A DNA stretch of 64,000 nucleotides from Bifidobacterium sp. ESL0732. Lineage in GTDB: Bacteria; Actinomycetota; Actinomycetes; Actinomycetales; Bifidobacteriaceae. The position numbers were made by a program, and so were the translations under genes. This document shows, piece by piece, positions 1 to 64,000 of this stretch. The notes under the pieces are model-generated. The model did no database searches. It saw only the letters and a program-made list of their open reading frames with translations, and was not told where the DNA came from. Numbering within the stretch: the first letter of the stretch is position 1; each line of letters opens with the position of its first letter. The stretch spans positions 186,001-250,000 of the forward strand of contig NZ_CP113920.1 in assembly GCF_029395535.1 (NCBI RefSeq), given 5' to 3'.

Positions 1-513
1 GGTGATGGTGCGCGCGAACGTCTCGTTGACTTCTTTGGAAATCTGGTCCGCGCCTTGACCGGTGACCTTCGACGCGACGGCGTTCTTTTTCTCGTTGGTG
101 TAATACTCAAGCGTGGCGTGCTTGGCGTCTGAGGAGAAGAAGGTCATCATATTGCGGCTGAAATCCTTGGGAATGATGACCGCAGCGTAGTAGGTGCCCG
201 CTTTGGTGCCTTCCAATGCTTTCTCTTTGGTCGTAAAGGTCCAGTCGAGCTGGCTGTTGGCGCGCAGCTGGCCGATGACTTGGTCGCCGAGTTTCATTTT
301 TACCGGCATAAGGTCACTGGAATAGCCAACGTCCTCGCTCGCGACGGCGAATTTGAGGTTTTTGGTATTGCCGAACGGGTCCCAGCTTGCGGTGACATTG
401 AACCACGTGAACAGCGCGGGAATGACGACGAGTCCCATGAGAATGATGATTGAGATGATGTTGCTGGTGATTCGCCGTATGTCACCGGTGAACAGTTTCC
501 ATATCGTTTTCAT
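1..513 (-). CDS. YhgE/Pip-family membrane protein, C-terminus cut by window edge
   Basis: The first ~171 codons of a YhgE/Pip (phage infection protein) homologue are visible on the minus strand, from the ATG at 513. The product opens MKTIWKLFTGDIRRI, followed by a hydrophobic segment (about residues 20-40, ending in ...PALFTWFNV). A soluble region resembling the N-terminal extracellular domain of the next protein comes after it, including similar GDQVI and EYYTNEKKNAVASK-type stretches. The ATG overlaps the TGA of the upstream gene as ATGA, so the two are translationally coupled. The family has one N-terminal and several C-terminal membrane segments and sits in the Gram-positive membrane. It is linked to phage adsorption or to ABC-2-like export, and its function here is unknown. 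Confidence 0.85.
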   Translation of the reverse strand, partial: MKTIWKLFTGDIRRITSNIISIIILMGLVVIPALFTWFNVTASWDPFGNTKNLKFAVASEDVGYSSDLMPVKMKLGDQVIGQLRANSQLDWTFTTKEKALEGTKAGTYYAAVIIPKDFSRNMMTFFSSDAKHATLEYYTNEKKNAVASKVTGQGADQISKEVNETFARTIT

Positions 514-3116
514 CGCTGGTCGCCTCCTTCCCCGTTATTTCCAGACAATGGTGCTTTGATTTTTGCCTTCGTGCGTGGCCGTTGACGTTCATATAGCAAG
601 GTTCGTACAGCGTCATCCTCGAGATTGCCGAGACGCACCTGCCGGGCGAGGCTGTCTCGAATCGACTCGACGCTGACCAGGAAAATAATGGTGACGAGGA
701 ACCAGATGACCCACGCCGCCAGCGCGACCACCTTAGTGCCGGTGGTCAGCGAGAAGGTGATGGCCATACCCGCCGGAATGGCGATGCCGAAAGCCAGCGC
801 CCCGCGCATGAGCTTCGGATAGAGCAAGGCGAATTTCCGTGCGCGTTCCTCGATGCCCGCACGATATTCCTCTTTATTGGTCAGCATGCTCAGGGCTTGC
901 GAAATCGGATATTCGTGGGTTTTATGCGATGCCGGTTCACTGGTGATGATGTCACTGGCCTTGAGTTGGCGGTCGACCAGGCGCTGCAGGTTGCCCATAT
1001 GCGGCTTGACTGCAAGTCCTAAAATAAAGAACAAAACCGCGAAAATCATCAAACGACCCATGTTGACGAACCAGTCGGCGCGGTAGAAGCCCGCAATGGT
1101 CTCGCGCAACGCGTTGATGGAGTAAGTGAACGGGAAGTAGGGGTACATGTCGCGAAAGAATTTCGGCATCATTTCGATGGGGTACATCCCGGAAGACCCC
1201 GGAATCTGAACAATGACCAGCGCCACACACAGTGCCTTGCCAACGTGCAGGAACGAGGTCGAAAGCGCGTAGGTGATGCTGACGTAGACCATCGAGGCGA
1301 GCATTGCGGTAATGATGAAAATCGGTACGTTGTAACATTGCACGCCAATGAGCAACTCGCCGAGAACGGTGACAATGGCTTGCAGTGAGGCGATCAGCGC
1401 GAAAAGAATCCAGCGTCCCCAATAGCGCTGGCCGGGTGTGGGTTCGTTTTCCAATCCCTCGTCGTCCACCTCCAGCTTCATCAGCACCACCAACATGAAC
1501 GCGCCAACCCACAGCGTCAGGTTCGTGAACAGCGGTGCCATTCCGGAACCGTAGGTGCTCACGGGATACACGACTTTCGTGTCGAGAACGGTGGGTGAGA
1601 GCATGAAATCCGCGATTTTGGCGGCATCGAGCTGGCCGCCGTTGCCCAGTGATTGTGCCAGAATCCCTGAGCTTCCAAGTGTGGAAGAGCTGGAAAGCGC
1701 TGTGATATCGGTAGTGATTGTCGCCAGGTGACCTTGCAGATTTGCCAGACCTTTGTCGGTGCCGGCAAGCGCTTTGACCGCGGCGGCAGCGGCTTGGTCG
1801 AGTTGATTCAGGACAATTGTTGATTGCGTTATCAAAGAACCCTGCGAAGCAAGATTGGCCGAAGATGTCGCGGCGACCGTCGAGAGGCCGTTGAGACCAT
1901 TGTTCAGCTGCGGTAGCGCGCCTGTCGTAATGGTCTTCCGAGCGCTCGCGGCATTGCCGAGCGCCGATTGCGTGGAAATATTGATGCCGTTGGCCGCGGA
2001 AACGGTATTCGAAACGGTCGAGCCGAGGTTTTTGCTGGAATTGAGGTCGTTCAAGGCCGTAATTGAATCTCCGAGACGCTTGTTCTGCGCCTTAAGGTCG
2101 GCGATGGCGCTGGAACTGCCGGGAATGCCAGCCGCTTCCAAACGATTGATAAGACTACCGGTGTCGGTGTTGATTTGCTGGGCAGTGGAAAGCGCCGAAC
2201 CCACGTCGCCATTGGCTTTCGTGAGTCCTGCCGCGATGGAATTGATGGCGACGTTGGATTGCGAGCTGGCCTGCGAAAGCAGGTTTGAGCTTTCGTCGAG
2301 GGTGCCACCGGCGTTATTGGTGAAGTCGTTGAGGGTGTTTTGCGTGTTCGTAATCGCTGTTGAGGCGTCACCCAGCTGTTTCGATGTCTGAGCTCCGGCC
2401 TTTTGGGTTTTATCGAGCGTGCCTCGTGCGGTTTTGGTTTTGTCGGGAACGCCGCCCAGCGTAGTGGTCAAGTCATTGATATTGTTGCGGATATCGGCGA
2501 CGGATTGCTGAGCTTTATTAAGGTCTGCAAGCGTGTCGGCCGTGGCGGTGTCGGCTTTGGCGTTGATATCGCTATCGGTTTTGTTGACGACACCGGAAAT
2601 GACCTTGCTAATCGTGGAAACGAACGTCTCGTTGACCTGGCTGTCGACTGTGGAAGCGCCGGTATCGGTGATGCGGCTTGCCAACGCGTTCGCTTTTTCG
2701 TTGACATAATATTGCAGCGTCGGCCGCGTGCCGTGCCCCTCGATGACTCCGGCCACACCGTCGCTGAAGTTCTTCGGAATGATAATGGCGGCGTAGCTTT
2801 CCCCCGATTCCACGCGCTGCATGGCCTCGTGCTGGTCGGCGAATTTCCAGCCCAACTGGCTGTTGCCCTTGAGCTGACGCACGATCTGATCGCCCATATT
2901 CATTTTGCCGATGGGTTTCGCATCGGTGCCGCGGTCGTTGTTGACTACGATCACTTCGATGCCGTTGGTGTTTCCATACGGATTCCAGAAACCCGCGATA
3001 TTGAACCACGCATAAAGCGGCGGAATGAAGACGAGCCCGAACAGCACGACCCACGCCGCCGGTACGCGCAGCAAGCGGATGACGTCGCGTCGCACGATGG
3101 CGAACACATTGCTCAT
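510..3116 (-). CDS. YhgE/Pip-family membrane protein
   Basis: This 868-residue protein has an N-terminal membrane segment (about residues 15-38). A long Ala/Ser/Asn/Asp-rich, probably helical extracellular region follows (about 190-530), then a C-terminal block of about six hydrophobic segments (540-840). This is the YhgE/Pip architecture. The ATG at 3116 is preferred because AAAGGAG lies six bases upstream; a longer reading by 13 residues lacks such a site. It overlaps the following YhgE/Pip gene by 4 bp, so a tandem pair forms one operon, perhaps encoding a heteromeric complex. Family members are annotated as phage-infection or ABC-2-like proteins. The substrate is not recognisable from sequence. 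Confidence 0.88.
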   Translation of the reverse strand: MSNVFAIVRRDVIRLLRVPAAWVVLFGLVFIPPLYAWFNIAGFWNPYGNTNGIEVIVVNNDRGTDAKPIGKMNMGDQIVRQLKGNSQLGWKFADQHEAMQRVESGESYAAIIIPKNFSDGVAGVIEGHGTRPTLQYYVNEKANALASRITDTGASTVDSQVNETFVSTISKVISGVVNKTDSDINAKADTATADTLADLNKAQQSVADIRNNINDLTTTLGGVPDKTKTARGTLDKTQKAGAQTSKQLGDASTAITNTQNTLNDFTNNAGGTLDESSNLLSQASSQSNVAINSIAAGLTKANGDVGSALSTAQQINTDTGSLINRLEAAGIPGSSSAIADLKAQNKRLGDSITALNDLNSSKNLGSTVSNTVSAANGINISTQSALGNAASARKTITTGALPQLNNGLNGLSTVAATSSANLASQGSLITQSTIVLNQLDQAAAAAVKALAGTDKGLANLQGHLATITTDITALSSSSTLGSSGILAQSLGNGGQLDAAKIADFMLSPTVLDTKVVYPVSTYGSGMAPLFTNLTLWVGAFMLVVLMKLEVDDEGLENEPTPGQRYWGRWILFALIASLQAIVTVLGELLIGVQCYNVPIFIITAMLASMVYVSITYALSTSFLHVGKALCVALVIVQIPGSSGMYPIEMMPKFFRDMYPYFPFTYSINALRETIAGFYRADWFVNMGRLMIFAVLFFILGLAVKPHMGNLQRLVDRQLKASDIITSEPASHKTHEYPISQALSMLTNKEEYRAGIEERARKFALLYPKLMRGALAFGIAIPAGMAITFSLTTGTKVVALAAWVIWFLVTIIFLVSVESIRDSLARQVRLGNLEDDAVRTLLYERQRPRTKAKIKAPLSGNNGEGGDQR

Positions 3117-3484
3117 GGTGGGCTCCTTTAGGCTTGCTTTGTCGGATGAAATCAAAAACGCCCGACTCAGCCGTCGGGTTCCCGTTCGTATTTGTTGGGT
3201 TCCTGCTCGTATTTACTCTATCCCCGTTGTATCACCATATTTGATGCCCTAAATCTTCTGTTTAAAGCGAATATATTCGGTGGTTTTGCGACGTGTGGAG
3301 CGTTTGCGGTGCCGAGATATTTTGTTGCTAAACAAAGAATACGACGGGAGCGAAGCTTGCCCGAATCCAAGTGGGGGATCGCCTGTCCAAATTGATATGA
3401 ATTAATTTCCGCAACCTCTTTGACTCTCGATTTGAACCCGACCGTGGTGCAGGGTAGCCTTAAAAGGATTGCTGAGGACGTTGT

Positions 3485-4849
3485 ATGAAGGGGAGTGGGA
3501 CAATGAAAGCTGCTCCTGACGGCGAAAAATCGAAGAAAATGCTTGGCGACAAGACTTCGCGTAACTCTGCCAAATCCTCAACGAACGCACTCGGAAGAGC
3601 GGCAAGTTCCGCCGCCGGAGCCATGGCGCATTCAGCCGCCCGCGCCGCGGAAGGTGTCGGCGGTGCCTCGCGCAACTTGGCGAATCACGCATCCCAACAC
3701 CTCACCGTCATTGGCCGTATTTACGGCGTTCTGGTCTTGCTAGTCGGGCTCGTCGGCGTGCCGTACGTCGGCTACGCGATTTTCGATGGCATCCATAAAT
3801 TCTTGACCGGCAGCCTTCACCCCGACCCCCTCGATCTGACGTTCCTGCTCACCTGCGCGCAGGCGGTTGTTTCGTTGGCCAACGCAGCGACGTTGATTGT
3901 CTTTGGCATTACGTTGCTGCGTGACATGCGCAAGTACGCGGCTCGATGGGCGTACGTGCTGATGGCGGTGACCGTGGTTCAGGGCATGCTTTCGCTGGCA
4001 TTGCAAGGGCTCGGGCTCGGTGTTGGGCTCTCGCTGATTCAGATTGCGATTCTGGTGGCGCTCGCCATCGCGCTCGACCCGGCGCTGATCGGCGAACGTG
4101 CGGTGCAACGCAAGCTCAAGCGGATGGACGAGCACGACGAATACATCGAGGCCAAGGGCGCCGGCATGCTCGGCCGCGACCCGAGCGGCAAAGGCTACGT
4201 CGAGCTCAATGTTTTCAATGTGTTTTGGCTTTTCGTGGTCGGTTGCGTCGGCGGGCTGATAGTCGAAGAAATCTATCACCTTATATTCTTCAACGAATGG
4301 CAGGATCGTGCGGGGCTGATCTGGGGGCCGTTCTCGCCGATTTACGGGTTCGGCGTCGTGGTACTGACGATGTGTCTGAACCGTCTCTGGCACGCCAACG
4401 CCGTTCTGATTTTCTTCTCCAGTGCGATTATCGGCGGTTGTTTTGAAGCGTTCGTGGCATGGTTCATGCAAATTGCGTTCGGCATTATTGCCTGGAATTA
4501 TTCGAATGACTGGCTGCCGCTTTTCGGTGGGAAGACGAGCGGCAAGTACATGGTCTTCTGGGGTTTGGCGGGTCTGATCTGGCTGCGTGAATTGTTGCCG
4601 AGGATCCTGAAATTCATCAATCTCATCCCCTGGAAGTGGCGTTATGCGCTGACGGCCGTCGCGCTGGTGTTCATGCTCATCGATATTGCCGTCACGCTGA
4701 TGGCGCTTGACTGCTGGTATGGCCGCGTTGCCGGGCTGCCGCAGACCTCCCCGGTCGCCCGTTTCTTCGGCGCGCATTTCGACAACACGGTGATGCAACA
4801 GCGTTTCCAGACGATGAGCATCAACCCAAAGTGGTCCGGTCGTGCATAA
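3485..4849 (+). CDS. PF06541-type multi-pass membrane protein (putative ABC-transporter type IV)
   Basis: The product has 454 residues. After a Ser/Ala/Lys-rich cytoplasmic N-terminus (about 75 residues) come three to four hydrophobic segments (80-200). The C-terminal half (about 235-430) carries the pattern of the PF06541 'CmpB' family: a membrane helix, then a GLIVEEIYHL-like stretch, WGPFSPIYGFG and a GCFEAFVAW segment. The family lies in the membrane and its biochemical role is not established. The ATG at 3485 follows GAGGA; an alternative ATG at 3503 follows GGGGAG and fits equally well, so the start is uncertain by six codons. The gene is transcribed divergently from the YhgE pair, with about 370 bp of shared upstream DNA. 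Confidence 0.7.
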   Translation: MKGSGTMKAAPDGEKSKKMLGDKTSRNSAKSSTNALGRAASSAAGAMAHSAARAAEGVGGASRNLANHASQHLTVIGRIYGVLVLLVGLVGVPYVGYAIFDGIHKFLTGSLHPDPLDLTFLLTCAQAVVSLANAATLIVFGITLLRDMRKYAARWAYVLMAVTVVQGMLSLALQGLGLGVGLSLIQIAILVALAIALDPALIGERAVQRKLKRMDEHDEYIEAKGAGMLGRDPSGKGYVELNVFNVFWLFVVGCVGGLIVEEIYHLIFFNEWQDRAGLIWGPFSPIYGFGVVVLTMCLNRLWHANAVLIFFSSAIIGGCFEAFVAWFMQIAFGIIAWNYSNDWLPLFGGKTSGKYMVFWGLAGLIWLRELLPRILKFINLIPWKWRYALTAVALVFMLIDIAVTLMALDCWYGRVAGLPQTSPVARFFGAHFDNTVMQQRFQTMSINPKWSGRA

Positions 4850-5452
4850 GCTGTTGCGTTGTTGTTTTTACTTCGTTTGCTTCTAAAAACCGCTATAATC
4901 GTGCCATTGACATGACCTGAGTAGCGGGAATACATCGGTTTGTGCCCTCGGCCGAATCGTGATCGGTGAGACTGCTGATGTTTGTATGACAGTGATTTGG
5001 CGTTTCGGATATCACTTTAAAATAAATTGTGAATGTTTTTGTAGATAGTAGATTTTCTCTAAATTTTTTAATGGGATGAAAAATATCAAATCATATATTT
5101 AAATTAGCGTCCCATTTTTCCTGTATAGCGGAATGTTGTGTTGAGTAGTTTATTCGAGCAAAAACTAATCATACGGGTTTTATTTTTGGTATTTAAATCA
5201 TTTGACGTATTTTTTGACTTTTTATCACATATCGTTAGCCTTAATTGAGATACAAGAAAATGAGCAGATGGTTTCAATGATTTAAATGATTGAAATGTCG
5301 CCTTTATTAGGGGGTAATGTCTGAGCACTTTGAATCTGAAGATTTTTGGAACGTGTAATGCGTGTTTGGGTTCATAAAACGTTTTTGAAAAAAGAGAAAA
5401 CGTGTTGTGTATAACGTAGTGGCTTTTGTTGCTTGAAGAAAGAGACGGATAG
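4850..5452. other. AT-rich intergenic leader of the pilus cluster
   Basis: This 600-bp gap has no convincing gene. From about 4980 to 5450 it is strikingly A/T-rich compared with the flanking genes, with many A and T runs. A TATAAT hexamer is present at 4894-4899, but it lies over 500 bp from the next start and has only a weak -35. The stretch presumably holds the promoter and regulatory DNA of the adhesin gene at 5453. Short reading frames here look like chance products of AT-rich DNA. Confidence 0.6.
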
Positions 5453-8400
5453 ATGAGTAAGGGTACAAGACTCAAACGCGCCGCAGTCGTTGCACTGGCG
5501 GTGTGTGCCTTGCTGGTACCTGCGTTCGCTGCGACGGCCAGTGGGGATTCTGGTTCTGCAGCCTCTTCGGTTGTTCCTCAGCCGGCTAAGGGTGATGCTC
5601 AGAACAGCACAGTCAGTTCAGGTGCACAGGGTGTGGATGGTGTGCAACCCCCAGACGATAAGACGCAGCCGGAAGCGGGTCTTTCGAATACCAAGGCGCA
5701 AAATCAGAAGAGTGATGCCACGCAGGCACAGGGCGTCGGTCCATCCGAGCAAACGAATAGTCCCAGCTCGTCGGAGAACAAAATTTCCCCACAAACCATG
5801 GGTGTTTCGCCGCAGGACGCTACCTGCACGACAGTCACTGGGAAAAATGAAGGCGGCTTCGCTTGGAAGATCGCTCAGGAAGGCGGACAGTGCGTTCTGC
5901 ACATCAGCGGCGGTACCGGCAATGGCAATCCCGTTACGTGGAGCAGCGATACTTACAGACAAGGCATCACCCAGATAGACATTGATGGTCCGATGGATTT
6001 GGCTTCTACGCCCGGCAAATATTTCTTCGGTAATATGCCGAACCTGACGCTCATCAACGGTCTCGAAAAGGTGAACACCGCCCGTGTGACGGATATGAGC
6101 TATATGTTCGCAGGGGATTCGAGTTACACGTCGATTAATTTCGTATTTGGCGGCAGTACCAATTTCAATACATCCAACGTCACCACAATGCAAAGCATGT
6201 TTGATGGAATGACGAGGCTGTCTCAGCTGATCGGGCTTGACCGTTCCACGTTCAATACCTCCAAAGTCCAAAATATGAGCGACATGTTCGCCGGAACGGC
6301 ATTTACTGGCTTGTGGCTGAATACGCCTAATTTCGACACCTCCAAAGTCGAGAATATGAGCGGAATGTTCTCAGGTATGAGGTCTTTGACGCGTCTGGTT
6401 TTTCGGAGTTCAAGTACCGATCCATGGTATTTCAAGACTTCTGCGGTCAAGGACATGTCCAATATGTTCTATAACTGCGATCGGCTTGCCTCGCTTGACG
6501 TCAGTGGTTTCGACACTTCGAGCGTCACGAACATGCATGCCATGTTCTTCAATATGAAAGCGGTGCAAGCCCTTGATCTCAGGAGTTTCGATACCGCTCA
6601 TGTTACTGATATGGGTGCCATGTTTGATACTGACAATGATGCGTTGGGTATATCTACTGATCCCAGCAAATCCAGCCTGGCGACGCTTAGGTGGGATAGT
6701 ACGAAGTTCAAAACCGACCTGGTTACGGATATGGCATTCATGTTCCGCAACTGTTCAAAGCTCAATACGCTTGATGTCAGTGGTTTCAACACCGATAACG
6801 TCGGCAATATGCAGCAGATGTTCTACGGGCTCAGCGGTCTCGCGACCATCAATGTCAGCGGTTTCCACACCGCCAAAGTGACCAATATGTCATACATGTT
6901 TAATGGTTGCACCAATGTTAATGCACTTGATGTTAGCGGGTTCGATTTGGGGCTGGTCAAGAACACGGATTTCATGTTCGCTGGTTGCTGGAAGGTGACC
7001 ACGCTTGCGGTGGAGAAGTTTAACACCGCGAAGGTGACGTCGATGAGCGGCATGTTCTCGGATTGCAGAGCCCTTACCGACCTGAACGTCCAGGATTTCA
7101 AGACCACTCAGGTTACTCGTATGAACAGGATGTTCTCCGACGACTTGGCTCTTAAACAGCTTAACGTGAGCCATTTCGACACTAGACAGGTGATGAACAT
7201 GGCCGGGATGTTCAGCGGTGACAGATCACTGACGAATCTTGATGTCAGTGGTTTCGACACCAGCAAGGTCATCGACATGTCCTCTATGTTCCAGGGATTG
7301 GCGAATGTCCCCGTCCTCGACGTCTCTGCGTTTGATACCAGTGCGGTCGGATCTTTGGTTCAAGACCCCTCATGCAAGCCAGCAGGCGTAGGCGACGGCA
7401 ACGCCGAGTATCCCTGCGGCACTATGGAAAACATGTTCGACGGCGATGCTGAGCTTCAAGGCATCAACGCCGGGAGTTTCAATACCGCGTTGGTGCGCAA
7501 GATGGACAGGATGTTCTTCGGCAACTCGAAACTCCAGCGGCTCAATCTGAGTGGCTTCGACATGAGTAAGGTGACGAGCGCTCTCCAGATGTTCTCGGGC
7601 GACAACCAAATCAAGGTCATTGTTCTGGGAAGCAAAACCAGAATGCCCGTAGACGGAAGCGGGTCGTCGGGAAACTCAGGCACCGATCCGTTCTACCATG
7701 CTACGAATGACGAGGGCAAACCTTGGGTGCAGGTCGATCCGGCAGGTACGTGGACCGGGTTCTGGCCGCAGATGGTCGGCGGCGGATACGCCACTTCGCA
7801 AGCACCTAGAAACGTGCCGACAACCTATGTGCTTCAGGGTTATGTAGCGTTTGGATTTCTTCCTAACAATCCGAAAAATTCGGATGCAGCAAGCATGAGT
7901 GGCGTCAAAGGTGCAATGGATGTCTGGGCAGCAGAGCCCGGAAAGTCCTTTGCCATGCCTTCTTGCGGTTATCAAATCGATGGATATCGCTTCCGCGTGT
8001 GGAAAGGCGTTGACAACAAAAAGGAATATGCGAAAGGTGCGAATTACACTTCTCCGGATACGTCTGGCAATACGATGATCAAATTCTCCGCGCAGTGGAC
8101 AAAACTGCTGCCGACGCCGATCATCCTTGACAGCATCGTCCAAAATGGACATAAAGTCAATGGCCAGTTCCCCGCCATTCCGGGCAAATATGATTCGAGC
8201 TCGTCCGCTCTTGTGCGTCTGACCATTCAATATGGCGGACCGCTGAAGGCGGGCACCAAGCTGAGGTTCTACGCCAAGCCTGGCAGCAACAGCTTTGGCA
8301 CTGAGGAAGATATCAAGCGGTTCCCGGTCAATGTCGTAACCTTTGCAAGGGGAAGCAACATTCCGCGCCAAGGTGATACCATGACCAGTTCGGGTGAGTA

Positions 8401-9106
8401 TACCTTGCCTGGCGCCGTCGTCGCTGGTAACACAGCGACCTTCTACCTCGACGCCAGCACTTTGAAGTTCATCGGAACGTACCCCGAATATGATTGGACG
8501 TTTACCGCCATCGCGTTCTATTCCGACTCAGGTGACGCATCCAATGTCAGCGAATCGACATGGGAGGTTCGCGCCCATCCGCTTGATTACGCACCTCCGG
8601 TCATCACCACCTCTTCCACCAGCTACACCCTCGGGTCAACGAATGTCAATATCTCGGGCACCTTGGCGAATCTCCCGAACGGTCTGACGCTGCCGACCAA
8701 AGCGGAAGGCTGGGACAGGGACGTGTCGGATACGCCACCGACGTTGCGGGCACCCGGCAGGGAGCCGAACGGCAGGGTGACTGTGACTTGGCCGAATGGC
8801 GGCAAAAAGACGGTTAACGAGGATCCCACTACCGGCCAGTGGAACGTTTCCGTGCCGCCGGGCATGTGGAACGGGAACGTCAGCTTGCAGGCCAAAGACG
8901 CGCTGGACAATGAGTCTTCGCCCGACCAGGTCGAGTTGAAGTCGCCATACAAACCTCTGAACGGTCTGCCGTTGACGGGCAACCAGAACCTGTGGTTGCG
9001 TATCGCCGTTGTGGTCGCCGTGCTGGCGGTCAGTCTGCCTGCCGTCTACCTTTCCAATCGCCATCACTGCGAGAGGAAAGAGAAAAAGCAGGCGATGCAA
9101 TCATGA
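5453..9106 (+). CDS. BspA-like (DUF285) repeat surface adhesin with LPLTG anchor
   Basis: The 1217-residue protein begins with a signal peptide (about residues 1-30, KR then a hydrophobic core ending near AFAATASG). A Ser/Gln/Asn-rich low-complexity spacer follows (35-125). About 18-20 copies of a roughly 23-26 residue repeat of the form FDTSxVTNMxxMFxxxxxLxxLDVSG occupy residues 205-715; this is the BspA/DUF285 leucine-rich type. Beta-sandwich-like segments come next (765-1160). The C-terminus has LPLTG at 1172, a membrane helix and a basic tail, so sortase should attach it to the wall or the pilus. It is followed by a pilin and a class C sortase, and its size and first position suggest the tip adhesin. 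Ligand unknown. Confidence 0.88.
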   Translation: MSKGTRLKRAAVVALAVCALLVPAFAATASGDSGSAASSVVPQPAKGDAQNSTVSSGAQGVDGVQPPDDKTQPEAGLSNTKAQNQKSDATQAQGVGPSEQTNSPSSSENKISPQTMGVSPQDATCTTVTGKNEGGFAWKIAQEGGQCVLHISGGTGNGNPVTWSSDTYRQGITQIDIDGPMDLASTPGKYFFGNMPNLTLINGLEKVNTARVTDMSYMFAGDSSYTSINFVFGGSTNFNTSNVTTMQSMFDGMTRLSQLIGLDRSTFNTSKVQNMSDMFAGTAFTGLWLNTPNFDTSKVENMSGMFSGMRSLTRLVFRSSSTDPWYFKTSAVKDMSNMFYNCDRLASLDVSGFDTSSVTNMHAMFFNMKAVQALDLRSFDTAHVTDMGAMFDTDNDALGISTDPSKSSLATLRWDSTKFKTDLVTDMAFMFRNCSKLNTLDVSGFNTDNVGNMQQMFYGLSGLATINVSGFHTAKVTNMSYMFNGCTNVNALDVSGFDLGLVKNTDFMFAGCWKVTTLAVEKFNTAKVTSMSGMFSDCRALTDLNVQDFKTTQVTRMNRMFSDDLALKQLNVSHFDTRQVMNMAGMFSGDRSLTNLDVSGFDTSKVIDMSSMFQGLANVPVLDVSAFDTSAVGSLVQDPSCKPAGVGDGNAEYPCGTMENMFDGDAELQGINAGSFNTALVRKMDRMFFGNSKLQRLNLSGFDMSKVTSALQMFSGDNQIKVIVLGSKTRMPVDGSGSSGNSGTDPFYHATNDEGKPWVQVDPAGTWTGFWPQMVGGGYATSQAPRNVPTTYVLQGYVAFGFLPNNPKNSDAASMSGVKGAMDVWAAEPGKSFAMPSCGYQIDGYRFRVWKGVDNKKEYAKGANYTSPDTSGNTMIKFSAQWTKLLPTPIILDSIVQNGHKVNGQFPAIPGKYDSSSSALVRLTIQYGGPLKAGTKLRFYAKPGSNSFGTEEDIKRFPVNVVTFARGSNIPRQGDTMTSSGEYTLPGAVVAGNTATFYLDASTLKFIGTYPEYDWTFTAIAFYSDSGDASNVSESTWEVRAHPLDYAPPVITTSSTSYTLGSTNVNISGTLANLPNGLTLPTKAEGWDRDVSDTPPTLRAPGREPNGRVTVTWPNGGKKTVNEDPTTGQWNVSVPPGMWNGNVSLQAKDALDNESSPDQVELKSPYKPLNGLPLTGNQNLWLRIAVVVAVLAVSLPAVYLSNRHHCERKEKKQAMQS

Positions 9107-9250
9107 GCCAGCTGAAAGACCAGACTTGCCAGATTGATACTCGATTCTGCGCACGGTTGAGAGGAGGATGAGGACCTTTACGACCATGAGCATGACAGAA
9201 AGACAATAAACAAAGCAGTAATTCGATTGATTCCTCGAGAAAGGGAAACC

Positions 9251-11344
9251 ATGCAAATACACAAAAAACTACGTGGTATGACAGCCATCGTGCTGTCGGC
9301 GGCCACGTTGGTGGCGCTCGCCGCTACCGGTGTCGGCACTGCGAACGCGGATCCGGCCACCGGCAACGTGCCGATTGACAGCACCACCAAAGGCACCATC
9401 ACTATCAACGATGCGGACAACACTGCGACCGGCACGGGTTCGAGCACCACGCACCACCAGTTCAAGGCAACTCTGGTGGCCTCGTATAAGTACGCCCAGT
9501 ATTATGACGACACACTTGACGGTCTTTCGCTTGACCCTGTTGCGAATCCGAAGGTGGCAGATGTCGAGGACGCGGTGAACTCTGTCAAGACCTCCGGCGA
9601 TCCCGCACTCACCACCGAGGAACTGGCCAATCCTATGGACTACGTTGCCAAGAACTGGCTTGGATATGACGCTGCAGGCAACAGCGCCAATGGTGACAAA
9701 ACCTCTAATAATTCAACCACCCTCGACGCAGACAGCCCTCGTCTGTATTCTGGAAAGCTGAGGGACTTCGTTACCAATTTGGTCGGTAAGCAATCGTTCA
9801 AGGACGCGCCAGGTGTGACGGGTACCGCGGCTGAATTCGCCAGCGGCAAGGAGCTTCCGGCAGGTCTGTATGTGATTCAGGATGTGTCGGGTTCGAACTC
9901 AACCGGCAAGACGAACACCATTCCGGTGTTGGTCGGTACCACCATCAAGGCGACGATAGGTGGCAACGCGAAAACGTTCTCCACGTTCACCAACAAGAAC
10001 ACGTTGGGCACGGTCAACATCAAGAACAACCAGCCAACGATTGAGAAAACCTGGGTCGGCACCAAGAAGGGCAACAATTGGACTACCGATAAGAGCGCTG
10101 CAATCGGTGACACTTTGCGGTTCCGCATCAAGACTGAGGTACCGCAGACCACTGGTTTCAAGCATTACATCTACAAGGTGCAGGATAAGCCTACTGATGG
10201 TCTCGATTACGTGGATGGCAGCGCGAAAATCTGGATTGGCTCCGACGCCGTCAACTTCACAAATGGAACCGGCGTAACCACTTCCACCAACGATACGCTC
10301 TCTGTCGGTTCTGCTGGCGATAACAAGGACGTGGCCTTCAAACGATATGGTCAGTCAAACAAGGACCTCGAGTTCAGCTTCTGGAAGCTCCTTGACGCCA
10401 ACGGCAATGTTGGCTCCTATGGGAGCGCTGGAAAGCCTTACATCCAAAACACCCCGATTACCATCGAGTATGAGATGAAGCTTACCGAGAAGGGTGCGCA
10501 GCACAACTCCGCTATGGTCATCTATTCCAACAACGACCAAAAGCCGCCGAAGAATGATAACAACTGTGACGTCGATAATCCGCCCACCGACGGAGCGTGC
10601 GGCGACCACGGCGGCAACGGCGGTGGCGGCGGCGGTAGCAACGGTGGCGGCGGCCAGGTCGACGTCGTCAACTACTCGATGGATCTTCACAACGTGTTCA
10701 AGCGTGACGAGACCAAGGATCTGGCCGGCGCGGAATTCCAAGTCTTTGCCGGGGATTCGGTGGCCAACAGTCCGCTGAAGTTTGAAAACAACAAGCACGT
10801 GGCGGCTACGGGAGGCCAGGCTGACAGAAATGCGCTGAGCCTTTACAGCTACAACCAGACCGCTACCAATGCCGATAATGTCACGACCCTGAAGGTCTCT
10901 GACGGTAACCCCGGGGCAGGAGAGACGCTGGGCGGCAACGACGAGGCGAAGGGTCATCTGAAGTTCGACGGCCTGCCTGCCGGTGATTATACAGTCAAGC
11001 AGACCAAGGCCGCTACGGGTATGGTGGGCGCGACGCTGCCGACCTTTACCTTCAGAATCACTCCTGCCACCACCACCACTCCGCAGGCTCCTGCGAAGTT
11101 CGAGATGGTTACGGCGGACTTCTGGGGACTGGCACACGATGTGGGTCCGGTCAGCCCTGCACAGAACAACACCGATGGAAAGGTGACCGTCGACTCGGTA
11201 GATTCGATCAGCTCGTTGCCTCTGACCGGTGGCGCGGGACTCATTCTGCTCGTGGTGCTCGCACTGTTGTTTGGCAGCGTGGCTGTCGGAACCACCGTGT
11301 TGCGCAAACGCGAGATGATGAATCGCTCCGAGCAGGAAGAGTAA
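9251..11344 (+). CDS. Major pilin (fimbrial backbone-type) with LPLTG anchor
   Basis: This 697-residue protein has a signal peptide ending near ATGVGTANA and an N-terminal pilin-like region with HHQFKATLVASYKYAQYY. Beta domains of the isopeptide D2/SpaA kind follow. A glycine-rich hinge (about 450-472, GNGGGGGGSNGGGG) precedes a SpaA/Cna-B-like domain (about 475-640). The sorting signal is LPLTG at 656, then a membrane helix and an RKRE tail. The start at 9251 is preferred because GAGAAAGGGA lies just upstream. Its E-box-like element near 580 reads YTVKQTKAATG, with Gln where Glu is usual; the first domain has a similar GLYVIQDV. A canonical YPKN-type pilin lysine motif was not recognised. 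It sits between the adhesin and the sortase, so it is probably the shaft subunit. Confidence 0.85.
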   Translation: MQIHKKLRGMTAIVLSAATLVALAATGVGTANADPATGNVPIDSTTKGTITINDADNTATGTGSSTTHHQFKATLVASYKYAQYYDDTLDGLSLDPVANPKVADVEDAVNSVKTSGDPALTTEELANPMDYVAKNWLGYDAAGNSANGDKTSNNSTTLDADSPRLYSGKLRDFVTNLVGKQSFKDAPGVTGTAAEFASGKELPAGLYVIQDVSGSNSTGKTNTIPVLVGTTIKATIGGNAKTFSTFTNKNTLGTVNIKNNQPTIEKTWVGTKKGNNWTTDKSAAIGDTLRFRIKTEVPQTTGFKHYIYKVQDKPTDGLDYVDGSAKIWIGSDAVNFTNGTGVTTSTNDTLSVGSAGDNKDVAFKRYGQSNKDLEFSFWKLLDANGNVGSYGSAGKPYIQNTPITIEYEMKLTEKGAQHNSAMVIYSNNDQKPPKNDNNCDVDNPPTDGACGDHGGNGGGGGGSNGGGGQVDVVNYSMDLHNVFKRDETKDLAGAEFQVFAGDSVANSPLKFENNKHVAATGGQADRNALSLYSYNQTATNADNVTTLKVSDGNPGAGETLGGNDEAKGHLKFDGLPAGDYTVKQTKAATGMVGATLPTFTFRITPATTTTPQAPAKFEMVTADFWGLAHDVGPVSPAQNNTDGKVTVDSVDSISSLPLTGGAGLILLVVLALLFGSVAVGTTVLRKREMMNRSEQEE

Positions 11345-11535
11345 TACGGTTCGCAGGTCTGTCAGCTAGAGATCGGTCGCTATCGATTCGGTCTTCGGCT
11401 CCCAGATATGATTGGCATGAGGATTCCACCAAGGCCTGCTGATTCAAGTCTTGTGATTAGACAAATCCGGATTCTACCGCCATATAACCGGTGGTCACGG
11501 AATCCTCGAATAGCCAATTTGCGAATGATGGTAGG

Positions 11536-11613
11536 ATGACCTGCCCAAGCGTAATTACGGATATTAGACGCTGATGCGTCGGATTATGGGCCGTAGACGC
11601 TTGGGCAGGTCAT
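11536..11613. repeat. 78-bp segmented palindrome between pilin and sortase genes
   Basis: A perfect 17-bp inverted repeat (ATGACCTGCCCAAGCGT at 11536-11552, its complement at 11597-11613) encloses two further nearly co-centred pairs: TACGG/CCGTA (11556-11560, 11591-11595) and GACGC/GCGTC (11567-11571, 11576-11580). As RNA it would fold into one long hairpin with internal loops. It may act as an intercistronic attenuator or processing site that lets pilin mRNA exceed sortase mRNA. A DNA cruciform or a small mobile repeat is also possible. Confidence 0.8.
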
Positions 11614-11679
11614 TCTTGCCGTTGAAGATTTGATTGTTACAAGTAGATAGTCGGCCTGGGCGGATAGAGGTATAACGCT

Positions 11680-12930
11680 GTGAAGATAGATGCGAAGCAT
11701 AGCGTGCGACGGATGGACGAAGCCGTTGACGCTCACGGTCGACACTGTAAAAGCGACGGTCGTGTTCGAGATGCCGTCGTCGCTTCGGGCAAAGGCGGCT
11801 GGTCGGCGGATGACGAGAAGGATGCCGGCCGTTTGCGCGGTGCCGGTTCCGTGCGCGCCTTCGGTAGGGCTGGTACGCATACGGACTTTCTCCATCGTTC
11901 GTTTGAAGACCTCATGCATCCACGCAGGAATAGCTCACGCATCGCATATCGGGTAGGCATCCGCGCCGTCCATGATCTCTTCGTTCTGCTCACCGTTGCC
12001 GTGTTGCTGTGGGCGCCGATCAATTGGGTCTATAATGCCCGTCAGGCCTCTATCGCTTCCATGCGAATTCAGCAGGAGCAGACAAAATGGCCCCGTGGCC
12101 AGGCGGCTAAAGAATACAATGATGCAAAAGCCTATAACCGTCAGATTGCGGCTTCCCCGCAGACCTCCTTGGGCGAGATTCTGGATCCCTTCACCGACGA
12201 AGGCAAGCAGGACAACGACTCGGGATCGAGCAAGGACACGCGTTACCAGGCATTGCTGCGTACTGAATCCGGTGGCATGGGTTCGATTCGCATCCCCAAG
12301 ATTTCTATGAATCTGCCCATTTACCATGGCACCTCGAAGGCGACGCTGGCCAATGGTGTTGGGCATCTTTACGGTACCAGTCTGCCGGTCGGCGGAGGGT
12401 CGACGAACGCCGTGCTCACCGGGCACAGCGGTATTCCGGATGCCGTGCTTTTTTCGCGTCTCGAAGAGCTGAGGCACGGTGACGTGTTTTATATACAGAC
12501 GCTTGGGCGGACCATGGGTTACCGGGTCACGGGCATCCACGTCGTCCTGCCCGAAGACACTCACCTTTACAAGGTCGTGCCCGGCCGTGATCTAGTCACA
12601 CTGATGACCTGTACTCCGCAGGGCATCAATACGCACCGGTTGATCATCACCGGAGAGCGGGGAAACATCCCCGACGACGTACCGAAACTTGATGATGGGG
12701 TGGACGCGAAACTTATCGCGATGATTGTGGCCGCGATTATCGCTTTGCTCGGCTTCGCTCTCGTCTTGCTACATAATTCGCGTACTTTGGTGCCGCCGCC
12801 GTGGCATTATGACGGCACACCAGTCGCGCGTCACACTGTCTTCCCACGCAGTTTCGATTCTCGTGGTTTGCCTCCGATGGGTATGATTGGGCGGCATAGC
12901 AAGCCCAAAAGGCCTATGCGTGGCGCCTGA
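11680..12930 (+). CDS. srtC: Class C (pilus-assembly) sortase
   Basis: This 416-residue membrane cysteine transpeptidase would polymerise the LPLTG pilin. The catalytic set is visible: His249 in VLTGHSG, Cys311 in TLMTCTP and Arg320 in NTHRLIITGER. A DPF lid motif (169-171), typical of class C sortases, blocks the active site in relatives. There are two membrane segments, at about 96-118 and 343-365, the second being the class C C-terminal anchor. The GTG start at 11680 has GAGG upstream but gives an Arg/Asp/Gly-rich N-terminus of about 80 residues unlike the family. ATG codons at 11713 and 11914 are alternatives; the last would begin just before the first membrane helix. It completes the adhesin-pilin-sortase cluster. 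Confidence 0.9.
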   Translation: MKIDAKHSVRRMDEAVDAHGRHCKSDGRVRDAVVASGKGGWSADDEKDAGRLRGAGSVRAFGRAGTHTDFLHRSFEDLMHPRRNSSRIAYRVGIRAVHDLFVLLTVAVLLWAPINWVYNARQASIASMRIQQEQTKWPRGQAAKEYNDAKAYNRQIAASPQTSLGEILDPFTDEGKQDNDSGSSKDTRYQALLRTESGGMGSIRIPKISMNLPIYHGTSKATLANGVGHLYGTSLPVGGGSTNAVLTGHSGIPDAVLFSRLEELRHGDVFYIQTLGRTMGYRVTGIHVVLPEDTHLYKVVPGRDLVTLMTCTPQGINTHRLIITGERGNIPDDVPKLDDGVDAKLIAMIVAAIIALLGFALVLLHNSRTLVPPPWHYDGTPVARHTVFPRSFDSRGLPPMGMIGRHSKPKRPMRGA

Positions 12931-13201
12931 CGGCCGGATTGGTTCATGTGATGGGGTCGGATTGCCAGAGGGGAAGTCGCCGTTTTGATGCTGCTGACCC
13001 ATGCCAAGCCGCTTTTCTGATGCAAATTTTCTGTTTTCCAAATTCAAGCCGTTTAAGTTCGATTAGTGTTTCAAATACAGCGGGACTTCTCAGTTACCCT
13101 ATTTTGGAGCTACTTGCGGGTGAGTGACCGCTTGTTGATGGCGGGAATTGGACGCCCCGGACGGGATTTGTTTCGCGGCGGCAAGGCTGAGATTGGAAGG
13201 A

Positions 13202-14416
13202 TTAGAAATCCCAATCGTCGTCGTTGGTTTCCTCGGCTGTGTTGGCGGCGATGGCGCCAGTAGAGGCCGAGACTGCGGCGGCGGTCACGGAATTGGTGCT
13301 GGAACTTGCGAACAGGCTGGCGGGTTTAAGCGCGGACGCCAGCGATTCTATGTCGTTGAGCTCGTCGATGACGGCCGGGTTCGGCTGGCTGATGTCGGCG
13401 GGGAACAGGGCGGGATATCCCAAGTAGGAGAGGGCCTTGTTGGAGTTGTAGCTCAGGAACTTTTCGATGTCGTCGTCGAGGCCGAGGTCGGCGTACGGCA
13501 GGGTATAGCTGTAATCCTCTTCGGCGAAATAGAGGTTGTTGGCCAAGTCGTAGACATACTGGCGCATCTCCTCGCGGGTGCTGTCGTCGAGTAGCTCGAG
13601 TTTTCTCTGGTAGACGGAGCCGAGATATGAGCTGGAAGTGATGATATCGCGGTTGATCAGACGGATGATATCGGCGGATTTCGTCATCGTTCCGCGGCTG
13701 GAAAGCCACATCGGCAGGTAGAAACCGGACTCCACCAGCAGAGCCTCGGCCAACACTGCCGCCGCGAGTCGCTTGAGCGAGCTGAGGTCGGGGGTACTTC
13801 CAGCGCCGGAATTGTCGTTGTTAACACTTGAAGAATCTGAAGCCGAAGAGTTTGGTGTCGCAATCTCGTCCGGTGACGAGATGCCCAGCGAATTGGCGGG
13901 AGTGCCCGCGTTTTGGTTTGATTGCTCCGTTGCGCCGGAAACAGTGACGTTTGGAATATTCAAAGCAGTTGCATATACATCATTGAGCAGTTGCAGCTTT
14001 TCCTGCATCGATTCGTTCTGCTCGGCCCAAGTAAACGGGGATTGCGTATCGTTGTCGTCGTTGCTTCCGAGCGCCGCGATAAGCGCCGAATAGGCTTTCG
14101 TGTGGATGGATTCACCGAGTGCGATGGCAGTCAACACGGCCTGCCCGATACCGGCACGGTCATTGCCTTTGCCGGCGTCGGTGCTCAGAACGCCGGTCGC
14201 GCCGCTGGCCTGCAGCGACTCCACTGCGGCAAGGCCCGCGAAAATCTGGCTCAGCGCGACCCGCTGGGCGTCGCTCAACCCGCGAATATCCTCGGCGTCG
14301 TCGCCCAGCGAAATCTGTTCCGGCGCCCACAGGTTCGCGGTCATAGCGTTGAAGGCGTCGCGGTCCGTATCGGCGTTGGCGCCGGCGAGATTCCAGTTCA
14401 TAGCGGTGAAGGGCAT
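13202..14416 (-). CDS. nrdF: NrdF-like ribonucleotide reductase small subunit with missing active-site residues
   Basis: The 404-residue protein aligns along its length with class Ib R2 (E. coli NrdF, ~319 aa). Conserved items include LWAPEQ, GESIHTKAY (E102, H105, radical-type Y109), E224 in VLAEALL, WLSSRG, SYNSNKAL and the NrdE-docking tail DDDWDF. Three departures stand out. The first ligand Asp is Glu66. The second EX2H motif (RDEAVH in E. coli) reads RDIITS, so both the Glu and the His are gone (Ile258, Ser261). The C-terminal radical-relay Tyr is absent. A Ser/Asn-rich insert (about 155-212) and an Ala/Ser-rich tail enlarge it. It lies 11 kb from nrdHIE rather than beside it. RBS AAGGAA precedes the ATG. 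It could be a pseudoenzyme paralogue or an unusual R2. Confidence 0.85.
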   Translation of the reverse strand: MPFTAMNWNLAGANADTDRDAFNAMTANLWAPEQISLGDDAEDIRGLSDAQRVALSQIFAGLAAVESLQASGATGVLSTDAGKGNDRAGIGQAVLTAIALGESIHTKAYSALIAALGSNDDNDTQSPFTWAEQNESMQEKLQLLNDVYATALNIPNVTVSGATEQSNQNAGTPANSLGISSPDEIATPNSSASDSSSVNNDNSGAGSTPDLSSLKRLAAAVLAEALLVESGFYLPMWLSSRGTMTKSADIIRLINRDIITSSSYLGSVYQRKLELLDDSTREEMRQYVYDLANNLYFAEEDYSYTLPYADLGLDDDIEKFLSYNSNKALSYLGYPALFPADISQPNPAVIDELNDIESLASALKPASLFASSSTNSVTAAAVSASTGAIAANTAEETNDDDWDF

Positions 14417-14678
14417 AGATGTTCCTTACGTAGATTAATAAAAGGGGCTCTGCCTTCTAGATTACCGAGGCCCGCTCTCGTATTCGCTGAGCGAAAGATG
14501 TGAGAGATGGTGTCCGTAGAATAGCGCAGAAATTCTCTCTCGAAAACCTCTTGGAATTCGTCAAGTACTCCTGAAACTTTTCCGATAATGTATTAAAGTC
14601 TCTTTGGGAATTGTTCTGGAAATTCCTCAAAATCCTTCTACGGACTTGTGGAACTGTTCTGGAATCCTGCGAAATGCT

Positions 14679-15695
14679 TCAGAACCGATACCAGCGCTGG
14701 GCGTTGGCGACGAAGAGCGCGTCCTGCTCGGGCTCGGAAAGCGTTTCGACGCAGCGCGCGAAGCCGTGCACGATGTCGCCGTAGGTGCCGTGCAGCTTGT
14801 CGACGGGGAAATTCGAGCCGAACATGACGCGATCGGTGCCGAACGCGTCGAGAATCGTATAGACGATGGGCTTGATGCTTTCCAGGGTCCAGCGGTGGTC
14901 GAGCGAGGCCAGCGCCGAGATCTTGATGGCGCAATTATCGCGCTGTGCCAGATTTCGCAACCCCTTGCTCCAAAGCTGCCATCCGGCGAGATCTCGGTCG
15001 GCCCACATTCCCGCGTGGTCGATGATGAACAGTGTCTCTGGATTGGCGTCGATGACCTCGCAGGCGCGCGCGAATTGGGTGGGGTAAAGCTGCATGTCGA
15101 AACTCATGCCGTATTTTTTGAGCAGCGCGAGTCCCTTGAGCCATTGCGGGTCGTCCATGTAGGATTTGTCGACGTAGTTATAGAGCGGGTGCGGATGCAT
15201 GTTGAGGTTCTGCCGCACGCCCCGCACGTCGGCGAACGCAGCCTCGCGTTCCAGCAGGCTTTCGATACCGGGATCGCTCAGGTCGCCTCCACCGACGATC
15301 ATGATCGGCCACGCGGCGCGTTCGCCCATGGTCTCCACCGCTTCGATCTCGGCGATGGGGTCGTCGGCGTTCGCTTGGATGTGGACGGCGCCTTTCAGTT
15401 CGATTGGCGTGCCGTTCGTTTCCTGTTCCAGCTGCTCGTTGGTGAAGTCGCCCATGGCGAACAGCGGATCCCAAGGCCCCTCGAATGTCGGGGGTTTCGA
15501 AGGATTGAACCACGAATAGAGTGAGGTTTTCATCAGATGCACGTGCGTGTCAATGAATGGCCGTGGCTTGGCGGACTGCGCTCGCGTTTCCGGGATGATA
15601 GTCGTCAGGCGGTCCGTTACGGTTTCACTGAAAATCGCGGACTTGCCTGCTGGCTCCGGATTTTTTGAGTTGTCATTTTCGTATGAAGTTCTCAT
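14679..15695 (-). CDS. Amidohydrolase-family sugar lactonase (probable L-rhamnono-lactonase)
   Basis: A 338-residue amidohydrolase_2 (COG3618) protein, a family that includes L-fucono- and L-rhamnono-lactonases. The barrel begins at FIDTHVHL (H51, H53). Further active-site-type residues occur in IDHAGMW and in the C-terminal MFGSNFPVD motif. The hydrophilic N-terminal extension (about 45 residues) is longer than usual. The start at 15695 has AAGGGTGA upstream. It runs divergently from the rhamnonate dehydratase, behind an SDR dehydrogenase. In that setting it would hydrolyse L-rhamnono-lactone to L-rhamnonate in the cytoplasm; a fuconolactone substrate cannot be excluded from sequence. Confidence 0.8.
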   Translation of the reverse strand: MRTSYENDNSKNPEPAGKSAIFSETVTDRLTTIIPETRAQSAKPRPFIDTHVHLMKTSLYSWFNPSKPPTFEGPWDPLFAMGDFTNEQLEQETNGTPIELKGAVHIQANADDPIAEIEAVETMGERAAWPIMIVGGGDLSDPGIESLLEREAAFADVRGVRQNLNMHPHPLYNYVDKSYMDDPQWLKGLALLKKYGMSFDMQLYPTQFARACEVIDANPETLFIIDHAGMWADRDLAGWQLWSKGLRNLAQRDNCAIKISALASLDHRWTLESIKPIVYTILDAFGTDRVMFGSNFPVDKLHGTYGDIVHGFARCVETLSEPEQDALFVANAQRWYRF

Positions 15696-15884
15696 TCGAT
15701 GTCACCCTTGACTTGAAAATTATTATTTAATAATAAGGACCATCATATTTCTGTTTGCCGGATATAACCGATATGTCGACTATTTTAAGCAAATCGTATC
15801 TATCGTTTCTCTGGCAACCAGGCGGGTGGCAGCCTACGATGATTGAATTTTACCGGATTCAGCGCAGGCCGCCAGCCAGATAAT

Positions 15885-16682
15885 TCAGAGCACGGAACGG
15901 GTGTCGTTCTCGTAGGAGTTGCGACCCTGCCCGGTCGCTGCGGTGGTGCCGCCGTCGACGGGCACGACCAGGCCGGTCAGGTATGCTGCGTCGTCGGAGG
16001 CGAGGAACAGCGCGACCCCCGCGCAATCCTCGGGCCGTCCGGTGCGCCCAAGCGCCACGCGCTGCGTGTAGGGGGCGACGCGATCGGGGTCGCTCCACAC
16101 CTCTTTGTTGATGTCGGTTTCGATGAAGCCGGGTGCGAAGGCGTTGACGCGCACGCCCTTGGCTCCGTAGTCGAGGGCCACGCAGCGCACGAAGCCGTTC
16201 ATGGCGTGTTTGGTGGAGTTGTAGGCCGTCTGCCCCCAGTCGCCGTAAAGGCCGGAAACGGAGGTGTCGACCACGATGTTGCCGTGCGAAGCGATGAGGT
16301 GGGGCAGGGCCTCCTTGGTCAGATAGAAGAGGCCGTCGAGGTTGACGGAGAAGAGCTTGTGCCAGACTTCGTCGGAGACGTGCTCGACCTCACCGCCCTC
16401 GAAGATGCCAGCGTTGGAGACGACCACGTCGAGATGGCCGAATTCGTCGACGACGGATTGCACGAGTTCCTTGACCTGCGCGTGATCGGAAACGTCGGTG
16501 ATGTGGATATGGCCCTTGTCGTAGCCTTTCACGGTATCTTCGAGCGGTTCTTTGCGCAGACCCACGGCCACCACGGTGGCACCGTTGTCGAGGAACCCTT
16601 GCGTGACGGCCTTGCCGATGCCGGTGCCGCCGCCGGTGACGATGACGACCTTGCCATTGAAATCGTAAGAATTGCTGGTCAT
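15885..16682 (-). CDS. SDR-family sugar dehydrogenase (probable L-rhamnose 1-dehydrogenase)
   Basis: This 265-residue classical short-chain dehydrogenase has the cofactor motif TGGGTGIG (17-24), the structural VSNAG motif (88-92) and the catalytic Ser141/Tyr154/Lys158 set (YNSTK). The ATG at 16682 is chosen over a longer reading because GAAGGAG lies seven bases upstream and the cofactor fold begins directly after it. The adjacent lactonase and the divergent rhamnonate dehydratase point to oxidation of L-rhamnose to its lactone. SDRs of this type also act as L-fucose dehydrogenases, so specificity is inferred. The 200-bp gap to the lactonase start contains a 17-bp AT palindrome (about 15722-15738) but no clear terminator. 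Confidence 0.78.
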   Translation of the reverse strand: MTSNSYDFNGKVVIVTGGGTGIGKAVTQGFLDNGATVVAVGLRKEPLEDTVKGYDKGHIHITDVSDHAQVKELVQSVVDEFGHLDVVVSNAGIFEGGEVEHVSDEVWHKLFSVNLDGLFYLTKEALPHLIASHGNIVVDTSVSGLYGDWGQTAYNSTKHAMNGFVRCVALDYGAKGVRVNAFAPGFIETDINKEVWSDPDRVAPYTQRVALGRTGRPEDCAGVALFLASDDAAYLTGLVVPVDGGTTAATGQGRNSYENDTRSVL

Positions 16683-16786
16683 GAACACTCCTTCGTTGCT
16701 TGACGATTCCGGGCTTTCGCAGGCGACGGCTGCCGAAGCGTGGTCGAGGTGTGCGAAACCCTGTATATCCCCTATTTCACCATATT

Positions 16787-16801
16787 TGGAACATTGTTTC
16801 A
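16787..16801. promoter_or_regulatory. Candidate IclR operator in the divergent rhamnose promoter region
   Basis: TGGAACATTGTTTCA is a 15-bp imperfect palindrome (6 of 7 pairs). It lies between the divergent SDR and rhamnonate dehydratase genes, where the locus IclR regulator would be expected to bind. ATATAGGGAC follows at about 16803-16812, and its reverse complement occurs upstream of the rhamnosidase (24391-24400). Binding is inferred. Confidence 0.45.
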
Positions 16802-16875
16802 TATATAGGGACAAATATATGTGCGCGATAATCTGGATATCGGCACTGTTTTTTCTTTAACGGAGAGGAATCGCT

Positions 16876-18102
16876 ATGACATTGGCACCATCATTGAAGA
16901 TGCCCACGATTACCGCGATCCGCGCCTATTCCATGGGCGGGGCCGCAGCCAAGGTCCACGGACAGGGCGGCGGGGATTATCACGACCAAGGGCCCGGCCA
17001 CTGGATCGATGACCACATCGCCACGCCGATGAGCAAGTACCCCGAATACGAGCAGTCCCGCCAGAGCTTTGGCCTCAATGTATTGGGCACGCTGGTGGTC
17101 GAGGTCGAGGCCAGCGACGGCACCACGGGCTTCGCGATTTCCACGGCCGGGGCCATCGGCTGCTTCATCGTCGAGCACCATCTTTCGCGCTTCGTCGAAG
17201 GCAAGCGCGTCGATCAGATCAAGCTGATCCACGACCAGATGCTCAACGCCACGCTCTTCTATTCCGGCGGTGGCGGCGTGGTGATCAACACCGTCTCCTG
17301 CGTCGACCTGGCGCTGTGGGATCTCTACGGCAAGGTCCTGAAGATGCCGGTCTACAAGCTGCTCGGCGGCGCGGTACGCGACGAGATCCACTTCTATGCC
17401 ACGGGCGCACGGCCCGATCTGGCCCAGAAAATGGGCTTCATCGGCGGCAAGATGCCGACCCACTGGAGCTCCGCGTTCGGCGACGAGGGTATTGAAAAAG
17501 ACATTGCGACGCTCGCCGATATGCGCGAGAAGGTCGGCGACAATTTCTGGCTGATGTATGACTGCTGGATGAGCATGGACGTCAATTACGCCACCAAGTT
17601 CGCCCACGCGGCCGCGCCTTACAAGCTCAAGTGGATGGAGGAATGCTTCCCCGCCAGCCAGATCGATTCCTACCGCGAGTTGAAGCGCGTGATGCCGGCG
17701 GGCATGCTGATGACCACCGGCGAGCACACCGGCACGCTCGAGGGCTTCAAGGAGCTTTCCGACGCGGGCGTCGACATCCTGCAGCCCGACGTCGGCTGGT
17801 GCGGCGGCGTCACGTCGCTGTGCGAGATCGCGGCGGTCGCCAAGGCCCACGGCCAGCTGGTCGTGCCTCACGGTTCGTCCGTCTATTCGCACCACGCCGT
17901 GATCACCTTCACCAACACCCCGTTCAGCGAGATGCTGATGACCGCGCCGAAGGCCGACCATATCCGTCCGCAATTCGACCCGATCTTGATCGGCGAGCCG
18001 GTCCCTCACGATGGCATCATCACCGCCGAGGAATTGGACAAGCCCGGTTTCGGCGTCGAACTCAACCGCGACTGCCCGCTTGAGCGTCCGTATCAGCACT
18101 GA
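16876..18102 (+). CDS. rhmD: L-rhamnonate dehydratase
   Basis: The 408-residue protein belongs to the mandelate-racemase subgroup of the enolase superfamily and is close to E. coli RhmD (YfaW) throughout, for example [23 protein letters not shown] and GGKMPTHW. Metal ligands correspond to D229, E255 and E283. The catalytic dyad corresponds to D305 ([10 protein letters not shown]) and H332 ([11 protein letters not shown]). It removes water from L-rhamnonate to give 2-keto-3-deoxy-L-rhamnonate in the cytoplasm; relatives also accept L-mannonate and L-lyxonate. GGAGAGGA precedes the ATG. The aldolase follows 11 bp downstream, forming an operon. This is the most secure functional anchor of the locus. 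Confidence 0.95.
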
Positions 18103-18113
18103 GAAAGAGCATC

Positions 18114-18887
18114 ATGGCTACACAGCAATTGAAACATAATCCGTTCAAGGCGGCGATTCACCAGCCCGGCCCCAAGCAGCTCAAGGGACTGTGGGTCGCG
18201 ATGGGATCCGCGACGTCGGCGGAGATCGCCGCGGGCATCGGTTACGACTGGATGCTCATCGACGGCGAGCACGGCCCGAACGACCTGACCACGATCGAGG
18301 CGCAGCTTCGCGCCTGCCAGGGTTACGATACCCCGGCGATTGTGCGTCCGGCGGCGGCCGACCCGGTGCGCATCAAGCAGGTGCTCGACATCGGCGCCCA
18401 GTCGCTGTTGATCCCGATGGTCAACAACCGCGAGCAGGCCGAGCTGATGGTTAAGGCCGTCAACTACGCGCCCAAGGGCATCCGTGGTGTCGGCGGTTCC
18501 ATCGCACGTTCCGGGCGTTGGGGCATGATTCCGAACTACATGCGTGACGCGGCCAGCGAAATCTGCCTGATCGTACAGGTCGAATCGCGTGAGGCGCTCG
18601 GCAATATCGAAGAGATCGCCAGTGTCGACGGCATCGACGGCGTCTTCATCGGACCCGCCGACCTTTCGGCCTCGCTCGGCCATCCCGACGACGCCGCCGC
18701 CATCAGCGACGAGGTCCATCACGCCTTTGACGTCATCAAGGCACATGGCAAGGCCGTTGGTTCGCTCGCCTTCGATGCTCCCACCGCCAAGCAGTATTTC
18801 GCATGGGGTGCCGATTTCATTGCGGTCGCCGGCGATACCGACGTCTATGTGCACGGCCTTGACGCCGCGCTTGCGCAATATAAGTGA
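18114..18887 (+). CDS. rhmA: 2-keto-3-deoxy-L-rhamnonate aldolase
   Basis: This 257-residue HpcH/HpaI-type class II aldolase resembles E. coli YfaU/RhmA closely: GYDWMLIDGEHGPN with the catalytic-type His, QVLDIGAQSLLIPMV, RGVGGSIARSGRWG and GVFIGPADLSASLG. Metal ligands are expected in the LIVQVESR and GPADLS segments. It splits 2-keto-3-deoxy-L-rhamnonate to pyruvate and L-lactaldehyde. It is translated directly after the dehydratase (11-bp gap, RBS AAAGAG). No lactaldehyde reductase or dehydrogenase is present in the window, so that step must lie elsewhere. Confidence 0.93.
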   Translation: MATQQLKHNPFKAAIHQPGPKQLKGLWVAMGSATSAEIAAGIGYDWMLIDGEHGPNDLTTIEAQLRACQGYDTPAIVRPAAADPVRIKQVLDIGAQSLLIPMVNNREQAELMVKAVNYAPKGIRGVGGSIARSGRWGMIPNYMRDAASEICLIVQVESREALGNIEEIASVDGIDGVFIGPADLSASLGHPDDAAAISDEVHHAFDVIKAHGKAVGSLAFDAPTAKQYFAWGADFIAVAGDTDVYVHGLDAALAQYK

Positions 18888-18963
18888 CTGCGCATGTGGC
18901 ATTGGGCAGGAGGCGGCAATGGCATTGGCACATAACTGCACGTAACTGAAGGATAGGCGGCTA

Positions 18964-19770
18964 TTGTTGAATGATATGAATGAAGGAACCACGAACGTGC
19001 GTGGTGCCCAGACTCTTATCAACGGCATAGCGGTGCTCAAAGCCGTTGCCGCAGGGGCACGCACGCTGCGGGCGCTGACCGAGGCCACCGGTTTGAGCCG
19101 CAGTACCACGCATCGCTTGATTCAGGCGCTGCGTGGCGAACGTATGCTGCGCGACAACGTCGACGGCAGCCTGGCGCTCGGCCCCGCCCTGATCGAGCTC
19201 GGCTTTCAGGCGAGGGAAGACACGTCGATCAGCGCCGTCGCCCGTCCGTATTTGCTTGACCTTTCCGATGCCACCCGCGACACCATCCATCTCGCCGTCG
19301 AGGACGATGGCGAGACGCTGTATCTTGACAAGATCAACGGCACGCGTTCCGTCGAGATTCGTTCGTGGCCTGGCTGCCGGATGCCGCTGACTTACACGGG
19401 CATCGGTAAGGCGCTTCTGCTTGACAAGAGAGACCGTTGGGAGAAGCAGTATATCGCTGATCGCAAGCGCATGGAACGTCAGCCGGAGCACAATTATTCC
19501 GGGGCGAAAGCCTTCGCCAATGCAATGGCACGCTACGCCAAACGCGGGGTGGCCTACGATCTCGAGGAAAACGAGCCGGGCGTGCGCTGCGTGGCCGCGC
19601 CGGTGCGCGACGAATCCGGCAAGATCGTATGTGCGATTTCCGTCTCGAGTTTCAAGACCTTCATGCCTTTCGAGCGCATGCGCGAGGTCGGCCCGCTGGT
19701 GGCCGATGCCGCCGCTTCGATTTCCGCCGAGCTCGGTTGGGCGGGTGGATCTTCCGGTAAAGGCGCATAG
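18964..19770 (+). CDS. IclR-family transcriptional regulator of the rhamnose locus
   Basis: The product has about 268 residues. The N-terminal winged helix (about 15-75, including LTEATGLSRSTTHRLIQALRGE) is followed by an IclR effector domain (about 90-260) with the usual GVAYDLEENEPGVRCVAAPV and GALSVS-like strands. The start is uncertain: TTG at 18964 or 18967 sits behind AGGCGG, whereas the ATG at 18976 is 15 bases away. It lies 76 bp after the aldolase gene, as yfaX follows the rhm genes in E. coli. It probably senses L-rhamnonate or the keto-deoxy acid and binds near 16787-16801; this is inference. Confidence 0.88.
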   Translation: MLNDMNEGTTNVRGAQTLINGIAVLKAVAAGARTLRALTEATGLSRSTTHRLIQALRGERMLRDNVDGSLALGPALIELGFQAREDTSISAVARPYLLDLSDATRDTIHLAVEDDGETLYLDKINGTRSVEIRSWPGCRMPLTYTGIGKALLLDKRDRWEKQYIADRKRMERQPEHNYSGAKAFANAMARYAKRGVAYDLEENEPGVRCVAAPVRDESGKIVCAISVSSFKTFMPFERMREVGPLVADAAASISAELGWAGGSSGKGA

Positions 19771-19881
19771 CCGTTTGCGTTTATTTTTGTCTTTTGCGGA
19801 GCCGTGAAGCGGAATTGTCTGCGATTCTTTCCGAAAGCGAGTTAGGCCAAAAAGCTAGCAAGGTATTCAAGCATCATAATA

Positions 19882-19921
19882 AAGAACGCCGCCTCCCGAG
19901 GTTTTCGGGGGCGGCGTTCTT
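19882..19921. terminator. Bidirectional terminator between convergent IclR and MFS genes
   Basis: A 12-bp perfect stem (AAGAACGCCGCC, complement at 19910-19921) encloses a further CCGA/TCGG pairing. It lies between two converging genes and is flanked by A- and T-rich ends, so it can serve both strands. Confidence 0.85.
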
Positions 19922-19945
19922 CGGTGTACTTCTGTCTCTGAGAAA

Positions 19946-21283
19946 TTACTTCACTTTCTTGATGAACATGATGACCGCAGCGCCAACGAGCACTGAAACG
20001 ATGGCGATGGGGAAGAGAATTGCATAGCTATTGGTCGCCACCACAATGGCGCCGACGATAACCGGTGCGATGACCTGGCCCAAGGTGTTAGCGAGGTTCA
20101 GAATACCGAGGTCTTTGCCTGCTTCATCCTTGCTCGGCAGCACGTCGACGTTGAGGGCCTGATCGACGGCCATGTAGATGCCATAACCCAGGTTTCCGAC
20201 GAACGCATAAATCAGCATACCCATCGCTGTCGGCATCAGCCACGGAACTAAAAGGCCGATGGCAATGATGACGGAACCGAGCACAACGATGATCTTACGG
20301 CGCTGTAGCTTGTCGGAAATCGGTCCGGAGAGCAACGACATGATAATCTGGACCACCATGGCGATGGCCGCCATTTGCGAGATGACACCGGCGGAACTGG
20401 TCTTGCCCAACCCGCAATACTTCTGCAGGATGTAAAGCTGATAGCCCGCGATCATCTGCCAGCCGAGGATCAGCATGAGCCTGCCGACAAGCGCCAGATA
20501 GAAGTCGCGGCAGTTCTTGGTCGGCGGGATGAAAGCCTTGAGGATGTCTGTCGCCTTGAGCTTTTCGGCGTTCTCATTCTTCGAGGACATTTCGCGCGGG
20601 AAGAGCAGTACGGCGACGATACCGGTGATGCCGAACAAAACGACGCCGAGGATGAAGCCGGGGGTCATGTTGGAAATGAATTTCGCTCCGATGAAAGTGC
20701 CGAGTGAAGAACCTACGATTTGAGCTCCGCCGTAGAACGCGGAGAAGGTTCCTCGCACATTCTCCGGGATGCGGTCAGAAAGCACGGCCACGCAGGGGGC
20801 GATCATGCAGTTGACGCCGATCTGGACGATGGACCAGCCGGCCACGATGCCGAAGAGGTTGACGCTATAGGCGGTTATCGCGTAACCGATGCCTGCTATG
20901 ACGCCGCCGAAGATGATCCAAGGGGTACGTTTTCCGAATTTCGAGCGTGTCACATCGCTGAATGCGCCGAAGACGATGTTCGACACAAGGGCGAATACGC
21001 AGCCCACCGAGTTCATCGTTCCCAAAATGACTTCCGGCACACCAATATGAAGGTCGCTGAAACGTTGCGGCAGCAAAACCGCCGAGCCGGCGGTGCCTGC
21101 CGTCATCCATAGCAGCGAGAACAGCGTAAAGCCGACGCAGAAACGAATCTTTGTTTTTGTGTCCATCGGCTTGTGGGTATCGGGAGCAAGATTCCTTGTG
21201 TCCACGGCAACGGAGGCTGTTCCGCTGTCTGGAGATATCTGGCCTTCATCCGTATCAGGACGAGGCTCGTCATTGAGTTCCAT
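19946..21283 (-). CDS. MFS sugar/rhamnoside transporter
   Basis: This 445-residue protein has about 12 membrane segments after a 35-residue acidic N-terminus. The loop after helix 2 reads GAFSDVTRSKFGKRTPWI, the pattern of MFS/GPH-like sugar permeases. A mid-protein LSGPISDKLQRRK loop repeats the motif in the second half. It is transcribed in the same direction as the GH78 rhamnosidase, 220 bp downstream of it, with hairpins between. The rhamnosidase lacks a signal peptide, so this permease probably brings rhamnosides or L-rhamnose into the cell. Substrate inferred from context only. Confidence 0.82.
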   Translation of the reverse strand: MELNDEPRPDTDEGQISPDSGTASVAVDTRNLAPDTHKPMDTKTKIRFCVGFTLFSLLWMTAGTAGSAVLLPQRFSDLHIGVPEVILGTMNSVGCVFALVSNIVFGAFSDVTRSKFGKRTPWIIFGGVIAGIGYAITAYSVNLFGIVAGWSIVQIGVNCMIAPCVAVLSDRIPENVRGTFSAFYGGAQIVGSSLGTFIGAKFISNMTPGFILGVVLFGITGIVAVLLFPREMSSKNENAEKLKATDILKAFIPPTKNCRDFYLALVGRLMLILGWQMIAGYQLYILQKYCGLGKTSSAGVISQMAAIAMVVQIIMSLLSGPISDKLQRRKIIVVLGSVIIAIGLLVPWLMPTAMGMLIYAFVGNLGYGIYMAVDQALNVDVLPSKDEAGKDLGILNLANTLGQVIAPVIVGAIVVATNSYAILFPIAIVSVLVGAAVIMFIKKVK

Positions 21284-21370
21284 ATTTCTTCCTTTTCTTT
21301 GTTGTACCGCTGTAAGGCCCGGATACGTTGCTCTCTCAGGACCTTAACAATATTGAAGTTGGTTGGGCTT

Positions 21371-21489
21371 TGCCTGTGTGCCTGCGCTAGGATTGCGTCA
21401 AGTACACAGGCAAAACCTGTAAAGTGTGTAGGCGTTTGAATGTTGTGGTTCGCATGGAAACAGTTCGAACGGAAGGAGTTCAAACGCCT
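21371..21489. terminator. Pair of inverted repeats between rhamnosidase and MFS genes
   Basis: Two inverted repeats lie in this 220-bp gap: TTTGCCTGTGT/ACACAGGCAAA (about 21371-21416), and AGGCGTTTGAA at 21430-21440 with its complement at 21479-21489. On the minus strand they follow the rhamnosidase stop and can act as terminator or attenuator before the transporter gene. They could also bind a regulator. Confidence 0.5.
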
Positions 21490-21502
21490 GCACAGGATTT
21501 GT

Positions 21503-24214
21503 TTACCGATTGACGGTAAGTTGGTAATGGCCGGCTTTCAGCTCGCAAGGCTCGTGGTTCGCCAGTTCCACAGTGCCCGTGGCTCCGACGGGAACCGTGA
21601 CGTCCATTTCAAGCCTGTTGCCGTCGGTGCTTTCCTTGCCTTCCGCGTCGACCAGTTTCCACGAGACCGCAGCGCGGCCGAACGGCGTGATGTGCGACGT
21701 GGAGGCGTGGGTGATATCGCCGCCCATGTGCGGGGCGATACGGAAGTGCTTCCAACCGGGATCTATGGCTTCGAGACCACCGATATGCGAATGCATCCAC
21801 GCAGCCACCGAGCCCAGCGCGTAATGGTTGAACGAGGTCATGCCTCCTGGATTGAGCGCACCGTCGGGTTCCATGGAGTCCCAGCGCTCCCAGGTGGTGG
21901 TGGCTCCCATCTTCACTTGATAAAGCCAGCTTGGACATTCGTCGGATTCCAACAGGATGAAAGCCTCCTTGTCGTGACCGGTCATGCTCAATGCGGGGAG
22001 GACGAACGGGGTGCCGGCGAAACCGGTGCTCACTTTGCCTCCCGAATCGCGCACGAGCTCGGCCAGCCTGTTGCCGGCTTTGACCCGACGCACGTCATCG
22101 TCGTCCAGCAGCCCGAAGGCGATGGAGAGCGCGTAGGCGCATTGCGTGTCGCTGGTCATGGTGCCGTCCATGTTGCTGAACCGATCGATGTATCCGCGGC
22201 GCACGCGCTTGTAGAGTTCACCGAAGTGTTTGGCATCGTCGTCTTTGCCGAGGATTTGCGCCATTCTGGTGACTTCGCTGCAGCTGCGGGCGAAGTATGC
22301 CGTGGCCACCAGCTCCTTCTGCGTCATGGCAAGGGCGGGATTTTCGGGCGGAGCGGTCGGATCAAGCCAATCACCAAGCTGGCCCAAGGCGAATTCGGGC
22401 TTGCGGTCCCATACGCCGTCTGGGGAAAGATAACCCGCGACCTCATCCACCCAGTCGTGGCTCAGGTCGTAGTTTTCGCGCAGAATCTCGATGTCGCCGC
22501 TGTCCATATAAAGCGTCCATGGCACTGCTACCGCTGCGTCGCCCCATTCCGAGATGGCTGATGGGTGTGCCCAGCCTCCCAGCGGGACGAACGGGACGTA
22601 GTAGGGTATGGTGCCCCATTTCAGCTGCTCGGTTCTCATGTCTTGGAGCCAGTTGTTCAGGAACGCCTCGACGTCATACAAATATACTGCAGTGGGTGAG
22701 AACAGGCAGATGTCGCCGGTCCAGCCCAGCCGTTCGTCGCGTTGCGGGCAATCGGTAGGGATGCTCATGAAGTTCGAGCGCATCGACCAGACGATGTTGT
22801 GGTGCAGCTTGTTGAGCATCTCGTTGGAGGTCTCCAGCTCGCCGGTCCGCTTGAGTTCGGAATGGTAGACCCTGCAGTCCATATCGTCCGCCGTCAGCTC
22901 GCCGGGCCAGCCGTCGATCTGTACGTAGCGGAAACCATGCATCACAAAGCGAGGCTCCCACCAGGCGTCCTGGCCGTTGGAGGTGTAGGAATCCAGCTGC
23001 TGGCCGCGGCGCAGGGTGCGGGTTGCGATGGAGCCGTCGGGTTCCAGCACCTCGACATGGTGCAGCGTGACGGTGTCGCCGGACGCGAGGTCGTGCAGAT
23101 GCAGACGGATGCGGGCGGAGCAGTTCTGGCCGAAGTCGACTAGCCAACTGCGCTCGCCGATCTTCTTAATGGAGATCGGCTCGTGCTTTTCCTGCGGACG
23201 AATCGAAAGGATTTCGGGATTCTCGATCTTCGCCGGGTCGCAGAACGATTCGGCAACTGGCTTCCATGCGCTGTCGTCGAAACCGTAGGTCGACCATCCG
23301 GGCTGTTCGAGGCGGGCGTCGTAGCATTCGCCTTCGTACATGTCGGAGCTGACGATGGGGCCGGACGTGACCTTCCACTGCCTGTCCCACGAATTGGAGC
23401 AGATCTTTTCGGTGGTACCGTCGGCGTATTCGACTTCAAGCTGCGCCAGGACTCCGATGCGGTCCCCGTAATAATTGGCATAGCCGCCGTCGAAGCCGAT
23501 GCGACCGCGGTACCAGCCGTCACCCAGCCAGAAGCCCATGGCGTTCCCGCCGGCGTTGAGCTCGTCGGTCACGTCGTAGGTCCAGCAGGGGATGCGCTTT
23601 TCGTACTGCGTCCAACCGGGGGTCAGGGCGTCCTCGCTGACTTTATGACCGTTGATTTCGGCCTCAACCAGTCCCAATGCCGACAGATAGAGACGGGCGC
23701 TCGCGGGCTTTTCGCGCAGGGTGACATCGGCGCGTACCAAGGGCAGATGGCGATGGTCGGTTTCGGCCTCGGGCCACGAAGGCCCCACGTAATCGGCCAC
23801 ATGGTCGGCTTCTTGCAGCAGGCCGGTTTCGAAGTGCAGTTCCTCGGACGGTTTGCCGAGTGGAGCATGCTGCGAGGTGACGACCTGAACGCTGGCGACC
23901 ACGCGTTCGCGTGATGTGAGCTGGTTGAATTGCCACGGCACCATCACGCTTTGCTGCGCCGGTAGATAGGTGTTTTCGTCAGTAGGTTTGCCGCCAGGAA
24001 CGCGGCGACGAATCTTCAAGAGGATTTGCGCGCCTTCTGGGGGCTCGAAGTCATAAACCCAGCTCATTCGCGGTGCGGGAACGCCGATGCCCATGACGTC
24101 ACCCGGGAAATGCTCAATGGTGAGTCCGTGGACGTTGTATTCTTCGGTCGCGGCCTCGGGATCGAGTGTCAGAGGCTTGTCGCCTTTGGGTGTTATTGCG
24201 TTGTCATTGTCCAT
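21503..24214 (-). CDS. GH78 alpha-L-rhamnosidase, intracellular
   Basis: The 903-residue protein has the GH78 domain order: an N-terminal Ig-like domain (about 20-130), the rhamnosidase N domain (130-310), a concanavalin-like domain (320-430), the (alpha/alpha)6 catalytic barrel (430-790) and a C-terminal beta domain. The family signature IPTDCPQRDERLGWTGD, with its acidic catalytic residues, is present, and a second catalytic-type Glu lies in TTTWERWDS. No signal peptide or anchor is seen, so it acts in the cytoplasm on imported rhamnosides. The ATG at 24214 is preferred over one 48 bases upstream because AAGGAAGGA precedes it. Released L-rhamnose would enter the oxidative pathway encoded next door. 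Confidence 0.93.
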   Translation of the reverse strand: MDNDNAITPKGDKPLTLDPEAATEEYNVHGLTIEHFPGDVMGIGVPAPRMSWVYDFEPPEGAQILLKIRRRVPGGKPTDENTYLPAQQSVMVPWQFNQLTSRERVVASVQVVTSQHAPLGKPSEELHFETGLLQEADHVADYVGPSWPEAETDHRHLPLVRADVTLREKPASARLYLSALGLVEAEINGHKVSEDALTPGWTQYEKRIPCWTYDVTDELNAGGNAMGFWLGDGWYRGRIGFDGGYANYYGDRIGVLAQLEVEYADGTTEKICSNSWDRQWKVTSGPIVSSDMYEGECYDARLEQPGWSTYGFDDSAWKPVAESFCDPAKIENPEILSIRPQEKHEPISIKKIGERSWLVDFGQNCSARIRLHLHDLASGDTVTLHHVEVLEPDGSIATRTLRRGQQLDSYTSNGQDAWWEPRFVMHGFRYVQIDGWPGELTADDMDCRVYHSELKRTGELETSNEMLNKLHHNIVWSMRSNFMSIPTDCPQRDERLGWTGDICLFSPTAVYLYDVEAFLNNWLQDMRTEQLKWGTIPYYVPFVPLGGWAHPSAISEWGDAAVAVPWTLYMDSGDIEILRENYDLSHDWVDEVAGYLSPDGVWDRKPEFALGQLGDWLDPTAPPENPALAMTQKELVATAYFARSCSEVTRMAQILGKDDDAKHFGELYKRVRRGYIDRFSNMDGTMTSDTQCAYALSIAFGLLDDDDVRRVKAGNRLAELVRDSGGKVSTGFAGTPFVLPALSMTGHDKEAFILLESDECPSWLYQVKMGATTTWERWDSMEPDGALNPGGMTSFNHYALGSVAAWMHSHIGGLEAIDPGWKHFRIAPHMGGDITHASTSHITPFGRAAVSWKLVDAEGKESTDGNRLEMDVTVPVGATGTVELANHEPCELKAGHYQLTVNR

Positions 24215-24370
24215 TGATAATCCTTCCTTGGCTTCAACGGTTTCATCTTTTCGTGTCTTCATCGGCGTGCGGCAATAATCGTCGTCCGCGGGATGGAGGC
24301 GGGTTCTCGTTCATTTTCTGCGGTGTCAATAAACGGGAAAAGGCTGAATGCCTATATCCTAAGACCAGAT

Positions 24371-24413
24371 TTTGAAAATTTCAAACAGTCGTCCCTATAT
24401 TTGAACTTTTCAA
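24371..24413. promoter_or_regulatory. Paired palindromic operators between rhamnosidase and LacI genes
   Basis: TTTGAAAATTTCAAA (24371-24385) is a perfect odd-centred palindrome, and TTGAACTTTTCAA (24401-24413) is a related one 30 bp further on. A third dyad, TTTTGCC...GGCAAAA, follows at about 24414-24438. The position between divergent genes fits binding by the LacI-type regulator at 24493; assignment is inferred. Confidence 0.5.
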
Positions 24414-24492
24414 TTTTGCCGTATCGGACAGGGCAAAAATAGTAATAGAATAAAGGTACTGTCCGCCCAATGACCGAGGTTCCGGTGATTTC

Positions 24493-25572
24493 GTGAAAAA
24501 AGCAAGCATCTCTGATATCGCGCGTCTTGCCGACGTTTCCATCGGTACGGTTTCCAACTATCTCAATTATCCTGACCGCGTTTCCGATGTGCTTAAAGCT
24601 CGTATCAGCAAAGTCATCGCTGAACTAGGCTATCAGCCTCGAAAGCCTCCGAGAATCGCGGCTTTGACGGATCGCGCACAAACTGCGAAAAAAAATGAAT
24701 CCGTCTATGGCGATGGTTCGTCCCTTGTGGGCTACGTATTGACCGATGTCGAGCATTCCTTGTTTACCCATATTTTCGAAGGTATTCAGGAAGTGGCGGA
24801 AGACCACGATATGCAGGTGATCGGTGCCAATGCTTTTTCGGACAAGGATAGGCAGAGCGAATTGGTCGAGCGATTCATCGAATTGAAGGTCGCCGGTATT
24901 TTGCTCAGTACTGTCACCAATCCGATTGATGATATCGCGCGTTGCCAGCGGATACATTTACCCGTCGTGCTGCTCGATCATAGTGCGCCCGCCGACCCTT
25001 ACGCTGTTTGCGCGGTGATGGAAAACAACGTGACCGTGGGCAGGCTTGCGGCCGAGGAGCTGATCAAAACAGGGTGCAGGAGCATTATGTTCGCCGCGCA
25101 TTCTTTCGATTATGAAGCCATCCAGCTTCGTCAGCTTGGCGTGGAGGGGGCTATCGGGGCGGGGGTCGGCGTGAAGTTCAGCGTTTACGACACCGGAGGG
25201 TTGATGGTCGAAGACGGGTATCAGTTTGGATTGCATCTGGCCGAGATGCCCGAAAAGGACCGTCCGGATGGAATTGTCGTGGGAAGTGACGCGCTCGCCG
25301 TGGGGTTGGTGACGAGTCTCTGTCAAAGTGGTTCGATTTGCGTGCCTGACGATATCGGCATCGTCGGTTGCGAGGGGTTGAAGCTGCCTGTGATATCGCC
25401 CATGCCTCTGACGGTTGTCAACGCGCCAGCCAATGAGATGGGCGGCGAGGCCATGACGCATCTCATTGATGAGATCGAGAATCCGGAGACCCACATCCAT
25501 ACCACCACATTGGTCGACCCGAAACTTGTGCGACGGGCGACCACGAAGCCGAATCCTGACGCGAATAAATAA
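24493..25572 (+). CDS. LacI-family transcriptional regulator
   Basis: A 359-residue LacI/GalR repressor. The N-terminal helix-turn-helix (residues 3-50, ISDIARLADVSIGTVSNYLN with the hinge-type LGYQPRKPPR) is followed by a periplasmic-binding-protein-like sensor domain (75-345). The start codon is GTG at 24493. It is divergent from the GH78 rhamnosidase and shares 278 bp of upstream DNA with it, so it probably controls the rhamnosidase and transporter in response to a sugar. It is a second regulator in addition to the IclR protein, which suggests separate control of uptake/hydrolysis and of catabolism. Confidence 0.9.
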   Translation: MKKASISDIARLADVSIGTVSNYLNYPDRVSDVLKARISKVIAELGYQPRKPPRIAALTDRAQTAKKNESVYGDGSSLVGYVLTDVEHSLFTHIFEGIQEVAEDHDMQVIGANAFSDKDRQSELVERFIELKVAGILLSTVTNPIDDIARCQRIHLPVVLLDHSAPADPYAVCAVMENNVTVGRLAAEELIKTGCRSIMFAAHSFDYEAIQLRQLGVEGAIGAGVGVKFSVYDTGGLMVEDGYQFGLHLAEMPEKDRPDGIVVGSDALAVGLVTSLCQSGSICVPDDIGIVGCEGLKLPVISPMPLTVVNAPANEMGGEAMTHLIDEIENPETHIHTTTLVDPKLVRRATTKPNPDANK

Positions 25573-25638
25573 CAAGGAATTACGGAAATTCCGACATCGT
25601 TGTGCGGCTTCGGTCCCGAAGGATTTATCGGATATGCG

Positions 25639-25673
25639 AAACCCGCCAAGACCGTTATGATCTGGACGGGTTT
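25639..25673. terminator. Terminator between convergent LacI and nrdE genes
   Basis: AAACCCG (25639-25645) pairs with CGGGTTT (25667-25673) around a 21-base loop. It sits in the short gap where the LacI gene and nrdE converge. The stem is modest in length. Confidence 0.55.
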
Positions 25674-25752
25674 CTATGCTTCTCGTCTCTGATTGAGCTT
25701 CACGCCAACATATGGTTATCAACGAAAATCATGAGCTGGCGTGGCTCTGGAA

Positions 25753-27939
25753 TCAGAGCATGCAGCTGACGCAGCCTTCGACCTCGGTGCCCTCAAGCGC
25801 CTGCTGACGGATGCGGATGTAGTAGAGGGTCTTGATGCCCTTGCGCCAGGCGTAGATCTGCGCCTTGTTGAGCTCGCGGGTGGTCACGCCGGCGGGGAAG
25901 AAGAGGGTCAGCGACAGACCCTGGTCGACGTGCTGGGTGGCCTCGGCGTAGGTGTCCACGATCTTCTTCCAACCGATTTCGTAGGCGTCCTCGAAGTACT
26001 CGAGGTTGTCGTTGGTCATGTATGGCGCCGGATAGTAGACGCGGCCGACCTTGCCTTCCTTGCGAATCTCGATCTTCGAGGCGATCGGGTGGATCGAGGA
26101 GGTGGAGTGGTTGATATAGGAGATCGAACCGGTCGGCGGCACGGCCTGCAGGTACTCGTTGTAGATGCCGTCCTTCAGGATTTCGTCGCGCAGCGTCTCC
26201 CAGTCGGCCACGGTCGGGATGCGGATGCCGAAGCGCTCGAAGAGGTCCTTCACGGTTTGGGTCTTCGGCTCGAGCGAACGACGGCCGTCGGTGTACTTGT
26301 CGAAGTAGTTGCCCTGCCCTGCGGCCTTGGCGTAATCGGAGGTATCGAAGGTCGCGAAGGCGTGGCCACGCTCGACGGCCAGCTTGTGCGAGGCCTTGTA
26401 GGCGTGGTATGCCACGGTCATGAAGTACATGTCGGTGAAGTCCAGCGCCTCTTCGGAGCCATAATGCATGCGCTCGCGGGCGAGGAAACCGTGCAGGTTC
26501 ATCTGGCCGAGCCCGATGGAGTGGCCCTCTTCGTTGCCGCGCTTGATGGACGGCACGGAGTCGATGTGGGTCTGCTCGGAAACGGAGGTGAGTGCGCGGA
26601 TTGCGGTCTCGACCGGGTCGGCCAAGCCGCCGTCCATCGCTTTGGCGATGTTGAGGGAGCCCAAGTTGCAGGAGATGTCCTTGCCGACGTGCTTGTAGCT
26701 CAGGTCGTCATTGTAGGTGGAGGCTTCCTGCACCTGCAGGATTTCGGAGCAGAGGTTGGACATCGTGACGCGGCCGTCGATTGGGTTGGCCTTGTTGACG
26801 GTGTCCTCAAAGAGGATGTAGGGGTAGCCGGACTCGAACTGCACCTCGCCCAAGGTCATGAAGAACTCACGGGCATCGATGTAGGTCTTGTGGATGCGGT
26901 CGTCGTGCAGCATCTCGTCGTACTTCTCGGTAACGCTGATATCGGCGAATGGCTTGCCGTAGACGCGCTCGACGTCGTAGGGGGAGAAGAGGGCCATCTT
27001 CTCCTTGCGCTTGGCGAGCTCGAAGGTGATGTCGGGGATCACAACGCCCAGGGAGAGCGACTTGATTCGGGTCTTCTCGTCGGCGTTCTCGCGCTTGGTG
27101 TCGAGGAAGCGCAGGATGTCGGGGTGGTGCGCGTTGAGGTAGACCGCGCCGGCGCCCTGGCGCGCGCCCAGCTGGTTGGCGTAGGAGAACGAGTCCTCCA
27201 AGAGCTTCATGACCGGCACGACGCCACTGGACTGGTGCTCGATGTGCTTGATCGGAGCGCCCTGTTCACGCAGGTTGGTGAGCAGCAGAGCCACGCCGCC
27301 GCCGCGCTTGGAAAGCTGCAGGGCGGAGTTGATGCCGCGAGAGATGGACTCCATGTTGTCCTCGATGCGCACGAGGAAGCAGGAGACGGGCTCGCCGCGC
27401 TGGGCCTTGCCCAAATTCAGGAAAGTAGGTGTGGCGGGCTGGAAGCGGCCGGAGAGGATTTCGTCGACGTACTTGACGGCGGCCTTCTCGTCGCCGGCGG
27501 CCAGCTCGAGCGCCACGGCGGCGCAACGCTGCGGGAAGTCCTCGAGGTACTGCTTGCCGTCGAAGGTCTTCAGCGCGTAGGAACGGTAGAACTTGAAGGC
27601 GCCGAGGAAGGTCTCGAACTCGAAGCCGAAGTCCTCGACGTGCTGGTAGAAGGAGTCGAGGAACTTCGGAGTGTACTGGTCGAAGACCTTGCCGTCGTAA
27701 TACAGGTTATCGATCAAGTACTTTAGACGCTCGGCGGTGGAGCTGAACTTTTTGGTGTTCTGCGCGACGTGAGAGTTGACGTAGGCGCGCTCGGCCTCCT
27801 TGTCCTTGTCGAACTGGATCTTGCCGTCCTCGTCGTAGAGGTTGAGCATGGCATTGAGCGAATGGTAGTCGTGCTCCGGGTCGAAACCGGTGTCTTCGAC
27901 GGTGTTGTCCATGCTCAGCGCGGAATCGTTGAGTCCCAT
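25753..27939 (-). CDS. nrdE: Class Ib ribonucleoside-diphosphate reductase large subunit
   Basis: This 728-residue subunit reduces ribonucleotides to deoxyribonucleotides. Expected NrdE features are intact: the active-site cysteine in GEPVSCFLV, the SNLCSEI loop bearing the thiyl-radical Cys and Glu, the partner Cys in [12 protein letters not shown], and the C-terminal redox pair in EGCVSCML that accepts electrons from NrdH. GATAGGAA precedes the ATG at 27939. It is the last gene of nrdH-nrdI-nrdE. A small-subunit gene does not follow; LacI lies convergently downstream. The only R2 homologue in the window is the odd NrdF-like gene at 13202-14416. Confidence 0.96.
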
Positions 27940-28073
27940 AGTGTTCCTATCTTTTTGGATCGCCGTCGTGAGTCCGGCGGCAATATAGCGATATCAAATT
28001 TAATTTTTATGGCCGCCTTCCTGCGTAGGGCAGGGTGGCGGCGCAAAACTTATATAACTTTTTTGGCGGCAGT

Positions 28074-28685
28074 TTATTGCTGTTGGTCCTGCATGTTCTG
28101 TATGTTCTGTTCGTTCTGCGTGGCTTGCGTGTTCTTCGCGTTCAGGAAGAAGTCCCTCACACCCTCGCGCACCTGGCGTTGGTCGTCCGGGGTGCCGAGC
28201 AGCTCGAAATTATACATGAACGGGACATGGCACTTCTTGGAAATAATGTCGCCTGCCGCACAAAACGCGGTCGCAAAGTTCCTGTTACCAGAGGAAATAA
28301 CCCCGCGGATGAAGCTGCGGTTCTTGTGTCCGTTCAAGAATTTGCGGATCTGGGGGAGCAACGCTTTCGCGACGTTGCCGCCACCGTAGGTCGGCACAAT
28401 CAGGATGTACGGCTCGCGCACCTGCAGCGGAGCCTCTTTGGGGCGCAGCGGGATGCGGTAAACGTTGATGCCCTCGTCGGGGAAGCCGCAGCTTTCGATG
28501 AAGCGCGCGGTGTTGTTCGAAACCGACGAGAAATAGACCACGGCGCCGATGTGATCGCCTTTGGCCCTGGCCTCCGGAACGCTTGGTGTAATGCACTCGT
28601 CGTCGTACGGCTCGGTTGCCGCGTTCGCGGTTCCTGTGGCGGATTCTGCGTGTGTGGTGGCGTTATCGATACTCGCGTCCGCCAT
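28074..28685 (-). CDS. nrdI: NrdI flavodoxin-like activator of class Ib RNR
   Basis: The 203-residue product is longer than usual NrdI (~135-150) because of an Ala/Thr-rich N-terminus (about 35 residues) and a Gln/Asn-rich tail. The core has the flavodoxin-like start VVYFSSVSNNTARFIE, PTYGGG and a GVISSGNRNFATAFCAAGD segment, as in NrdI proteins that supply oxidant for the Mn2-tyrosyl cofactor of NrdF. The ATG at 28685 follows GAGAAGG; in-frame upstream starts lack a binding site and would run into nrdH. Its presence implies that a metal-dependent NrdF exists in the genome, which makes the ligand-poor NrdF at 13202 more puzzling. Confidence 0.92.
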   Translation of the reverse strand: MADASIDNATTHAESATGTANAATEPYDDECITPSVPEARAKGDHIGAVVYFSSVSNNTARFIESCGFPDEGINVYRIPLRPKEAPLQVREPYILIVPTYGGGNVAKALLPQIRKFLNGHKNRSFIRGVISSGNRNFATAFCAAGDIISKKCHVPFMYNFELLGTPDDQRQVREGVRDFFLNAKNTQATQNEQNIQNMQDQQQ

Positions 28686-28743
28686 CGTCGCCTTCTCTCT
28701 AAGTTCTGTTTGGTTGGTCTGGTTGGTCCGGTTCATCGTCGAA

Positions 28744-29019
28744 CTAGGCGAGAACGGTCTGCTGGGTCTTGGCGTCGGCGGAAGTCGCAACGGCGCTGGA
28801 TGCAAGCTGCTTGATGAGGTCCGGGCGATAGCCGCTCCAGGAGGCATCCGGCGTGATGACGACAGGCGCCTGACGGAAGCTGGCCTGAGTGAGCTGCTCG
28901 AGGGTGGAGGGGTTTTCAGTCAGATCCACGGTCTCGAACGCGATGTTCGCTCGCGTAAGTTGGCGCTTGGTCGCTTCGCACTGTGGGCAGCGTGGTTTGG
29001 TGAAAACGGTAACGGTCAT
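28744..29019 (-). CDS. nrdH: NrdH glutaredoxin-like reductant of class Ib RNR
   Basis: A 91-residue redoxin with the active-site CPQC in TKPRCPQCEATKRQL near the N-terminus and the C-terminal SWSGYRPDLI segment typical of NrdH. It passes electrons, usually from thioredoxin reductase, to the C-terminal cysteines of NrdE. It is the first gene of nrdH-nrdI-nrdE; its leader carries an NrdR-type box. Confidence 0.95.
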   Translation of the reverse strand: MTVTVFTKPRCPQCEATKRQLTRANIAFETVDLTENPSTLEQLTQASFRQAPVVITPDASWSGYRPDLIKQLASSAVATSADAKTQQTVLA

Positions 29020-29061
29020 CGTAGCCTCCGAATTGATGTCTTTAAGCTTTCAAGTGACCAG

Positions 29062-29136
29062 ACTACATGGATGTAGTTCCAAACTGAACCCCAACTTTTA
29101 GTAGCGTGTCGATTTATCAACCACTAGATATAGTGC
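29062..29136 (-). promoter_or_regulatory. NrdR-type operator region upstream of nrdHIE
   Basis: CCACTAGATATAGTGC (29121-29136) matches the NrdR box pattern acaCTATATATAGtgt closely. A second dyad, ACTACATGGATGTAGT (29062-29077), lies nearer the gene. The centres are 59 bp apart, more than the 20-32 bp usual for NrdR pairs, so the second may be a weaker or different site. NrdR would repress the operon when dATP is plentiful. Confidence 0.65.
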
Positions 29137-29495
29137 TTACGGCTCCTAAAGGCAGATGGCGCAAGGGGTGTCGCAAAGGGACGCAACATTGCGTATTACA
29201 TACGATGTGGGCTATTTCACAATACAGGTCGGCAAAAGAAAATAGACAAGTGGATTGATGTGGAAAAATCTGGATAATTCAGTGGATAAGTAAGTTTTGG
29301 CTGCTGGCTTTCGGAAACGGGCGGCAAACTGTTTTGCTTGCGGTTTTTGCTATTCGGGTTGCTGCGAAGAGCGGGCTGTAAGCAGATAACGCGGCGACCG
29401 ATTTTTGATGGCATGACTATTGCATGGCATTGTGGACAGTTCCGTTATTACAGAGGTAGTTTTGTGGGGCGATAATATACTGGTTGCTCCGAGTC
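29137..29495. other. Intergenic region upstream of nrdHIE, no gene seen
   Basis: About 360 bp without a supportable gene between the nrd leader and the end of the TetR gene. It should include the nrdHIE promoter on its right-hand side. No strong terminator stem was found. Confidence 0.4.
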
Positions 29496-30380
29496 TCAGT
29501 CGTCCTCGCGCAGCTCTTTGACAATGGCGCGGATGGCGCGTTCGATGTCACTGATTTCGGCTTTTCGGAGTTCTTCCGTCTGCTCTTTGCCGCTCAAAAG
29601 TTTCATCCCGCTGGAAACGAGGCCTTCGGAGATGGCGATGCCGACCTGTGGGCTGGTTGAGTTGAGCTGCCCCCAGGCGGCGACGATTGGGGCATTGACA
29701 CGTTGGTGCAGGCTTGGTTGGGCGGGTTCGAGCGGCTGGTCGCTCGGCATCCGGGCATTGTCTTCGCCGCGAACGCTCGCCGGTATGTCTATCGGGCACT
29801 TCGAAACGTTGCTGGGTTCGGCGATTGGGCACCTTGAAATATTGCCTGATTTGGCTTCAGGGTTCTTTCCTGATAGTGCGTCGCCTGATACTTCTTGTGA
29901 TTCCGATTCGGTGTTTTGTTCTTGTGGAATGTCAGAGTTGTGGTTATTGTCCTGGTCGTCATCGTTGTCGCCAGCCTTGTCGTCGGGTTTCGGCCAAAGC
30001 CGCTTGTCGTCGCGATAGGTCTGGGCGTCGCTCAGCGGTATCTGCGTCATCCAATCGTGACCCTGCAGGATGGACTGTTCGAGATTGATCTTGACCCACT
30101 GCACGATGATTTCCGCCGGATCGGTGATGCCGCCCAAGCCCTTTTCCAGCGCTTCGACCCACTGCGGCATGTGCCGGGCCATCAGCTGGCGACGCAGATC
30201 CTTCATGTCACGCACGTAACGGTAGATGGAATTTCGTGCGATGCCGGCACCTTTGCTGACGTTGGCTGGGGTGAGTGCCTCGCCGCCCTGCTCGCGCATG
30301 ATTTTTTCCGCCGAATCGAGCAGCGCGTTCATGGTGTGACGTCGATGTTCCTCAAGATTGGCCTCATTGATGCGTGGCAT
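29496..30380 (-). CDS. TetR-family regulator with large acidic insertion
   Basis: A 294-residue protein. The N-terminal helix-turn-helix (about 10-65; ALTPANVSKGAGIARNSIYRYVRDMKDL) is of the TetR type. The effector domain is split by a long Asp/Asn/Ser/Glu-rich low-complexity stretch (about 140-225, including DNDDDQDNNHNSD). The ATG at 30380 follows GAGAGGG; a longer reading would lack a site. It is divergent from a 14-TM exporter, a usual arrangement for a repressor of drug efflux. The insertion is atypical for TetR proteins, which are normally ~190-220 residues. Confidence 0.85.
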   Translation of the reverse strand: MPRINEANLEEHRRHTMNALLDSAEKIMREQGGEALTPANVSKGAGIARNSIYRYVRDMKDLRRQLMARHMPQWVEALEKGLGGITDPAEIIVQWVKINLEQSILQGHDWMTQIPLSDAQTYRDDKRLWPKPDDKAGDNDDDQDNNHNSDIPQEQNTESESQEVSGDALSGKNPEAKSGNISRCPIAEPSNVSKCPIDIPASVRGEDNARMPSDQPLEPAQPSLHQRVNAPIVAAWGQLNSTSPQVGIAISEGLVSSGMKLLSGKEQTEELRKAEISDIERAIRAIVKELREDD

Positions 30381-30745
30381 ATCGTCCCTCTCGTGTTTCG
30401 CGGCGCGGCTGGGTAATCGTATATTCCATATTATCTGCACTGCTTGTCCATATTCCAATCCTGCCCATTGTGCAGACTTCCGAGTGCGCCACAAATGTTT
30501 CCCGACCATACTATAGGCATTCCATTCGCGTTGTCATCGGTTGTGGTAGATTTTATCGGTATTTAGTCTCTCTTTGCTTTGCCGGTTGCGGAATTTTGGA
30601 TTTTGCCGCTATCCGATTTGCGCGTCGCGAGGTTAAAGCGTATAGTCGCTGAAGGTTTGCGACACCTAGTCGCAAAAATATGCATTTGTTGACGATATGC
30701 CTTATGGGATTTGAGGTATATCGCCGTCATTACGAAAGATTGATT

Positions 30746-32473
30746 ATGACTGAACAGCAAAATGGCCAAGTCGCCCCAGGTCACAAAGTTGCAGATTCCG
30801 CGGTCAAGCCGCCGTGGAACGCGTTGTGGGTGCTGGCGTTGGCGCTGGCGATGATCGTGCTCGACAGCTCCATCGTCAACGTCTCGATTCCGGTGATGAT
30901 TCGTGAGATCGGCCTGAACCTGACCGACGCGCAATGGGTCACTTCGCTCTACAACATCATTTTGGCCGCGCTGCTCCTGCCGTTCGGCAAGCTCGGCGAC
31001 CTCAAAGGCCGCAAAATGACCCTGCAGGTCGGCGTCGTCATCTTCGTCTCCGGCTCGATTCTTGCCGCCTCCTCAAATGGCGCCACGCTCTTGCTCAGCG
31101 CCCGAGCGGTGCAGGCCATCGGTGGGGCGCTGGTGATGCCTTCGACGCTTTCCATCGTCTCGGCTTCCTTCCGGGGCAAGAACCGCGCCATCGCGTTTGG
31201 CGTCTGGGGTTCGGTGATGAGCGCAGCCGCCGCCGTCGGCCCGTTCCTCGGAGGTCTCTTTACCCAGACCATCGGCTGGCGCTGGATCTTCCTGGTCAAT
31301 CTGCCGATCGGCATCATTGTGTTCGTTTCCGCCATATTCTTCGTGCCGAAAACCGGCGGCAAGGCCGGAGCCTCCGCAATGGGTGCCGCCGCCCAAAAAC
31401 TGGCTGCCGTCGATGCCGCCAAGTCCGCGGGCAAACCCGACGGTTTCGACCCGCTGGGCATCGTGCTTTCCGCGCTGGGTTCCGCCTTCCTGCTCTTCGG
31501 TCTGATTGAAGGCCAGACTTACGGCTGGGTCAAGCCCAAGGGCGACTTCGGCATCTTCGGCTTCAAGTGGGGCGCGAATTGGCCGGTTTCGGTCATCCCG
31601 ATCTGCATCGTACTCGGCATCGTTTTCTTCGCGCTGTTCATCTACACCGAAAACAGCCGCGCCCGCCGTGCGCAGCCGGTGATGCTCGACCTCTCGCTCT
31701 TCCGCATCCCGACCTTCGCCATGGGCAACATCGCCGCCGGCGCCATCCAGGCCGGAGAATTCGTCATCATGTTCGTCCTGCCGCTTTACCTTATTAATGT
31801 GCGCGGCCTCAACATGATTCCCACTGGCGCGCTGCTGGCGACCATGGGTCTCGGCGCCATCGTCTCCGGCGGCCTCGCACGTCCGGTCACCGCGAAAATC
31901 GGTGCCCCGCACACCGTGCAGTTCGGACTGATCGTGGAGATCCTGAGCGTTCTCGTCCTCATGGCGATGATGCGTCCGGGGCTTTCCGTGGTCTGGATGC
32001 TCGTGCCGTTCGTCATGTACGGCGTCGGTCTCGGTTTCGCCGCCGCCCAGCTCACCAGCCTGGTGCTTTCCGAAGTGCCTGTCGCCCAATCGGGAGAAGG
32101 CTCCGCGACGCAATCGACTATCCGTCAGCTTGGCACTGGAGTCGGTGCGGCGCTCGCGGGCCTGGTGCTTTCCGTCATGGTCACGAATATCGCGCCCACG
32201 TCGCTTCAAGGTGTACGCGGCCTGCCGTCGCAGCTGGTTTCCGGCCTCACCACTTCGCTTGACGCTTCGGCTGGTTCCGCCATCGTCGGCATCCGTGCTC
32301 AGGGTGCTCACGGCAAGCTTGGTCCGCTCGGCCCGCAAGTGGTCGACGCGATGACCTCGGCCTTCACCCGTGCCAGCCAATGGACGTTGGTCGCCGCCAT
32401 CGTCCTGCTCGCTATCGGCCTCATCGCCTCGATCTGGGTCGCCCGTGCCGCCCAGCGCGACAAAGTCGAGTAA
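30746..32473 (+). CDS. MFS multidrug exporter, DHA2 (EmrB/QacA) type
   Basis: The 575-residue protein is predicted to have 14 membrane segments. The helix 1 region reads MIVLDSSIVNVSIPVMI, as in the DHA2 family. The loop after helix 2 is LPFGKLGDLKGRKMTL and the antiporter motif C region is GPFLGGLF. A hydrophilic loop (about 225-260) and a long extracellular-type loop near 480-530 are typical. It would export hydrophobic drugs by proton antiport. The ATG at 30746 is chosen because the family pattern starts just after it; its RBS is weak. It is divergent from the TetR regulator, which probably represses it. Confidence 0.9.
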   Translation: MTEQQNGQVAPGHKVADSAVKPPWNALWVLALALAMIVLDSSIVNVSIPVMIREIGLNLTDAQWVTSLYNIILAALLLPFGKLGDLKGRKMTLQVGVVIFVSGSILAASSNGATLLLSARAVQAIGGALVMPSTLSIVSASFRGKNRAIAFGVWGSVMSAAAAVGPFLGGLFTQTIGWRWIFLVNLPIGIIVFVSAIFFVPKTGGKAGASAMGAAAQKLAAVDAAKSAGKPDGFDPLGIVLSALGSAFLLFGLIEGQTYGWVKPKGDFGIFGFKWGANWPVSVIPICIVLGIVFFALFIYTENSRARRAQPVMLDLSLFRIPTFAMGNIAAGAIQAGEFVIMFVLPLYLINVRGLNMIPTGALLATMGLGAIVSGGLARPVTAKIGAPHTVQFGLIVEILSVLVLMAMMRPGLSVVWMLVPFVMYGVGLGFAAAQLTSLVLSEVPVAQSGEGSATQSTIRQLGTGVGAALAGLVLSVMVTNIAPTSLQGVRGLPSQLVSGLTTSLDASAGSAIVGIRAQGAHGKLGPLGPQVVDAMTSAFTRASQWTLVAAIVLLAIGLIASIWVARAAQRDKVE

Positions 32474-32500
32474 TTAGAGATTTCATCATTTTGAAATTGT

Positions 32501-32530
32501 GCTCTGCCAAAATTTTCGGCAGGGCTTTTT
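32501..32530 (+). terminator. Rho-independent terminator after the DHA2 exporter
   Basis: GCTCTGCC pairs with GGCAGGGC (7 of 8) around a 9-base loop and is followed by five T residues, 27 bp after the stop codon. Confidence 0.85.
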
Positions 32531-32918
32531 CATGTGAGCCGAGTTTCGGGGCCCATCCATGTGATCAATCTAGACTCGATGACGACGTCGTGCTCAGCGC
32601 AGATGTGTCGGATTGAGGCTCTGGGTTTATCGCGAAGACGGTAATCGTTTTGTTGTCGGACGATTCGTTTTTTCTCATTATGTATATCGTTTGATTTTAA
32701 ATGTCAGTATTTTGTATGTCTTACAAATTAAGGTAATACCTATTATTTCGGCGAAATTGCTAAAATGTCCCAAAATAAGGGCAAACGATTGACGACAAAT
32801 AACGGCAATCCTTCGCGTTATTACAATTCTATAGTTATTATCGCGATAGAGCGCAAAGTGCGTTCAGCGATACTTCCGACGATGCGGTCGGCGGTATCAG
32901 CCCGAAGCGAGGTGGCTT
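32531..32918. other. AT-rich upstream region of the surface beta-helix gene
   Basis: About 390 bp with no supportable gene. The stretch 32640-32850 is A/T-rich and presumably contains the promoter of the gene at 32919. No operator palindrome was identified. Confidence 0.4.
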
Positions 32919-35900
32919 ATGAGAATAGGTTCAATGCCAGGCAAACGCGGTTCCGAAAGACTGCGTTCGAAAAAAGGGAAGCTGGTGGCGGTTTTTGCCG
33001 CGGCGGCCACATTGCTTTCGATGGTGCTGGTAAGCCCGTCGATGACAATGGCAACGCCGGTAAGTGGAGGTAAAGGCGTTTCCGCGAAAACCCTGTCGAC
33101 GCAAGGTGTCGGCACAAGGGGAAGCGATGCCACTTTCGTTTCGGTAGGACCGTCGACCGACGGCACGACCTACTATGTTGACAGCACCAACGGCAGTGAC
33201 GCCAACGACGGCAAGAGCGCCGAACACGCGTGGAAAAATCTGACCCAGGTTTCGGCGCAAACCTATGCCCCCGGCGACCACATCCTTCTGGAGTCCGGCA
33301 GCACGTGGAACGGCCAGACGCTCATGCCCAAAGGCAACGGTGTGGACGGCAAACCCATCGTCGTGGATCTCTATACGCGTGGTGAGGGTGGCGCGGCCAC
33401 TTACACCGCTTCGAAACGGCCTGTGATCAATGGCAACGGTACTGAGAACGTCTTGGGTACCTTCAAGCGCTACATTTCCGGCGCCGTGCAGCTGACCAAT
33501 CAGGAATACTGGTCCATCCGCGATCTCGAGGTGACCAACACCCCGGAGCTCTCCAATCCGAAGGGCTTCAAGAAACCCGGAGACAAGCAACGAGCGGGTA
33601 TCCTGCTGCTGGGCTACGGCCTCAACCGCAACCTCAACGGCGTGACCGTTGAGAACGATTACGTGCACGATGTGCAGTCCGAGTACTACCTCAAAGCGGA
33701 CCATGATCGCCTGCCGATGAAACTCAAGCACAGCGGCGGCATCATTGCGCTCGGCTACTGGATTAACCCCGATGGCAATGCCGTCAACAGCGCCAACCCT
33801 GTGGCCGACACCGGATTCAGCCACTTGACCATGCAGAACAACATCGTTCAGCGTGTCGGTCTCGAAGGCCTGCGCACCAAGGCCGAAAGCGGTACCGGGT
33901 CCTATCCGAAGCTCTTCACCGACGTGACCATCAAGAACAATTATCTTGAAGACATCGCCGGCGACGCCATCGTGATGTCCGAAGTCGGCGACAATGGTCT
34001 GATCGAAGGCAATATCGTCGTCCATGCCTGCGCTGCCGATTATGGTACGCAGAATTACGCGGCCCTGTGGGTGATGGCCAGCCATAATGTGCTCGCCCAA
34101 TACAACGAGGTCTACGGCAACAAATACGGCTACAACGACGCCGAGGCGTTCGACATCGACATGCAATCGAGCAACGTGACCTACCAATACAACTACAGCC
34201 ACGGCAATGGTGGCGGTTTCATGCTTTTGATGAGCGACCAGGCCAATTCGACGGTGCGATACAACATCTCGGCCAACGACGGCGGCGGCAACCAGGGCAC
34301 GAATGCGGACGGGTCGGGCGCGGGCGGTTCTCCCTACACCTACAAGGAACAGAGCCTCTTCCATTATTGGATCAAGGACGACGGTCCGGCTATGCCCAAT
34401 ATCTATAACAACACGTTCTACGTCGGTGATGGGGTGACCACCTCCCTGTTCGGTGAGGGCAACAGCAGTGACAACAGCGGCGCCATCGCCCACTTTAACA
34501 ACAATGTCGTCGCCAAGGCCGGTGCAGGCAAGGTGAAGTTCCTTTCGAACTATCCGTCTAATGGCAGCGCCCCCACGGAACGCAGCCTGCACGCCGATGC
34601 CGCGTCCTATCTGAACCATAACCTCTTCTCGACCGCCGACATCGCCAGCGCGGCCAGCGGCACCACCGTTTCGGGACTGCAGGGCACGGGCAACGTCTTC
34701 GGCGATCCGAAGCTCGCCATCGAAACCCAGCCCAACGGCGTGGGTGAGTTGGACGGCCAGATCAACACCGTGCTCGACAACCCGGCAACCAGTCTGCCGT
34801 GGGGCAATCCAAAGGAACGCCTGCGCCAGCGCGCATCTCTGTTCAAGATTGCCGCCGACAGCCCTGCCGTGGCCAAAGGCCAGAAGCAGGATGGCATGCC
34901 GAGCGAAGATCTCTTCGGCGGTAGTACGGTTGATCGCGGCATCGATATCGGTGCCCACCAGGTCTCCGATCACGAGATCCGCACGGATTACACGCCCGAA
35001 GCCGTCAATGTTTCAACGCCGGCCGGCGTCTATCCGCAGTTGCCGCAGTCCATCAATGTCACCATCAAGGAAACGGTCGATGGAACCACCACCCAGCGTA
35101 CGGAAAAACATGCGGTCAAGTGGGATTACGTCAAGCAGGATGATTACGGCAGCGCTGGAACCGTCAACGTTTCCGGAGCGATTGACGGCATCACTGCTGT
35201 GAAGGCCAGCGCCACGGTGACGGTGACCGGCACGTTGGGGTCTGGGGCGAATGTGCAAAGTGCATTCGTCGATACGGCGGATGCCTCCGTTCAGCGTGAC
35301 ATCGCTGACACCGCCATGGCGGCACAGGCTGGTAGCGGCACGGCGGTCAGCAGCCCCAAGTCGCCGTTTGGTAGGAATTATTCAAACAATCTGATCCTGC
35401 GTTTGAAGAATGCTTCCTTGGCAGGCTACAATCGGAGGTTCTATGTGAAGTTCGACCCGTCCGCCTACGCAGGACGGCCGGACGAGATCAAGAACGCGAA
35501 GCTGCGTGTATATGTCAACCAGTTCAACCTTAACAACAGTGCCGGCTCCACGCCTGATGAACAGCTGCGCAACACCGCATTCCGTGTGGATGCCTATGCC
35601 ACTGATGCGAATTGGGATGCGAACGCCGTGACGTGGAACAACGGTCCCGGCAATGCCGACGTCACTGCGGCCAATCACCAACCGCTGGGGGCGGGCGAAA
35701 ATATTCCCACCTACAACACCCTCAAACCGGCGGGTAGCCGGGTGGTGACCAACGGCGAAATCATCGACAACCAATACGCGTTGGATATCGACGTGACGCA
35801 GTATGTGCGCAGCCTTGGCTCGATGAAGCCAGTGAGTTTCCTGGTGGACGTCCCCATGAGCGATACCACGAACTTCAACCGTGACAACGCCGGATTTGAT

Positions 35901-37190
35901 GCTTTCTCCGCCGCGGGGGCGCAACGGGCGTTCATCGATTATACAGCCGGGACGTTCAAGCTTCCCGATTCGATGAAGGGCTTTACGATGAGTGCCACGG
36001 CGCTTGCGCCCAAGCTGCTCGTCTCCGACTCCTATATATCATCAGTCAAGCCAGTCGAAGCCACCATCAAGCCCGGCGAGGTGCCGACCTTGCCGAACCA
36101 GGTACACGTCACGTATTCTGACGGCAGGAATATGGACGTGCCGGTGACATGGCCGACGTTCGATGTGCAGAGCTTCACCGCAGACGGTGACTTCACGGTC
36201 AGCGCGGATGTGCCGCAGATCGGCAGGCCGGTGGCCGCGACGATTCATGTCAAATCCGATGCCATCACCTCGCTCGACCCGCTACCTACGCTCGATAAGC
36301 CGGTGGGGCTAGGTCGTACGCAGCTTGGTATGCCGAGCACCATCGTCGCGCATCTTGCCAGCGGTGGGCAGGTCACCCTCAACATTCCCGGTTGGGACGA
36401 TGACCCGACCAACTACACCGATCAGAGCGCTCCGGGAACCTATCGTTTCCCGGGCTCGCTGGTGCTGCCGCTCGGTGTATCGAATCCCGAAAACCTCAAG
36501 CCGAGGCAGGAGGTGCGCACACATCCGCTGCCGGTGGCGATTAGGCTGGCGTTGCCGACTGGCTCCACCGGGCCGATCGTGGCCGGTAAGCAGGCTTCGG
36601 TGAAGCTCGCGCTGAATGTAGCCGGAAAAGCGCCGTATACCCAGGCCGACGACTGGGGCAAGGCGGTACACTGGTCGCTGACACGCGTTGGCGCGACCCC
36701 CGCTCCTGCTCCTTCTCCGGAGTCGGAATCGGTTTCGGCGCAGGGCGGGACGCCTGGCGAGCCGACGATCGACCAGTCTGGCACAATTACCATCCCCTCT
36801 GATGCCGAAACCGCAGAATACGAGGTATCGGCCACAAGCGAGCAGGTTCCGGGGCTGTCCGGTTCGCTTCGTATCAGCGTGCAATCGCTGAGCGACTACG
36901 AGCAGTCACACCCCAGCGATGGGCAAACGCCTACTCCGCCGTCCGGTGGCTCTGGTCCTGGAGCTTCAGCTCCCGGTCCCGGCTCGCAACTGCCTGGTTC
37001 CCCGTCGCCTCTGCCTGGCGGCCCGGGAGCAATGTCCGGTGCAGGCAAGGCCCTCGCGAATGCCAACGGTGCAAGCCTGAGCGAAACGGGTGCCAATGTC
37101 AGCGCGGTGATTGCGGTGGCCGCGATGGCTGGCATTCTGTCCCTTGCGCTCGTTGCTGCGGTCATGTTGCGGCGTAGATTCGTTCGGTGA
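32919..37190 (+). CDS. Wall-anchored beta-helix glycosidase, GH136 lacto-N-biosidase-like
   Basis: A 1423-residue surface protein. It has a signal peptide (about 1-46), a right-handed parallel beta-helix (about 85-560) and an Ig-like Big_4-type domain (about 685-770). A CBM96/DNRLRE-like beta domain (about 775-1035) is followed by two more Ig-like domains, a Pro/Gly/Ser-rich wall spacer (about 1330-1380), and an LSETG sorting motif at 1387 with a membrane helix and RRRFVR tail. In the helix, YNDAEAFDID places Asp407 and Asp414 seven residues apart, the spacing of the catalytic pair I recall for LnbX (Asp411/Asp418). This suggests a GH136-type glycosidase, though a pectate-lyase-like or binding role is possible. 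GAGGTGG precedes the ATG. No LnbY-type chaperone gene is adjacent. Confidence 0.7.
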   Translation: MRIGSMPGKRGSERLRSKKGKLVAVFAAAATLLSMVLVSPSMTMATPVSGGKGVSAKTLSTQGVGTRGSDATFVSVGPSTDGTTYYVDSTNGSDANDGKSAEHAWKNLTQVSAQTYAPGDHILLESGSTWNGQTLMPKGNGVDGKPIVVDLYTRGEGGAATYTASKRPVINGNGTENVLGTFKRYISGAVQLTNQEYWSIRDLEVTNTPELSNPKGFKKPGDKQRAGILLLGYGLNRNLNGVTVENDYVHDVQSEYYLKADHDRLPMKLKHSGGIIALGYWINPDGNAVNSANPVADTGFSHLTMQNNIVQRVGLEGLRTKAESGTGSYPKLFTDVTIKNNYLEDIAGDAIVMSEVGDNGLIEGNIVVHACAADYGTQNYAALWVMASHNVLAQYNEVYGNKYGYNDAEAFDIDMQSSNVTYQYNYSHGNGGGFMLLMSDQANSTVRYNISANDGGGNQGTNADGSGAGGSPYTYKEQSLFHYWIKDDGPAMPNIYNNTFYVGDGVTTSLFGEGNSSDNSGAIAHFNNNVVAKAGAGKVKFLSNYPSNGSAPTERSLHADAASYLNHNLFSTADIASAASGTTVSGLQGTGNVFGDPKLAIETQPNGVGELDGQINTVLDNPATSLPWGNPKERLRQRASLFKIAADSPAVAKGQKQDGMPSEDLFGGSTVDRGIDIGAHQVSDHEIRTDYTPEAVNVSTPAGVYPQLPQSINVTIKETVDGTTTQRTEKHAVKWDYVKQDDYGSAGTVNVSGAIDGITAVKASATVTVTGTLGSGANVQSAFVDTADASVQRDIADTAMAAQAGSGTAVSSPKSPFGRNYSNNLILRLKNASLAGYNRRFYVKFDPSAYAGRPDEIKNAKLRVYVNQFNLNNSAGSTPDEQLRNTAFRVDAYATDANWDANAVTWNNGPGNADVTAANHQPLGAGENIPTYNTLKPAGSRVVTNGEIIDNQYALDIDVTQYVRSLGSMKPVSFLVDVPMSDTTNFNRDNAGFDAFSAAGAQRAFIDYTAGTFKLPDSMKGFTMSATALAPKLLVSDSYISSVKPVEATIKPGEVPTLPNQVHVTYSDGRNMDVPVTWPTFDVQSFTADGDFTVSADVPQIGRPVAATIHVKSDAITSLDPLPTLDKPVGLGRTQLGMPSTIVAHLASGGQVTLNIPGWDDDPTNYTDQSAPGTYRFPGSLVLPLGVSNPENLKPRQEVRTHPLPVAIRLALPTGSTGPIVAGKQASVKLALNVAGKAPYTQADDWGKAVHWSLTRVGATPAPAPSPESESVSAQGGTPGEPTIDQSGTITIPSDAETAEYEVSATSEQVPGLSGSLRISVQSLSDYEQSHPSDGQTPTPPSGGSGPGASAPGPGSQLPGSPSPLPGGPGAMSGAGKALANANGASLSETGANVSAVIAVAAMAGILSLALVAAVMLRRRFVR

Positions 37191-37236
37191 GCGTGCAATG
37201 ACATTGTGCGAATAATCCGGACAAAGTACGCAAAGT

Positions 37237-37303
37237 AACTTGCGGCATCTTCTTGCAAGTCGAATCGAATGATCCGATTGCGGGAGGGTGCCGCAAGTTT
37301 TAT
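37237..37303 (+). terminator. Segmented hairpin terminator after the surface protein gene
   Basis: AACTTGCGGCA (37237-37247) pairs with TGCCGCAAGTT (37289-37299), with an inner AATCG/CGATT stem (37263-37267, 37275-37279), followed by TTTTAT. It lies 46 bp after the stop codon. Confidence 0.75.
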
Positions 37304-37781
37304 ATTCGCTTTTTATCCCGTGGCCCCTTTGCTTAGGGAAAGTATCGTTGCGGGAGAGGCGATCCTCACGTTCGAGCGGACGATCCAGTGCTGCAAATTT
37401 TAGAAACGATTTATCTGATGTTTGTCTTAAAAAGACCAAACGAACCTTTATGCGGCTACGAAATGGAATGTTCAGTTCTATGCTGCTAGCTGATTTTAGA
37501 CGTTTTGCTTTGGAGCAACGGTGAGCGCGAACAATTCGCCGTCAGAACAACGAAGAGTGTGATTATATTACCTAACACTGTTCAGTTTCGTTGATATTGG
37601 GCGTCTATAAGGCATTGGCTGAAAATGCAACAAAAGTAATAAAATTACTAATGATGGTGTATAACAAGCATCGCATTTAATGGGTTTGCACCCCCGAATT
37701 TCCAACCGATAGTCTGCTGCGGAAAAGAAATTCAGGCCGTGAAATCTCTAATTACGCGACGAAGTCGAGTAGAGGCCTCTC
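37304..37781. other. Intergenic region between convergent genes, no gene seen
   Basis: About 480 bp, partly AT-rich (37530-37680), between the surface protein gene and the ECF-linked operon that runs toward it. Short reading frames lack ribosome binding sites and family resemblance. Confidence 0.35.
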
Positions 37782-38450
37782 TTACTTCCATTCAAGCCCG
37801 TGCAAGGAACGGATGGTGCGGATGCGTTCGGCGTTGTTGCGCGGTTCGTCGCACATCGTGGCGTACCAGCGCGGATTGGTCAGCTTGTCATCGACGTCCA
37901 CAATGGTCGCAACTTCCGGTCCGAACTGGAAATGAGTGTGGGCAATTAGGCCACCGTTTTCGCGCTCGGTGCGTTCCGGCATAGGTTCCATCATCATTAG
38001 CCAGCGGAATGGCCAGTCGGTATTGGCTTGTGCTGATCCGGTTTCGCTCGCAGGATTCACAATTGTCGGCTCCACCGCTCGCAGTAGCAGGTTGGGTTTG
38101 CCTTCCAACCCCTTGGCTACGGTGTGGTCCGGTGCGTAACGGGCCGATCCGAGGTTTTGCCCATCGGCGGCAAACCAGGTGATTTCGATGCTGTTGGTTC
38201 CGTCCGTACTGGGTCGGATTTCCCAATTGCCAAGCTTTGATGCATTTCCGTTCATGGCTGTGGCGTTCAGCGGCTTCCAGAACGCGCGCGGGTCGGGGCC
38301 GAACGCCTTGGCGAACCGCGCAGGAATGGTGCCGTTCGCAATCGCAGATTCCACTTCCTGCCATGCCTGTGTGAGCACGGGGTCGTCGGAATCGAGCCAC
38401 AGCTCGAAATTTTCCCAGCGCCCCTGCCAGTCGGAAATCTTGAGTTCCAT
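37782..38450 (-). CDS. ZinT/YodA-like lipocalin-fold protein linked to an ECF transporter
   Basis: The 222-residue product has no signal peptide or membrane helix. Its start (MELKISDWQGRWENFELWL) resembles the opening of the ZinT/YodA metal-binding domain (SDWxGxWxS...L). Near the C-terminus, AHTHFQFGPE recalls the ZinT HFH zinc-ligand segment, followed by a PRWYATMCDE stretch comparable to its WPTYYP. Length and strand pattern fit a calycin fold. It is the last gene of an operon with the ECF A, T and S genes (15 bp from the ATPase gene; RBS AAAGGAT). It may bind a metal or the transported ligand in the cytoplasm. The similarity is modest, so the call is tentative. Confidence 0.5.
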   Translation of the reverse strand: MELKISDWQGRWENFELWLDSDDPVLTQAWQEVESAIANGTIPARFAKAFGPDPRAFWKPLNATAMNGNASKLGNWEIRPSTDGTNSIEITWFAADGQNLGSARYAPDHTVAKGLEGKPNLLLRAVEPTIVNPASETGSAQANTDWPFRWLMMMEPMPERTERENGGLIAHTHFQFGPEVATIVDVDDKLTNPRWYATMCDEPRNNAERIRTIRSLHGLEWK

Positions 38451-38465
38451 TTGGTTATCCTTTCG

Positions 38466-39965
38466 TTATAATCCGAGCCGAACGACTCGGTCGCAGCTTG
38501 ATGCCGCAAGTTCATCGTCGTGAGTGATGACCAGCACGCATTTGCCGAGATCGGTAAGCCGACGCAGCATGTTGCCCACCTGTTCCATGTGAAACCGGTC
38601 AAGCCCGCTGGTCGGCTCATCCAGCACGATGAATTCCTTGCCTGAGAGCATGGCGGAGGCGATGGCGACGCGCTGCTTCTGCCCGCCGGAAAGGCTCATC
38701 GGGTGGCGCTCGTCAAGATTTTCAAGCCCCAGCAAGGCAAGCACATCATCACAGTTCTCGGGTTCGCCTGCGCTGAGCAGCACCTCTTCGCGCACGCTAT
38801 CGGAGAAGAGCTGGTAGTTGACGTCCTGCATCACCAGAAAGCTATGTTGGTTGAGTTCACGTCTTTTGGCAGCATGCCCGCTCCATTGCACCGTGCCGGA
38901 AAGTGGCTTGACCAGCCCGCACAATGTCTTGGCCAGCGTTGATTTCCCGCATCCGTTGTGACCCATCAGTGCGACACTTTCCCCGGCTCGCAGCGTGAGA
39001 TTTTCGATGTGTGCCACGGGTCGGTTGCGCCGATAGCCGATGGTCAGGTCGTGCACCGAGATAAGAGCTTTGTCGAAATCGTCTTTGTCGGTGGATTCGG
39101 CGTTGTCATTGGCGCTGTCGATGTATTGTGTTTTCTTGGTGACTTCAACTTGGTATGGTTTCAGGTCCAGAGTGCGCAAGCCCAATTGTGCCAGTTGTTG
39201 ATCGCTGAATCGTTGAAATTCTGCTGATTTCCAGCTATTGGTGACATGTCCGTCTTCAATCAGAATATAGCGATCCGCAAGATCGCGCGACCACGCGAGG
39301 CGGTGTTCGGCGATGACGATGGTGACGCCAAGCCGCTTTATAGCCGTGATCATGTCGCGCAGTTGCGCAATCGCAGTGTCGTCAAGGTTGCTCGTCGGTT
39401 CGTCCAAGACCAAGACTTGCGGTTTCAGCATACAGGCCGCCGCGAAAGCGATACGTTGTTTCTCGCCTCCGGAAAGCTCGAAAATACTGTGTCCAAGCAG
39501 GTGTTGCAAGTCGAATGCGTTTGCAATTTTATCGATGCGCATCTTGATTTCGCTCGGTTCCATACCGTTGTTTTCGCATGGAAAGGCGAGTTCGGCGGTG
39601 GTGTCGGTATTGAAATATTGTGTTTTCGGGTTCTGGAAAACGCTGCCTATCAACGGTACGTAGGCCTCGATGGGCGTCTTGCCCGCCTCACATCCCGCGA
39701 CGTTCGCCAAACCCGCGAAAGCCCCGGCGAAGTAGGTAGGGGAAAGGCCGTTGAGCAGTCTGGTGAGTGTGGTCTTGCCGCAGCCCGATTGTCCGCAAAG
39801 CATCACGCATTCGCCCGGCGCAACGCGGCAAGTGGCTGAACGCAGCGAATCACTGTCGGCACCTTGATAGCGGAAGGAGGCATCGCGTACGTTAATGATC
39901 GGGGTGGCGCTATCGTTGTCATCGATATATAAAGTATCGGTTCCTTCGTTCGTTTCGTTCACCAT
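38466..39965 (-). CDS. ECF transporter duplicated ATPase (EcfA-EcfA' fusion)
   Basis: This 499-residue protein is two ABC ATPases in one chain. The first has Walker A GQSGCGKTT, signature LSGGEKQR and Walker B LVLDEPTS. The second has GHNGCGKST, LSGGQKQR and FIVLDEPTSG. It powers an energy-coupling-factor importer with the adjacent EcfT and S proteins at the inner membrane face. The ATG at 39965 has GGGAGG just upstream and overlaps the end of the EcfT gene by 7 bp, indicating coupled translation. A Asp/Asn-rich linker (about 250-290) joins the two halves. Confidence 0.92.
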   Translation of the reverse strand: MVNETNEGTDTLYIDDNDSATPIINVRDASFRYQGADSDSLRSATCRVAPGECVMLCGQSGCGKTTLTRLLNGLSPTYFAGAFAGLANVAGCEAGKTPIEAYVPLIGSVFQNPKTQYFNTDTTAELAFPCENNGMEPSEIKMRIDKIANAFDLQHLLGHSIFELSGGEKQRIAFAAACMLKPQVLVLDEPTSNLDDTAIAQLRDMITAIKRLGVTIVIAEHRLAWSRDLADRYILIEDGHVTNSWKSAEFQRFSDQQLAQLGLRTLDLKPYQVEVTKKTQYIDSANDNAESTDKDDFDKALISVHDLTIGYRRNRPVAHIENLTLRAGESVALMGHNGCGKSTLAKTLCGLVKPLSGTVQWSGHAAKRRELNQHSFLVMQDVNYQLFSDSVREEVLLSAGEPENCDDVLALLGLENLDERHPMSLSGGQKQRVAIASAMLSGKEFIVLDEPTSGLDRFHMEQVGNMLRRLTDLGKCVLVITHDDELAASSCDRVVRLGL

Positions 39966-40783
39966 AAGCCTCCCACGGACGTGCACAAAAGCAGTGTGCA
40001 AACGGCCATATAGTACCAATCAAGAGGCCGCAAACCGATTTGCACCACGCTCGTGTGCGTCCCAGGCAGGCTGATGCCCTTGGTCAGTGCTGCCACCGTA
40101 AGGTCTTGGGTCACTTCCGTGCTATTCATCAGCAGAGGAACTAGTATATATTCCAGCGAGCGCATCGGATGTCGCAGCAGGCCAAGCCAGCCGGAAGCAA
40201 TGCCGCGCAAAGTCATGGCCGCGCGGATTTGGCGGTAATCCTCGCGCACGGTGGGGAAGAACCGAATCATCACCATGAACGTGATGATGATTGATTCCGG
40301 CGTGTGCATCTTCCGCAGTGCGCAGACCATTTCGCCGATCGAGGTGGTGGTGAAGGTGTAGGCGCCTGCGACCAGGCAGGGATACATGACCCGCAACCCG
40401 ACCACGATCATCGCAATGAACGAGAATGCGACTCCGGAAGCTACGGGAAGCAGCGTGGTGACGGCCAGCATCGCCGCATAGATAAGCGTGAGCCGTACGC
40501 CCGTTCGCCATTGCTTGTGCTGTCCCGACAAAAAGAAAGGCAGCAGCAACAGTGCCGTGATGCTCGCTTCGATGGCGACGTGGACGTGGAAAAACAGCAA
40601 CAGGCTCGAGAGGAGCAGCAGATACAGTTTTGTCCGCGGGTCTAGCCGAAAACCTGTCTTTCGCCCTGTCGGTTGGGTTGCGGCAGAACTGGTTTGCTCG
40701 AGTTGTGCAACCGCTTTGTCGCTTCTGGCACTTTTGATAGTCATGGTCATGGTCGTCACGCTGTTGGCTGGCCGGGCCTCCAT
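39959..40783 (-). CDS. ecfT: ECF transporter transmembrane coupling protein
   Basis: A 274-residue EcfT (CbiQ-like) protein. It has a polar N-terminus (about 50 residues), then five or so membrane helices and a cytoplasmic coupling region with the AMTLRGIA motif typical of EcfT (Ala-Arg-Gly type) before the last helices. It links the duplicated ATPase to the S component. The ATG at 40783 overlaps the S gene stop as ATGA and is preferred; internal Met codons at the MTMTIK segment are alternatives. Operon order is S, T, A-A, ZinT-like. Confidence 0.87.
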   Translation of the reverse strand: MEARPANSVTTMTMTIKSARSDKAVAQLEQTSSAATQPTGRKTGFRLDPRTKLYLLLLSSLLLFFHVHVAIEASITALLLLPFFLSGQHKQWRTGVRLTLIYAAMLAVTTLLPVASGVAFSFIAMIVVGLRVMYPCLVAGAYTFTTTSIGEMVCALRKMHTPESIIITFMVMIRFFPTVREDYRQIRAAMTLRGIASGWLGLLRHPMRSLEYILVPLLMNSTEVTQDLTVAALTKGISLPGTHTSVVQIGLRPLDWYYMAVCTLLLCTSVGGLW

Positions 40784-41610
40784 CAGATGATGCCTGCTTT
40801 CTTGAAGTGCTTGCGCATCAGCCATTGCCCAAAGATGCCACCGAGGATGGCGCAGATAAGAATGGCCACCATGGTGATGGCGAAGCTGGTCATGTTGATG
40901 TTGGTGAATATCGCGTTTATGTAATGCGTGCTTTTGCCACGAGCCCGTAAGTTGGCCACGTAGGCGTCCTTCATAAAGTAGAGCGGCAGCGACGGGCCGG
41001 TGTCGCCATAGCAGAAGATGACGTAGCTTACGAGCAGGCCGATTTTGCTTTTGTAATGGCCGGCGAGTCCGATGAGGTCAGCTATCAATGAGCAGATGAC
41101 GAAGGGGATGAACGAAAGCGGGAAATGCCCCGAGATGAAGAAGAAAATGCCCATCACGCAACCCATGATGGTGATGGCGCCGAATTTCTGGACCCGGGCG
41201 ACCAGAAGCATATAGACGCTGCCGGCGATAAGGGCGGCAACGGCAGGCGCGATGCTTGAAAGACCGGGGATGAGGATGCCAGAGACCATCACGGCGATGA
41301 ATACCAGAATGAAATAAAGCGCGGTGAATACGCCGATGGAAACGAAGTCGGGGATGGTCAGGCGCTTGAGATGCGACACTGCGTCGTTTTTCATCGGGGC
41401 CGCGGTCTGGTAATTTGCGGGCATTGCCGCCGGCGCAGCATCGCCAGACGTTCCTGTCGTTTTTGCACTTGTGCTTAGTATCGTAGCCGCATCGGGAGTT
41501 GTCGTTGCGTCCGCCATCGTGGTTTGTTCGGTTACTCGGGAAGCTGCCGTATTTGGTGTCGTTTCTGCGGCTTGTCGGGTGGTTTCGCCGTCCGAATCGT
41601 TGGTGTTCAT
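40783..41610 (-). CDS. ECF transporter S component, Trep_Strep family
   Basis: The 275-residue product has a long Thr/Ala-rich N-terminus (about 80 residues) and then five to six membrane helices. The pattern IPDFVSIGVFTALYF, GCVMGIFFFISGH and YGDTGPSLPLYFMKD matches the PF09605/TIGR02185 Trep_Strep family of ECF substrate-binding subunits. The substrate of that family is not settled. The ATG at 41610 is chosen; one at 41637 is possible. It is first in the operon, so it and its neighbours form a complete dedicated ECF importer. The ZinT-like fourth gene hints at a metal or metal-chelate substrate. Confidence 0.8.
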   Translation of the reverse strand: MNTNDSDGETTRQAAETTPNTAASRVTEQTTMADATTTPDAATILSTSAKTTGTSGDAAPAAMPANYQTAAPMKNDAVSHLKRLTIPDFVSIGVFTALYFILVFIAVMVSGILIPGLSSIAPAVAALIAGSVYMLLVARVQKFGAITIMGCVMGIFFFISGHFPLSFIPFVICSLIADLIGLAGHYKSKIGLLVSYVIFCYGDTGPSLPLYFMKDAYVANLRARGKSTHYINAIFTNINMTSFAITMVAILICAILGGIFGQWLMRKHFKKAGII

Positions 41611-41947
41611 GCTCAATCTTTCGTTGATATTGTGCACGTTGTGTGCATTTCGTCAATGCAGTGAGCATGTTTCGCAGAGTAACTGCGCTTATGGGACGTC
41701 TCTTCATCAAGCAAGTGCGCCATGCCACTATCCGAAAATGCTAGCGGAGAATCGCAAAATATGGAAGAGTTTTTGAGATTTTTTTCTGAGGTTTGTCGCG
41801 ACCTTTGTGATGAGGTGGCAGGTAAATTCCCTCTTTATGAGACTGGCCGACTCTCCTTTACGAGACTGCATGCCAGTGGAATGGGAGCGATTCAGAGCTC
41901 TTGAAATCGTTGGAGTTACGCAATATTAGAGATTTCGTGCCGAGTTG
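41611..41947. other. Intergenic region upstream of the ECF operon
   Basis: About 340 bp between the ATPase gene end and the S-component start. A 60-codon plus-strand frame (41722-41904) lacks a convincing RBS and family features. No clear terminator or riboswitch-like fold was recognised. Confidence 0.35.
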
Positions 41948-43105
41948 CTATTTCAGCAGATAATCTTTAGCTGATACGAACCGACCGTTGGGTGTACGGT
42001 AGCTGATGTTTCCGCGATAGACTACCTGGCGCTGTTCAATTGGGATATCGAGGTCGCGGCCGACTGTTTTCAGATGGCGGAAGAAATCGTCTTTTGGTGT
42101 GATGCCGGACTTGATTTCGATGAGTTGTGGCTTCAACGAATCGGTCATGTCCATCAGGTCGACCTCCACGCCGTTGGAATCACGGTAGAAATAGAGCCGG
42201 GATTCACTGTTCGTGTTGAACCCGCGTTTGAGCGTCTCTTCGACGATGAGGTTTTCAAATACGGCTCCGCGTTTGGGGTGGCGGATTAGTTCGTCAACGC
42301 TGCGAATACCGAGCAGGTAGCACAGCAGACCCGTGTCGTAGAAATAAAGTTTTGGTGTCTTCGTAAGCCGCTTGCGTGCGTTCGAGAAATATGGCGGCAG
42401 CAGAAACACGATATAACTGGCTGCGAGGATATTCAGCCATCCCTTCGCAGTGTTCAACGATATTTGTGATTCCCTGGAGAGATGGGTCGTGTTCAGTAGT
42501 TCTCCGGAACTTTGTGCACAAAGTTGCAAGAACGTTTCGAATGATGAAAAATCACGGATATTGGAAAGCGTACTCACGTCGCGGCGGACGTATGTTGACA
42601 GATAGCTTGAATAGAACGTCCCTTCAGGCACGTCTGTTTCGTAAAGGTGCGGATACCCGCCTCGGAAGGTGAATTCATCGACGCTCGGAACGCTCGGAAT
42701 CCCTTGGACTTCTTTGTAGCTGAGCGGCAGTAACTCCAGAATCCCCACTCTGCCGGCCAATGATTCCGTGATGTTTTTGTTCATCAGGAAGTTCTGCGAT
42801 CCGGAAATCAAATATTGTCCGGTCTCGTGACGTTCGTCTGAGACTGCTTGCATTTCTGGAAACAAATCAGGCGCGTATTGCATCTCGTCGATGAACGAGT
42901 GAACTGGTTGGGTGACCATAAACCCTTCAGGGTCGGTATTGGCTGAATCCCGTAAGCGTCCGAGTTCGAGATTGAGGTAGGTGTAGTCAGGAAATGCGTT
43001 GCGGAGCAAGGTTGATTTTCCTGATTGGCGCGGTCCCATAACAGAGACGATGGGGAACCAGGTTGCCATTTTCTTGGCTTCTTCAGTGAGCAATCGAGGA
43101 ATCAT
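41948..43105 (-). CDS. AAA ATPase with DUF4143 (archaeal-type/orphan toxin-linked ATPase)
   Basis: A 385-residue P-loop ATPase with Walker A GPRQSGKST (about 24-32), Walker B-like HSFIDEMQYAP and the sensor SGSQNFLM. A C-terminal DUF4143 domain (about 190-345) with LYFYDTGLLCYLLG and an ESRLYFYRDSNGVEVDLM nuclease-like motif follows. The VEVDLMDMTDSLKPQLIEIKSG segment resembles the D-(E/Q)-x-K core of PD-(D/E)xK folds. Many such genes are mobile and of unknown role. AAGAAAG precedes the ATG. A remarkable 8 x 23-bp repeat array begins only 13 bp upstream of the start codon. Confidence 0.85.
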   Translation of the reverse strand: MIPRLLTEEAKKMATWFPIVSVMGPRQSGKSTLLRNAFPDYTYLNLELGRLRDSANTDPEGFMVTQPVHSFIDEMQYAPDLFPEMQAVSDERHETGQYLISGSQNFLMNKNITESLAGRVGILELLPLSYKEVQGIPSVPSVDEFTFRGGYPHLYETDVPEGTFYSSYLSTYVRRDVSTLSNIRDFSSFETFLQLCAQSSGELLNTTHLSRESQISLNTAKGWLNILAASYIVFLLPPYFSNARKRLTKTPKLYFYDTGLLCYLLGIRSVDELIRHPKRGAVFENLIVEETLKRGFNTNSESRLYFYRDSNGVEVDLMDMTDSLKPQLIEIKSGITPKDDFFRHLKTVGRDLDIPIEQRQVVYRGNISYRTPNGRFVSAKDYLLK

Positions 43106-43117
43106 AGTCGCGCTTTC

Positions 43118-43301
43118 TTATGATGATTTGTCAATTCGAATTATGCAAATCTGTCAGTTCAGGTTATGATAATCTGTCAATTCGAATTATGCAAATCTGT
43201 CAGTTCAGGTTATGATAATCTGTCAATTCGAATTATGCAAATCTGTCAGTTCAAGTTATGCAGATTGTCAATTAAGGATTATGCAATCTGTCGGTTGATG
43301 A
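43118..43301. repeat. Eight exact-length 23-bp tandem repeats (iteron-like)
   Basis: Eight units begin TTATG at 43118, 43141, 43164, 43187, 43210, 43233, 43256 and 43279 with no length change. Units alternate between a form ending TGTCAATTCGAA (with the palindrome AATTCGAATT across the junction) and one ending TGTCAGTTCAGG, so a 46-bp dimer is visible; the last two units have diverged. Read on the minus strand, units contain TTGACAG, like a -35 box, facing the ATPase gene. Confidence 0.95.
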
Positions 43302-43555
43302 TAATCGCATACGGTGTGTGCGTCTCAAAATCGTTGGTATTCCGCCATGTCAAAGACTTTTGGCAGGGCTTTTTCGCGTTCCGGCTTGGAGTGTTTGTGC
43401 GTGTTGGGTTACGTTGAAATTGCCGAAACGGTTGCCGGCGGCTCAGACGAGAGCATTCGTTCGATATCGCAAGAAACGGGAGTGATTGAAGTACTCTTGA
43501 ATGAACGCATGGCAGTGAAGCGTTTGTAGGACGAGAAAGATGGAAAGGCATAGCG
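43302..43555. other. Gap between repeat array and XRE gene
   Basis: About 250 bp without a supportable gene. GGCAGGGCTTTTT near 43355-43367 is identical to the 3' half of the terminator at 32518-32530, with an imperfect GCC/GGC partner upstream, and may be a decayed or minimal terminator. The XRE promoter should lie in the right half. Confidence 0.4.
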
Positions 43556-44152
43556 ATGGCGGTCGAGATGCAGTTGGGTGGTCAGATCCGTGACCATCGC
43601 GAGGCAATGGGCTTGTCGCAGGATGATCTGGCTGGCAAGATCTTCGTCTCCCGCCAGACGGTTTCGAATTGGGAGACCGGCCGTACCTACCCCGACGTGC
43701 AGAACCTCCTGCTTCTGGGCAATCTTTTCGGCATCACACTGGACGAACTGGTCAAAGGAGATGTGGAAAAGATGAACGAAGAAATCAAGCGCAACGGCAC
43801 ACGCATACTGACGCTGTTCATTGTGGGGTGTGTGTTTATCGCGGCGGGGCTCGTGATGACGGTGCTGATGGTCTTCAAAGGCCAAGGCCCTGCCCAGGCA
43901 TGGCGATGGTTCGCGCCCATTAGCATGGTGCTCTATTTGTGCGGCCTTATTGCGGTCGGCTGGTGCTACAAGTTGCAACGCGATATCGATGTGCTGACCT
44001 ATAAGGAGCTGCGCCAATATCTGGCGGGGGATGAGGTCGACCGTTCGTCGCGCAAGGGCAAGCCGCTAAGTACCAAGCAGATTGTTGTCATTGCGATTAT
44101 TTGCGCTTTCGTCGGCGCCGTAATGGGTCTGTTCTCGTACAAGTTTCTATGA
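43556..44152 (+). CDS. XRE-family regulator with C-terminal membrane segments
   Basis: A 198-residue protein. The N-terminal XRE helix-turn-helix occupies about 8-65 (IRDHREAMGLSQDDLAGKIFVSRQTVSNWETG, a very typical sequence). Three hydrophobic segments (about 83-105, 118-137, 170-192) make it a membrane-anchored DNA-binding protein, a layout known for Firmicutes and bifidobacterial regulators whose signal is unclear. GGAAAGG precedes the ATG. It may regulate itself or the neighbouring ATPase through the tandem array; this is a guess from position. Confidence 0.88.
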   Translation: MAVEMQLGGQIRDHREAMGLSQDDLAGKIFVSRQTVSNWETGRTYPDVQNLLLLGNLFGITLDELVKGDVEKMNEEIKRNGTRILTLFIVGCVFIAAGLVMTVLMVFKGQGPAQAWRWFAPISMVLYLCGLIAVGWCYKLQRDIDVLTYKELRQYLAGDEVDRSSRKGKPLSTKQIVVIAIICAFVGAVMGLFSYKFL

Positions 44153-44399
44153 TTGCGCACTCGCACTAACTCTTGGCTGCTAAAGATAATATGTAGGTAT
44201 TCACGTCTTTCTTTTGGTAACCATGGGTTAGTGTAAGTTAATCTTTGCCAATAAGGAGAAATAATTCGTGATTTGACGGCTTGCGCGAGAATAGTCAACG
44301 TCGACCAAGATTTTTATTCAAAATCATTTTATGCCTTATAAGTTATCAAAGCCTTGAAATTTCAGCGTTTTACAGCTATAGAATCCCTGATTTCAAAAA

Positions 44400-44420
44400 G
44401 TTGAGCCAAAAAGACTCAAG
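44400..44420. promoter_or_regulatory. HAIR box 1 (HspR operator)
   Basis: GTTGAGC-N7-ACTCAAG matches the HAIR consensus CTTGAGT-N7-ACTCAAG, to which HspR binds in actinobacteria to repress the dnaK operon. It lies just upstream of the TATAAT at 44441-44446. Confidence 0.9.
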
Positions 44421-44440
44421 TTTTTTGGGGAAATCGGGAA

Positions 44441-44446
44441 TATAAT
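44441..44446 (+). promoter_or_regulatory. -10 box of the dnaK operon promoter
   Basis: TATAAT lies between the two HAIR boxes, so HspR bound at both would cover the promoter. A good -35 hexamer is not seen; the region upstream is T-rich. Confidence 0.65.
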
Positions 44447-44458
44447 TTGAGATTAAAA

Positions 44459-44479
44459 GTTGAGTGTAGTAGGCTCAGG
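44459..44479. promoter_or_regulatory. HAIR box 2 (HspR operator)
   Basis: GTTGAGT-N7-GCTCAGG is a slightly weaker HAIR element, 59 bp after the first. It lies just downstream of the probable transcription start. Confidence 0.8.
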
Positions 44480-44602
44480 TTTTGGAACATGTAACAGGTG
44501 CGAACCTGGATGCGGGCCGCGAGCGACGAAACGAACGTCGTGCAACGGCACCGGACCCGAGCGAACAGATGTGAAACGTAACGAATATAAGGAGAAACGA
44601 AT

Positions 44603-46492
44603 ATGGGACGTGCAGTAGGTATTGATCTTGGTACCACAAACTCTTGCATCGCAACGCTTGAAGGCGGCGAGCCCACGGTCATCGTGAACGCCGAGGGCGC
44701 TCGCACCACCCCGTCGGTGGTCGCGTTCAGCAAGTCCGGCGAGATTCTCGTAGGCGAGGTCGCCAAGCGTCAGGCTGTAACCAACGTCGACCGCACCATC
44801 AGCTCGGTCAAGCGCCACATGGGCACTGACTGGTCGGTGGACATCGACGGCAAGAAGTGGACTCCGCAGGAGATTTCCGCACAGATTCTTATGAAGTTGA
44901 AGAGGGACGCCGAGGCGTACCTGGGCGAGCCGGTGACCGACGCGGTCATCACCTGCCCTGCATACTTCAACGATGCACAGCGTCAGGCCACCAAGGACGC
45001 CGGCAAGATCGCAGGCCTCAACGTGCTGCGTATCATCAACGAGCCGACGGCTGCGGCACTGGCTTACGGCCTTGAAAAGGGTAAGGAAGACGAACGCATC
45101 CTGGTCTTCGACCTCGGCGGCGGCACCTTCGATGTGTCTCTGCTGGAGATCGGCAAGGATGAGGACGGCTTCTCCACCATTCAGGTGCAGGCCACGAACG
45201 GCGACAACAAGCTCGGCGGCGACGATTGGGATCAGAAGATCATCGATTGGCTCGTCAGCGAGGTCAAGAACAAGTACGGCGTCGATCTGTCCAAGGACAA
45301 GATCGCCCTGCAGCGCTTGAAGGAAGCCGCGGAACAGGCCAAGAAGGAACTTTCCAGCTCCACCGAAACCAACATTTCGATGCAATATCTGGCCATGACC
45401 CCCGACGGAACGCCTGTCCACCTCGACGAGACGCTGACCCGCGCCCACTTCGAGGAAATGACTTCCGACCTGCTCGGCCGTTGCCGTACGCCGTTCAACA
45501 ACGTGTTGCACGATGCGAACATTTCGGTTTCCGACATTGACCATGTGGTCCTCGTCGGTGGCTCGACTCGTATGCCCGCTGTCAAGGAGCTCGTCAAGGA
45601 ACTCACCGGTGGCAAGGCCGCGAACCAGTCCGTCAACCCGGATGAGGTCGTGGCGATTGGCGCTGCGGTGCAGTCCGGCGTCATCAAGGGTGACCGCAAG
45701 GACGTCCTGTTGATCGACGTCACCCCGCTTTCCCTTGGTATTGAGACCAAGGGTGGCATCATGACCAAGCTCATCGACCGCAACACCGCCATCCCGACCA
45801 AGCGTAGCGAAGTCTTCTCGACCGCTGAGGACAATCAGCCTTCCGTGCTGATTCAGGTCTATCAGGGTGAGCGTGAGTTCGCCCGCGACAACAAGCCGCT
45901 GGGCACCTTCGAGCTGACCGGCATCGCTCCGGCTCCTCGTGGCGTCCCGCAGATCGAGGTCACCTTCGACATCGACGCGAACGGCATCGTGCACGTGTCC
46001 GCTAAGGACAAGGGCACCGGCAAGGAACAGTCCATGACCATTACCGGCGGATCCGCTCTGCCTAAGGACGAGATCGACCGCATGGTCAAGGAAGCCGAAG
46101 CCCACGAGGCCGACGACAAGAAGCGCAAGGAAGACGCCGAGACCCGCAACACCGCCGAATCCTTCGCCTATCAGATGGAGAAGATGGTCAACGACAACAA
46201 GGACAAGCTCTCCGATGATGTCGTCAAGGAAGTCACGGCCGATGTCAACGACCTGAAGGAAGCCCTGAAGGGTGAGGACATCGACAAGATCAAGTCCGCA
46301 CAGGAGAAGCTGACCACTTCCTCGCAGAAGATCGGTCAGGCGCTCTATGCACAGCAGGGTGCTGAAGGTGCCGCGGGTGCCGGTGCTGCTGGTGCGGCAG
46401 GCGCAGGCTCCAGCTCGTCCTCGTCCGATGACGACGACGTGGTTGACGCCGAAGTCGTTGACGACGATGACGACAAGAAGGACAACAAGTAA
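44603..46492 (+). CDS. dnaK: Hsp70 chaperone DnaK
   Basis: The 629-residue chaperone has the actin-like ATPase domain (about 1-360: [10 protein letters not shown], the phosphate loop [15 protein letters not shown], and [10 protein letters not shown]). The interdomain linker [13 protein letters not shown] leads to the substrate-binding domain, the helical lid and a C-terminal Gly/Ala then Asp/Glu-rich tail. It folds nascent and stressed proteins with GrpE and DnaJ. GGAG precedes the ATG. It is first in the dnaK-grpE-dnaJ-hspR operon, under two HAIR boxes. Confidence 0.98.
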
Positions 46493-46494
46493 TT

Positions 46495-47394
46495 ATGTCC
46501 GGGTTCGATAAGGACGACTATCTGAAGGATCTGCCGGATCCCGACGACGCATGGCTCAACTCCATGGCTGGGTTCAATGCGCCGGGTGCGGGATTCGGCG
46601 GGTCCCCTGATGGGGCCGGTTCCGCAGAACCCGAGCACACTAGCGCCGGCGCAACCGGCGAAAAGGCGGGTGAAACAATGAGCTCCGAACAGTCGAATAA
46701 CAAGGCCGACGACGAAGCGAAACAGAACCCACAGGGTGCTGCCGCTTCAGCTGCCAACAACAACGACAATACGAACGTGAACGCAGGCGATGCTTCCGCG
46801 CAACCGGATGCTGGCCAGGCTGGTGCTGACAATAGCCAAGCCAATGCTGCTGGTGCCGCGGCTGCCGCTGCTAATACCAACGGCGACAACGCAACCGATG
46901 ACGCAAGCAAGGCTGATACGGCAGACGCTGCCGATGGCAAGGACGGCGAGAATACGCTGACACCGCTCGGGCAGGCGAAAAAGGAAGCCGCGGACTATCT
47001 TGATGCGCTCCAGCGTGAGCGTGCTGAGTTCGTCAACTTCCGCAACCGCGCGAAGAAAGAGCAGGATATTTTCCGCCAGCACGGCATCATTGATGTGCTG
47101 ACCGCGTTGCTTCCGGCTCTCGACGACATCGACCGTATCCGTGAGCACAGCGATCTGGACGATTCGTTCGCCGCTGTGGCCAACAAGATCGACAAGGCGT
47201 TCGAGAAGTTCGGCGTGGAGAAGTTCGGCAAGAAGGGTGAAGCTTTCGACCCGACCAAACACGAAGCGATACTTCACAAACCGGATGCCGACGCGACCGA
47301 AGAGACTGTGGACACCGTCGTAGAGGCGGGCTATCGCATCGGCGACCGGGTAATCCGGGCCGCTCGTGTGGTGGTGGCTTCCCCCAAGGCCTAG
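46495..47394 (+). CDS. grpE: Nucleotide exchange factor GrpE
   Basis: A 299-residue GrpE with a long acidic, Ala/Asn/Asp-rich N-terminus (about 1-150) that doubles the usual size. The conserved part follows: a long helix (150-200, with LQRERAEFVNFRNRAKKEQ) and a beta-wing domain ending VVEAGYRIGDRVIRAARVVVA. It releases ADP from DnaK. The ATG lies three bases after the dnaK stop. Another ATG at 46678 is inside the low-complexity part and is less likely. Confidence 0.93.
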   Translation: MSGFDKDDYLKDLPDPDDAWLNSMAGFNAPGAGFGGSPDGAGSAEPEHTSAGATGEKAGETMSSEQSNNKADDEAKQNPQGAAASAANNNDNTNVNAGDASAQPDAGQAGADNSQANAAGAAAAAANTNGDNATDDASKADTADAADGKDGENTLTPLGQAKKEAADYLDALQRERAEFVNFRNRAKKEQDIFRQHGIIDVLTALLPALDDIDRIREHSDLDDSFAAVANKIDKAFEKFGVEKFGKKGEAFDPTKHEAILHKPDADATEETVDTVVEAGYRIGDRVIRAARVVVASPKA

Positions 47395-47422
47395 CGGCTA
47401 TCTGCAATGACGTGATACGTAG

Positions 47423-47456
47423 AGTGCGATTCCCCGCGTGGCCGGAGGGTCGCACT
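47423..47456 (+). terminator. Intercistronic hairpin between grpE and dnaJ
   Basis: AGTGCGA (47423-47429) pairs with TCGCACT (47450-47456). It sits in the 125-bp gap and has no T-run, so partial attenuation or RNA processing is more likely than full termination. Confidence 0.5.
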
Positions 47457-47519
47457 TATCGTTTGTAAAGTCGTTGCAGGCAATGTACCGGCTTAGGGCC
47501 CGAGAAGGAGGGCAGTGAT

Positions 47520-48560
47520 ATGGCTGAGAATGAATGGCTAGATAAAGATTTTTACAAGGTGCTCGGCGTCTCCAAGGACGCGACGAGCGAGGAGATTACC
47601 AAGGCTTACCGCAAGCTTGCGCGTAAGTACCATCCCGATCTCAACAAGACCAAGGAAGCCGAGGAGAAGTTCAAGGACATCTCGGAGGCCTACGATGTGC
47701 TCAACAACGCCGACCAGCGGCGCAAGTACGACGCAATCCGCCAGTTCGCGGGTGGCGGCGCAAGGTTCGCCGGCGGTTCCGGCCAAGGCGGGTTCGGTGG
47801 CGGCGCCTCCGACTTCTCCGATATCTTCGGTTCGATGTTCGGTGGTGGCGCGGGCGGCCCCGGCGGGGTTCGCTTCTCGACCTCCGGCGGTGGTCCGACC
47901 AACCTGAACGACATCTTCTCGATGTTCGGCAACGCGGCTGGCCAAGGCGCTGGCGGCTACGCGGGTGCTGGTTCGCCTTACGGCGGTGGCGGCGGGTCGA
48001 GCTCCTACCGTGAGCCGCAGCGTCCGGTGCGCGGCGAGGACCGCAACTCGAAGATCACGCTGACCTTCCGTCAGGCCGTGAAGGGCGCGACCGTCTCGCT
48101 GAAGGCGGGCGGGCGCAAGTTCAAGACCCACATCCCGGCCGGTGTGAAGGACGGGCAGAAGATCCGGCTTCCCGGCAAGGGCAAGCTCGGTTCTAACGGT
48201 GGGCGCGCAGGCGATATGTACCTGCAGATCCACGTCAAGAACGACACGAAGTTCAGCCTCGATGGCAACAACATCGTGATGCCGCTGCCGGTCACCATCG
48301 GTGAAGCGGTGGCTGGTGCCCGCGTCAAGGCGAATGATTTCGATGGCAATGAAGTGACATTCCGCGTGCCGGCTGGCACGTCGAGCGGCACCGAGGTCCG
48401 TGTCGGCGGCAAGGGTGTTCCTGGCCGTGATGGTGACTTGGTCGGACGCGTAGTGATTCGCGTGCCGAGCAGGCCCAGCATGGCGCAGAAGCACGATGCC
48501 AAGGAATTCGACAAGAATTCCGGCGAGTTCGTCGACGAGGTTGCCAAAGAGCGCGAGTGA
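47520..48560 (+). CDS. dnaJ: DnaJ-family co-chaperone, no zinc finger (type II)
   Basis: A 346-residue Hsp40. The J domain (about 9-75) has the HPD tripeptide in YHPDLNK. A long Gly/Phe/Ser-rich region (80-165) is followed by the C-terminal peptide-binding domains (170-330; DLYLQIHVK-like and GEAVAGARV). The cysteine-rich zinc-finger of classical DnaJ is absent, as in CbpA/DnaJ-2. It activates DnaK ATPase and delivers substrates. GAAGGAG precedes the ATG. It belongs to the HspR-controlled operon, as in other actinobacteria. Confidence 0.95.
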
Positions 48561-48872
48561 TTCGCGCGGCTGCGGTGGATGAGGTTGCCAACTGGTCGAA
48601 GCGGTTGAAACGGCTGAAGCGAGACGTAGGAATAATACGGTAAGTTTCGGCACAACGGTTTGATGGAAATGTCTGTCGGATCTTTCCGGCAGATCTTCCG
48701 TCGGCTGATAACAAGTTGTGATTGGCCTATACGCAATCGCGCAAGAGCGTTGCGGATAGACCAATCAAGCAGTTTTGGGCGAGATAGGCATTGCGTATTA
48801 CATTGATGCATAAAGCGGTCAATGTCATACGTTATGAATGAAGTTATAAACAACGACGAGCGGAGGTGAATG

Positions 48873-49577
48873 ATGGCTCGAATTTCTCGTGAGGTACAGG
48901 CGCTCTATGGGCTGTGTGCAGTCGCACTGGTCGAACAGCGCGCTGATTTGGACGGTGCCGACGACGTTGGTTTCGATATCGATTTGCCTGTTTTCAGCGT
49001 CGGCCGTGCCGCACAATTGGCGGACATCCATCCCCAGACCCTGCGTCAATACGACCGTCAGGGGCTTATCGTCCCCCAACGGACGGAAGGCGGCGCTCGC
49101 CGTTACTCCTTGCGCGATGTGCACAAGCTCGCCGAGGCCCAGCAAATGAGCCAGGAGGATGGCATCAATCTCGCCGGCATCTCGCGGATTCTCGACTTGC
49201 AGGAGGAGAACCGCCAGTTGCGGCGCGAGGTGAAGCGCCTCGAACGCCCGCGTGGTTCCAGTATTTTCGCCGCCGATTCCGACGGTGACATCACCGAGAT
49301 TCAGCGCTCTCGTCAGGCCCGTCGCTGGCGTCACGAGGTGCAGGCCCACACCCGTGAGCTCCCGGGTCGGCCATATTACGCTGGCAATGCCACCAATCCG
49401 CATGCTTCGAACGCGCAATCGGACGTAGCTGGGACTGGGGTCAATGCCGATGCCGATACTTCGCAAGGACAGTCTGCCCACAAGCCCCGTCACGCTGCGA
49501 AACCTGGCTCTGCTCCCTATTCCGACCCATTCGTCGACCCGCGTTCGTTGGTCGTTTGGGGCCATTATTACGACTGA
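48873..49577 (+). CDS. hspR: Heat-shock repressor HspR (MerR family)
   Basis: The 234-residue protein has a MerR-type winged helix at about 45-115 (FSVGRAAQLADIHPQTLRQYDRQGLIVPQR, then the RRYSLRDVHKL wing). A coiled-coil-like stretch follows (120-150, LQEENRQLRREVKRLE). Its ~43-residue N-terminal and ~80-residue C-terminal extensions are longer than in Streptomyces HspR. Of two adjacent ATG codons, the one at 48873 has the better spacing from GGAGG. It represses the operon through the HAIR boxes at 44400 and 44459, with DnaK as likely co-repressor. The ~310-bp gap after dnaJ suggests an extra promoter. Confidence 0.93.
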   Translation: MARISREVQALYGLCAVALVEQRADLDGADDVGFDIDLPVFSVGRAAQLADIHPQTLRQYDRQGLIVPQRTEGGARRYSLRDVHKLAEAQQMSQEDGINLAGISRILDLQEENRQLRREVKRLERPRGSSIFAADSDGDITEIQRSRQARRWRHEVQAHTRELPGRPYYAGNATNPHASNAQSDVAGTGVNADADTSQGQSAHKPRHAAKPGSAPYSDPFVDPRSLVVWGHYYD

Positions 49578-49686
49578 CAGATTCAGATGGAATGCAGAAA
49601 GCTTTCATCAAGCAGTTATCGGTGAATGGTTTCGGCAATCTCAGCAAACGTTAGAAAGCGCTCACGAGTTAATCCTCAGTGAACGC

Positions 49687-49840
49687 TTTCTTGCATATTT
49701 GGAGCTGGATGCAAGAAAGTGGCCGTTGACCCGTCATCAGTGACCGGTTTCTTGCATCGTTGCGCGAGGATGCTAGAAAACGGTCATTTACCAACGCTGA
49801 GTGGCCGATTTCTTGCATGATGATAGGTGAATGCTAGAAA
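49687..49840. repeat. Three hairpins at an exact 61-bp period
   Basis: Each unit is TTTCTTGCAT, a 12-base loop of unrelated sequence, then ATGCAAGAAA or ATGCTAGAAA. Units lie at 49687-49718, 49748-49779 and 49809-49840. The 29-base spacers carry outer arms that pair in a compensating way (TGACCG/CGGTCA around unit 2; TGGCC/GGCC around unit 3). A related imperfect inverted repeat (AGAAAGCG...CGCTTTCT) precedes unit 1. Not a known feature type. Confidence 0.9.
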
Positions 49841-50041
49841 ATGGCCGTCGTCGATTCTTTCGACAATGGCGTGTATTGCGTTTTGGTTTATATAGGCGCT
49901 AAGCTGCTGACGGCATTACTAAAGCGAGTGCTTATGGCATGATAGAGATGTAGAACGTATTGAAGGTGCCAGCGTCATGTATCAACGCGATTGCATGAGT
50001 GAACAAGCTGGCGTGGACGGATATGACGAGGTGGATTCCCT

Positions 50042-50917
50042 TTGGCTTTGCAGCGGCAAAATGATGTAATGGGTTCTAGGCGGATGTTGAAGGCCGTCCT
50101 CTGGGATATGGACGGCACCTTGATCGACTCGGAGCCTTACTGGCATCAGGTCGAGATGGGCATCGCCCGCGAGCATGGCGGCTATTGGAGCGAAGATATC
50201 GGATGGACCTGCTCCGGAAAGCCGGTTCCGCAAGTCGCGCAAAAGATGGTGGACCATGGCACCAAGTTGCCGGTCTCCGAAATACAGCGGCTCATGATTG
50301 AAGGCGTGGCGCGCAAGGAAGCGGAACACATGCCGTGGATCGAAGGCGTGGAAGAGGTGTTACGCTCGCTGGTTGCTGCGGGGATTCCGTCGGTTTTGGT
50401 GACAGCGTCGCCGCGCCGTATGGCCGAGAATCTGGTGCGCCAGGCTCCCGAGGGCGCGTTCGTCGGGTATGTCTGCGGTGAGGACGACTTGCCCAAGAAG
50501 CCGAATCCCGCGCCGTATCTTGCCGCGGCAGAAGTGGTTGGTATTGAGCTTCCGCATGATATAGCCGTGGCCAATGGCATGTCGGAGCCAGAAAATGGCC
50601 ACTCTGGTCGTCAGAGGCAGAGCGGTGGCAACAACGACAAGGGGAGCGGCAAAGCTTCTGCCGGTAACGCTGAGGTTGCTTTTAAAGACGCGGATTTCTA
50701 TCACGAAATGGCGAGATGTGTAGCTCTCGAAGATTCGATGACCGGTATTGAGTCGGCAGCGGCTTCTGGCGCAACAACGATTGCCCAAACGGGCTTCATC
50801 GGAACAGACACGTCCGCCGGCCCCCAATTCGCGTCGATCAGCAGCTACGACAACCTGACCGCCGAAGTCCTCGAACACTACGTCGAGCAGCGTCTGGCGA
50901 GTCTGACCAATAGTTGA
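50042..50917 (+). CDS. HAD-superfamily hydrolase (beta-phosphoglucomutase-like phosphatase)
   Basis: The ~291-residue protein has HAD motif I LWDMDGTLID (nucleophile and acid Asp), motif II in VLVTASPRR, motif III Lys in LPKKPNPAPYL and motif IV in CVALEDSMTGIESAAASGA. A cap domain sits between I and II. A hydrophilic Gly/Ser/Asn-rich insert (about 180-215) separates motifs III and IV, unusual for the family. TTG at 50042 has a good site (GAGGTGG, 7 bases); ATG at 50069 or 50084 are alternatives with weaker sites. It probably dephosphorylates a sugar phosphate or other small metabolite. Confidence 0.85.
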   Translation: MALQRQNDVMGSRRMLKAVLWDMDGTLIDSEPYWHQVEMGIAREHGGYWSEDIGWTCSGKPVPQVAQKMVDHGTKLPVSEIQRLMIEGVARKEAEHMPWIEGVEEVLRSLVAAGIPSVLVTASPRRMAENLVRQAPEGAFVGYVCGEDDLPKKPNPAPYLAAAEVVGIELPHDIAVANGMSEPENGHSGRQRQSGGNNDKGSGKASAGNAEVAFKDADFYHEMARCVALEDSMTGIESAAASGATTIAQTGFIGTDTSAGPQFASISSYDNLTAEVLEHYVEQRLASLTNS

Positions 50918-51084
50918 TGCCTATGCACTATGTTTCTGGAAATCGTTGAATCGTCCCGGAACATAGATAGCATTTGCCGGGCGTTGGGAATGTGACATAT
51001 TCAGATAAGAGATTCGGTCTGCTTTTGCAGCCCTCATATTGTTAATGGCGTTCAGTTTTCGTTAAGGCGTTGCTGAAACGCAAT

Positions 51085-51132
51085 CGGCGAGATGCGGCGA
51101 ACTGGTATAAAACCAGCCTGTGCATCTCGCCG
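51085..51132. terminator. Segmented bidirectional hairpin between HAD and SDR genes
   Basis: CGGCGAGATGC pairs with GCATCTCGCCG (11 bp, 51085-51095 and 51122-51132). An inner CTGGT/ACCAG stem (51102-51106, 51112-51116) lies inside a symmetric internal loop. It sits where two genes converge and has no long T-run on either side. Confidence 0.7.
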
Positions 51133-51176
51133 AAAGTTGTGGCGCGTAGCGCTAATTTCAATCCGAACTGTATCCA

Positions 51177-51941
51177 TCAGACGACAGTCCAGCCTCCGTC
51201 AGCTGCGATGATGTCTCCATTGATGAAACTTGATTCATCGGACGCGAGGAACAGCGCAAGATTGGCGATTTGACTCGGCTCGGCCAATGGAGCGTCACCG
51301 GTCAGCGCAAGGGCTTTGGTACCCAATTCGTTAGGCGCGGTAATTGTGCTCTGGATGTTCGTCTTGACGCCGCCGGGCGCGATGGCATTGGCTCGGATGT
51401 TGTTGAAACGTCCATAAGTGGCGGCGATGTTCTTGGTCATCCCGACCAGTCCGTGCTTGGCCATGGTGTAGGCGGCACCTCCTCGAACGCCGAACAGCCC
51501 GCCTACTGAAGCGTTGTTAACGATAACCCCGCCGTTCTCCTGCTTGAGCATCACGTTGATAGCGGCGCGCGCAGCCTTGAACGGACCGGTCAGATTGACG
51601 GCCATGACCTTCTCGTACAGCTTGTCGTCAAGCTCGCCGACGGGAATGAAGTTGTCCATGATGCCTGCGTTGTTGACGAGAATGTCCAAGTGGCCGAAAG
51701 TGTCGGTTGCGCACTTAACCATGGCATCGATGTCAGCCTCGTTGGCAATGTTGGTGACGGCGGACACGGCTTGCCCACCCGCGTCAGTAATTTCCTTTTC
51801 AACAGCGGCAAGTGTGTCTTTGTTGATATCAGCCAGCACGACTTTCGCACCTTCGGCTGCGAAACGTTCCGAAATTGCTTTGCCCATGCCTGAAGCGGCA
51901 CCTGTGACAATAGCTACTTTGCCTTTTAATTGATCTGTCAT
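51177..51941 (-). CDS. SDR-family oxidoreductase
   Basis: The 254-residue protein has the cofactor motif TGAASGMG (about 14-21), ILVNNAG (near 87-93), the Ser in NNASVGG and the catalytic YTMAK. This is a classical SDR related to gluconate 5-dehydrogenase and 3-oxoacyl reductases. It should oxidise or reduce a sugar, polyol or alcohol with NAD(P). The gene stands alone, just left of the tRNA-Ala island; before the island inserted it would have been near the sorC sugar-acid cluster, which lacks a dehydrogenase. That link is speculation. Confidence 0.85.
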   Translation of the reverse strand: MTDQLKGKVAIVTGAASGMGKAISERFAAEGAKVVLADINKDTLAAVEKEITDAGGQAVSAVTNIANEADIDAMVKCATDTFGHLDILVNNAGIMDNFIPVGELDDKLYEKVMAVNLTGPFKAARAAINVMLKQENGGVIVNNASVGGLFGVRGGAAYTMAKHGLVGMTKNIAATYGRFNNIRANAIAPGGVKTNIQSTITAPNELGTKALALTGDAPLAEPSQIANLALFLASDESSFINGDIIAADGGWTVV

Positions 51942-52159
51942 AGTTCAACTCCTTTGTTTATGATGCAAGAACTGCATCTTCTTTCATGCTAGCAGTAATT
52001 CGATAAAGATAGCTTGTTTGTGTGCCATAATTACTGTGAGATTTCAGACATGATGTATCGTTGTGTATATTCTTTCCAGAGGTATTGAATATAACCGAGT
52101 CATCGTAACTCAGTTCTTGCAAGCAGGAAAATAATGTAGGATTTTCTGGTTAGAAATAC
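51942..52159. other. Upstream region of the SDR gene, no gene seen
   Basis: About 220 bp of moderately AT-rich DNA between the SDR start and the left att-like repeat. It should contain the SDR promoter on the minus strand; no distinct box was recognised. Confidence 0.35.
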
Positions 52160-52212
52160 AAAAGGATTCCGGGAAACGTCGGAAACTCTCTTTGTAGAGC
52201 TGATGGTAATCG
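52160..52212. repeat. Left att-like repeat of the tRNA-Ala island
   Basis: About 53 bp similar to 53036-53088. The last 16 bases (GAGCTGATGGTAATCG, 52197-52212) are identical to the 3' end of tRNA-Ala (acceptor and T-loop), and ~35 bp beyond match with few changes. This is the pattern left by integrase-mediated insertion at a tRNA 3' end. Confidence 0.75.
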
Positions 52213-52385
52213 CATAATCTGTTGATATTCTGCCGATTTCCACCATCATTATTTTGTGTACCTATATGTGTACCTAAAATTCATTTTTCTACTATTTTTA
52301 ACTTTTTAAAGATCGGTGATGCGTAGTTTCAAGAGCTGTTTCTAAAAGCAGCCCATGTCTCTTGTAGCGAAGTGTCTTGCTATTT

Positions 52386-52422
52386 TGTATACGAAAAGAT
52401 ATTCTTTATGTATACGAAAAGA
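52386..52422 (+). promoter_or_regulatory. Direct-repeat operator of the toxin/antitoxin-like operon
   Basis: TGTATACGAAAAGA occurs at 52386-52399 and again at 52409-52422, 23 bp apart. It is directly upstream of the first gene of the pair, a position suited to autoregulation by the ribbon-helix-helix partner. GTATAC within it is itself palindromic. Confidence 0.65.
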
Positions 52423-52436
52423 AAAGAGGTGGGGAA

Positions 52437-52733
52437 TTGCAAGTTTGCCTGCATCCAAGGGTGTTGGAGAAACGTCCTTGGCTCGATGAGAAGGAGATTG
52501 TTGCCGCGTGGATGGATGCCGCGCGTATGCTTCCCCGCCAGGGCGATTACGAGCCAGACCAGATGCTCGCCATCGGTTGGGACTGGCATGGCAGGCTCAC
52601 CGAGATGATTGCGTATGCCGGCATGGAGGATGACGAATGGATTATCTTCCACGCCGCACCGGCAAGAAAGAAGTTCCTCGCCGAGATGGGGTTCGGCGAG
52701 GCTGAGATTCGTCAGTTGTTGGGAAGGAGATAA
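52437..52733 (+). CDS. Putative toxin-like small protein of a two-gene module
   Basis: A 98-residue protein, start TTG at 52437 behind AAGAGGTGG (an upstream TTG would run through the direct repeats). The N-terminal half has MQVCLHPRVLEKRPWLDEKEI-type helices. The C-terminal half reads IGWDWHGRLTEMIAY, then DEWIIFHAAPARKKFL, a strand-rich pattern seen in small toxins of the RelE/BrnT kind, where a HAxPAR-like motif is conserved. I do not recognise a named family. The next gene starts three bases after its stop. Toxin role is inferred from size, pairing and the island setting. Confidence 0.6.
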   Translation: MQVCLHPRVLEKRPWLDEKEIVAAWMDAARMLPRQGDYEPDQMLAIGWDWHGRLTEMIAYAGMEDDEWIIFHAAPARKKFLAEMGFGEAEIRQLLGRR

Positions 52734-52736
52734 CCC

Positions 52737-53024
52737 ATGAAGGACTACAGGGCAAAAGGCGGAGTTGAGGTCACCGACGAGATGATTGACCAGTGGGACA
52801 AGGATGCTGATAACGGCATTTACCATGGCACTCCTGGCAAGCTCGTCGTTAACAAGCCACTTGGCCGCCCGCCGCTGTATGAGGAGCCGATGGTTCCGGT
52901 GACGTTCCGTATGCCAGGCAGTGAAGCGGAAGCGCTTCGCAAAGCTGCTGATAAGCGCGGCGTAAGTTTCGCCGATCTCATGCGCGAAGCGTGTCACAGG
53001 GAGCTTGGACGGCAGACGGCTTAG
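52737..53024 (+). CDS. Putative ribbon-helix-helix antitoxin-like protein
   Basis: A 95-residue protein. The C-terminal third (about 57-93) reads VPVTFRMPGSEAEALRKAADKRGVSFADLMREACHREL: one strand then two helices, the ribbon-helix-helix/CopG pattern of DNA-binding antitoxins. The acidic N-terminal half (DEMIDQWDKDADNG, LGRPPLYEE) resembles the partner-binding part of antitoxins of the BrnA/VapB type. GGAAGGAG precedes the ATG. It is encoded directly after the toxin-like gene, a toxin-first order, and ends 11 bp before the right att-like repeat. Confidence 0.65.
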   Translation: MKDYRAKGGVEVTDEMIDQWDKDADNGIYHGTPGKLVVNKPLGRPPLYEEPMVPVTFRMPGSEAEALRKAADKRGVSFADLMREACHRELGRQTA

Positions 53025-53035
53025 AATCATATGAA

Positions 53036-53088
53036 AAAGGTTTCCGGCGAATCGTCGGAAACCCTGCTCGTGGAGCTGATGGTAATCG
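53036..53088. repeat. Right att-like repeat overlapping tRNA-Ala 3' end
   Basis: Direct repeat partner of 52160-52212. Positions 53071-53088 belong to the tRNA (acceptor stem and T-loop), so integration would have restored the gene. Confidence 0.75.
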
Positions 53089-53143
53089 AAACCACGACCT
53101 CTTCGATGCGAACGAAGCGCTCTACCAACTGAGCTACAGCCCC
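53071..53143 (-). tRNA. tRNA-Ala (anticodon CGC)
   Basis: A 73-base cloverleaf can be drawn: acceptor GGGGCTG/CAGCTCC (one G-T pair), D arm GCTC/GAGC, anticodon arm CTTCG-TTCGCAT-CGAAG and T arm GTGGT-TTCGATT-ACCAT. The discriminator is A, and CCA is not encoded. The anticodon CGC reads GCG (Ala). Its 3' end serves as the attachment site of the small island to its left. Confidence 0.95.
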
Positions 53144-53180
53144 ATGTCTTTGAGTTCATCGCTCAAGACAACGTTACATA

Positions 53181-53209
53181 TTCTAGTACAACCCAGTCCC
53201 AAGTCCAAT
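53181..53209 (-). promoter_or_regulatory. Promoter of tRNA-Ala
   Basis: On the minus strand TTGGAC (53209-53204) and TAGAAT (53186-53181) are 17 bp apart. Transcription would start about 30 bases before the tRNA 5' end. Confidence 0.75.
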
Positions 53210-53249
53210 CCGGCGGGTTGGGAATGAAACCTATTCGTTAGCAAAGTCC

Positions 53250-54218
53250 CTATATCGCCAGCAAAGCCTCGGCAGTCTTCTGGTCGGTGACCAAAGCGGA
53301 AATGAGATGCCCGACCAGACAAGCGTGAATAGCGTTGACCTTGGCCGGCCCCCAGGCCACGCCGAGGACGATTGGGATTTTCTTGAGTCGCCCGAAATCG
53401 ATGGAAATTGTGCGTTCGTAAAGATCGGAATGAACGAGGTTGCCTTCCGCGTTGATCAGATGCCCGCAAATGTGCCCCACGACCCCGTGCCGACACAACG
53501 ACCGCGCGGTGGCAGGATCCACGTATTCGTCGAAGATGTGCCCGAGTCGCTCTTCCGTGGCGGCTCCGACACCCACGATGGCGATATCCGCTCCGCCCCC
53601 GAGCGCCAGGGTCGTAGCGATTTGCGGCTCCTTGCGCATGCTGTTGGCGATTTTCGCGTTCGAAAGAATCATCGGCACGGGCAGGGCGGTGAAGGTGCCG
53701 CCAAGCCGGCTGGCGAGCATGCGGCAGATGTCCGGGGAGTCGATCATCGGATTGTCGGGGCTCAGCGCGCCGATCATCTGCGCGACGTTGGATTTCGGCC
53801 ATTCGCAGATTGGCATTTCATGCACCGTCGCCGCCACGGCCCGTCCATTCGAGACCGTGACCAGCGAATCGGGCTTGCAAAGCTCGCAGAACAACGCTGC
53901 CGCGTATTTCGGCACCACCTGGCCTGCGCTTTCGCTGTCGTTCACCGTCGCCACACGCACATGTTTGAGCCCGAATTTGCGCTCCAGTTCCTGCTCGAGC
54001 TCACGGATACGTTCCAATTCGTGGCCGATGGAGATATGGACCATACCCGAGTCCCTTGATTCCTTGAGCAGACGTGAGACCGTCGGTCGGGAATAACCGA
54101 TATCGCGGGCGATTTGGGCCTGCGTCTTGTCTTCCAGATAATAGGAACGTGCCACGCGCAACACAAGTTCGATATGTTGCCGTGAGGAGCTGGTTGCTAG
54201 TGATTCATCGCTGAACAT
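53250..54218 (-). CDS. SorC-family transcriptional regulator
   Basis: A 322-residue regulator. The N-terminal helix-turn-helix (about 15-65; EDKTQAQIARDIGYSRPTVSRLLKESRDSG) is typical of SorC/DeoR-like proteins. The C-terminal sugar-phosphate-binding domain (70-320) contains GGxAD-type turns (LALGGGADIAIVGVGAATEE) and GHICGHLIN. It is divergent from the lactonase-kinase-isomerase cluster and probably senses a phosphorylated intermediate. Its start codon lies inside an operator palindrome (54212-54225), which argues for autorepression. The RBS is weak, so the mRNA may be nearly leaderless. Confidence 0.9.
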   Translation of the reverse strand: MFSDESLATSSSRQHIELVLRVARSYYLEDKTQAQIARDIGYSRPTVSRLLKESRDSGMVHISIGHELERIRELEQELERKFGLKHVRVATVNDSESAGQVVPKYAAALFCELCKPDSLVTVSNGRAVAATVHEMPICEWPKSNVAQMIGALSPDNPMIDSPDICRMLASRLGGTFTALPVPMILSNAKIANSMRKEPQIATTLALGGGADIAIVGVGAATEERLGHIFDEYVDPATARSLCRHGVVGHICGHLINAEGNLVHSDLYERTISIDFGRLKKIPIVLGVAWGPAKVNAIHACLVGHLISALVTDQKTAEALLAI

Positions 54219-54225
54219 ATGTTCA
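54212..54225. promoter_or_regulatory. SorC operator 1, overlapping the sorC start codon
   Basis: TGAACATATGTTCA is a perfect 14-bp palindrome spanning the regulator's ATG (54218-54216). The same core recurs at 54306-54319. Confidence 0.8.
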
Positions 54226-54300
54226 TTCTAGCTCAATTCGAGAAGTTTTAACCGGAATTACACAACATTTTTAGTGTATAGCGAAATATTTGTATTGCAT

Positions 54301-54324
54301 CTTGATGAACATATGTTCATCAAG
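54301..54324. promoter_or_regulatory. SorC operator 2, 24-bp perfect palindrome
   Basis: The perfect palindrome has the core TGAACATATGTTCA extended by CTTGA/TCAAG. It is centred 94 bp from operator 1, close to nine helical turns, which would allow looping between the two. A GAACATAT half-site also occurs near 57447, before the kinase gene. Confidence 0.85.
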
Positions 54325-54557
54325 ACGTGGTGATTCCATCTGCAAACGCATATCGTAAGAATTGAAAACGCAATGGGTGAGATTGCAAAGAAGTTGCGAC
54401 TTTGATTTGTGGCCGCGAAATCCGCAATCTAGACAAGCCCGTTACGCAAGGAATTGCGAGTGACCGGCAGCCGGTCGTAGATATTAGGCGGCAGGCAGTC
54501 GGCGATCCACAAATTAAAAATTGGTTTAACAATGGTGAATCAAACAAGGAGTTAACA
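54325..54557 (+). promoter_or_regulatory. Leader of the sugar-acid operon
   Basis: About 230 bp between the main operator and the lactonase gene. It has no supportable gene. A promoter must lie here or within the operator region, but no strong -10/-35 pair was recognised. AAGGAG at the end serves the gene at 54558. Confidence 0.4.
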
Positions 54558-55547
54558 ATGTCGTTTGCACGTACGATTCTGGGCGATGTCGATCCGAGCA
54601 CCCTCGGTGTGGTCGACGCCCACGACCATCTCATCCGCGTCGGAGCAGGCGAGGTCTATATCGATGGCGACCATCAGCTCGATTCCGTCGAGAAGGCTGA
54701 GGAAGAGGCCACGCGCTTCGCCCAGGCTTCGAAGAAGTGGAGCAAGTATGGCGGCACGATCGTCGATATGTGCCCCATCAACTGCGGTCGTGACCCGGCC
54801 AAGCTCGTCGAGGTCGCCAAGAACGTGAAGGACCTGAAGGTCATCGGCGCCACTGGCTTCCACCGTGAGCACGTCTATCTGGAGACCCAGTCCCACTGGG
54901 TCAACCGCTATTCCGTTGATCAGATCACCGAGCTGGTCATCGCCGACATCCGTGAGGGCGTCGACCAGAATGATTACACCGGCCCGTTCGTCAACCGTAC
55001 GCCTTACAAGGCCGGCGTTATCAAGGTCGGCACCGCCTACGGCGAGATCACCCCGTTCGAGCACAAGTGCCTCGAAGCCGCCGCTGCGGCCGCCATCGAG
55101 ACCGGCGCTCCGGTCAACACCCACACCACTTACGGCACCTGCGGCCTCGAGCAGGCTCAGGAGCTGCTGAAGCAGGGCGTGCCGGCTGACCAGATCGCCA
55201 TCGGCCACATCCAGCGCAACGCCGACGTCTATTACCTCGAGAAGATCCTCGACTTGGGCGTCTACCTCGAGATCGACGGCACCAACCGCATCAAGTACCA
55301 GCCGGATTCCAACCGCATGATGGAGCTCAGGGCCTTCAAGAAGGACGGCTTCGAAGACCGCATCCTGCTCGGCACCGATTCCGGCAAGCGTTCCTATCAG
55401 AAGGCTTACGGTTCCGTTTCCGGCGTGGATTACAACCCCGCCGTCGACGGCCCGCGCATGATCGACGAGGGCTTCGACCCAGAGTACGTCGACAAGCTGC
55501 TGATCAAGAACGCCGCCAAGTTCTTCACCTTCAAGAAGGAAGGCTGA
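54558..55547 (+). CDS. Phosphotriesterase-family (COG1735) sugar lactonase
   Basis: A 329-residue (beta/alpha)8 metal hydrolase. The binuclear site residues of the family are all visible: H22 and H24 in DAHDHL, bridging K155 in GVIKVG, H188 in VNTHTTYG, H216 in IGHIQRN and D273 in LLGTDSG. Some COG1735 members hydrolyse lactones of sugar acids or phosphorylated sugar acids. Here it heads an operon with UlaD-, UlaE- and UlaF-like enzymes and so takes the place that the unrelated UlaG lactonase has in the L-ascorbate pathway. AAGGAG precedes the ATG at 54558. The exact lactone is unknown. Confidence 0.88.
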   Translation: MSFARTILGDVDPSTLGVVDAHDHLIRVGAGEVYIDGDHQLDSVEKAEEEATRFAQASKKWSKYGGTIVDMCPINCGRDPAKLVEVAKNVKDLKVIGATGFHREHVYLETQSHWVNRYSVDQITELVIADIREGVDQNDYTGPFVNRTPYKAGVIKVGTAYGEITPFEHKCLEAAAAAAIETGAPVNTHTTYGTCGLEQAQELLKQGVPADQIAIGHIQRNADVYYLEKILDLGVYLEIDGTNRIKYQPDSNRMMELRAFKKDGFEDRILLGTDSGKRSYQKAYGSVSGVDYNPAVDGPRMIDEGFDPEYVDKLLIKNAAKFFTFKKEG

Positions 55548-55552
55548 TTTCA

Positions 55553-56221
55553 ATGGCAGAGAAATTGCAACGTCCAAAGCTGCAGATCGCTCTCGACACC
55601 ACCGACATGCCGAGCGCCCTGCGTCCGCTGAACCAGGCGGTCAGCCAGGTCGACGTCATCGAGTGCGGTACGATTCTCATCATCGCCGAAGGCCTCAAGG
55701 CCGTGCGCGAGGTCCGTGCCCTTTACCCGAACAAGACGATTCTGGCCGACGTGCGTATCGCCGAGGCCGGCGCCTTGATCGCCCGTAACTGCTTCGAAGC
55801 CGGGGCCAACTGGGTTTCCGTGGTGGCTGGTGCCTCGATGACCACGGTCGAGCAGGTCGTCAAGGTCGCCAACGAGTTTGGCGGCGAGGTGCAGATCGAG
55901 CTCGGAGAGAAGTACGACCCGGACCAGGCCCGCGAATGGCGTCGTCTGGGTGCCACGCAGGTCATCGTCCACCGTTCGCGTGACGCGGAAGTCGCCGGCA
56001 AGCTCACTTGGGGCCCCAACGACATCCAGCGCATCAAGGAGCTGCACGACATGGGCTTCATGGTCACCGTTACCGGCGGCGTGAAGGCTGACGATCTGCC
56101 GTTCTTCAAGGGCACTCCGGTTGGGGTCATCATCTCCGGGCGCGGCATTGTGAAGGCCGACGATCCGCTGGCCGCCGCGAAGCACCTGCAAGACACTATC
56201 AGTGAGGTGTGGCCGCAATGA
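55553..56221 (+). CDS. UlaD-like OMPDC-suprafamily protein with DxRxxE motif
   Basis: A 222-residue single-barrel protein close to E. coli UlaD (3-keto-L-gulonate-6-phosphate decarboxylase). Conserved positions include Asp15 (IALDTTDM), Glu37 (VIECGTIL), Glu116 (VQIELG), His140/Arg143 (VHRSRDAE), VTVTGG and ISGRG. The suprafamily hallmark DxKxxD is altered: it reads D66-V-R68-I-A-E71, so the catalytic Lys is Arg and the second Asp is Glu. It may decarboxylate a different substrate or perform another carbanion reaction, perhaps giving L-xylulose-5-phosphate. It starts six bases after the lactonase stop and overlaps the next gene by 4 bp. Confidence 0.88.
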   Translation: MAEKLQRPKLQIALDTTDMPSALRPLNQAVSQVDVIECGTILIIAEGLKAVREVRALYPNKTILADVRIAEAGALIARNCFEAGANWVSVVAGASMTTVEQVVKVANEFGGEVQIELGEKYDPDQAREWRRLGATQVIVHRSRDAEVAGKLTWGPNDIQRIKELHDMGFMVTVTGGVKADDLPFFKGTPVGVIISGRGIVKADDPLAAAKHLQDTISEVWPQ

Positions 56222-57069
56222 GTACCGTGAGGCTTGGCATCTACGAAAAGGCGCTTAAACACACCGACGACTGGGATTCGTTCTTCGTCCAGGTGCGCGA
56301 CGGTGGGTTCATGTTCATGGACATTTCCGTCGACGAGTCGCCCGAACGTATGGCCCGTCTCGATTGGTCGCCGGCGCAGGCTCGTGAATTCCGCGCCGCC
56401 GCCGACCGGCAAGGTGTTCAGATCGGAGGCATGTGCCTGAGCTGCCATCGCAAGGTGGGGCCGGGTTCCGCTGATCCGAAAGTCCGCCAGGAAGCCGATG
56501 ACATCTTCCGCAAGGCCATCGACCTCTGCCATGAGGCCGGTATCCCTGTGGTGCAGGTCGCTGGGTATTACGCCTATTACGAGGAACCCGACGAGGGGCA
56601 GCGCGCCCGTTACGTCGATTCCCTGCGCCGTGCGGCCTCGTATGCCGCGCAAGCCGGTGTGATGCTGGGCATCGAGAACGTCGATGGTAATGACGTCACC
56701 TCGATTACCAAAGGCCTCGCGATTTGCGATGAGATTCATTCGCAATGGCTGACGATGTACCCCGATATCGGCAATCTCGCCGAGCAGCAGCTTGACACCA
56801 CCGCGGAACTGCGGGCCGGGGAAGGCCGGATGCTCGCCATCCACGTCAAGGACGTGCTGCCAGGCCAGCCGCGCCGCATCCCGATGGGTACCGGCGTCAC
56901 CGATTTCGCCGCCGCGTTCAAGGAATTGAAGCGGCAGGATTGGTCCGGCAGGATGATGCTCGAGATGTGGAATGACGATGCGCCGGATTCCAGTGAAATC
57001 AGCTCTAAGGCCCGTCAAAAGGTCGCCGGCTGGTTGGGTGACGCTGGTATCACGGTAGCCTCGCGCTGA
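56218..57069 (+). CDS. UlaE-like L-ribulose/L-xylulose-5-phosphate 3-epimerase
   Basis: A 283-residue AP-endonuclease-2-type barrel resembling UlaE/SgbU: LGIYEKAL at the start, MDISVDESPERMARLDW, GGMCLSCHRKVGPGS and YPDIGN. Metal ligands of the family are kept in LGIENV (Glu), YPDIGN (Asp), IHVKDV (His) and LEMWND (Glu). It would convert L-xylulose-5-phosphate to L-ribulose-5-phosphate. The ATG at 56218 forms an ATGA overlap with the previous stop; a GTG nine bases earlier is less likely. Confidence 0.9.
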   Translation: MSTVRLGIYEKALKHTDDWDSFFVQVRDGGFMFMDISVDESPERMARLDWSPAQAREFRAAADRQGVQIGGMCLSCHRKVGPGSADPKVRQEADDIFRKAIDLCHEAGIPVVQVAGYYAYYEEPDEGQRARYVDSLRRAASYAAQAGVMLGIENVDGNDVTSITKGLAICDEIHSQWLTMYPDIGNLAEQQLDTTAELRAGEGRMLAIHVKDVLPGQPRRIPMGTGVTDFAAAFKELKRQDWSGRMMLEMWNDDAPDSSEISSKARQKVAGWLGDAGITVASR

Positions 57070-57595
57070 TTGTTTCCAGCCCGCGCGTTCCAGCCGTAAT
57101 ATCGTGGAACGCACGGTATGACATAACTTAAATATAACTGAATACAGAATATAACTTAATCAACCGGTGACAGTGATGGATTTGCAGACTGCCGCTTCAA
57201 CACTGCAATTCCATCACCACCACCATCGATGAAAATGGCGACAGCCGGCTTGTTTCCGGTACTGATGCCGGTGTCAGGCCAATCTGTTGCAATAAATAAA
57301 AAACATGATTTTATGGTTCTGTATCCGCGGTTTCTAGCGGGTACAGCTTCACCGTGGCCTATGTCAACTGAAGGATATGGGTCAACGGTCTTTCCGGTTC
57401 CGCGATGCGTCGTATAACGTGGCCGGACCAGAATGGTGATTTTCCGAACATATCAATTTCCTGCTTTCGTGCCAACGCGAAAAGCCCGGGACGTTCGGAT
57501 CGTCGGATTTTCAGCCCGCCATGTGTTTGGCGGGGAAAGGAGCGTAACGTCTCCAAGACGTTTCGCAACGTAAATAGTTACAAGGGAGTGCTGAT
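57070..57595 (+). promoter_or_regulatory. Long structured gap before the kinase gene
   Basis: This 526-bp gap inside the cluster contains GCGTTCCA/TGGAACGC (57085-57092, 57105-57112), which may end the first transcript. A GAACATAT half-site of the SorC operator lies near 57447, and a CCCGCC/GGCGGG hairpin (57515-57520, 57529-57534) lies about 60 bp before the kinase. Short frames here lack good start sites. A second promoter for kinase and transporter is likely. Confidence 0.5.
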
Positions 57596-58546
57596 ATGGC
57601 AACTTATGATCTTTCTACTATCGGTGAAGGCCAGATTCGTTTCACCGTCAATAGCGGTGAACGCCTTATGTTCACGCGTTCCGTTTCCATGAACCCCGCG
57701 TGCTCCGAAGCGAACGTCGCCGGCCTGCTTGCTCAGCTTGGGCGCAAGACCTTGTGGACCAGTTCGCTGCCGGAAGGCGATCTCGGCGACTACATTCTGA
57801 CCGAGTATCGTTCCGTCGGTGTCGATATGAAGACGATGGTCCGCAAAAAGGGCGGTCGCACGGCCCTCTACTTTATGGAGCCTGGAGCCGGCCCGATGCC
57901 TGCGAACGTCATCTATGACCGCGATTGGACCTCGTTCCGTGCCACCGGCATCGACGAGTACGACTGGAATACGATGCTCGATACGAGGCTCATGTTCGTC
58001 ACCGGCATCACCGCAGCCCTGACCGACACTACCGCCGAAGTGGTGCGCTACGCCGCCGACCATGCCATCGAGCGCGGCGCCAAACTTGCGCTGGATGTCA
58101 ACTTCCGCCACAAGCTGTGGAGCGGCGAACAGGCGCGCAAGGTGCTCACCCCCATCGCCGAGGAAGCCAACGTGCTCTTCTGCTCGATTTCCGACGCCGA
58201 GAAGGTCTTCGGCATCACCGGCACGCCCGAAGAGGTGACCGATGAGCTGATGAAGCGCTTCGATCCGGAGTACGTTGTCACCACCAATCACATGGAAGGC
58301 CCGTACCTGCGCACTCACGAAGGCTTCACCGAATACAAGACCACCGCGGTCCCGGTTATCGACCGCCCGGGCGCCGGCGATTCGTTCGTCGCCGCCACGC
58401 TGCACGGCTACCTTTCCGGCGACATTGCCGAAGGCGTCAAGTGGGGCCAGCGTGCTTCCAAGTTCGCCATCACTCACAAGGGTGATCTGACCCGCATCCG
58501 TCCCGACGAGCTGGACATCCCGCTGGGCACCGACATCGATCGTTAG
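57596..58546 (+). CDS. PfkB-family sugar(-acid) kinase
   Basis: A 316-residue ribokinase-like kinase. The C-terminal PfkB signature DRPGAGDSFVAATLHGY carries the catalytic Asp and anion hole. The N-terminal half (MATYDLSTIGEGQIRFT; GGRTALYFME) resembles 2-keto-3-deoxygluconate kinases. It should phosphorylate the sugar acid or keto-acid imported by the next gene's product. This would replace the PTS that phosphorylates ascorbate in E. coli. AAGGGAG precedes the ATG. The start MATYDLSTIGEG is unlike a GG-containing PfkB signature 1, so substrate assignment is open. Confidence 0.85.
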   Translation: MATYDLSTIGEGQIRFTVNSGERLMFTRSVSMNPACSEANVAGLLAQLGRKTLWTSSLPEGDLGDYILTEYRSVGVDMKTMVRKKGGRTALYFMEPGAGPMPANVIYDRDWTSFRATGIDEYDWNTMLDTRLMFVTGITAALTDTTAEVVRYAADHAIERGAKLALDVNFRHKLWSGEQARKVLTPIAEEANVLFCSISDAEKVFGITGTPEEVTDELMKRFDPEYVVTTNHMEGPYLRTHEGFTEYKTTAVPVIDRPGAGDSFVAATLHGYLSGDIAEGVKWGQRASKFAITHKGDLTRIRPDELDIPLGTDIDR

Positions 58547-58584
58547 TATTTATTATCAAAAACAAAGAGAAACAAGGATAAGAT

Positions 58585-59952
58585 ATGAGCACAACAACAA
58601 ATGCTCCAGCGGCATCGGCCAAACCGGTCACTGCATATGAGCAAATGGATTCCCGGCCGCTGACCGGCCACCAGAAAAGCATTATCTCGCTGGTGATTCT
58701 GGGCAACGTCTCGGAGTTCTTCGACATGTTCCTGATCGGCTTCGTGGTCTCGCTGCTGACGACCGCATGGAAGCTGACAGGCTTCGAAGCTGGCGTCATT
58801 CTGGCCTGCTCGGGCCTTGGCACCGTCATCGGTTCCATCGTGTGGGGCCGTCTGGCCGACAAATTCGGCCGCAAGCACGCCTTCCAATGGTGCGTGATCT
58901 GCTTCGTCACCTTCACTGTCCTCTCGGTGTTCCTGCCTGATCGCGCCTGGGCGCTGCTCGCTTTCCTGCGTATCGGCGTGGGCATCGGCGTCGGCGGCCT
59001 CAACATCACCTCGATTCCCTACGTTCAGGAGTTCGTCCCGAGCAAGAACCGCGGTATGCTTTCCGGCCTCGCTTCCGTCTTCATCCCGCTCGGTCTGCTC
59101 CTCGGTTCCGTTTCGCAGAGCATCGTCGGCGACAACTGGCGTATCCTCATCGCCATCGGCGCCCTGCCGGTGCTGCTGCTCGTCTGGCTGCACTATGTGC
59201 CTGAATCTCCTCGTTTCTATCAGACCAAGGGTCAGGACGACAAGGCTCGCGAGGCTCTCGCTTGGGCCATGGAACTCCCGATCGACCAGGTCGGCACCCT
59301 TCCTGCCGTCGAGGTCGAGAAGAAGGTCGGCTACAGCGAGCTCTTCAGCAAGCACATGCGTCCGCTGGTCATCATCACCATTGGCTCGTTCTGCTTCATG
59401 ATGGGCAGCTTCGCTATCCAGTCTTGGGGCCAGACGTTGCTTAAGGATGCGTTCCACTTCACCCCACAGATGGTTGCCTACCTGTTCATGGGCGTCTCCG
59501 TGGCCGACTGCATTGGCCGCTTCGGTTCCGCTTGGCTCGCTGACGTCATCGGCCGTCGCTGGACGATGTTCATCTTCGGCATCGTCGGAGCCCTGGGTTG
59601 CTTCTACGCTGCGTTCTTCCACAGCTCCGGCTGGGCTTTCTACATCGCGATCCTCATCATCATGACCTTCGCTGATGGCGCGTTCGGCATCCTCAATGCC
59701 TTCGGTGGCGAGCAGTTCCCGAACGACGTGCGTTCCACCGGTCTCGGCTTGGGTTACGGCCTTGGCGCCATCGCCAAGGTTATCGGCCCGGCCCTCATGG
59801 GCGTGCTCGTCGGCGGCAGCTTCGTCGCTCAGCACATCGACATCTCCGTGATCACCAAGGCGTTCACCTTCTTCGGCGTCTGCCTGGTCATCGGCGCGAT
59901 TACCTACCTCTTCGCGCAGGAGACCCGTGGCAAGGATCTCGAGAGCCTGTAA
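58585..59952 (+). CDS. MFS metabolite:H+ symporter
   Basis: A 455-residue permease with 12 predicted membrane segments. The loop after helix 2 is WGRLADKFGRKHAF. The PESPRFYQTKGQ motif ends the first half, and the second-half loop is AWLADVIGRRWTM, both typical of the sugar porter and acid symporter families. The C-terminal AQETRGKDLE tail also fits. It follows the PfkB kinase by 38 bp, so the cluster takes up an unphosphorylated substrate and phosphorylates it inside. AAGGATAAG precedes the ATG. Confidence 0.88.
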   Translation: MSTTTNAPAASAKPVTAYEQMDSRPLTGHQKSIISLVILGNVSEFFDMFLIGFVVSLLTTAWKLTGFEAGVILACSGLGTVIGSIVWGRLADKFGRKHAFQWCVICFVTFTVLSVFLPDRAWALLAFLRIGVGIGVGGLNITSIPYVQEFVPSKNRGMLSGLASVFIPLGLLLGSVSQSIVGDNWRILIAIGALPVLLLVWLHYVPESPRFYQTKGQDDKAREALAWAMELPIDQVGTLPAVEVEKKVGYSELFSKHMRPLVIITIGSFCFMMGSFAIQSWGQTLLKDAFHFTPQMVAYLFMGVSVADCIGRFGSAWLADVIGRRWTMFIFGIVGALGCFYAAFFHSSGWAFYIAILIIMTFADGAFGILNAFGGEQFPNDVRSTGLGLGYGLGAIAKVIGPALMGVLVGGSFVAQHIDISVITKAFTFFGVCLVIGAITYLFAQETRGKDLESL

Positions 59953-59976
59953 GCTCCCGTGAAATCTTGTTAGGTT

Positions 59977-60025
59977 CCGCCATATCCGCGTCGCTTGCGC
60001 CAATCGAGTGGCTTGGATATGGCGG
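59977..60025 (+). terminator. Rho-independent terminator after the MFS symporter
   Basis: CCGCCATATCC pairs with GGATATGGCGG (11 bp, perfect), followed by ATTTTTTAT. It separates the symporter from the epimerase gene at 60180, which must have its own promoter. Confidence 0.9.
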
Positions 60026-60179
60026 ATTTTTTATAACGACATTCTTGAGTGTTTGGTTTGCGGTTGTGCTTATGTGAGCGGTAACGTAGATACTGTAAGC
60101 TTGAAATATCAATAAATATGGATGATTGCCGGTAGTGAGGAACGTCGCGTGTGCGGCAATCGTAATGAAAGGAATAAAT

Positions 60180-60872
60180 ATGACTACATTGGATGATTTT
60201 GGGCCCGAGGTTCGCGCTGAAGTCAAGCAGGTGCGCGAGGTTGTTTCCACCCTGCATCAGCAGCTGATCAAGTGGAATCTTGTGGTGTGGACGGCGGGTA
60301 ACGTCTCGCAGCGTCTGCGCACTGCCGATCTGATGGTGATCAAGCCTTCCGGCATGCGCTATGAGAGCCTGACGCCGGAATCGATGGTGGTTTGCGACCT
60401 CAACGGCGACCCGGTCGACGGTCTGGCCGGCCCCAGCTCCGACACCAAGTCCCATGCTTATATCTATCGCAATATGCCTGATGTTTACGGTGTTGTGCAC
60501 ACCCATTCCACCTATGCGACGGCTTGGGCTGCCACCGGCCAGAACATTCCTTGCGGCCTAACGATGATGGGCGACGAGTTCGGCGGCCCCGTGCCGGTCG
60601 GCCCGTTTGAGTTGATCGGTTCGGAAGCCATTGGCAAGGGTGTTGTGGATACGCTGAAGAAGTATCCTCATTCCCCGGCCGTGCTGATGCAGAACCACGG
60701 CCCCTTCACCATTGGCAAGGACGCTGAGTCCGCTGTCAAGGCCGCTGCGATGACCGAAGAGGTGGCGCACACCATGTGGGCTGCCCGCCAGCTTGGCGAC
60801 ATCATCCCGATTGCGCAGGATGATATTGATAAATTAAATGATCGTTATCAGAATGTGTATGGTCAGCACTGA
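60180..60872 (+). CDS. L-ribulose-5-phosphate 4-epimerase (AraD/UlaF type)
   Basis: A 230-residue class II aldolase/epimerase. It has TAGNVSQR and KPSGMRYESL substrate loops, the PSSDTKSHAYIYR segment and the zinc ligands in VVHTHSTYATAWA (two His) and QNHGPF (His). It converts L-ribulose-5-phosphate to D-xylulose-5-phosphate, the entry point of the bifid (phosphoketolase) shunt. AAAGGA precedes the ATG at 60180. It is set off from the operon by a terminator but completes the same route after the UlaE-like epimerase. No arabinose isomerase or ribulokinase is nearby. Confidence 0.92.
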   Translation: MTTLDDFGPEVRAEVKQVREVVSTLHQQLIKWNLVVWTAGNVSQRLRTADLMVIKPSGMRYESLTPESMVVCDLNGDPVDGLAGPSSDTKSHAYIYRNMPDVYGVVHTHSTYATAWAATGQNIPCGLTMMGDEFGGPVPVGPFELIGSEAIGKGVVDTLKKYPHSPAVLMQNHGPFTIGKDAESAVKAAAMTEEVAHTMWAARQLGDIIPIAQDDIDKLNDRYQNVYGQH

Positions 60873-60873
60873 A

Positions 60874-60959
60874 AATATGGAGCGTCATCGCAAAGCCAGA
60901 GATTTCGACGTACCGTCAGTACGCCTTCATCTCTGACTGAACGATGCCACACGCATATT
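60874..60959. repeat. 86-bp segmented palindrome after the epimerase gene
   Basis: Four pairs share one centre near 60916: AATATG/CATATT (ends), CATCG/CGATG (60886-60890, 60942-60946), CAGAGAT/ATCTCTG (60897-60903, 60929-60935) and CGTAC/GTACG (60909-60913, 60919-60923). They are separated by roughly symmetric internal loops. It starts two bases after the stop codon and precedes a separate terminator. Confidence 0.85.
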
Positions 60960-61001
60960 TCGGTTGTCGATGTTATGGACTGCTAAGCATCGGTACATAG
61001 C

Positions 61002-61042
61002 AAATTGGGCACTCCCTGAGATTTCCGAGGAGTGCCCAATTT
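61002..61042. terminator. Bidirectional terminator between epimerase and lutC
   Basis: AAATTGGGCACTCC pairs perfectly with GGAGTGCCCAATTT (14 bp), followed by AT-rich DNA. It lies between convergent genes. Confidence 0.92.
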
Positions 61043-61113
61043 ATTATTTTTAGCTGTAATCTATCGTCTATGACTAGTCAGACGGCGGATAAATCAGCGG
61101 AATCAGATGGCAA

Positions 61114-61815
61114 TCACATGTCTTCGACGACCAGATAGGTCATATCGAGCGGGCCGTGGACGCCGACGACCAGAACCATCTCGATATCGCCGGTCGACGA
61201 AGTGCCGGTGATGAAGTTCAGGTTTGAGGTCTTGAGCTCGCCGGACTTCAGAGCCGGCTCGTAGTAGTCCATCGCCTGGCGAGTTCGCGCCACAATCTTC
61301 GACTTGCGGATGATGCTCAGATAGTGCACCGGCAGGAAGTGGAAGGCGCGGCCTTGGCCTGGCGTGGTCGGGGCGGTGATGGTGCAAGACTCGGCGCACA
61401 GAAAGTCGGCGAAACCGATGGCCGCTTCCGAGTGGTTCGCCGTGTCGATGTTGGCCTTGCGGCCGGCACCCGGCACCCAGAACGAAGGCTTCGGATCGAG
61501 TCCGTCGCGCCACTTCTCAAGCCCGAACGCCTGATAGTTCTCGTCATAGGTAGGCAGCATGAGCTTGCCGTCGGCCTTGGCGGAGATGAACTTGTCGAGC
61601 GCGGCGGGCAGTCCGGCCTTGTCGGTCGTCTGGAAATCGACGTGGACGGCAGGCGCGTTTTTGCGGGCGATCTCGAGCAGCTCGTCGACGCTGTGGCCCG
61701 AAAGTGTGCTTTCGGGAAGGTCGTTGACCGGCTCAAGAGGATGATCTTTGAGCTGGTGGCGCGGGCGTCCGCTTTTCTCGGCGAGATAGTTGAGGAATGT
61801 CTCACGATCGGTCAT
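61114..61815 (-). CDS. lutC: LutC (LUD-domain) subunit of lactate utilisation complex
   Basis: A 233-residue LUD-domain protein. It has the FADFLCAESCTITAPT and FHFLPVHYLSIIRKSKIV segments and the closing NLNFITGTSSTGDIEMVLVVGVHGP pattern, in which the GPSxTxDIE-like loop is typical of LutC/YkgG. With LutA and LutB it forms the iron-sulfur L-lactate dehydrogenase system that converts L-lactate to pyruvate. It starts 5 bp after lutB ends and is last in a lutABC operon. Confidence 0.9.
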   Translation of the reverse strand: MTDRETFLNYLAEKSGRPRHQLKDHPLEPVNDLPESTLSGHSVDELLEIARKNAPAVHVDFQTTDKAGLPAALDKFISAKADGKLMLPTYDENYQAFGLEKWRDGLDPKPSFWVPGAGRKANIDTANHSEAAIGFADFLCAESCTITAPTTPGQGRAFHFLPVHYLSIIRKSKIVARTRQAMDYYEPALKSGELKTSNLNFITGTSSTGDIEMVLVVGVHGPLDMTYLVVEDM

Positions 61816-61820
61816 GATGT

Positions 61821-63692
61821 TCAGTCCTTCTTCCCATTGTCGGCAGAATTTGCGGCGGAATCCGCCGCGGCTTCGGTTTTTGCCGGAGCGATGCCATGCC
61901 GTTTGGCGTTCTCATGGCTCGTGTGGCTGGAATGGTCGGCATAGTGGCCAACTCCTGCCTCCTCGATGGAGCCAAGCGCCACCGGCACGGTCGCGTCACT
62001 CAATGGTGTGGTCTGCTCATGGCCGACCTTGCGTGCGGAAACGCTGTTGTCGTAAGAGCCGAAGTCCTTTGGCGCGTTCGGATTCTTGGCGAGGATGCCA
62101 GCTTGTGCCTTGCGGAACGCCTCAGCGCCACCGGCATCTGCAATCTGCGACTTCTTGCGCTTGTTATACCAAGTGCGGAAGTTCTTGGAGTGGGCCGGCG
62201 GTTCCGGCAGATCACGGACCTTCGTCCATCCGCCGAAGACGAACGGCATCCATTCCTCGTGTTTGCCGTTTTCGTTGAGGTTCTTAGCGGTGTCGGGCAC
62301 GCGCGTGCCGGTTTCCGGATCCTTGATTCCCTTCTTGGCTATGGTGTTCATCGCGACGTGATCGAAGGTCAGCGCCGTGCGGAAGAGCGAGGAATGACCA
62401 GTACCCATACCGACGACCTTCATCACGGTGTCGGCGATCAGGTCACCCATATGCTTGTCGTTCATCATGATCTCGCGGTGCTTCAGCAGCAGTTCGTGCA
62501 GCGGAATCTTCACGGGGCAGGTCGCGGTGCAGGCCGAGCAGAGGCTGCAGGCGTAGGGCAGGTCGTGGAATTCCGCGTAGTCGCCCTGCAGCAGCGGGGA
62601 GAGCACAGCTCCGATTGGCCCTGGATAGATGGAGCCGTAGCCCTTGCCGCCGATGTTGCGGTAGATAGGGCAGACGTTCAGGCAGGAAGCGCAACGGATG
62701 CACTGCAGGATCGGCTCGAACTTGGTGCCGAGCGCGTTGGAACGGCCGTTGTCGACGATGACCACATAGAAGTCTTCAGGGCCATCGGCCTCGTCGGGGA
62801 GCTTCGGGGAAACGAAGCTGCAATAAGAGGTGAGTTTGGAACCGACGGCGGAACGGACGAGCATATTGTCCATCGTCTCGGCCTCGCGCAACGTCGGTAC
62901 GATGCGTTCCATACCCATGACCACGACCTGTGTAGGCGCGATGGCCATGGAGAGATCGGCGTTGCCTTCGTTGGTGACGATATTGACCATGCCTTGGTCG
63001 GCGACGGCGAAGTTGCAGCCGGTGATGGACATGTCGGCTTCAAGGAAGCGCTCGCGCAGCACCTTGCGGGAGAAGCGCGCTTCGTGCTGCGGGTCGTTGT
63101 CGCCGGTATAGCCGATCTTTTCGAACAGCTTCTGCACCTGGTCGCGGTTCTTGTGCAGCGCCGGGAAAACCAGATGGGAAGGCTCGTCCCAGTCGTCGAG
63201 TTCGAGAATGAACTCGGCCAAGTCGGTTTCGGTGACCTTGACTCCATCGATTTTCAGCAGTGCCTTGTCGAGTCCGATTTCGGAAGTGACCATGGACTTC
63301 GGCTTGACGATTTTGTGTGCCTGCTTCTTCTTCACCAGATCGGTGATGAAGTCACGCGCCTCGACGTCGGTCTGGGCGAAGAAGACGTGTCCACCGCGCT
63401 TTTCGACGTTGTCGGAGAATTCCTCCAAGTAATCGGGCAGATAGCGCACGCACTGCTGGCGAATCTGCTCGCCAAGGTCACGCCAGCCTTCCCAGTTGCC
63501 GAGTTCCGCACGTGCGGTCTCACGCTTGACCCACTGCGCGTCCTGCGCGTTGGAGATGGCGTGGTGCGCGAACTTGTCCTTTTCGTTGGTTTCGACGCGC
63601 GTGACGAAATCGGGATCGCCGTATTGCAGCATCGTGCCGGTTTGCTTGCCGGTCCGCTTGAACATGGTGTCGTCCATTTGTGTGGTGCTCAT
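61821..63692 (-). CDS. lutB: LutB iron-sulfur subunit of lactate utilisation complex
   Basis: A 623-residue protein, longer than the usual LutB (~470-480). It has a LUD-like N-terminal domain (about 85-330; [35 protein letters not shown]). Two 4Fe-4S motifs follow ([12 protein letters not shown] and [12 protein letters not shown], about 345-420), then a LutB C-terminal domain. The last ~90 residues form an Ala/His/Asp-rich tail. The ATG overlaps the lutA stop (ATGA). It transfers electrons during L-lactate oxidation. In a fermenter that makes lactate, re-oxidation or use of lactate formed from lactaldehyde are possible roles. Confidence 0.92.
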
Positions 63693-64000
63693 ACCAGAGC
63701 CTCCTCATGTGCGTTGGAATGCTGCAAAGTCTGTTCGTCGATGGCCTTGCGTTCGGCTGCGTCGGCATACTTCACGCGGCTCATGTCGACATTGCTGTTG
63801 AGCACTTCCGCCAGATGCATGATGGTGATCTTTTTGCCGAGCCTATTGAAGCGGCCGCCGATGTTCATCAGGCAGCCAGGGTCGCAGGAAATCAGTACTT
63901 CGGCCCCGGTGCTTTCGACGTCTGAGACCTTCTCATTGACCATTTCCTTGGAAACCGAAGGAACTTTCATGGAGAACATACCGCCGAAACCGCAGCAGTT
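63689..64000 (-). CDS. lutA: LutA cysteine-rich subunit, N-terminus beyond window
   Basis: Only the last ~103 codons are inside the window. The visible part has the CCG motif of cysteine-rich (CCG) domains ([10 protein letters not shown] at the window edge) and a second motif in [13 protein letters not shown]. It ends with an Ala/Glu/His-rich tail. LutA resembles GlpC-type heterodisulfide-reductase subunits and acts with LutB and LutC in L-lactate oxidation. It is the upstream gene of the operon, coupled to lutB by ATGA. Confidence 0.9.

Follow-up and report, generated by a model that had tools for sequence, protein, structure and literature searches.

A bifidobacterial NrdF paralogue that has lost radical-making residues and may serve as a docking-only beta' subunit beside class Ie ribonucleotide reductase

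DNA precursors are made de novo by ribonucleotide reductase (RNR) alone, and R2 is anchored to R1 mainly through its C-terminal tail. R2 subunits that are non-catalytic are, in the literature examined, eukaryotic and come from yeast and Apicomplexa (PMC3824934, in the sections drawn on here). Yeast Rnr4 and the apicomplexan R2_e2 (PfR4) are R2 homologues said there to be without key radical-making residues while keeping the docking tail, and R2_e2 also has a missing C-terminal Tyr and long branches and stands beside one orthodox R2. Passages of a further study report that R2 tail peptides competitively inhibit mammalian RNR and that the tail peptide of Rnr4 is seen bound to R1, in a binding mode that differs between yeast and E. 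coli (PMC3483043). A literature search limited to open-licence PMC papers found no bacterial non-catalytic R2 or NrdF. Here we describe an NrdF paralogue of bifidobacteria that shares with Rnr4 and R2_e2 the features listed from PMC3824934.

The gene lies at 13202..14416 on the minus strand of a 64,000-nucleotide stretch of Bifidobacterium sp. ESL0732 DNA, called the window below. Its 404-codon frame starts with ATG, preceded 5 bases upstream by AAGGAA as a ribosome-binding-like site, and stops with TAA at 13202-13204. The first-pass annotation had described an intact frame with NrdF landmarks, and all of them are indeed present: LWAPEQ, E102/H105/Y109, E224, WLSSRG, SYNSNKAL and a DDDWDF tail. 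The protein matches PF00268 at 3.8e-48, well above the cut-off, which places it in the R2/ferritin-like fold, and its R2 fold is predicted to be intact. Against the NCBI class Ib beta profile TIGR04171 it scores 199.8 bits, below the cut-off of 355, and its similarity to R2lox is weak (21.2 bits for NF006199, far under the cut-off of 286). It is 38% identical to C. ammoniagenes R2F over 279 aligned residues. Alignment with solved NrdF chains sets RDIITS (I258, S261) against RDEAVH and Glu66 at the first Asp ligand, and Tyr and Trp are absent from the stretch separating the NPAV motif from the docking tail; these departures had likewise been read correctly in the first-pass annotation.

We tallied the functional residues, in E. 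coli NrdF numbering, across 19 paralogues, 12 class Ib rows and 20 class Ie rows (one of the latter, G086, with a broken C-terminus). All six ligands are present in 12/12 Ib rows. The Asp67 position, which is Asp in 12/12 Ib and 20/20 Ie rows, is Glu in 19/19 paralogues (Glu66 codon in the window, 14219..14221, minus strand). The segment ESIHTKAY (14090..14113, minus strand) holds Glu102, His105 and Tyr109 at ligands E98 and H101 and the radical Tyr105; its His and Tyr are kept in 19/19, and its Glu in 15, with Gly in three and Ser in one. W31 and D191 (W30 and D257 in the window) are also retained in every paralogue, and the E158 position (E224) is Glu in 11 and Gln in eight. Ligands E192 and H195 are both lost where RDIITS stands for RDEAVH (13634..13651, minus strand), with Ile in 15 and Leu in four at the former position and Ser in 19/19 at the latter. 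The first-pass annotation had left room for substitutions that were random and peculiar to one strain. The changes are instead clade-wide and common to 19 distinct full-length sequences, which rules out both a sequencing error and a one-strain mutation.

The oxidant channel from NrdI is lined in B. cereus by Ser162, Tyr166, Lys263 and Asn267 (PMC9462851, in the part used here), numbers that convert to E. coli numbering on subtraction of 3. In the paralogues, S159 is Ala in 12, Ser in six and Val in one, and K260 is kept. Y163 has become Glu in 18 and Gln in one (Glu229, 13730..13732, minus strand), and N264 has become Tyr in all 19 (Tyr331, 13424..13426, minus strand); the Ib (12/12) and Ie (20/20) rows have Tyr and Asn at these two positions. 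The relay Tyr is gone as well, since no Tyr or Trp occurs from the NPAx motif to the docking residues in 19/19, and the partial sequence P0020 shares the C-terminal substitutions, including this loss. Past NPAx, the C-terminus measures 55-69 residues, compared with 37 in three ordinary NrdFs. The lengthened tether of the window protein, residues 354-391 (13244..13357, minus strand), is predicted to be disordered from 360 and leads into the NrdE-docking tail of residues 392-404 (13205..13243, minus strand), whose DDDWDF end is invariant in 19/19 and whose dN over 13 codons is 0-0.06 in seven pairs. A variable Ser/Asn-rich linker between helices D and E (residues 152-206, 13799..13963, minus strand) is also predicted to be disordered (pLDDT < 50) and is missing in the two Ib rows and one Ie row aligned. 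The N-terminal extension of the studied class Ie QSK R2 is absent from the aligned paralogue. The changes thus fall jointly on the metal site, the path of the oxidant and the radical relay, and the docking sequence is kept.

Class Ib NrdF (R2b) is closest to the paralogue in fold and sequence and shares with it the docking tail and, in 4/12 carriers, the nrdF place after nrdE. Unlike class Ib NrdF, the paralogue is without E192, H195, the relay Tyr and two channel residues, and it has the linker and the long tether. The class Ie QSK NrdF of B. vaginale (8RAG/8RAH) is, like the paralogue, an R2 with substituted ligands from the same wider organism group. However, class Ie keeps the Asp, both histidines, the tallied channel residues and the relay Tyr and exchanges three Glu for Q/S/K (at E98/E158/E192 in 20/20 rows), whereas the paralogue changes a different set: it has E/G/S, E/Q and I/L at these positions plus Ser at H195, and so departs from the class Ie pattern of Q/S/K or V/P/K with both His. 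Because the paralogue departs from defining features tested for both classes, we file it as neither catalytic class Ib nor class Ie. Its sequence combines two marks of a beta' subunit, lost radical-making residues and a conserved R1-docking tail. Rnr4 and R2_e2 differ from it in that they derive from eukaryotic class Ia R2, whereas the paralogue derives from bacterial NrdF and stands alongside a class Ie R2; R2_e2 is also reported, in the sections of PMC3824934 considered, to keep most functional residues.

Of 22 proteins retrieved from the protein collection by a profile search, 19 are the full-length paralogues (the window's included), one is the partial P0020 and two are ordinary NrdFs. In a tree of 52 NrdF rows, 51 of them different, a branch supported at 100/100 separates these 19 from all other rows. 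Every paralogue with a named source organism comes from Bifidobacterium (ESL isolates, B. commune, B. asteroides DSM 20089 and one MAG), and we take these carriers to be bee-gut bacteria. Within the genus, 12 of 112 genomes carry the paralogue, counting the window's own (G000), and the other 11 copies are 61-89% identical to the window protein; a family-wide profile search at E <= 1e-100 found it in 13/189 genomes and 2/16 genera. The frame is open in 11 of the 12 carriers, including four with the gene 5.7-17 kb from nrdE. In the remaining one, G083 (L008), an in-frame TGA stands at codon 134 and the downstream part is open and conserved. The paralogue is absent from the close genomes G086 and G089, whose single NrdF is of class Ie, and from the next-out G012 and G013, whose single NrdF is QSK by sequence in G013 and untyped in G012. 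Absence from two close genomes and the stop in one copy indicate that the paralogue is accessory and dispensable. In G086 (L074, L091, L092), nrdE is split over several frames and the class Ie NrdF has an altered C-terminus, possibly through assembly indel errors. NrdF matches are lacking in 16 of the 112 genus genomes, for example G001, which also has no NrdE match; aerobic class I RNR therefore seems to be missing in part of the genus.

The window genome has one nrdE, one nrdI, a class III nrdD and two NrdF genes. The nrdE gene (25753..27939, minus strand; TIGR04170 at 1138.7 bits, single PF02867 match) is the sole class I large subunit gene found, and nrdI (28074..28847, minus strand; TIGR00333, single PF07972 match) is the sole copy found. 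The true start of nrdI is uncertain, as its ORF extends ~100 residues ahead of the NrdI domain and overlaps the ORF of nrdH (28744..29019, minus strand; TIGR02194 at 86.8 bits, cut-off 85.75). The first-pass annotation had proposed looking for a second nrdF with all six ligands, and the genome holds none: the other NrdF is QSK class Ie by sequence and lies at contig position 2,193,691, ~2.0 Mb from the paralogue on the 2.39-Mb contig, a distance that shrinks to 0.4 Mb in the opposite direction if the contig is circular. Each of the 12 genus carriers has two NrdF and one NrdE, and the second NrdF is QSK in 12/12. Class Ie QSK genes are reported to be often without an adjacent nrdE, and an nrdE elsewhere may accompany another nrdF (PMC11846895, in the part consulted); the survey in that paper may have counted paralogues such as this one as nrdF. 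A study of bifidobacterial RNR reports no NrdF signature indels, and the parts of it examined do not mention B. asteroides (PMC5535262).

In all 12 genus carriers the paralogue lies on the same strand as nrdE and downstream of it, at 146 nt to 17 kb. The gap is 146-170 nt in four genomes (G091, G090, G093, G025), 1.3 kb, bridged by an SDR gene, in G088 and G092, 2.0 kb in G085, and 5.7-17 kb in G084, G083, G000, G087 and G082, the window (G000) having 11.3 kb. In G002, G095 and G075, an ordinary Ib nrdF directly follows nrdE and the class Ie gene is elsewhere (12 kb off in G002). By this comparison the paralogue stands in the nrdF place directly after nrdE in four carriers and further downstream of nrdE in the other eight. 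The gap in the window contains a rhamnose-type catabolic island recognised by profile matches (14679..21283, unstranded), in which L-rhamnonate dehydratase scores above its cut-off and the aldolase, SDR, lactonase-like, IclR-like and MFS-like matches mostly score below theirs. On the other flank of the paralogue (5453-12930), large surface-protein genes with LPLTG-type sorting signals and a sortase-like gene were seen by eye.

The paralogue is under purifying selection, with dN/dS of about 0.2. The G000/G087 pair has dS 0.29, dN 0.058 and omega 0.198 (95% 0.135-0.290), three more pairs have omega of 0.18-0.21, and 0/2000 bootstraps reach 1 in each of the four; all 13 pairs printed fall within 0.126-0.371, the highest involving G093. 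The first-pass annotation had argued from the intact frame that the gene is not in simple decay, and dN/dS likewise disfavours decay. By region, omega in seven pairs is 0.07-0.13 for the C-terminal core (213-353), 0.07-0.21 for the N-terminal core and 0.14-0.49 for linker and tether. Class Ie NrdF (0.02-0.10) and NrdE (0.03-0.14) are held more tightly in the pairs printed. As the Ib and Ie rows cover other species, helix conservation is meaningful only as a relative profile: it is below the Ib rows in helices B, C, D and F and above them in helix G, helix H, the post-H segment and the tail, while helix E equals Ib (0.79 v 0.78) and helix H is no higher than the Ie rows (0.87 v 0.89). At 26 positions invariant in Ib, at least 18/19 paralogues are fixed to a different residue.

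As its radical residues are lost and its docking tail is kept, the paralogue is likely a brake or helper and not an enzyme. We infer from the residue pattern that it is unable to form a radical and that its tail still binds NrdE. On a reading to which we give even confidence, it would be a docking-only beta' subunit that occupies NrdE and restrains or tunes class Ie RNR. The operon NrdF would have lost its chemistry as radical making passed to class Ie, yet kept NrdE docking, and the docking-only role would have been selected when the class Ie protein took over. An intact tail on a long tether, with no relay and no radical, could hold NrdE unproductively; the paralogue would then be a competitor of class Ie NrdF for NrdE, much like the C-terminal peptides of R2 that compete in mammalian RNR, and in cells whose one NrdE is served by class Ie NrdF it might act as a brake or buffer. 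Several observations speak against a docking-only role. The gene is dispensable, being absent in G086, G089, G012 and G013 and interrupted by the stop in G083, and its distance of 11.3 kb from nrdE in the window makes co-regulation with nrdHIE not evident. Y105, H101, W31 and D191, retained in 19/19, would be superfluous for pure docking if they had no structural role. Conservation of helix E matches that in Ib, and that of helix H does not exceed the Ie rows. Finally, a tail alone suffices for a decoy, yet the entire R2 core is constrained.

This constraint on the core would suit the main rival to the docking-only reading, a beta' partner like Rnr4 or PfR4 that forms a heterodimer with class Ie NrdF and aids folding, NrdE binding or the DOPA radical without competing. 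The defect pattern resembles that of eukaryotic beta' subunits: apicomplexan R2_e2 is without the C-terminal tyrosine, keeps the last 7-8 residues and sits on long branches, and in P. falciparum both R1 and R2 are interaction partners of PfR4 (sections of PMC3824934). Maturation helpers are plausible because DOPA formation by B. vaginale class Ie rises on co-expression of NrdI, NrdH and R1 (passages of PMC11846895). We nevertheless consider such a partner rather unlikely. If it were obligate, G086 and G089, with class Ie NrdF and no paralogue, and G083, with its stop, would not be expected, and the studied QSK R2 is described in PMC11846895 as a homodimer whose 4300 square-angstrom interface runs via the N-terminal extension that the paralogue lacks. 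The first-pass annotation had offered a choice between a pseudoenzyme and a new R2 variant; the clade-wide losses of ligand, channel and relay residues, together with purifying selection, favour the former and weaken the latter. A variant that makes or stores an oxidised residue at a mononuclear site of E66, E102, H105 and Y109 would explain why Y109, H105, W30 and D257 are invariant and why Glu replaces Asp at residue 66 in 19/19, but E102 is lost in 4/19 and E224 is Gln in 8/19. Moreover, with two channel residues replaced in 18-19/19 and the relay Tyr gone in all 19, there is no known route from an oxidised residue to NrdE, and we regard this variant as improbable. A relic in the course of being lost, which has persisted by chance after the class Ie takeover, is already disfavoured and slightly more improbable still. 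The stop in G083, the absence from G086 and G089, and evolution faster than that of class Ie NrdF and NrdE in the pairs printed would fit it, whereas the bootstraps at omega 1 (0/2000 in each of four pairs), the open frame in 11/12 carriers, even in four where the gene stands well apart from nrdE, and the 26 Ib-invariant positions fixed to another residue run counter to it.

Returning to the docking-only reading, we infer that the paralogue works like a beta' subunit. The fuller proposal, held with a confidence somewhat short of even, is that it is the first bacterial beta': a non-catalytic R2 kept in the nrd operon as a regulator after handing radical chemistry to a metal-free class Ie R2, and acting via NrdE docking with a longer, relay-less tail. 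If true, tail competition could be dissected in a natural regulator, a conserved bacterial non-catalytic R2 beside class Ie. Such a protein would also serve to test how an R2 can lose metal site, oxidant channel and relay without giving up its fold and docking, and would illustrate how class Ie replaced class Ib in one lineage. The paralogue also carries an annotation warning, as most sources name its proteins an ordinary beta subunit.

Sequence-only tests of origin are equivocal. At 34 columns fixed differently between Ib and Ie, the paralogue agrees with Ib at 12, with Ie at 10 and with neither at 12. A 19-row tree places it with Bifidobacterium Ib at 62/70, a grouping that was not starred, and the AU test leaves two other placements unrejected, one with Ie (p 0.23) and one outside both (p 0.22). 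The case for an Ib origin thus comes from synteny and from the Glu that part of the paralogues still have at E98 and E158. In B. asteroides DSM 20089 (G131), the main nrdE is flanked on one side by an ordinary Ib nrdF and on the other by a second NrdF gene, which scores like class Ie genes typed in three congeners. The three genes lie within ~5 kb (C1:1533841-1538742), and similar nrdF pairs ~4 kb apart occur in several congeners. The other 26 of the 27 genomes of its genus have one or two ordinary-scoring NrdF genes. Its paralogue is found on a separate fragment (L123 8763-11994) with ~195 3'-terminal codons of a second nrdE and an SDR gene. The fragment DNA is 84-88% identical to the G092 arrangement and looks like a horizontal transfer, and retention of the paralogue in G131 may be recent. 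The fragment is present twice, near both contig ends, probably as a redundant circular overlap.

NrdR sites were scanned with a consensus, allowing up to 4 mismatches. The scan gave no NrdR-like site near the window paralogue, and a promoter scan of 13000-14700 found 0 against 0.7 expected; with nrdE 11.3 kb away, co-regulation with nrdHIE is for these reasons not evident in the window. An NrdR-box-like palindrome with 3 mismatches to the consensus lies upstream of nrdH (29121..29136, unstranded). A lone match means little, because the window has 4 and one shuffled window had 6; the recurrent position means more, single matches being found near nrdH in the window and in 7/7 other scanned loci with nrdH. 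NrdR-box-like pairs, with starts 31 bp apart, occur upstream of class Ie nrdF in L045 and L046 and not in L047, so class Ie nrdF may be under NrdR control; the pair at L045 8881-8927 is the one upstream of the window genome's class Ie nrdF.
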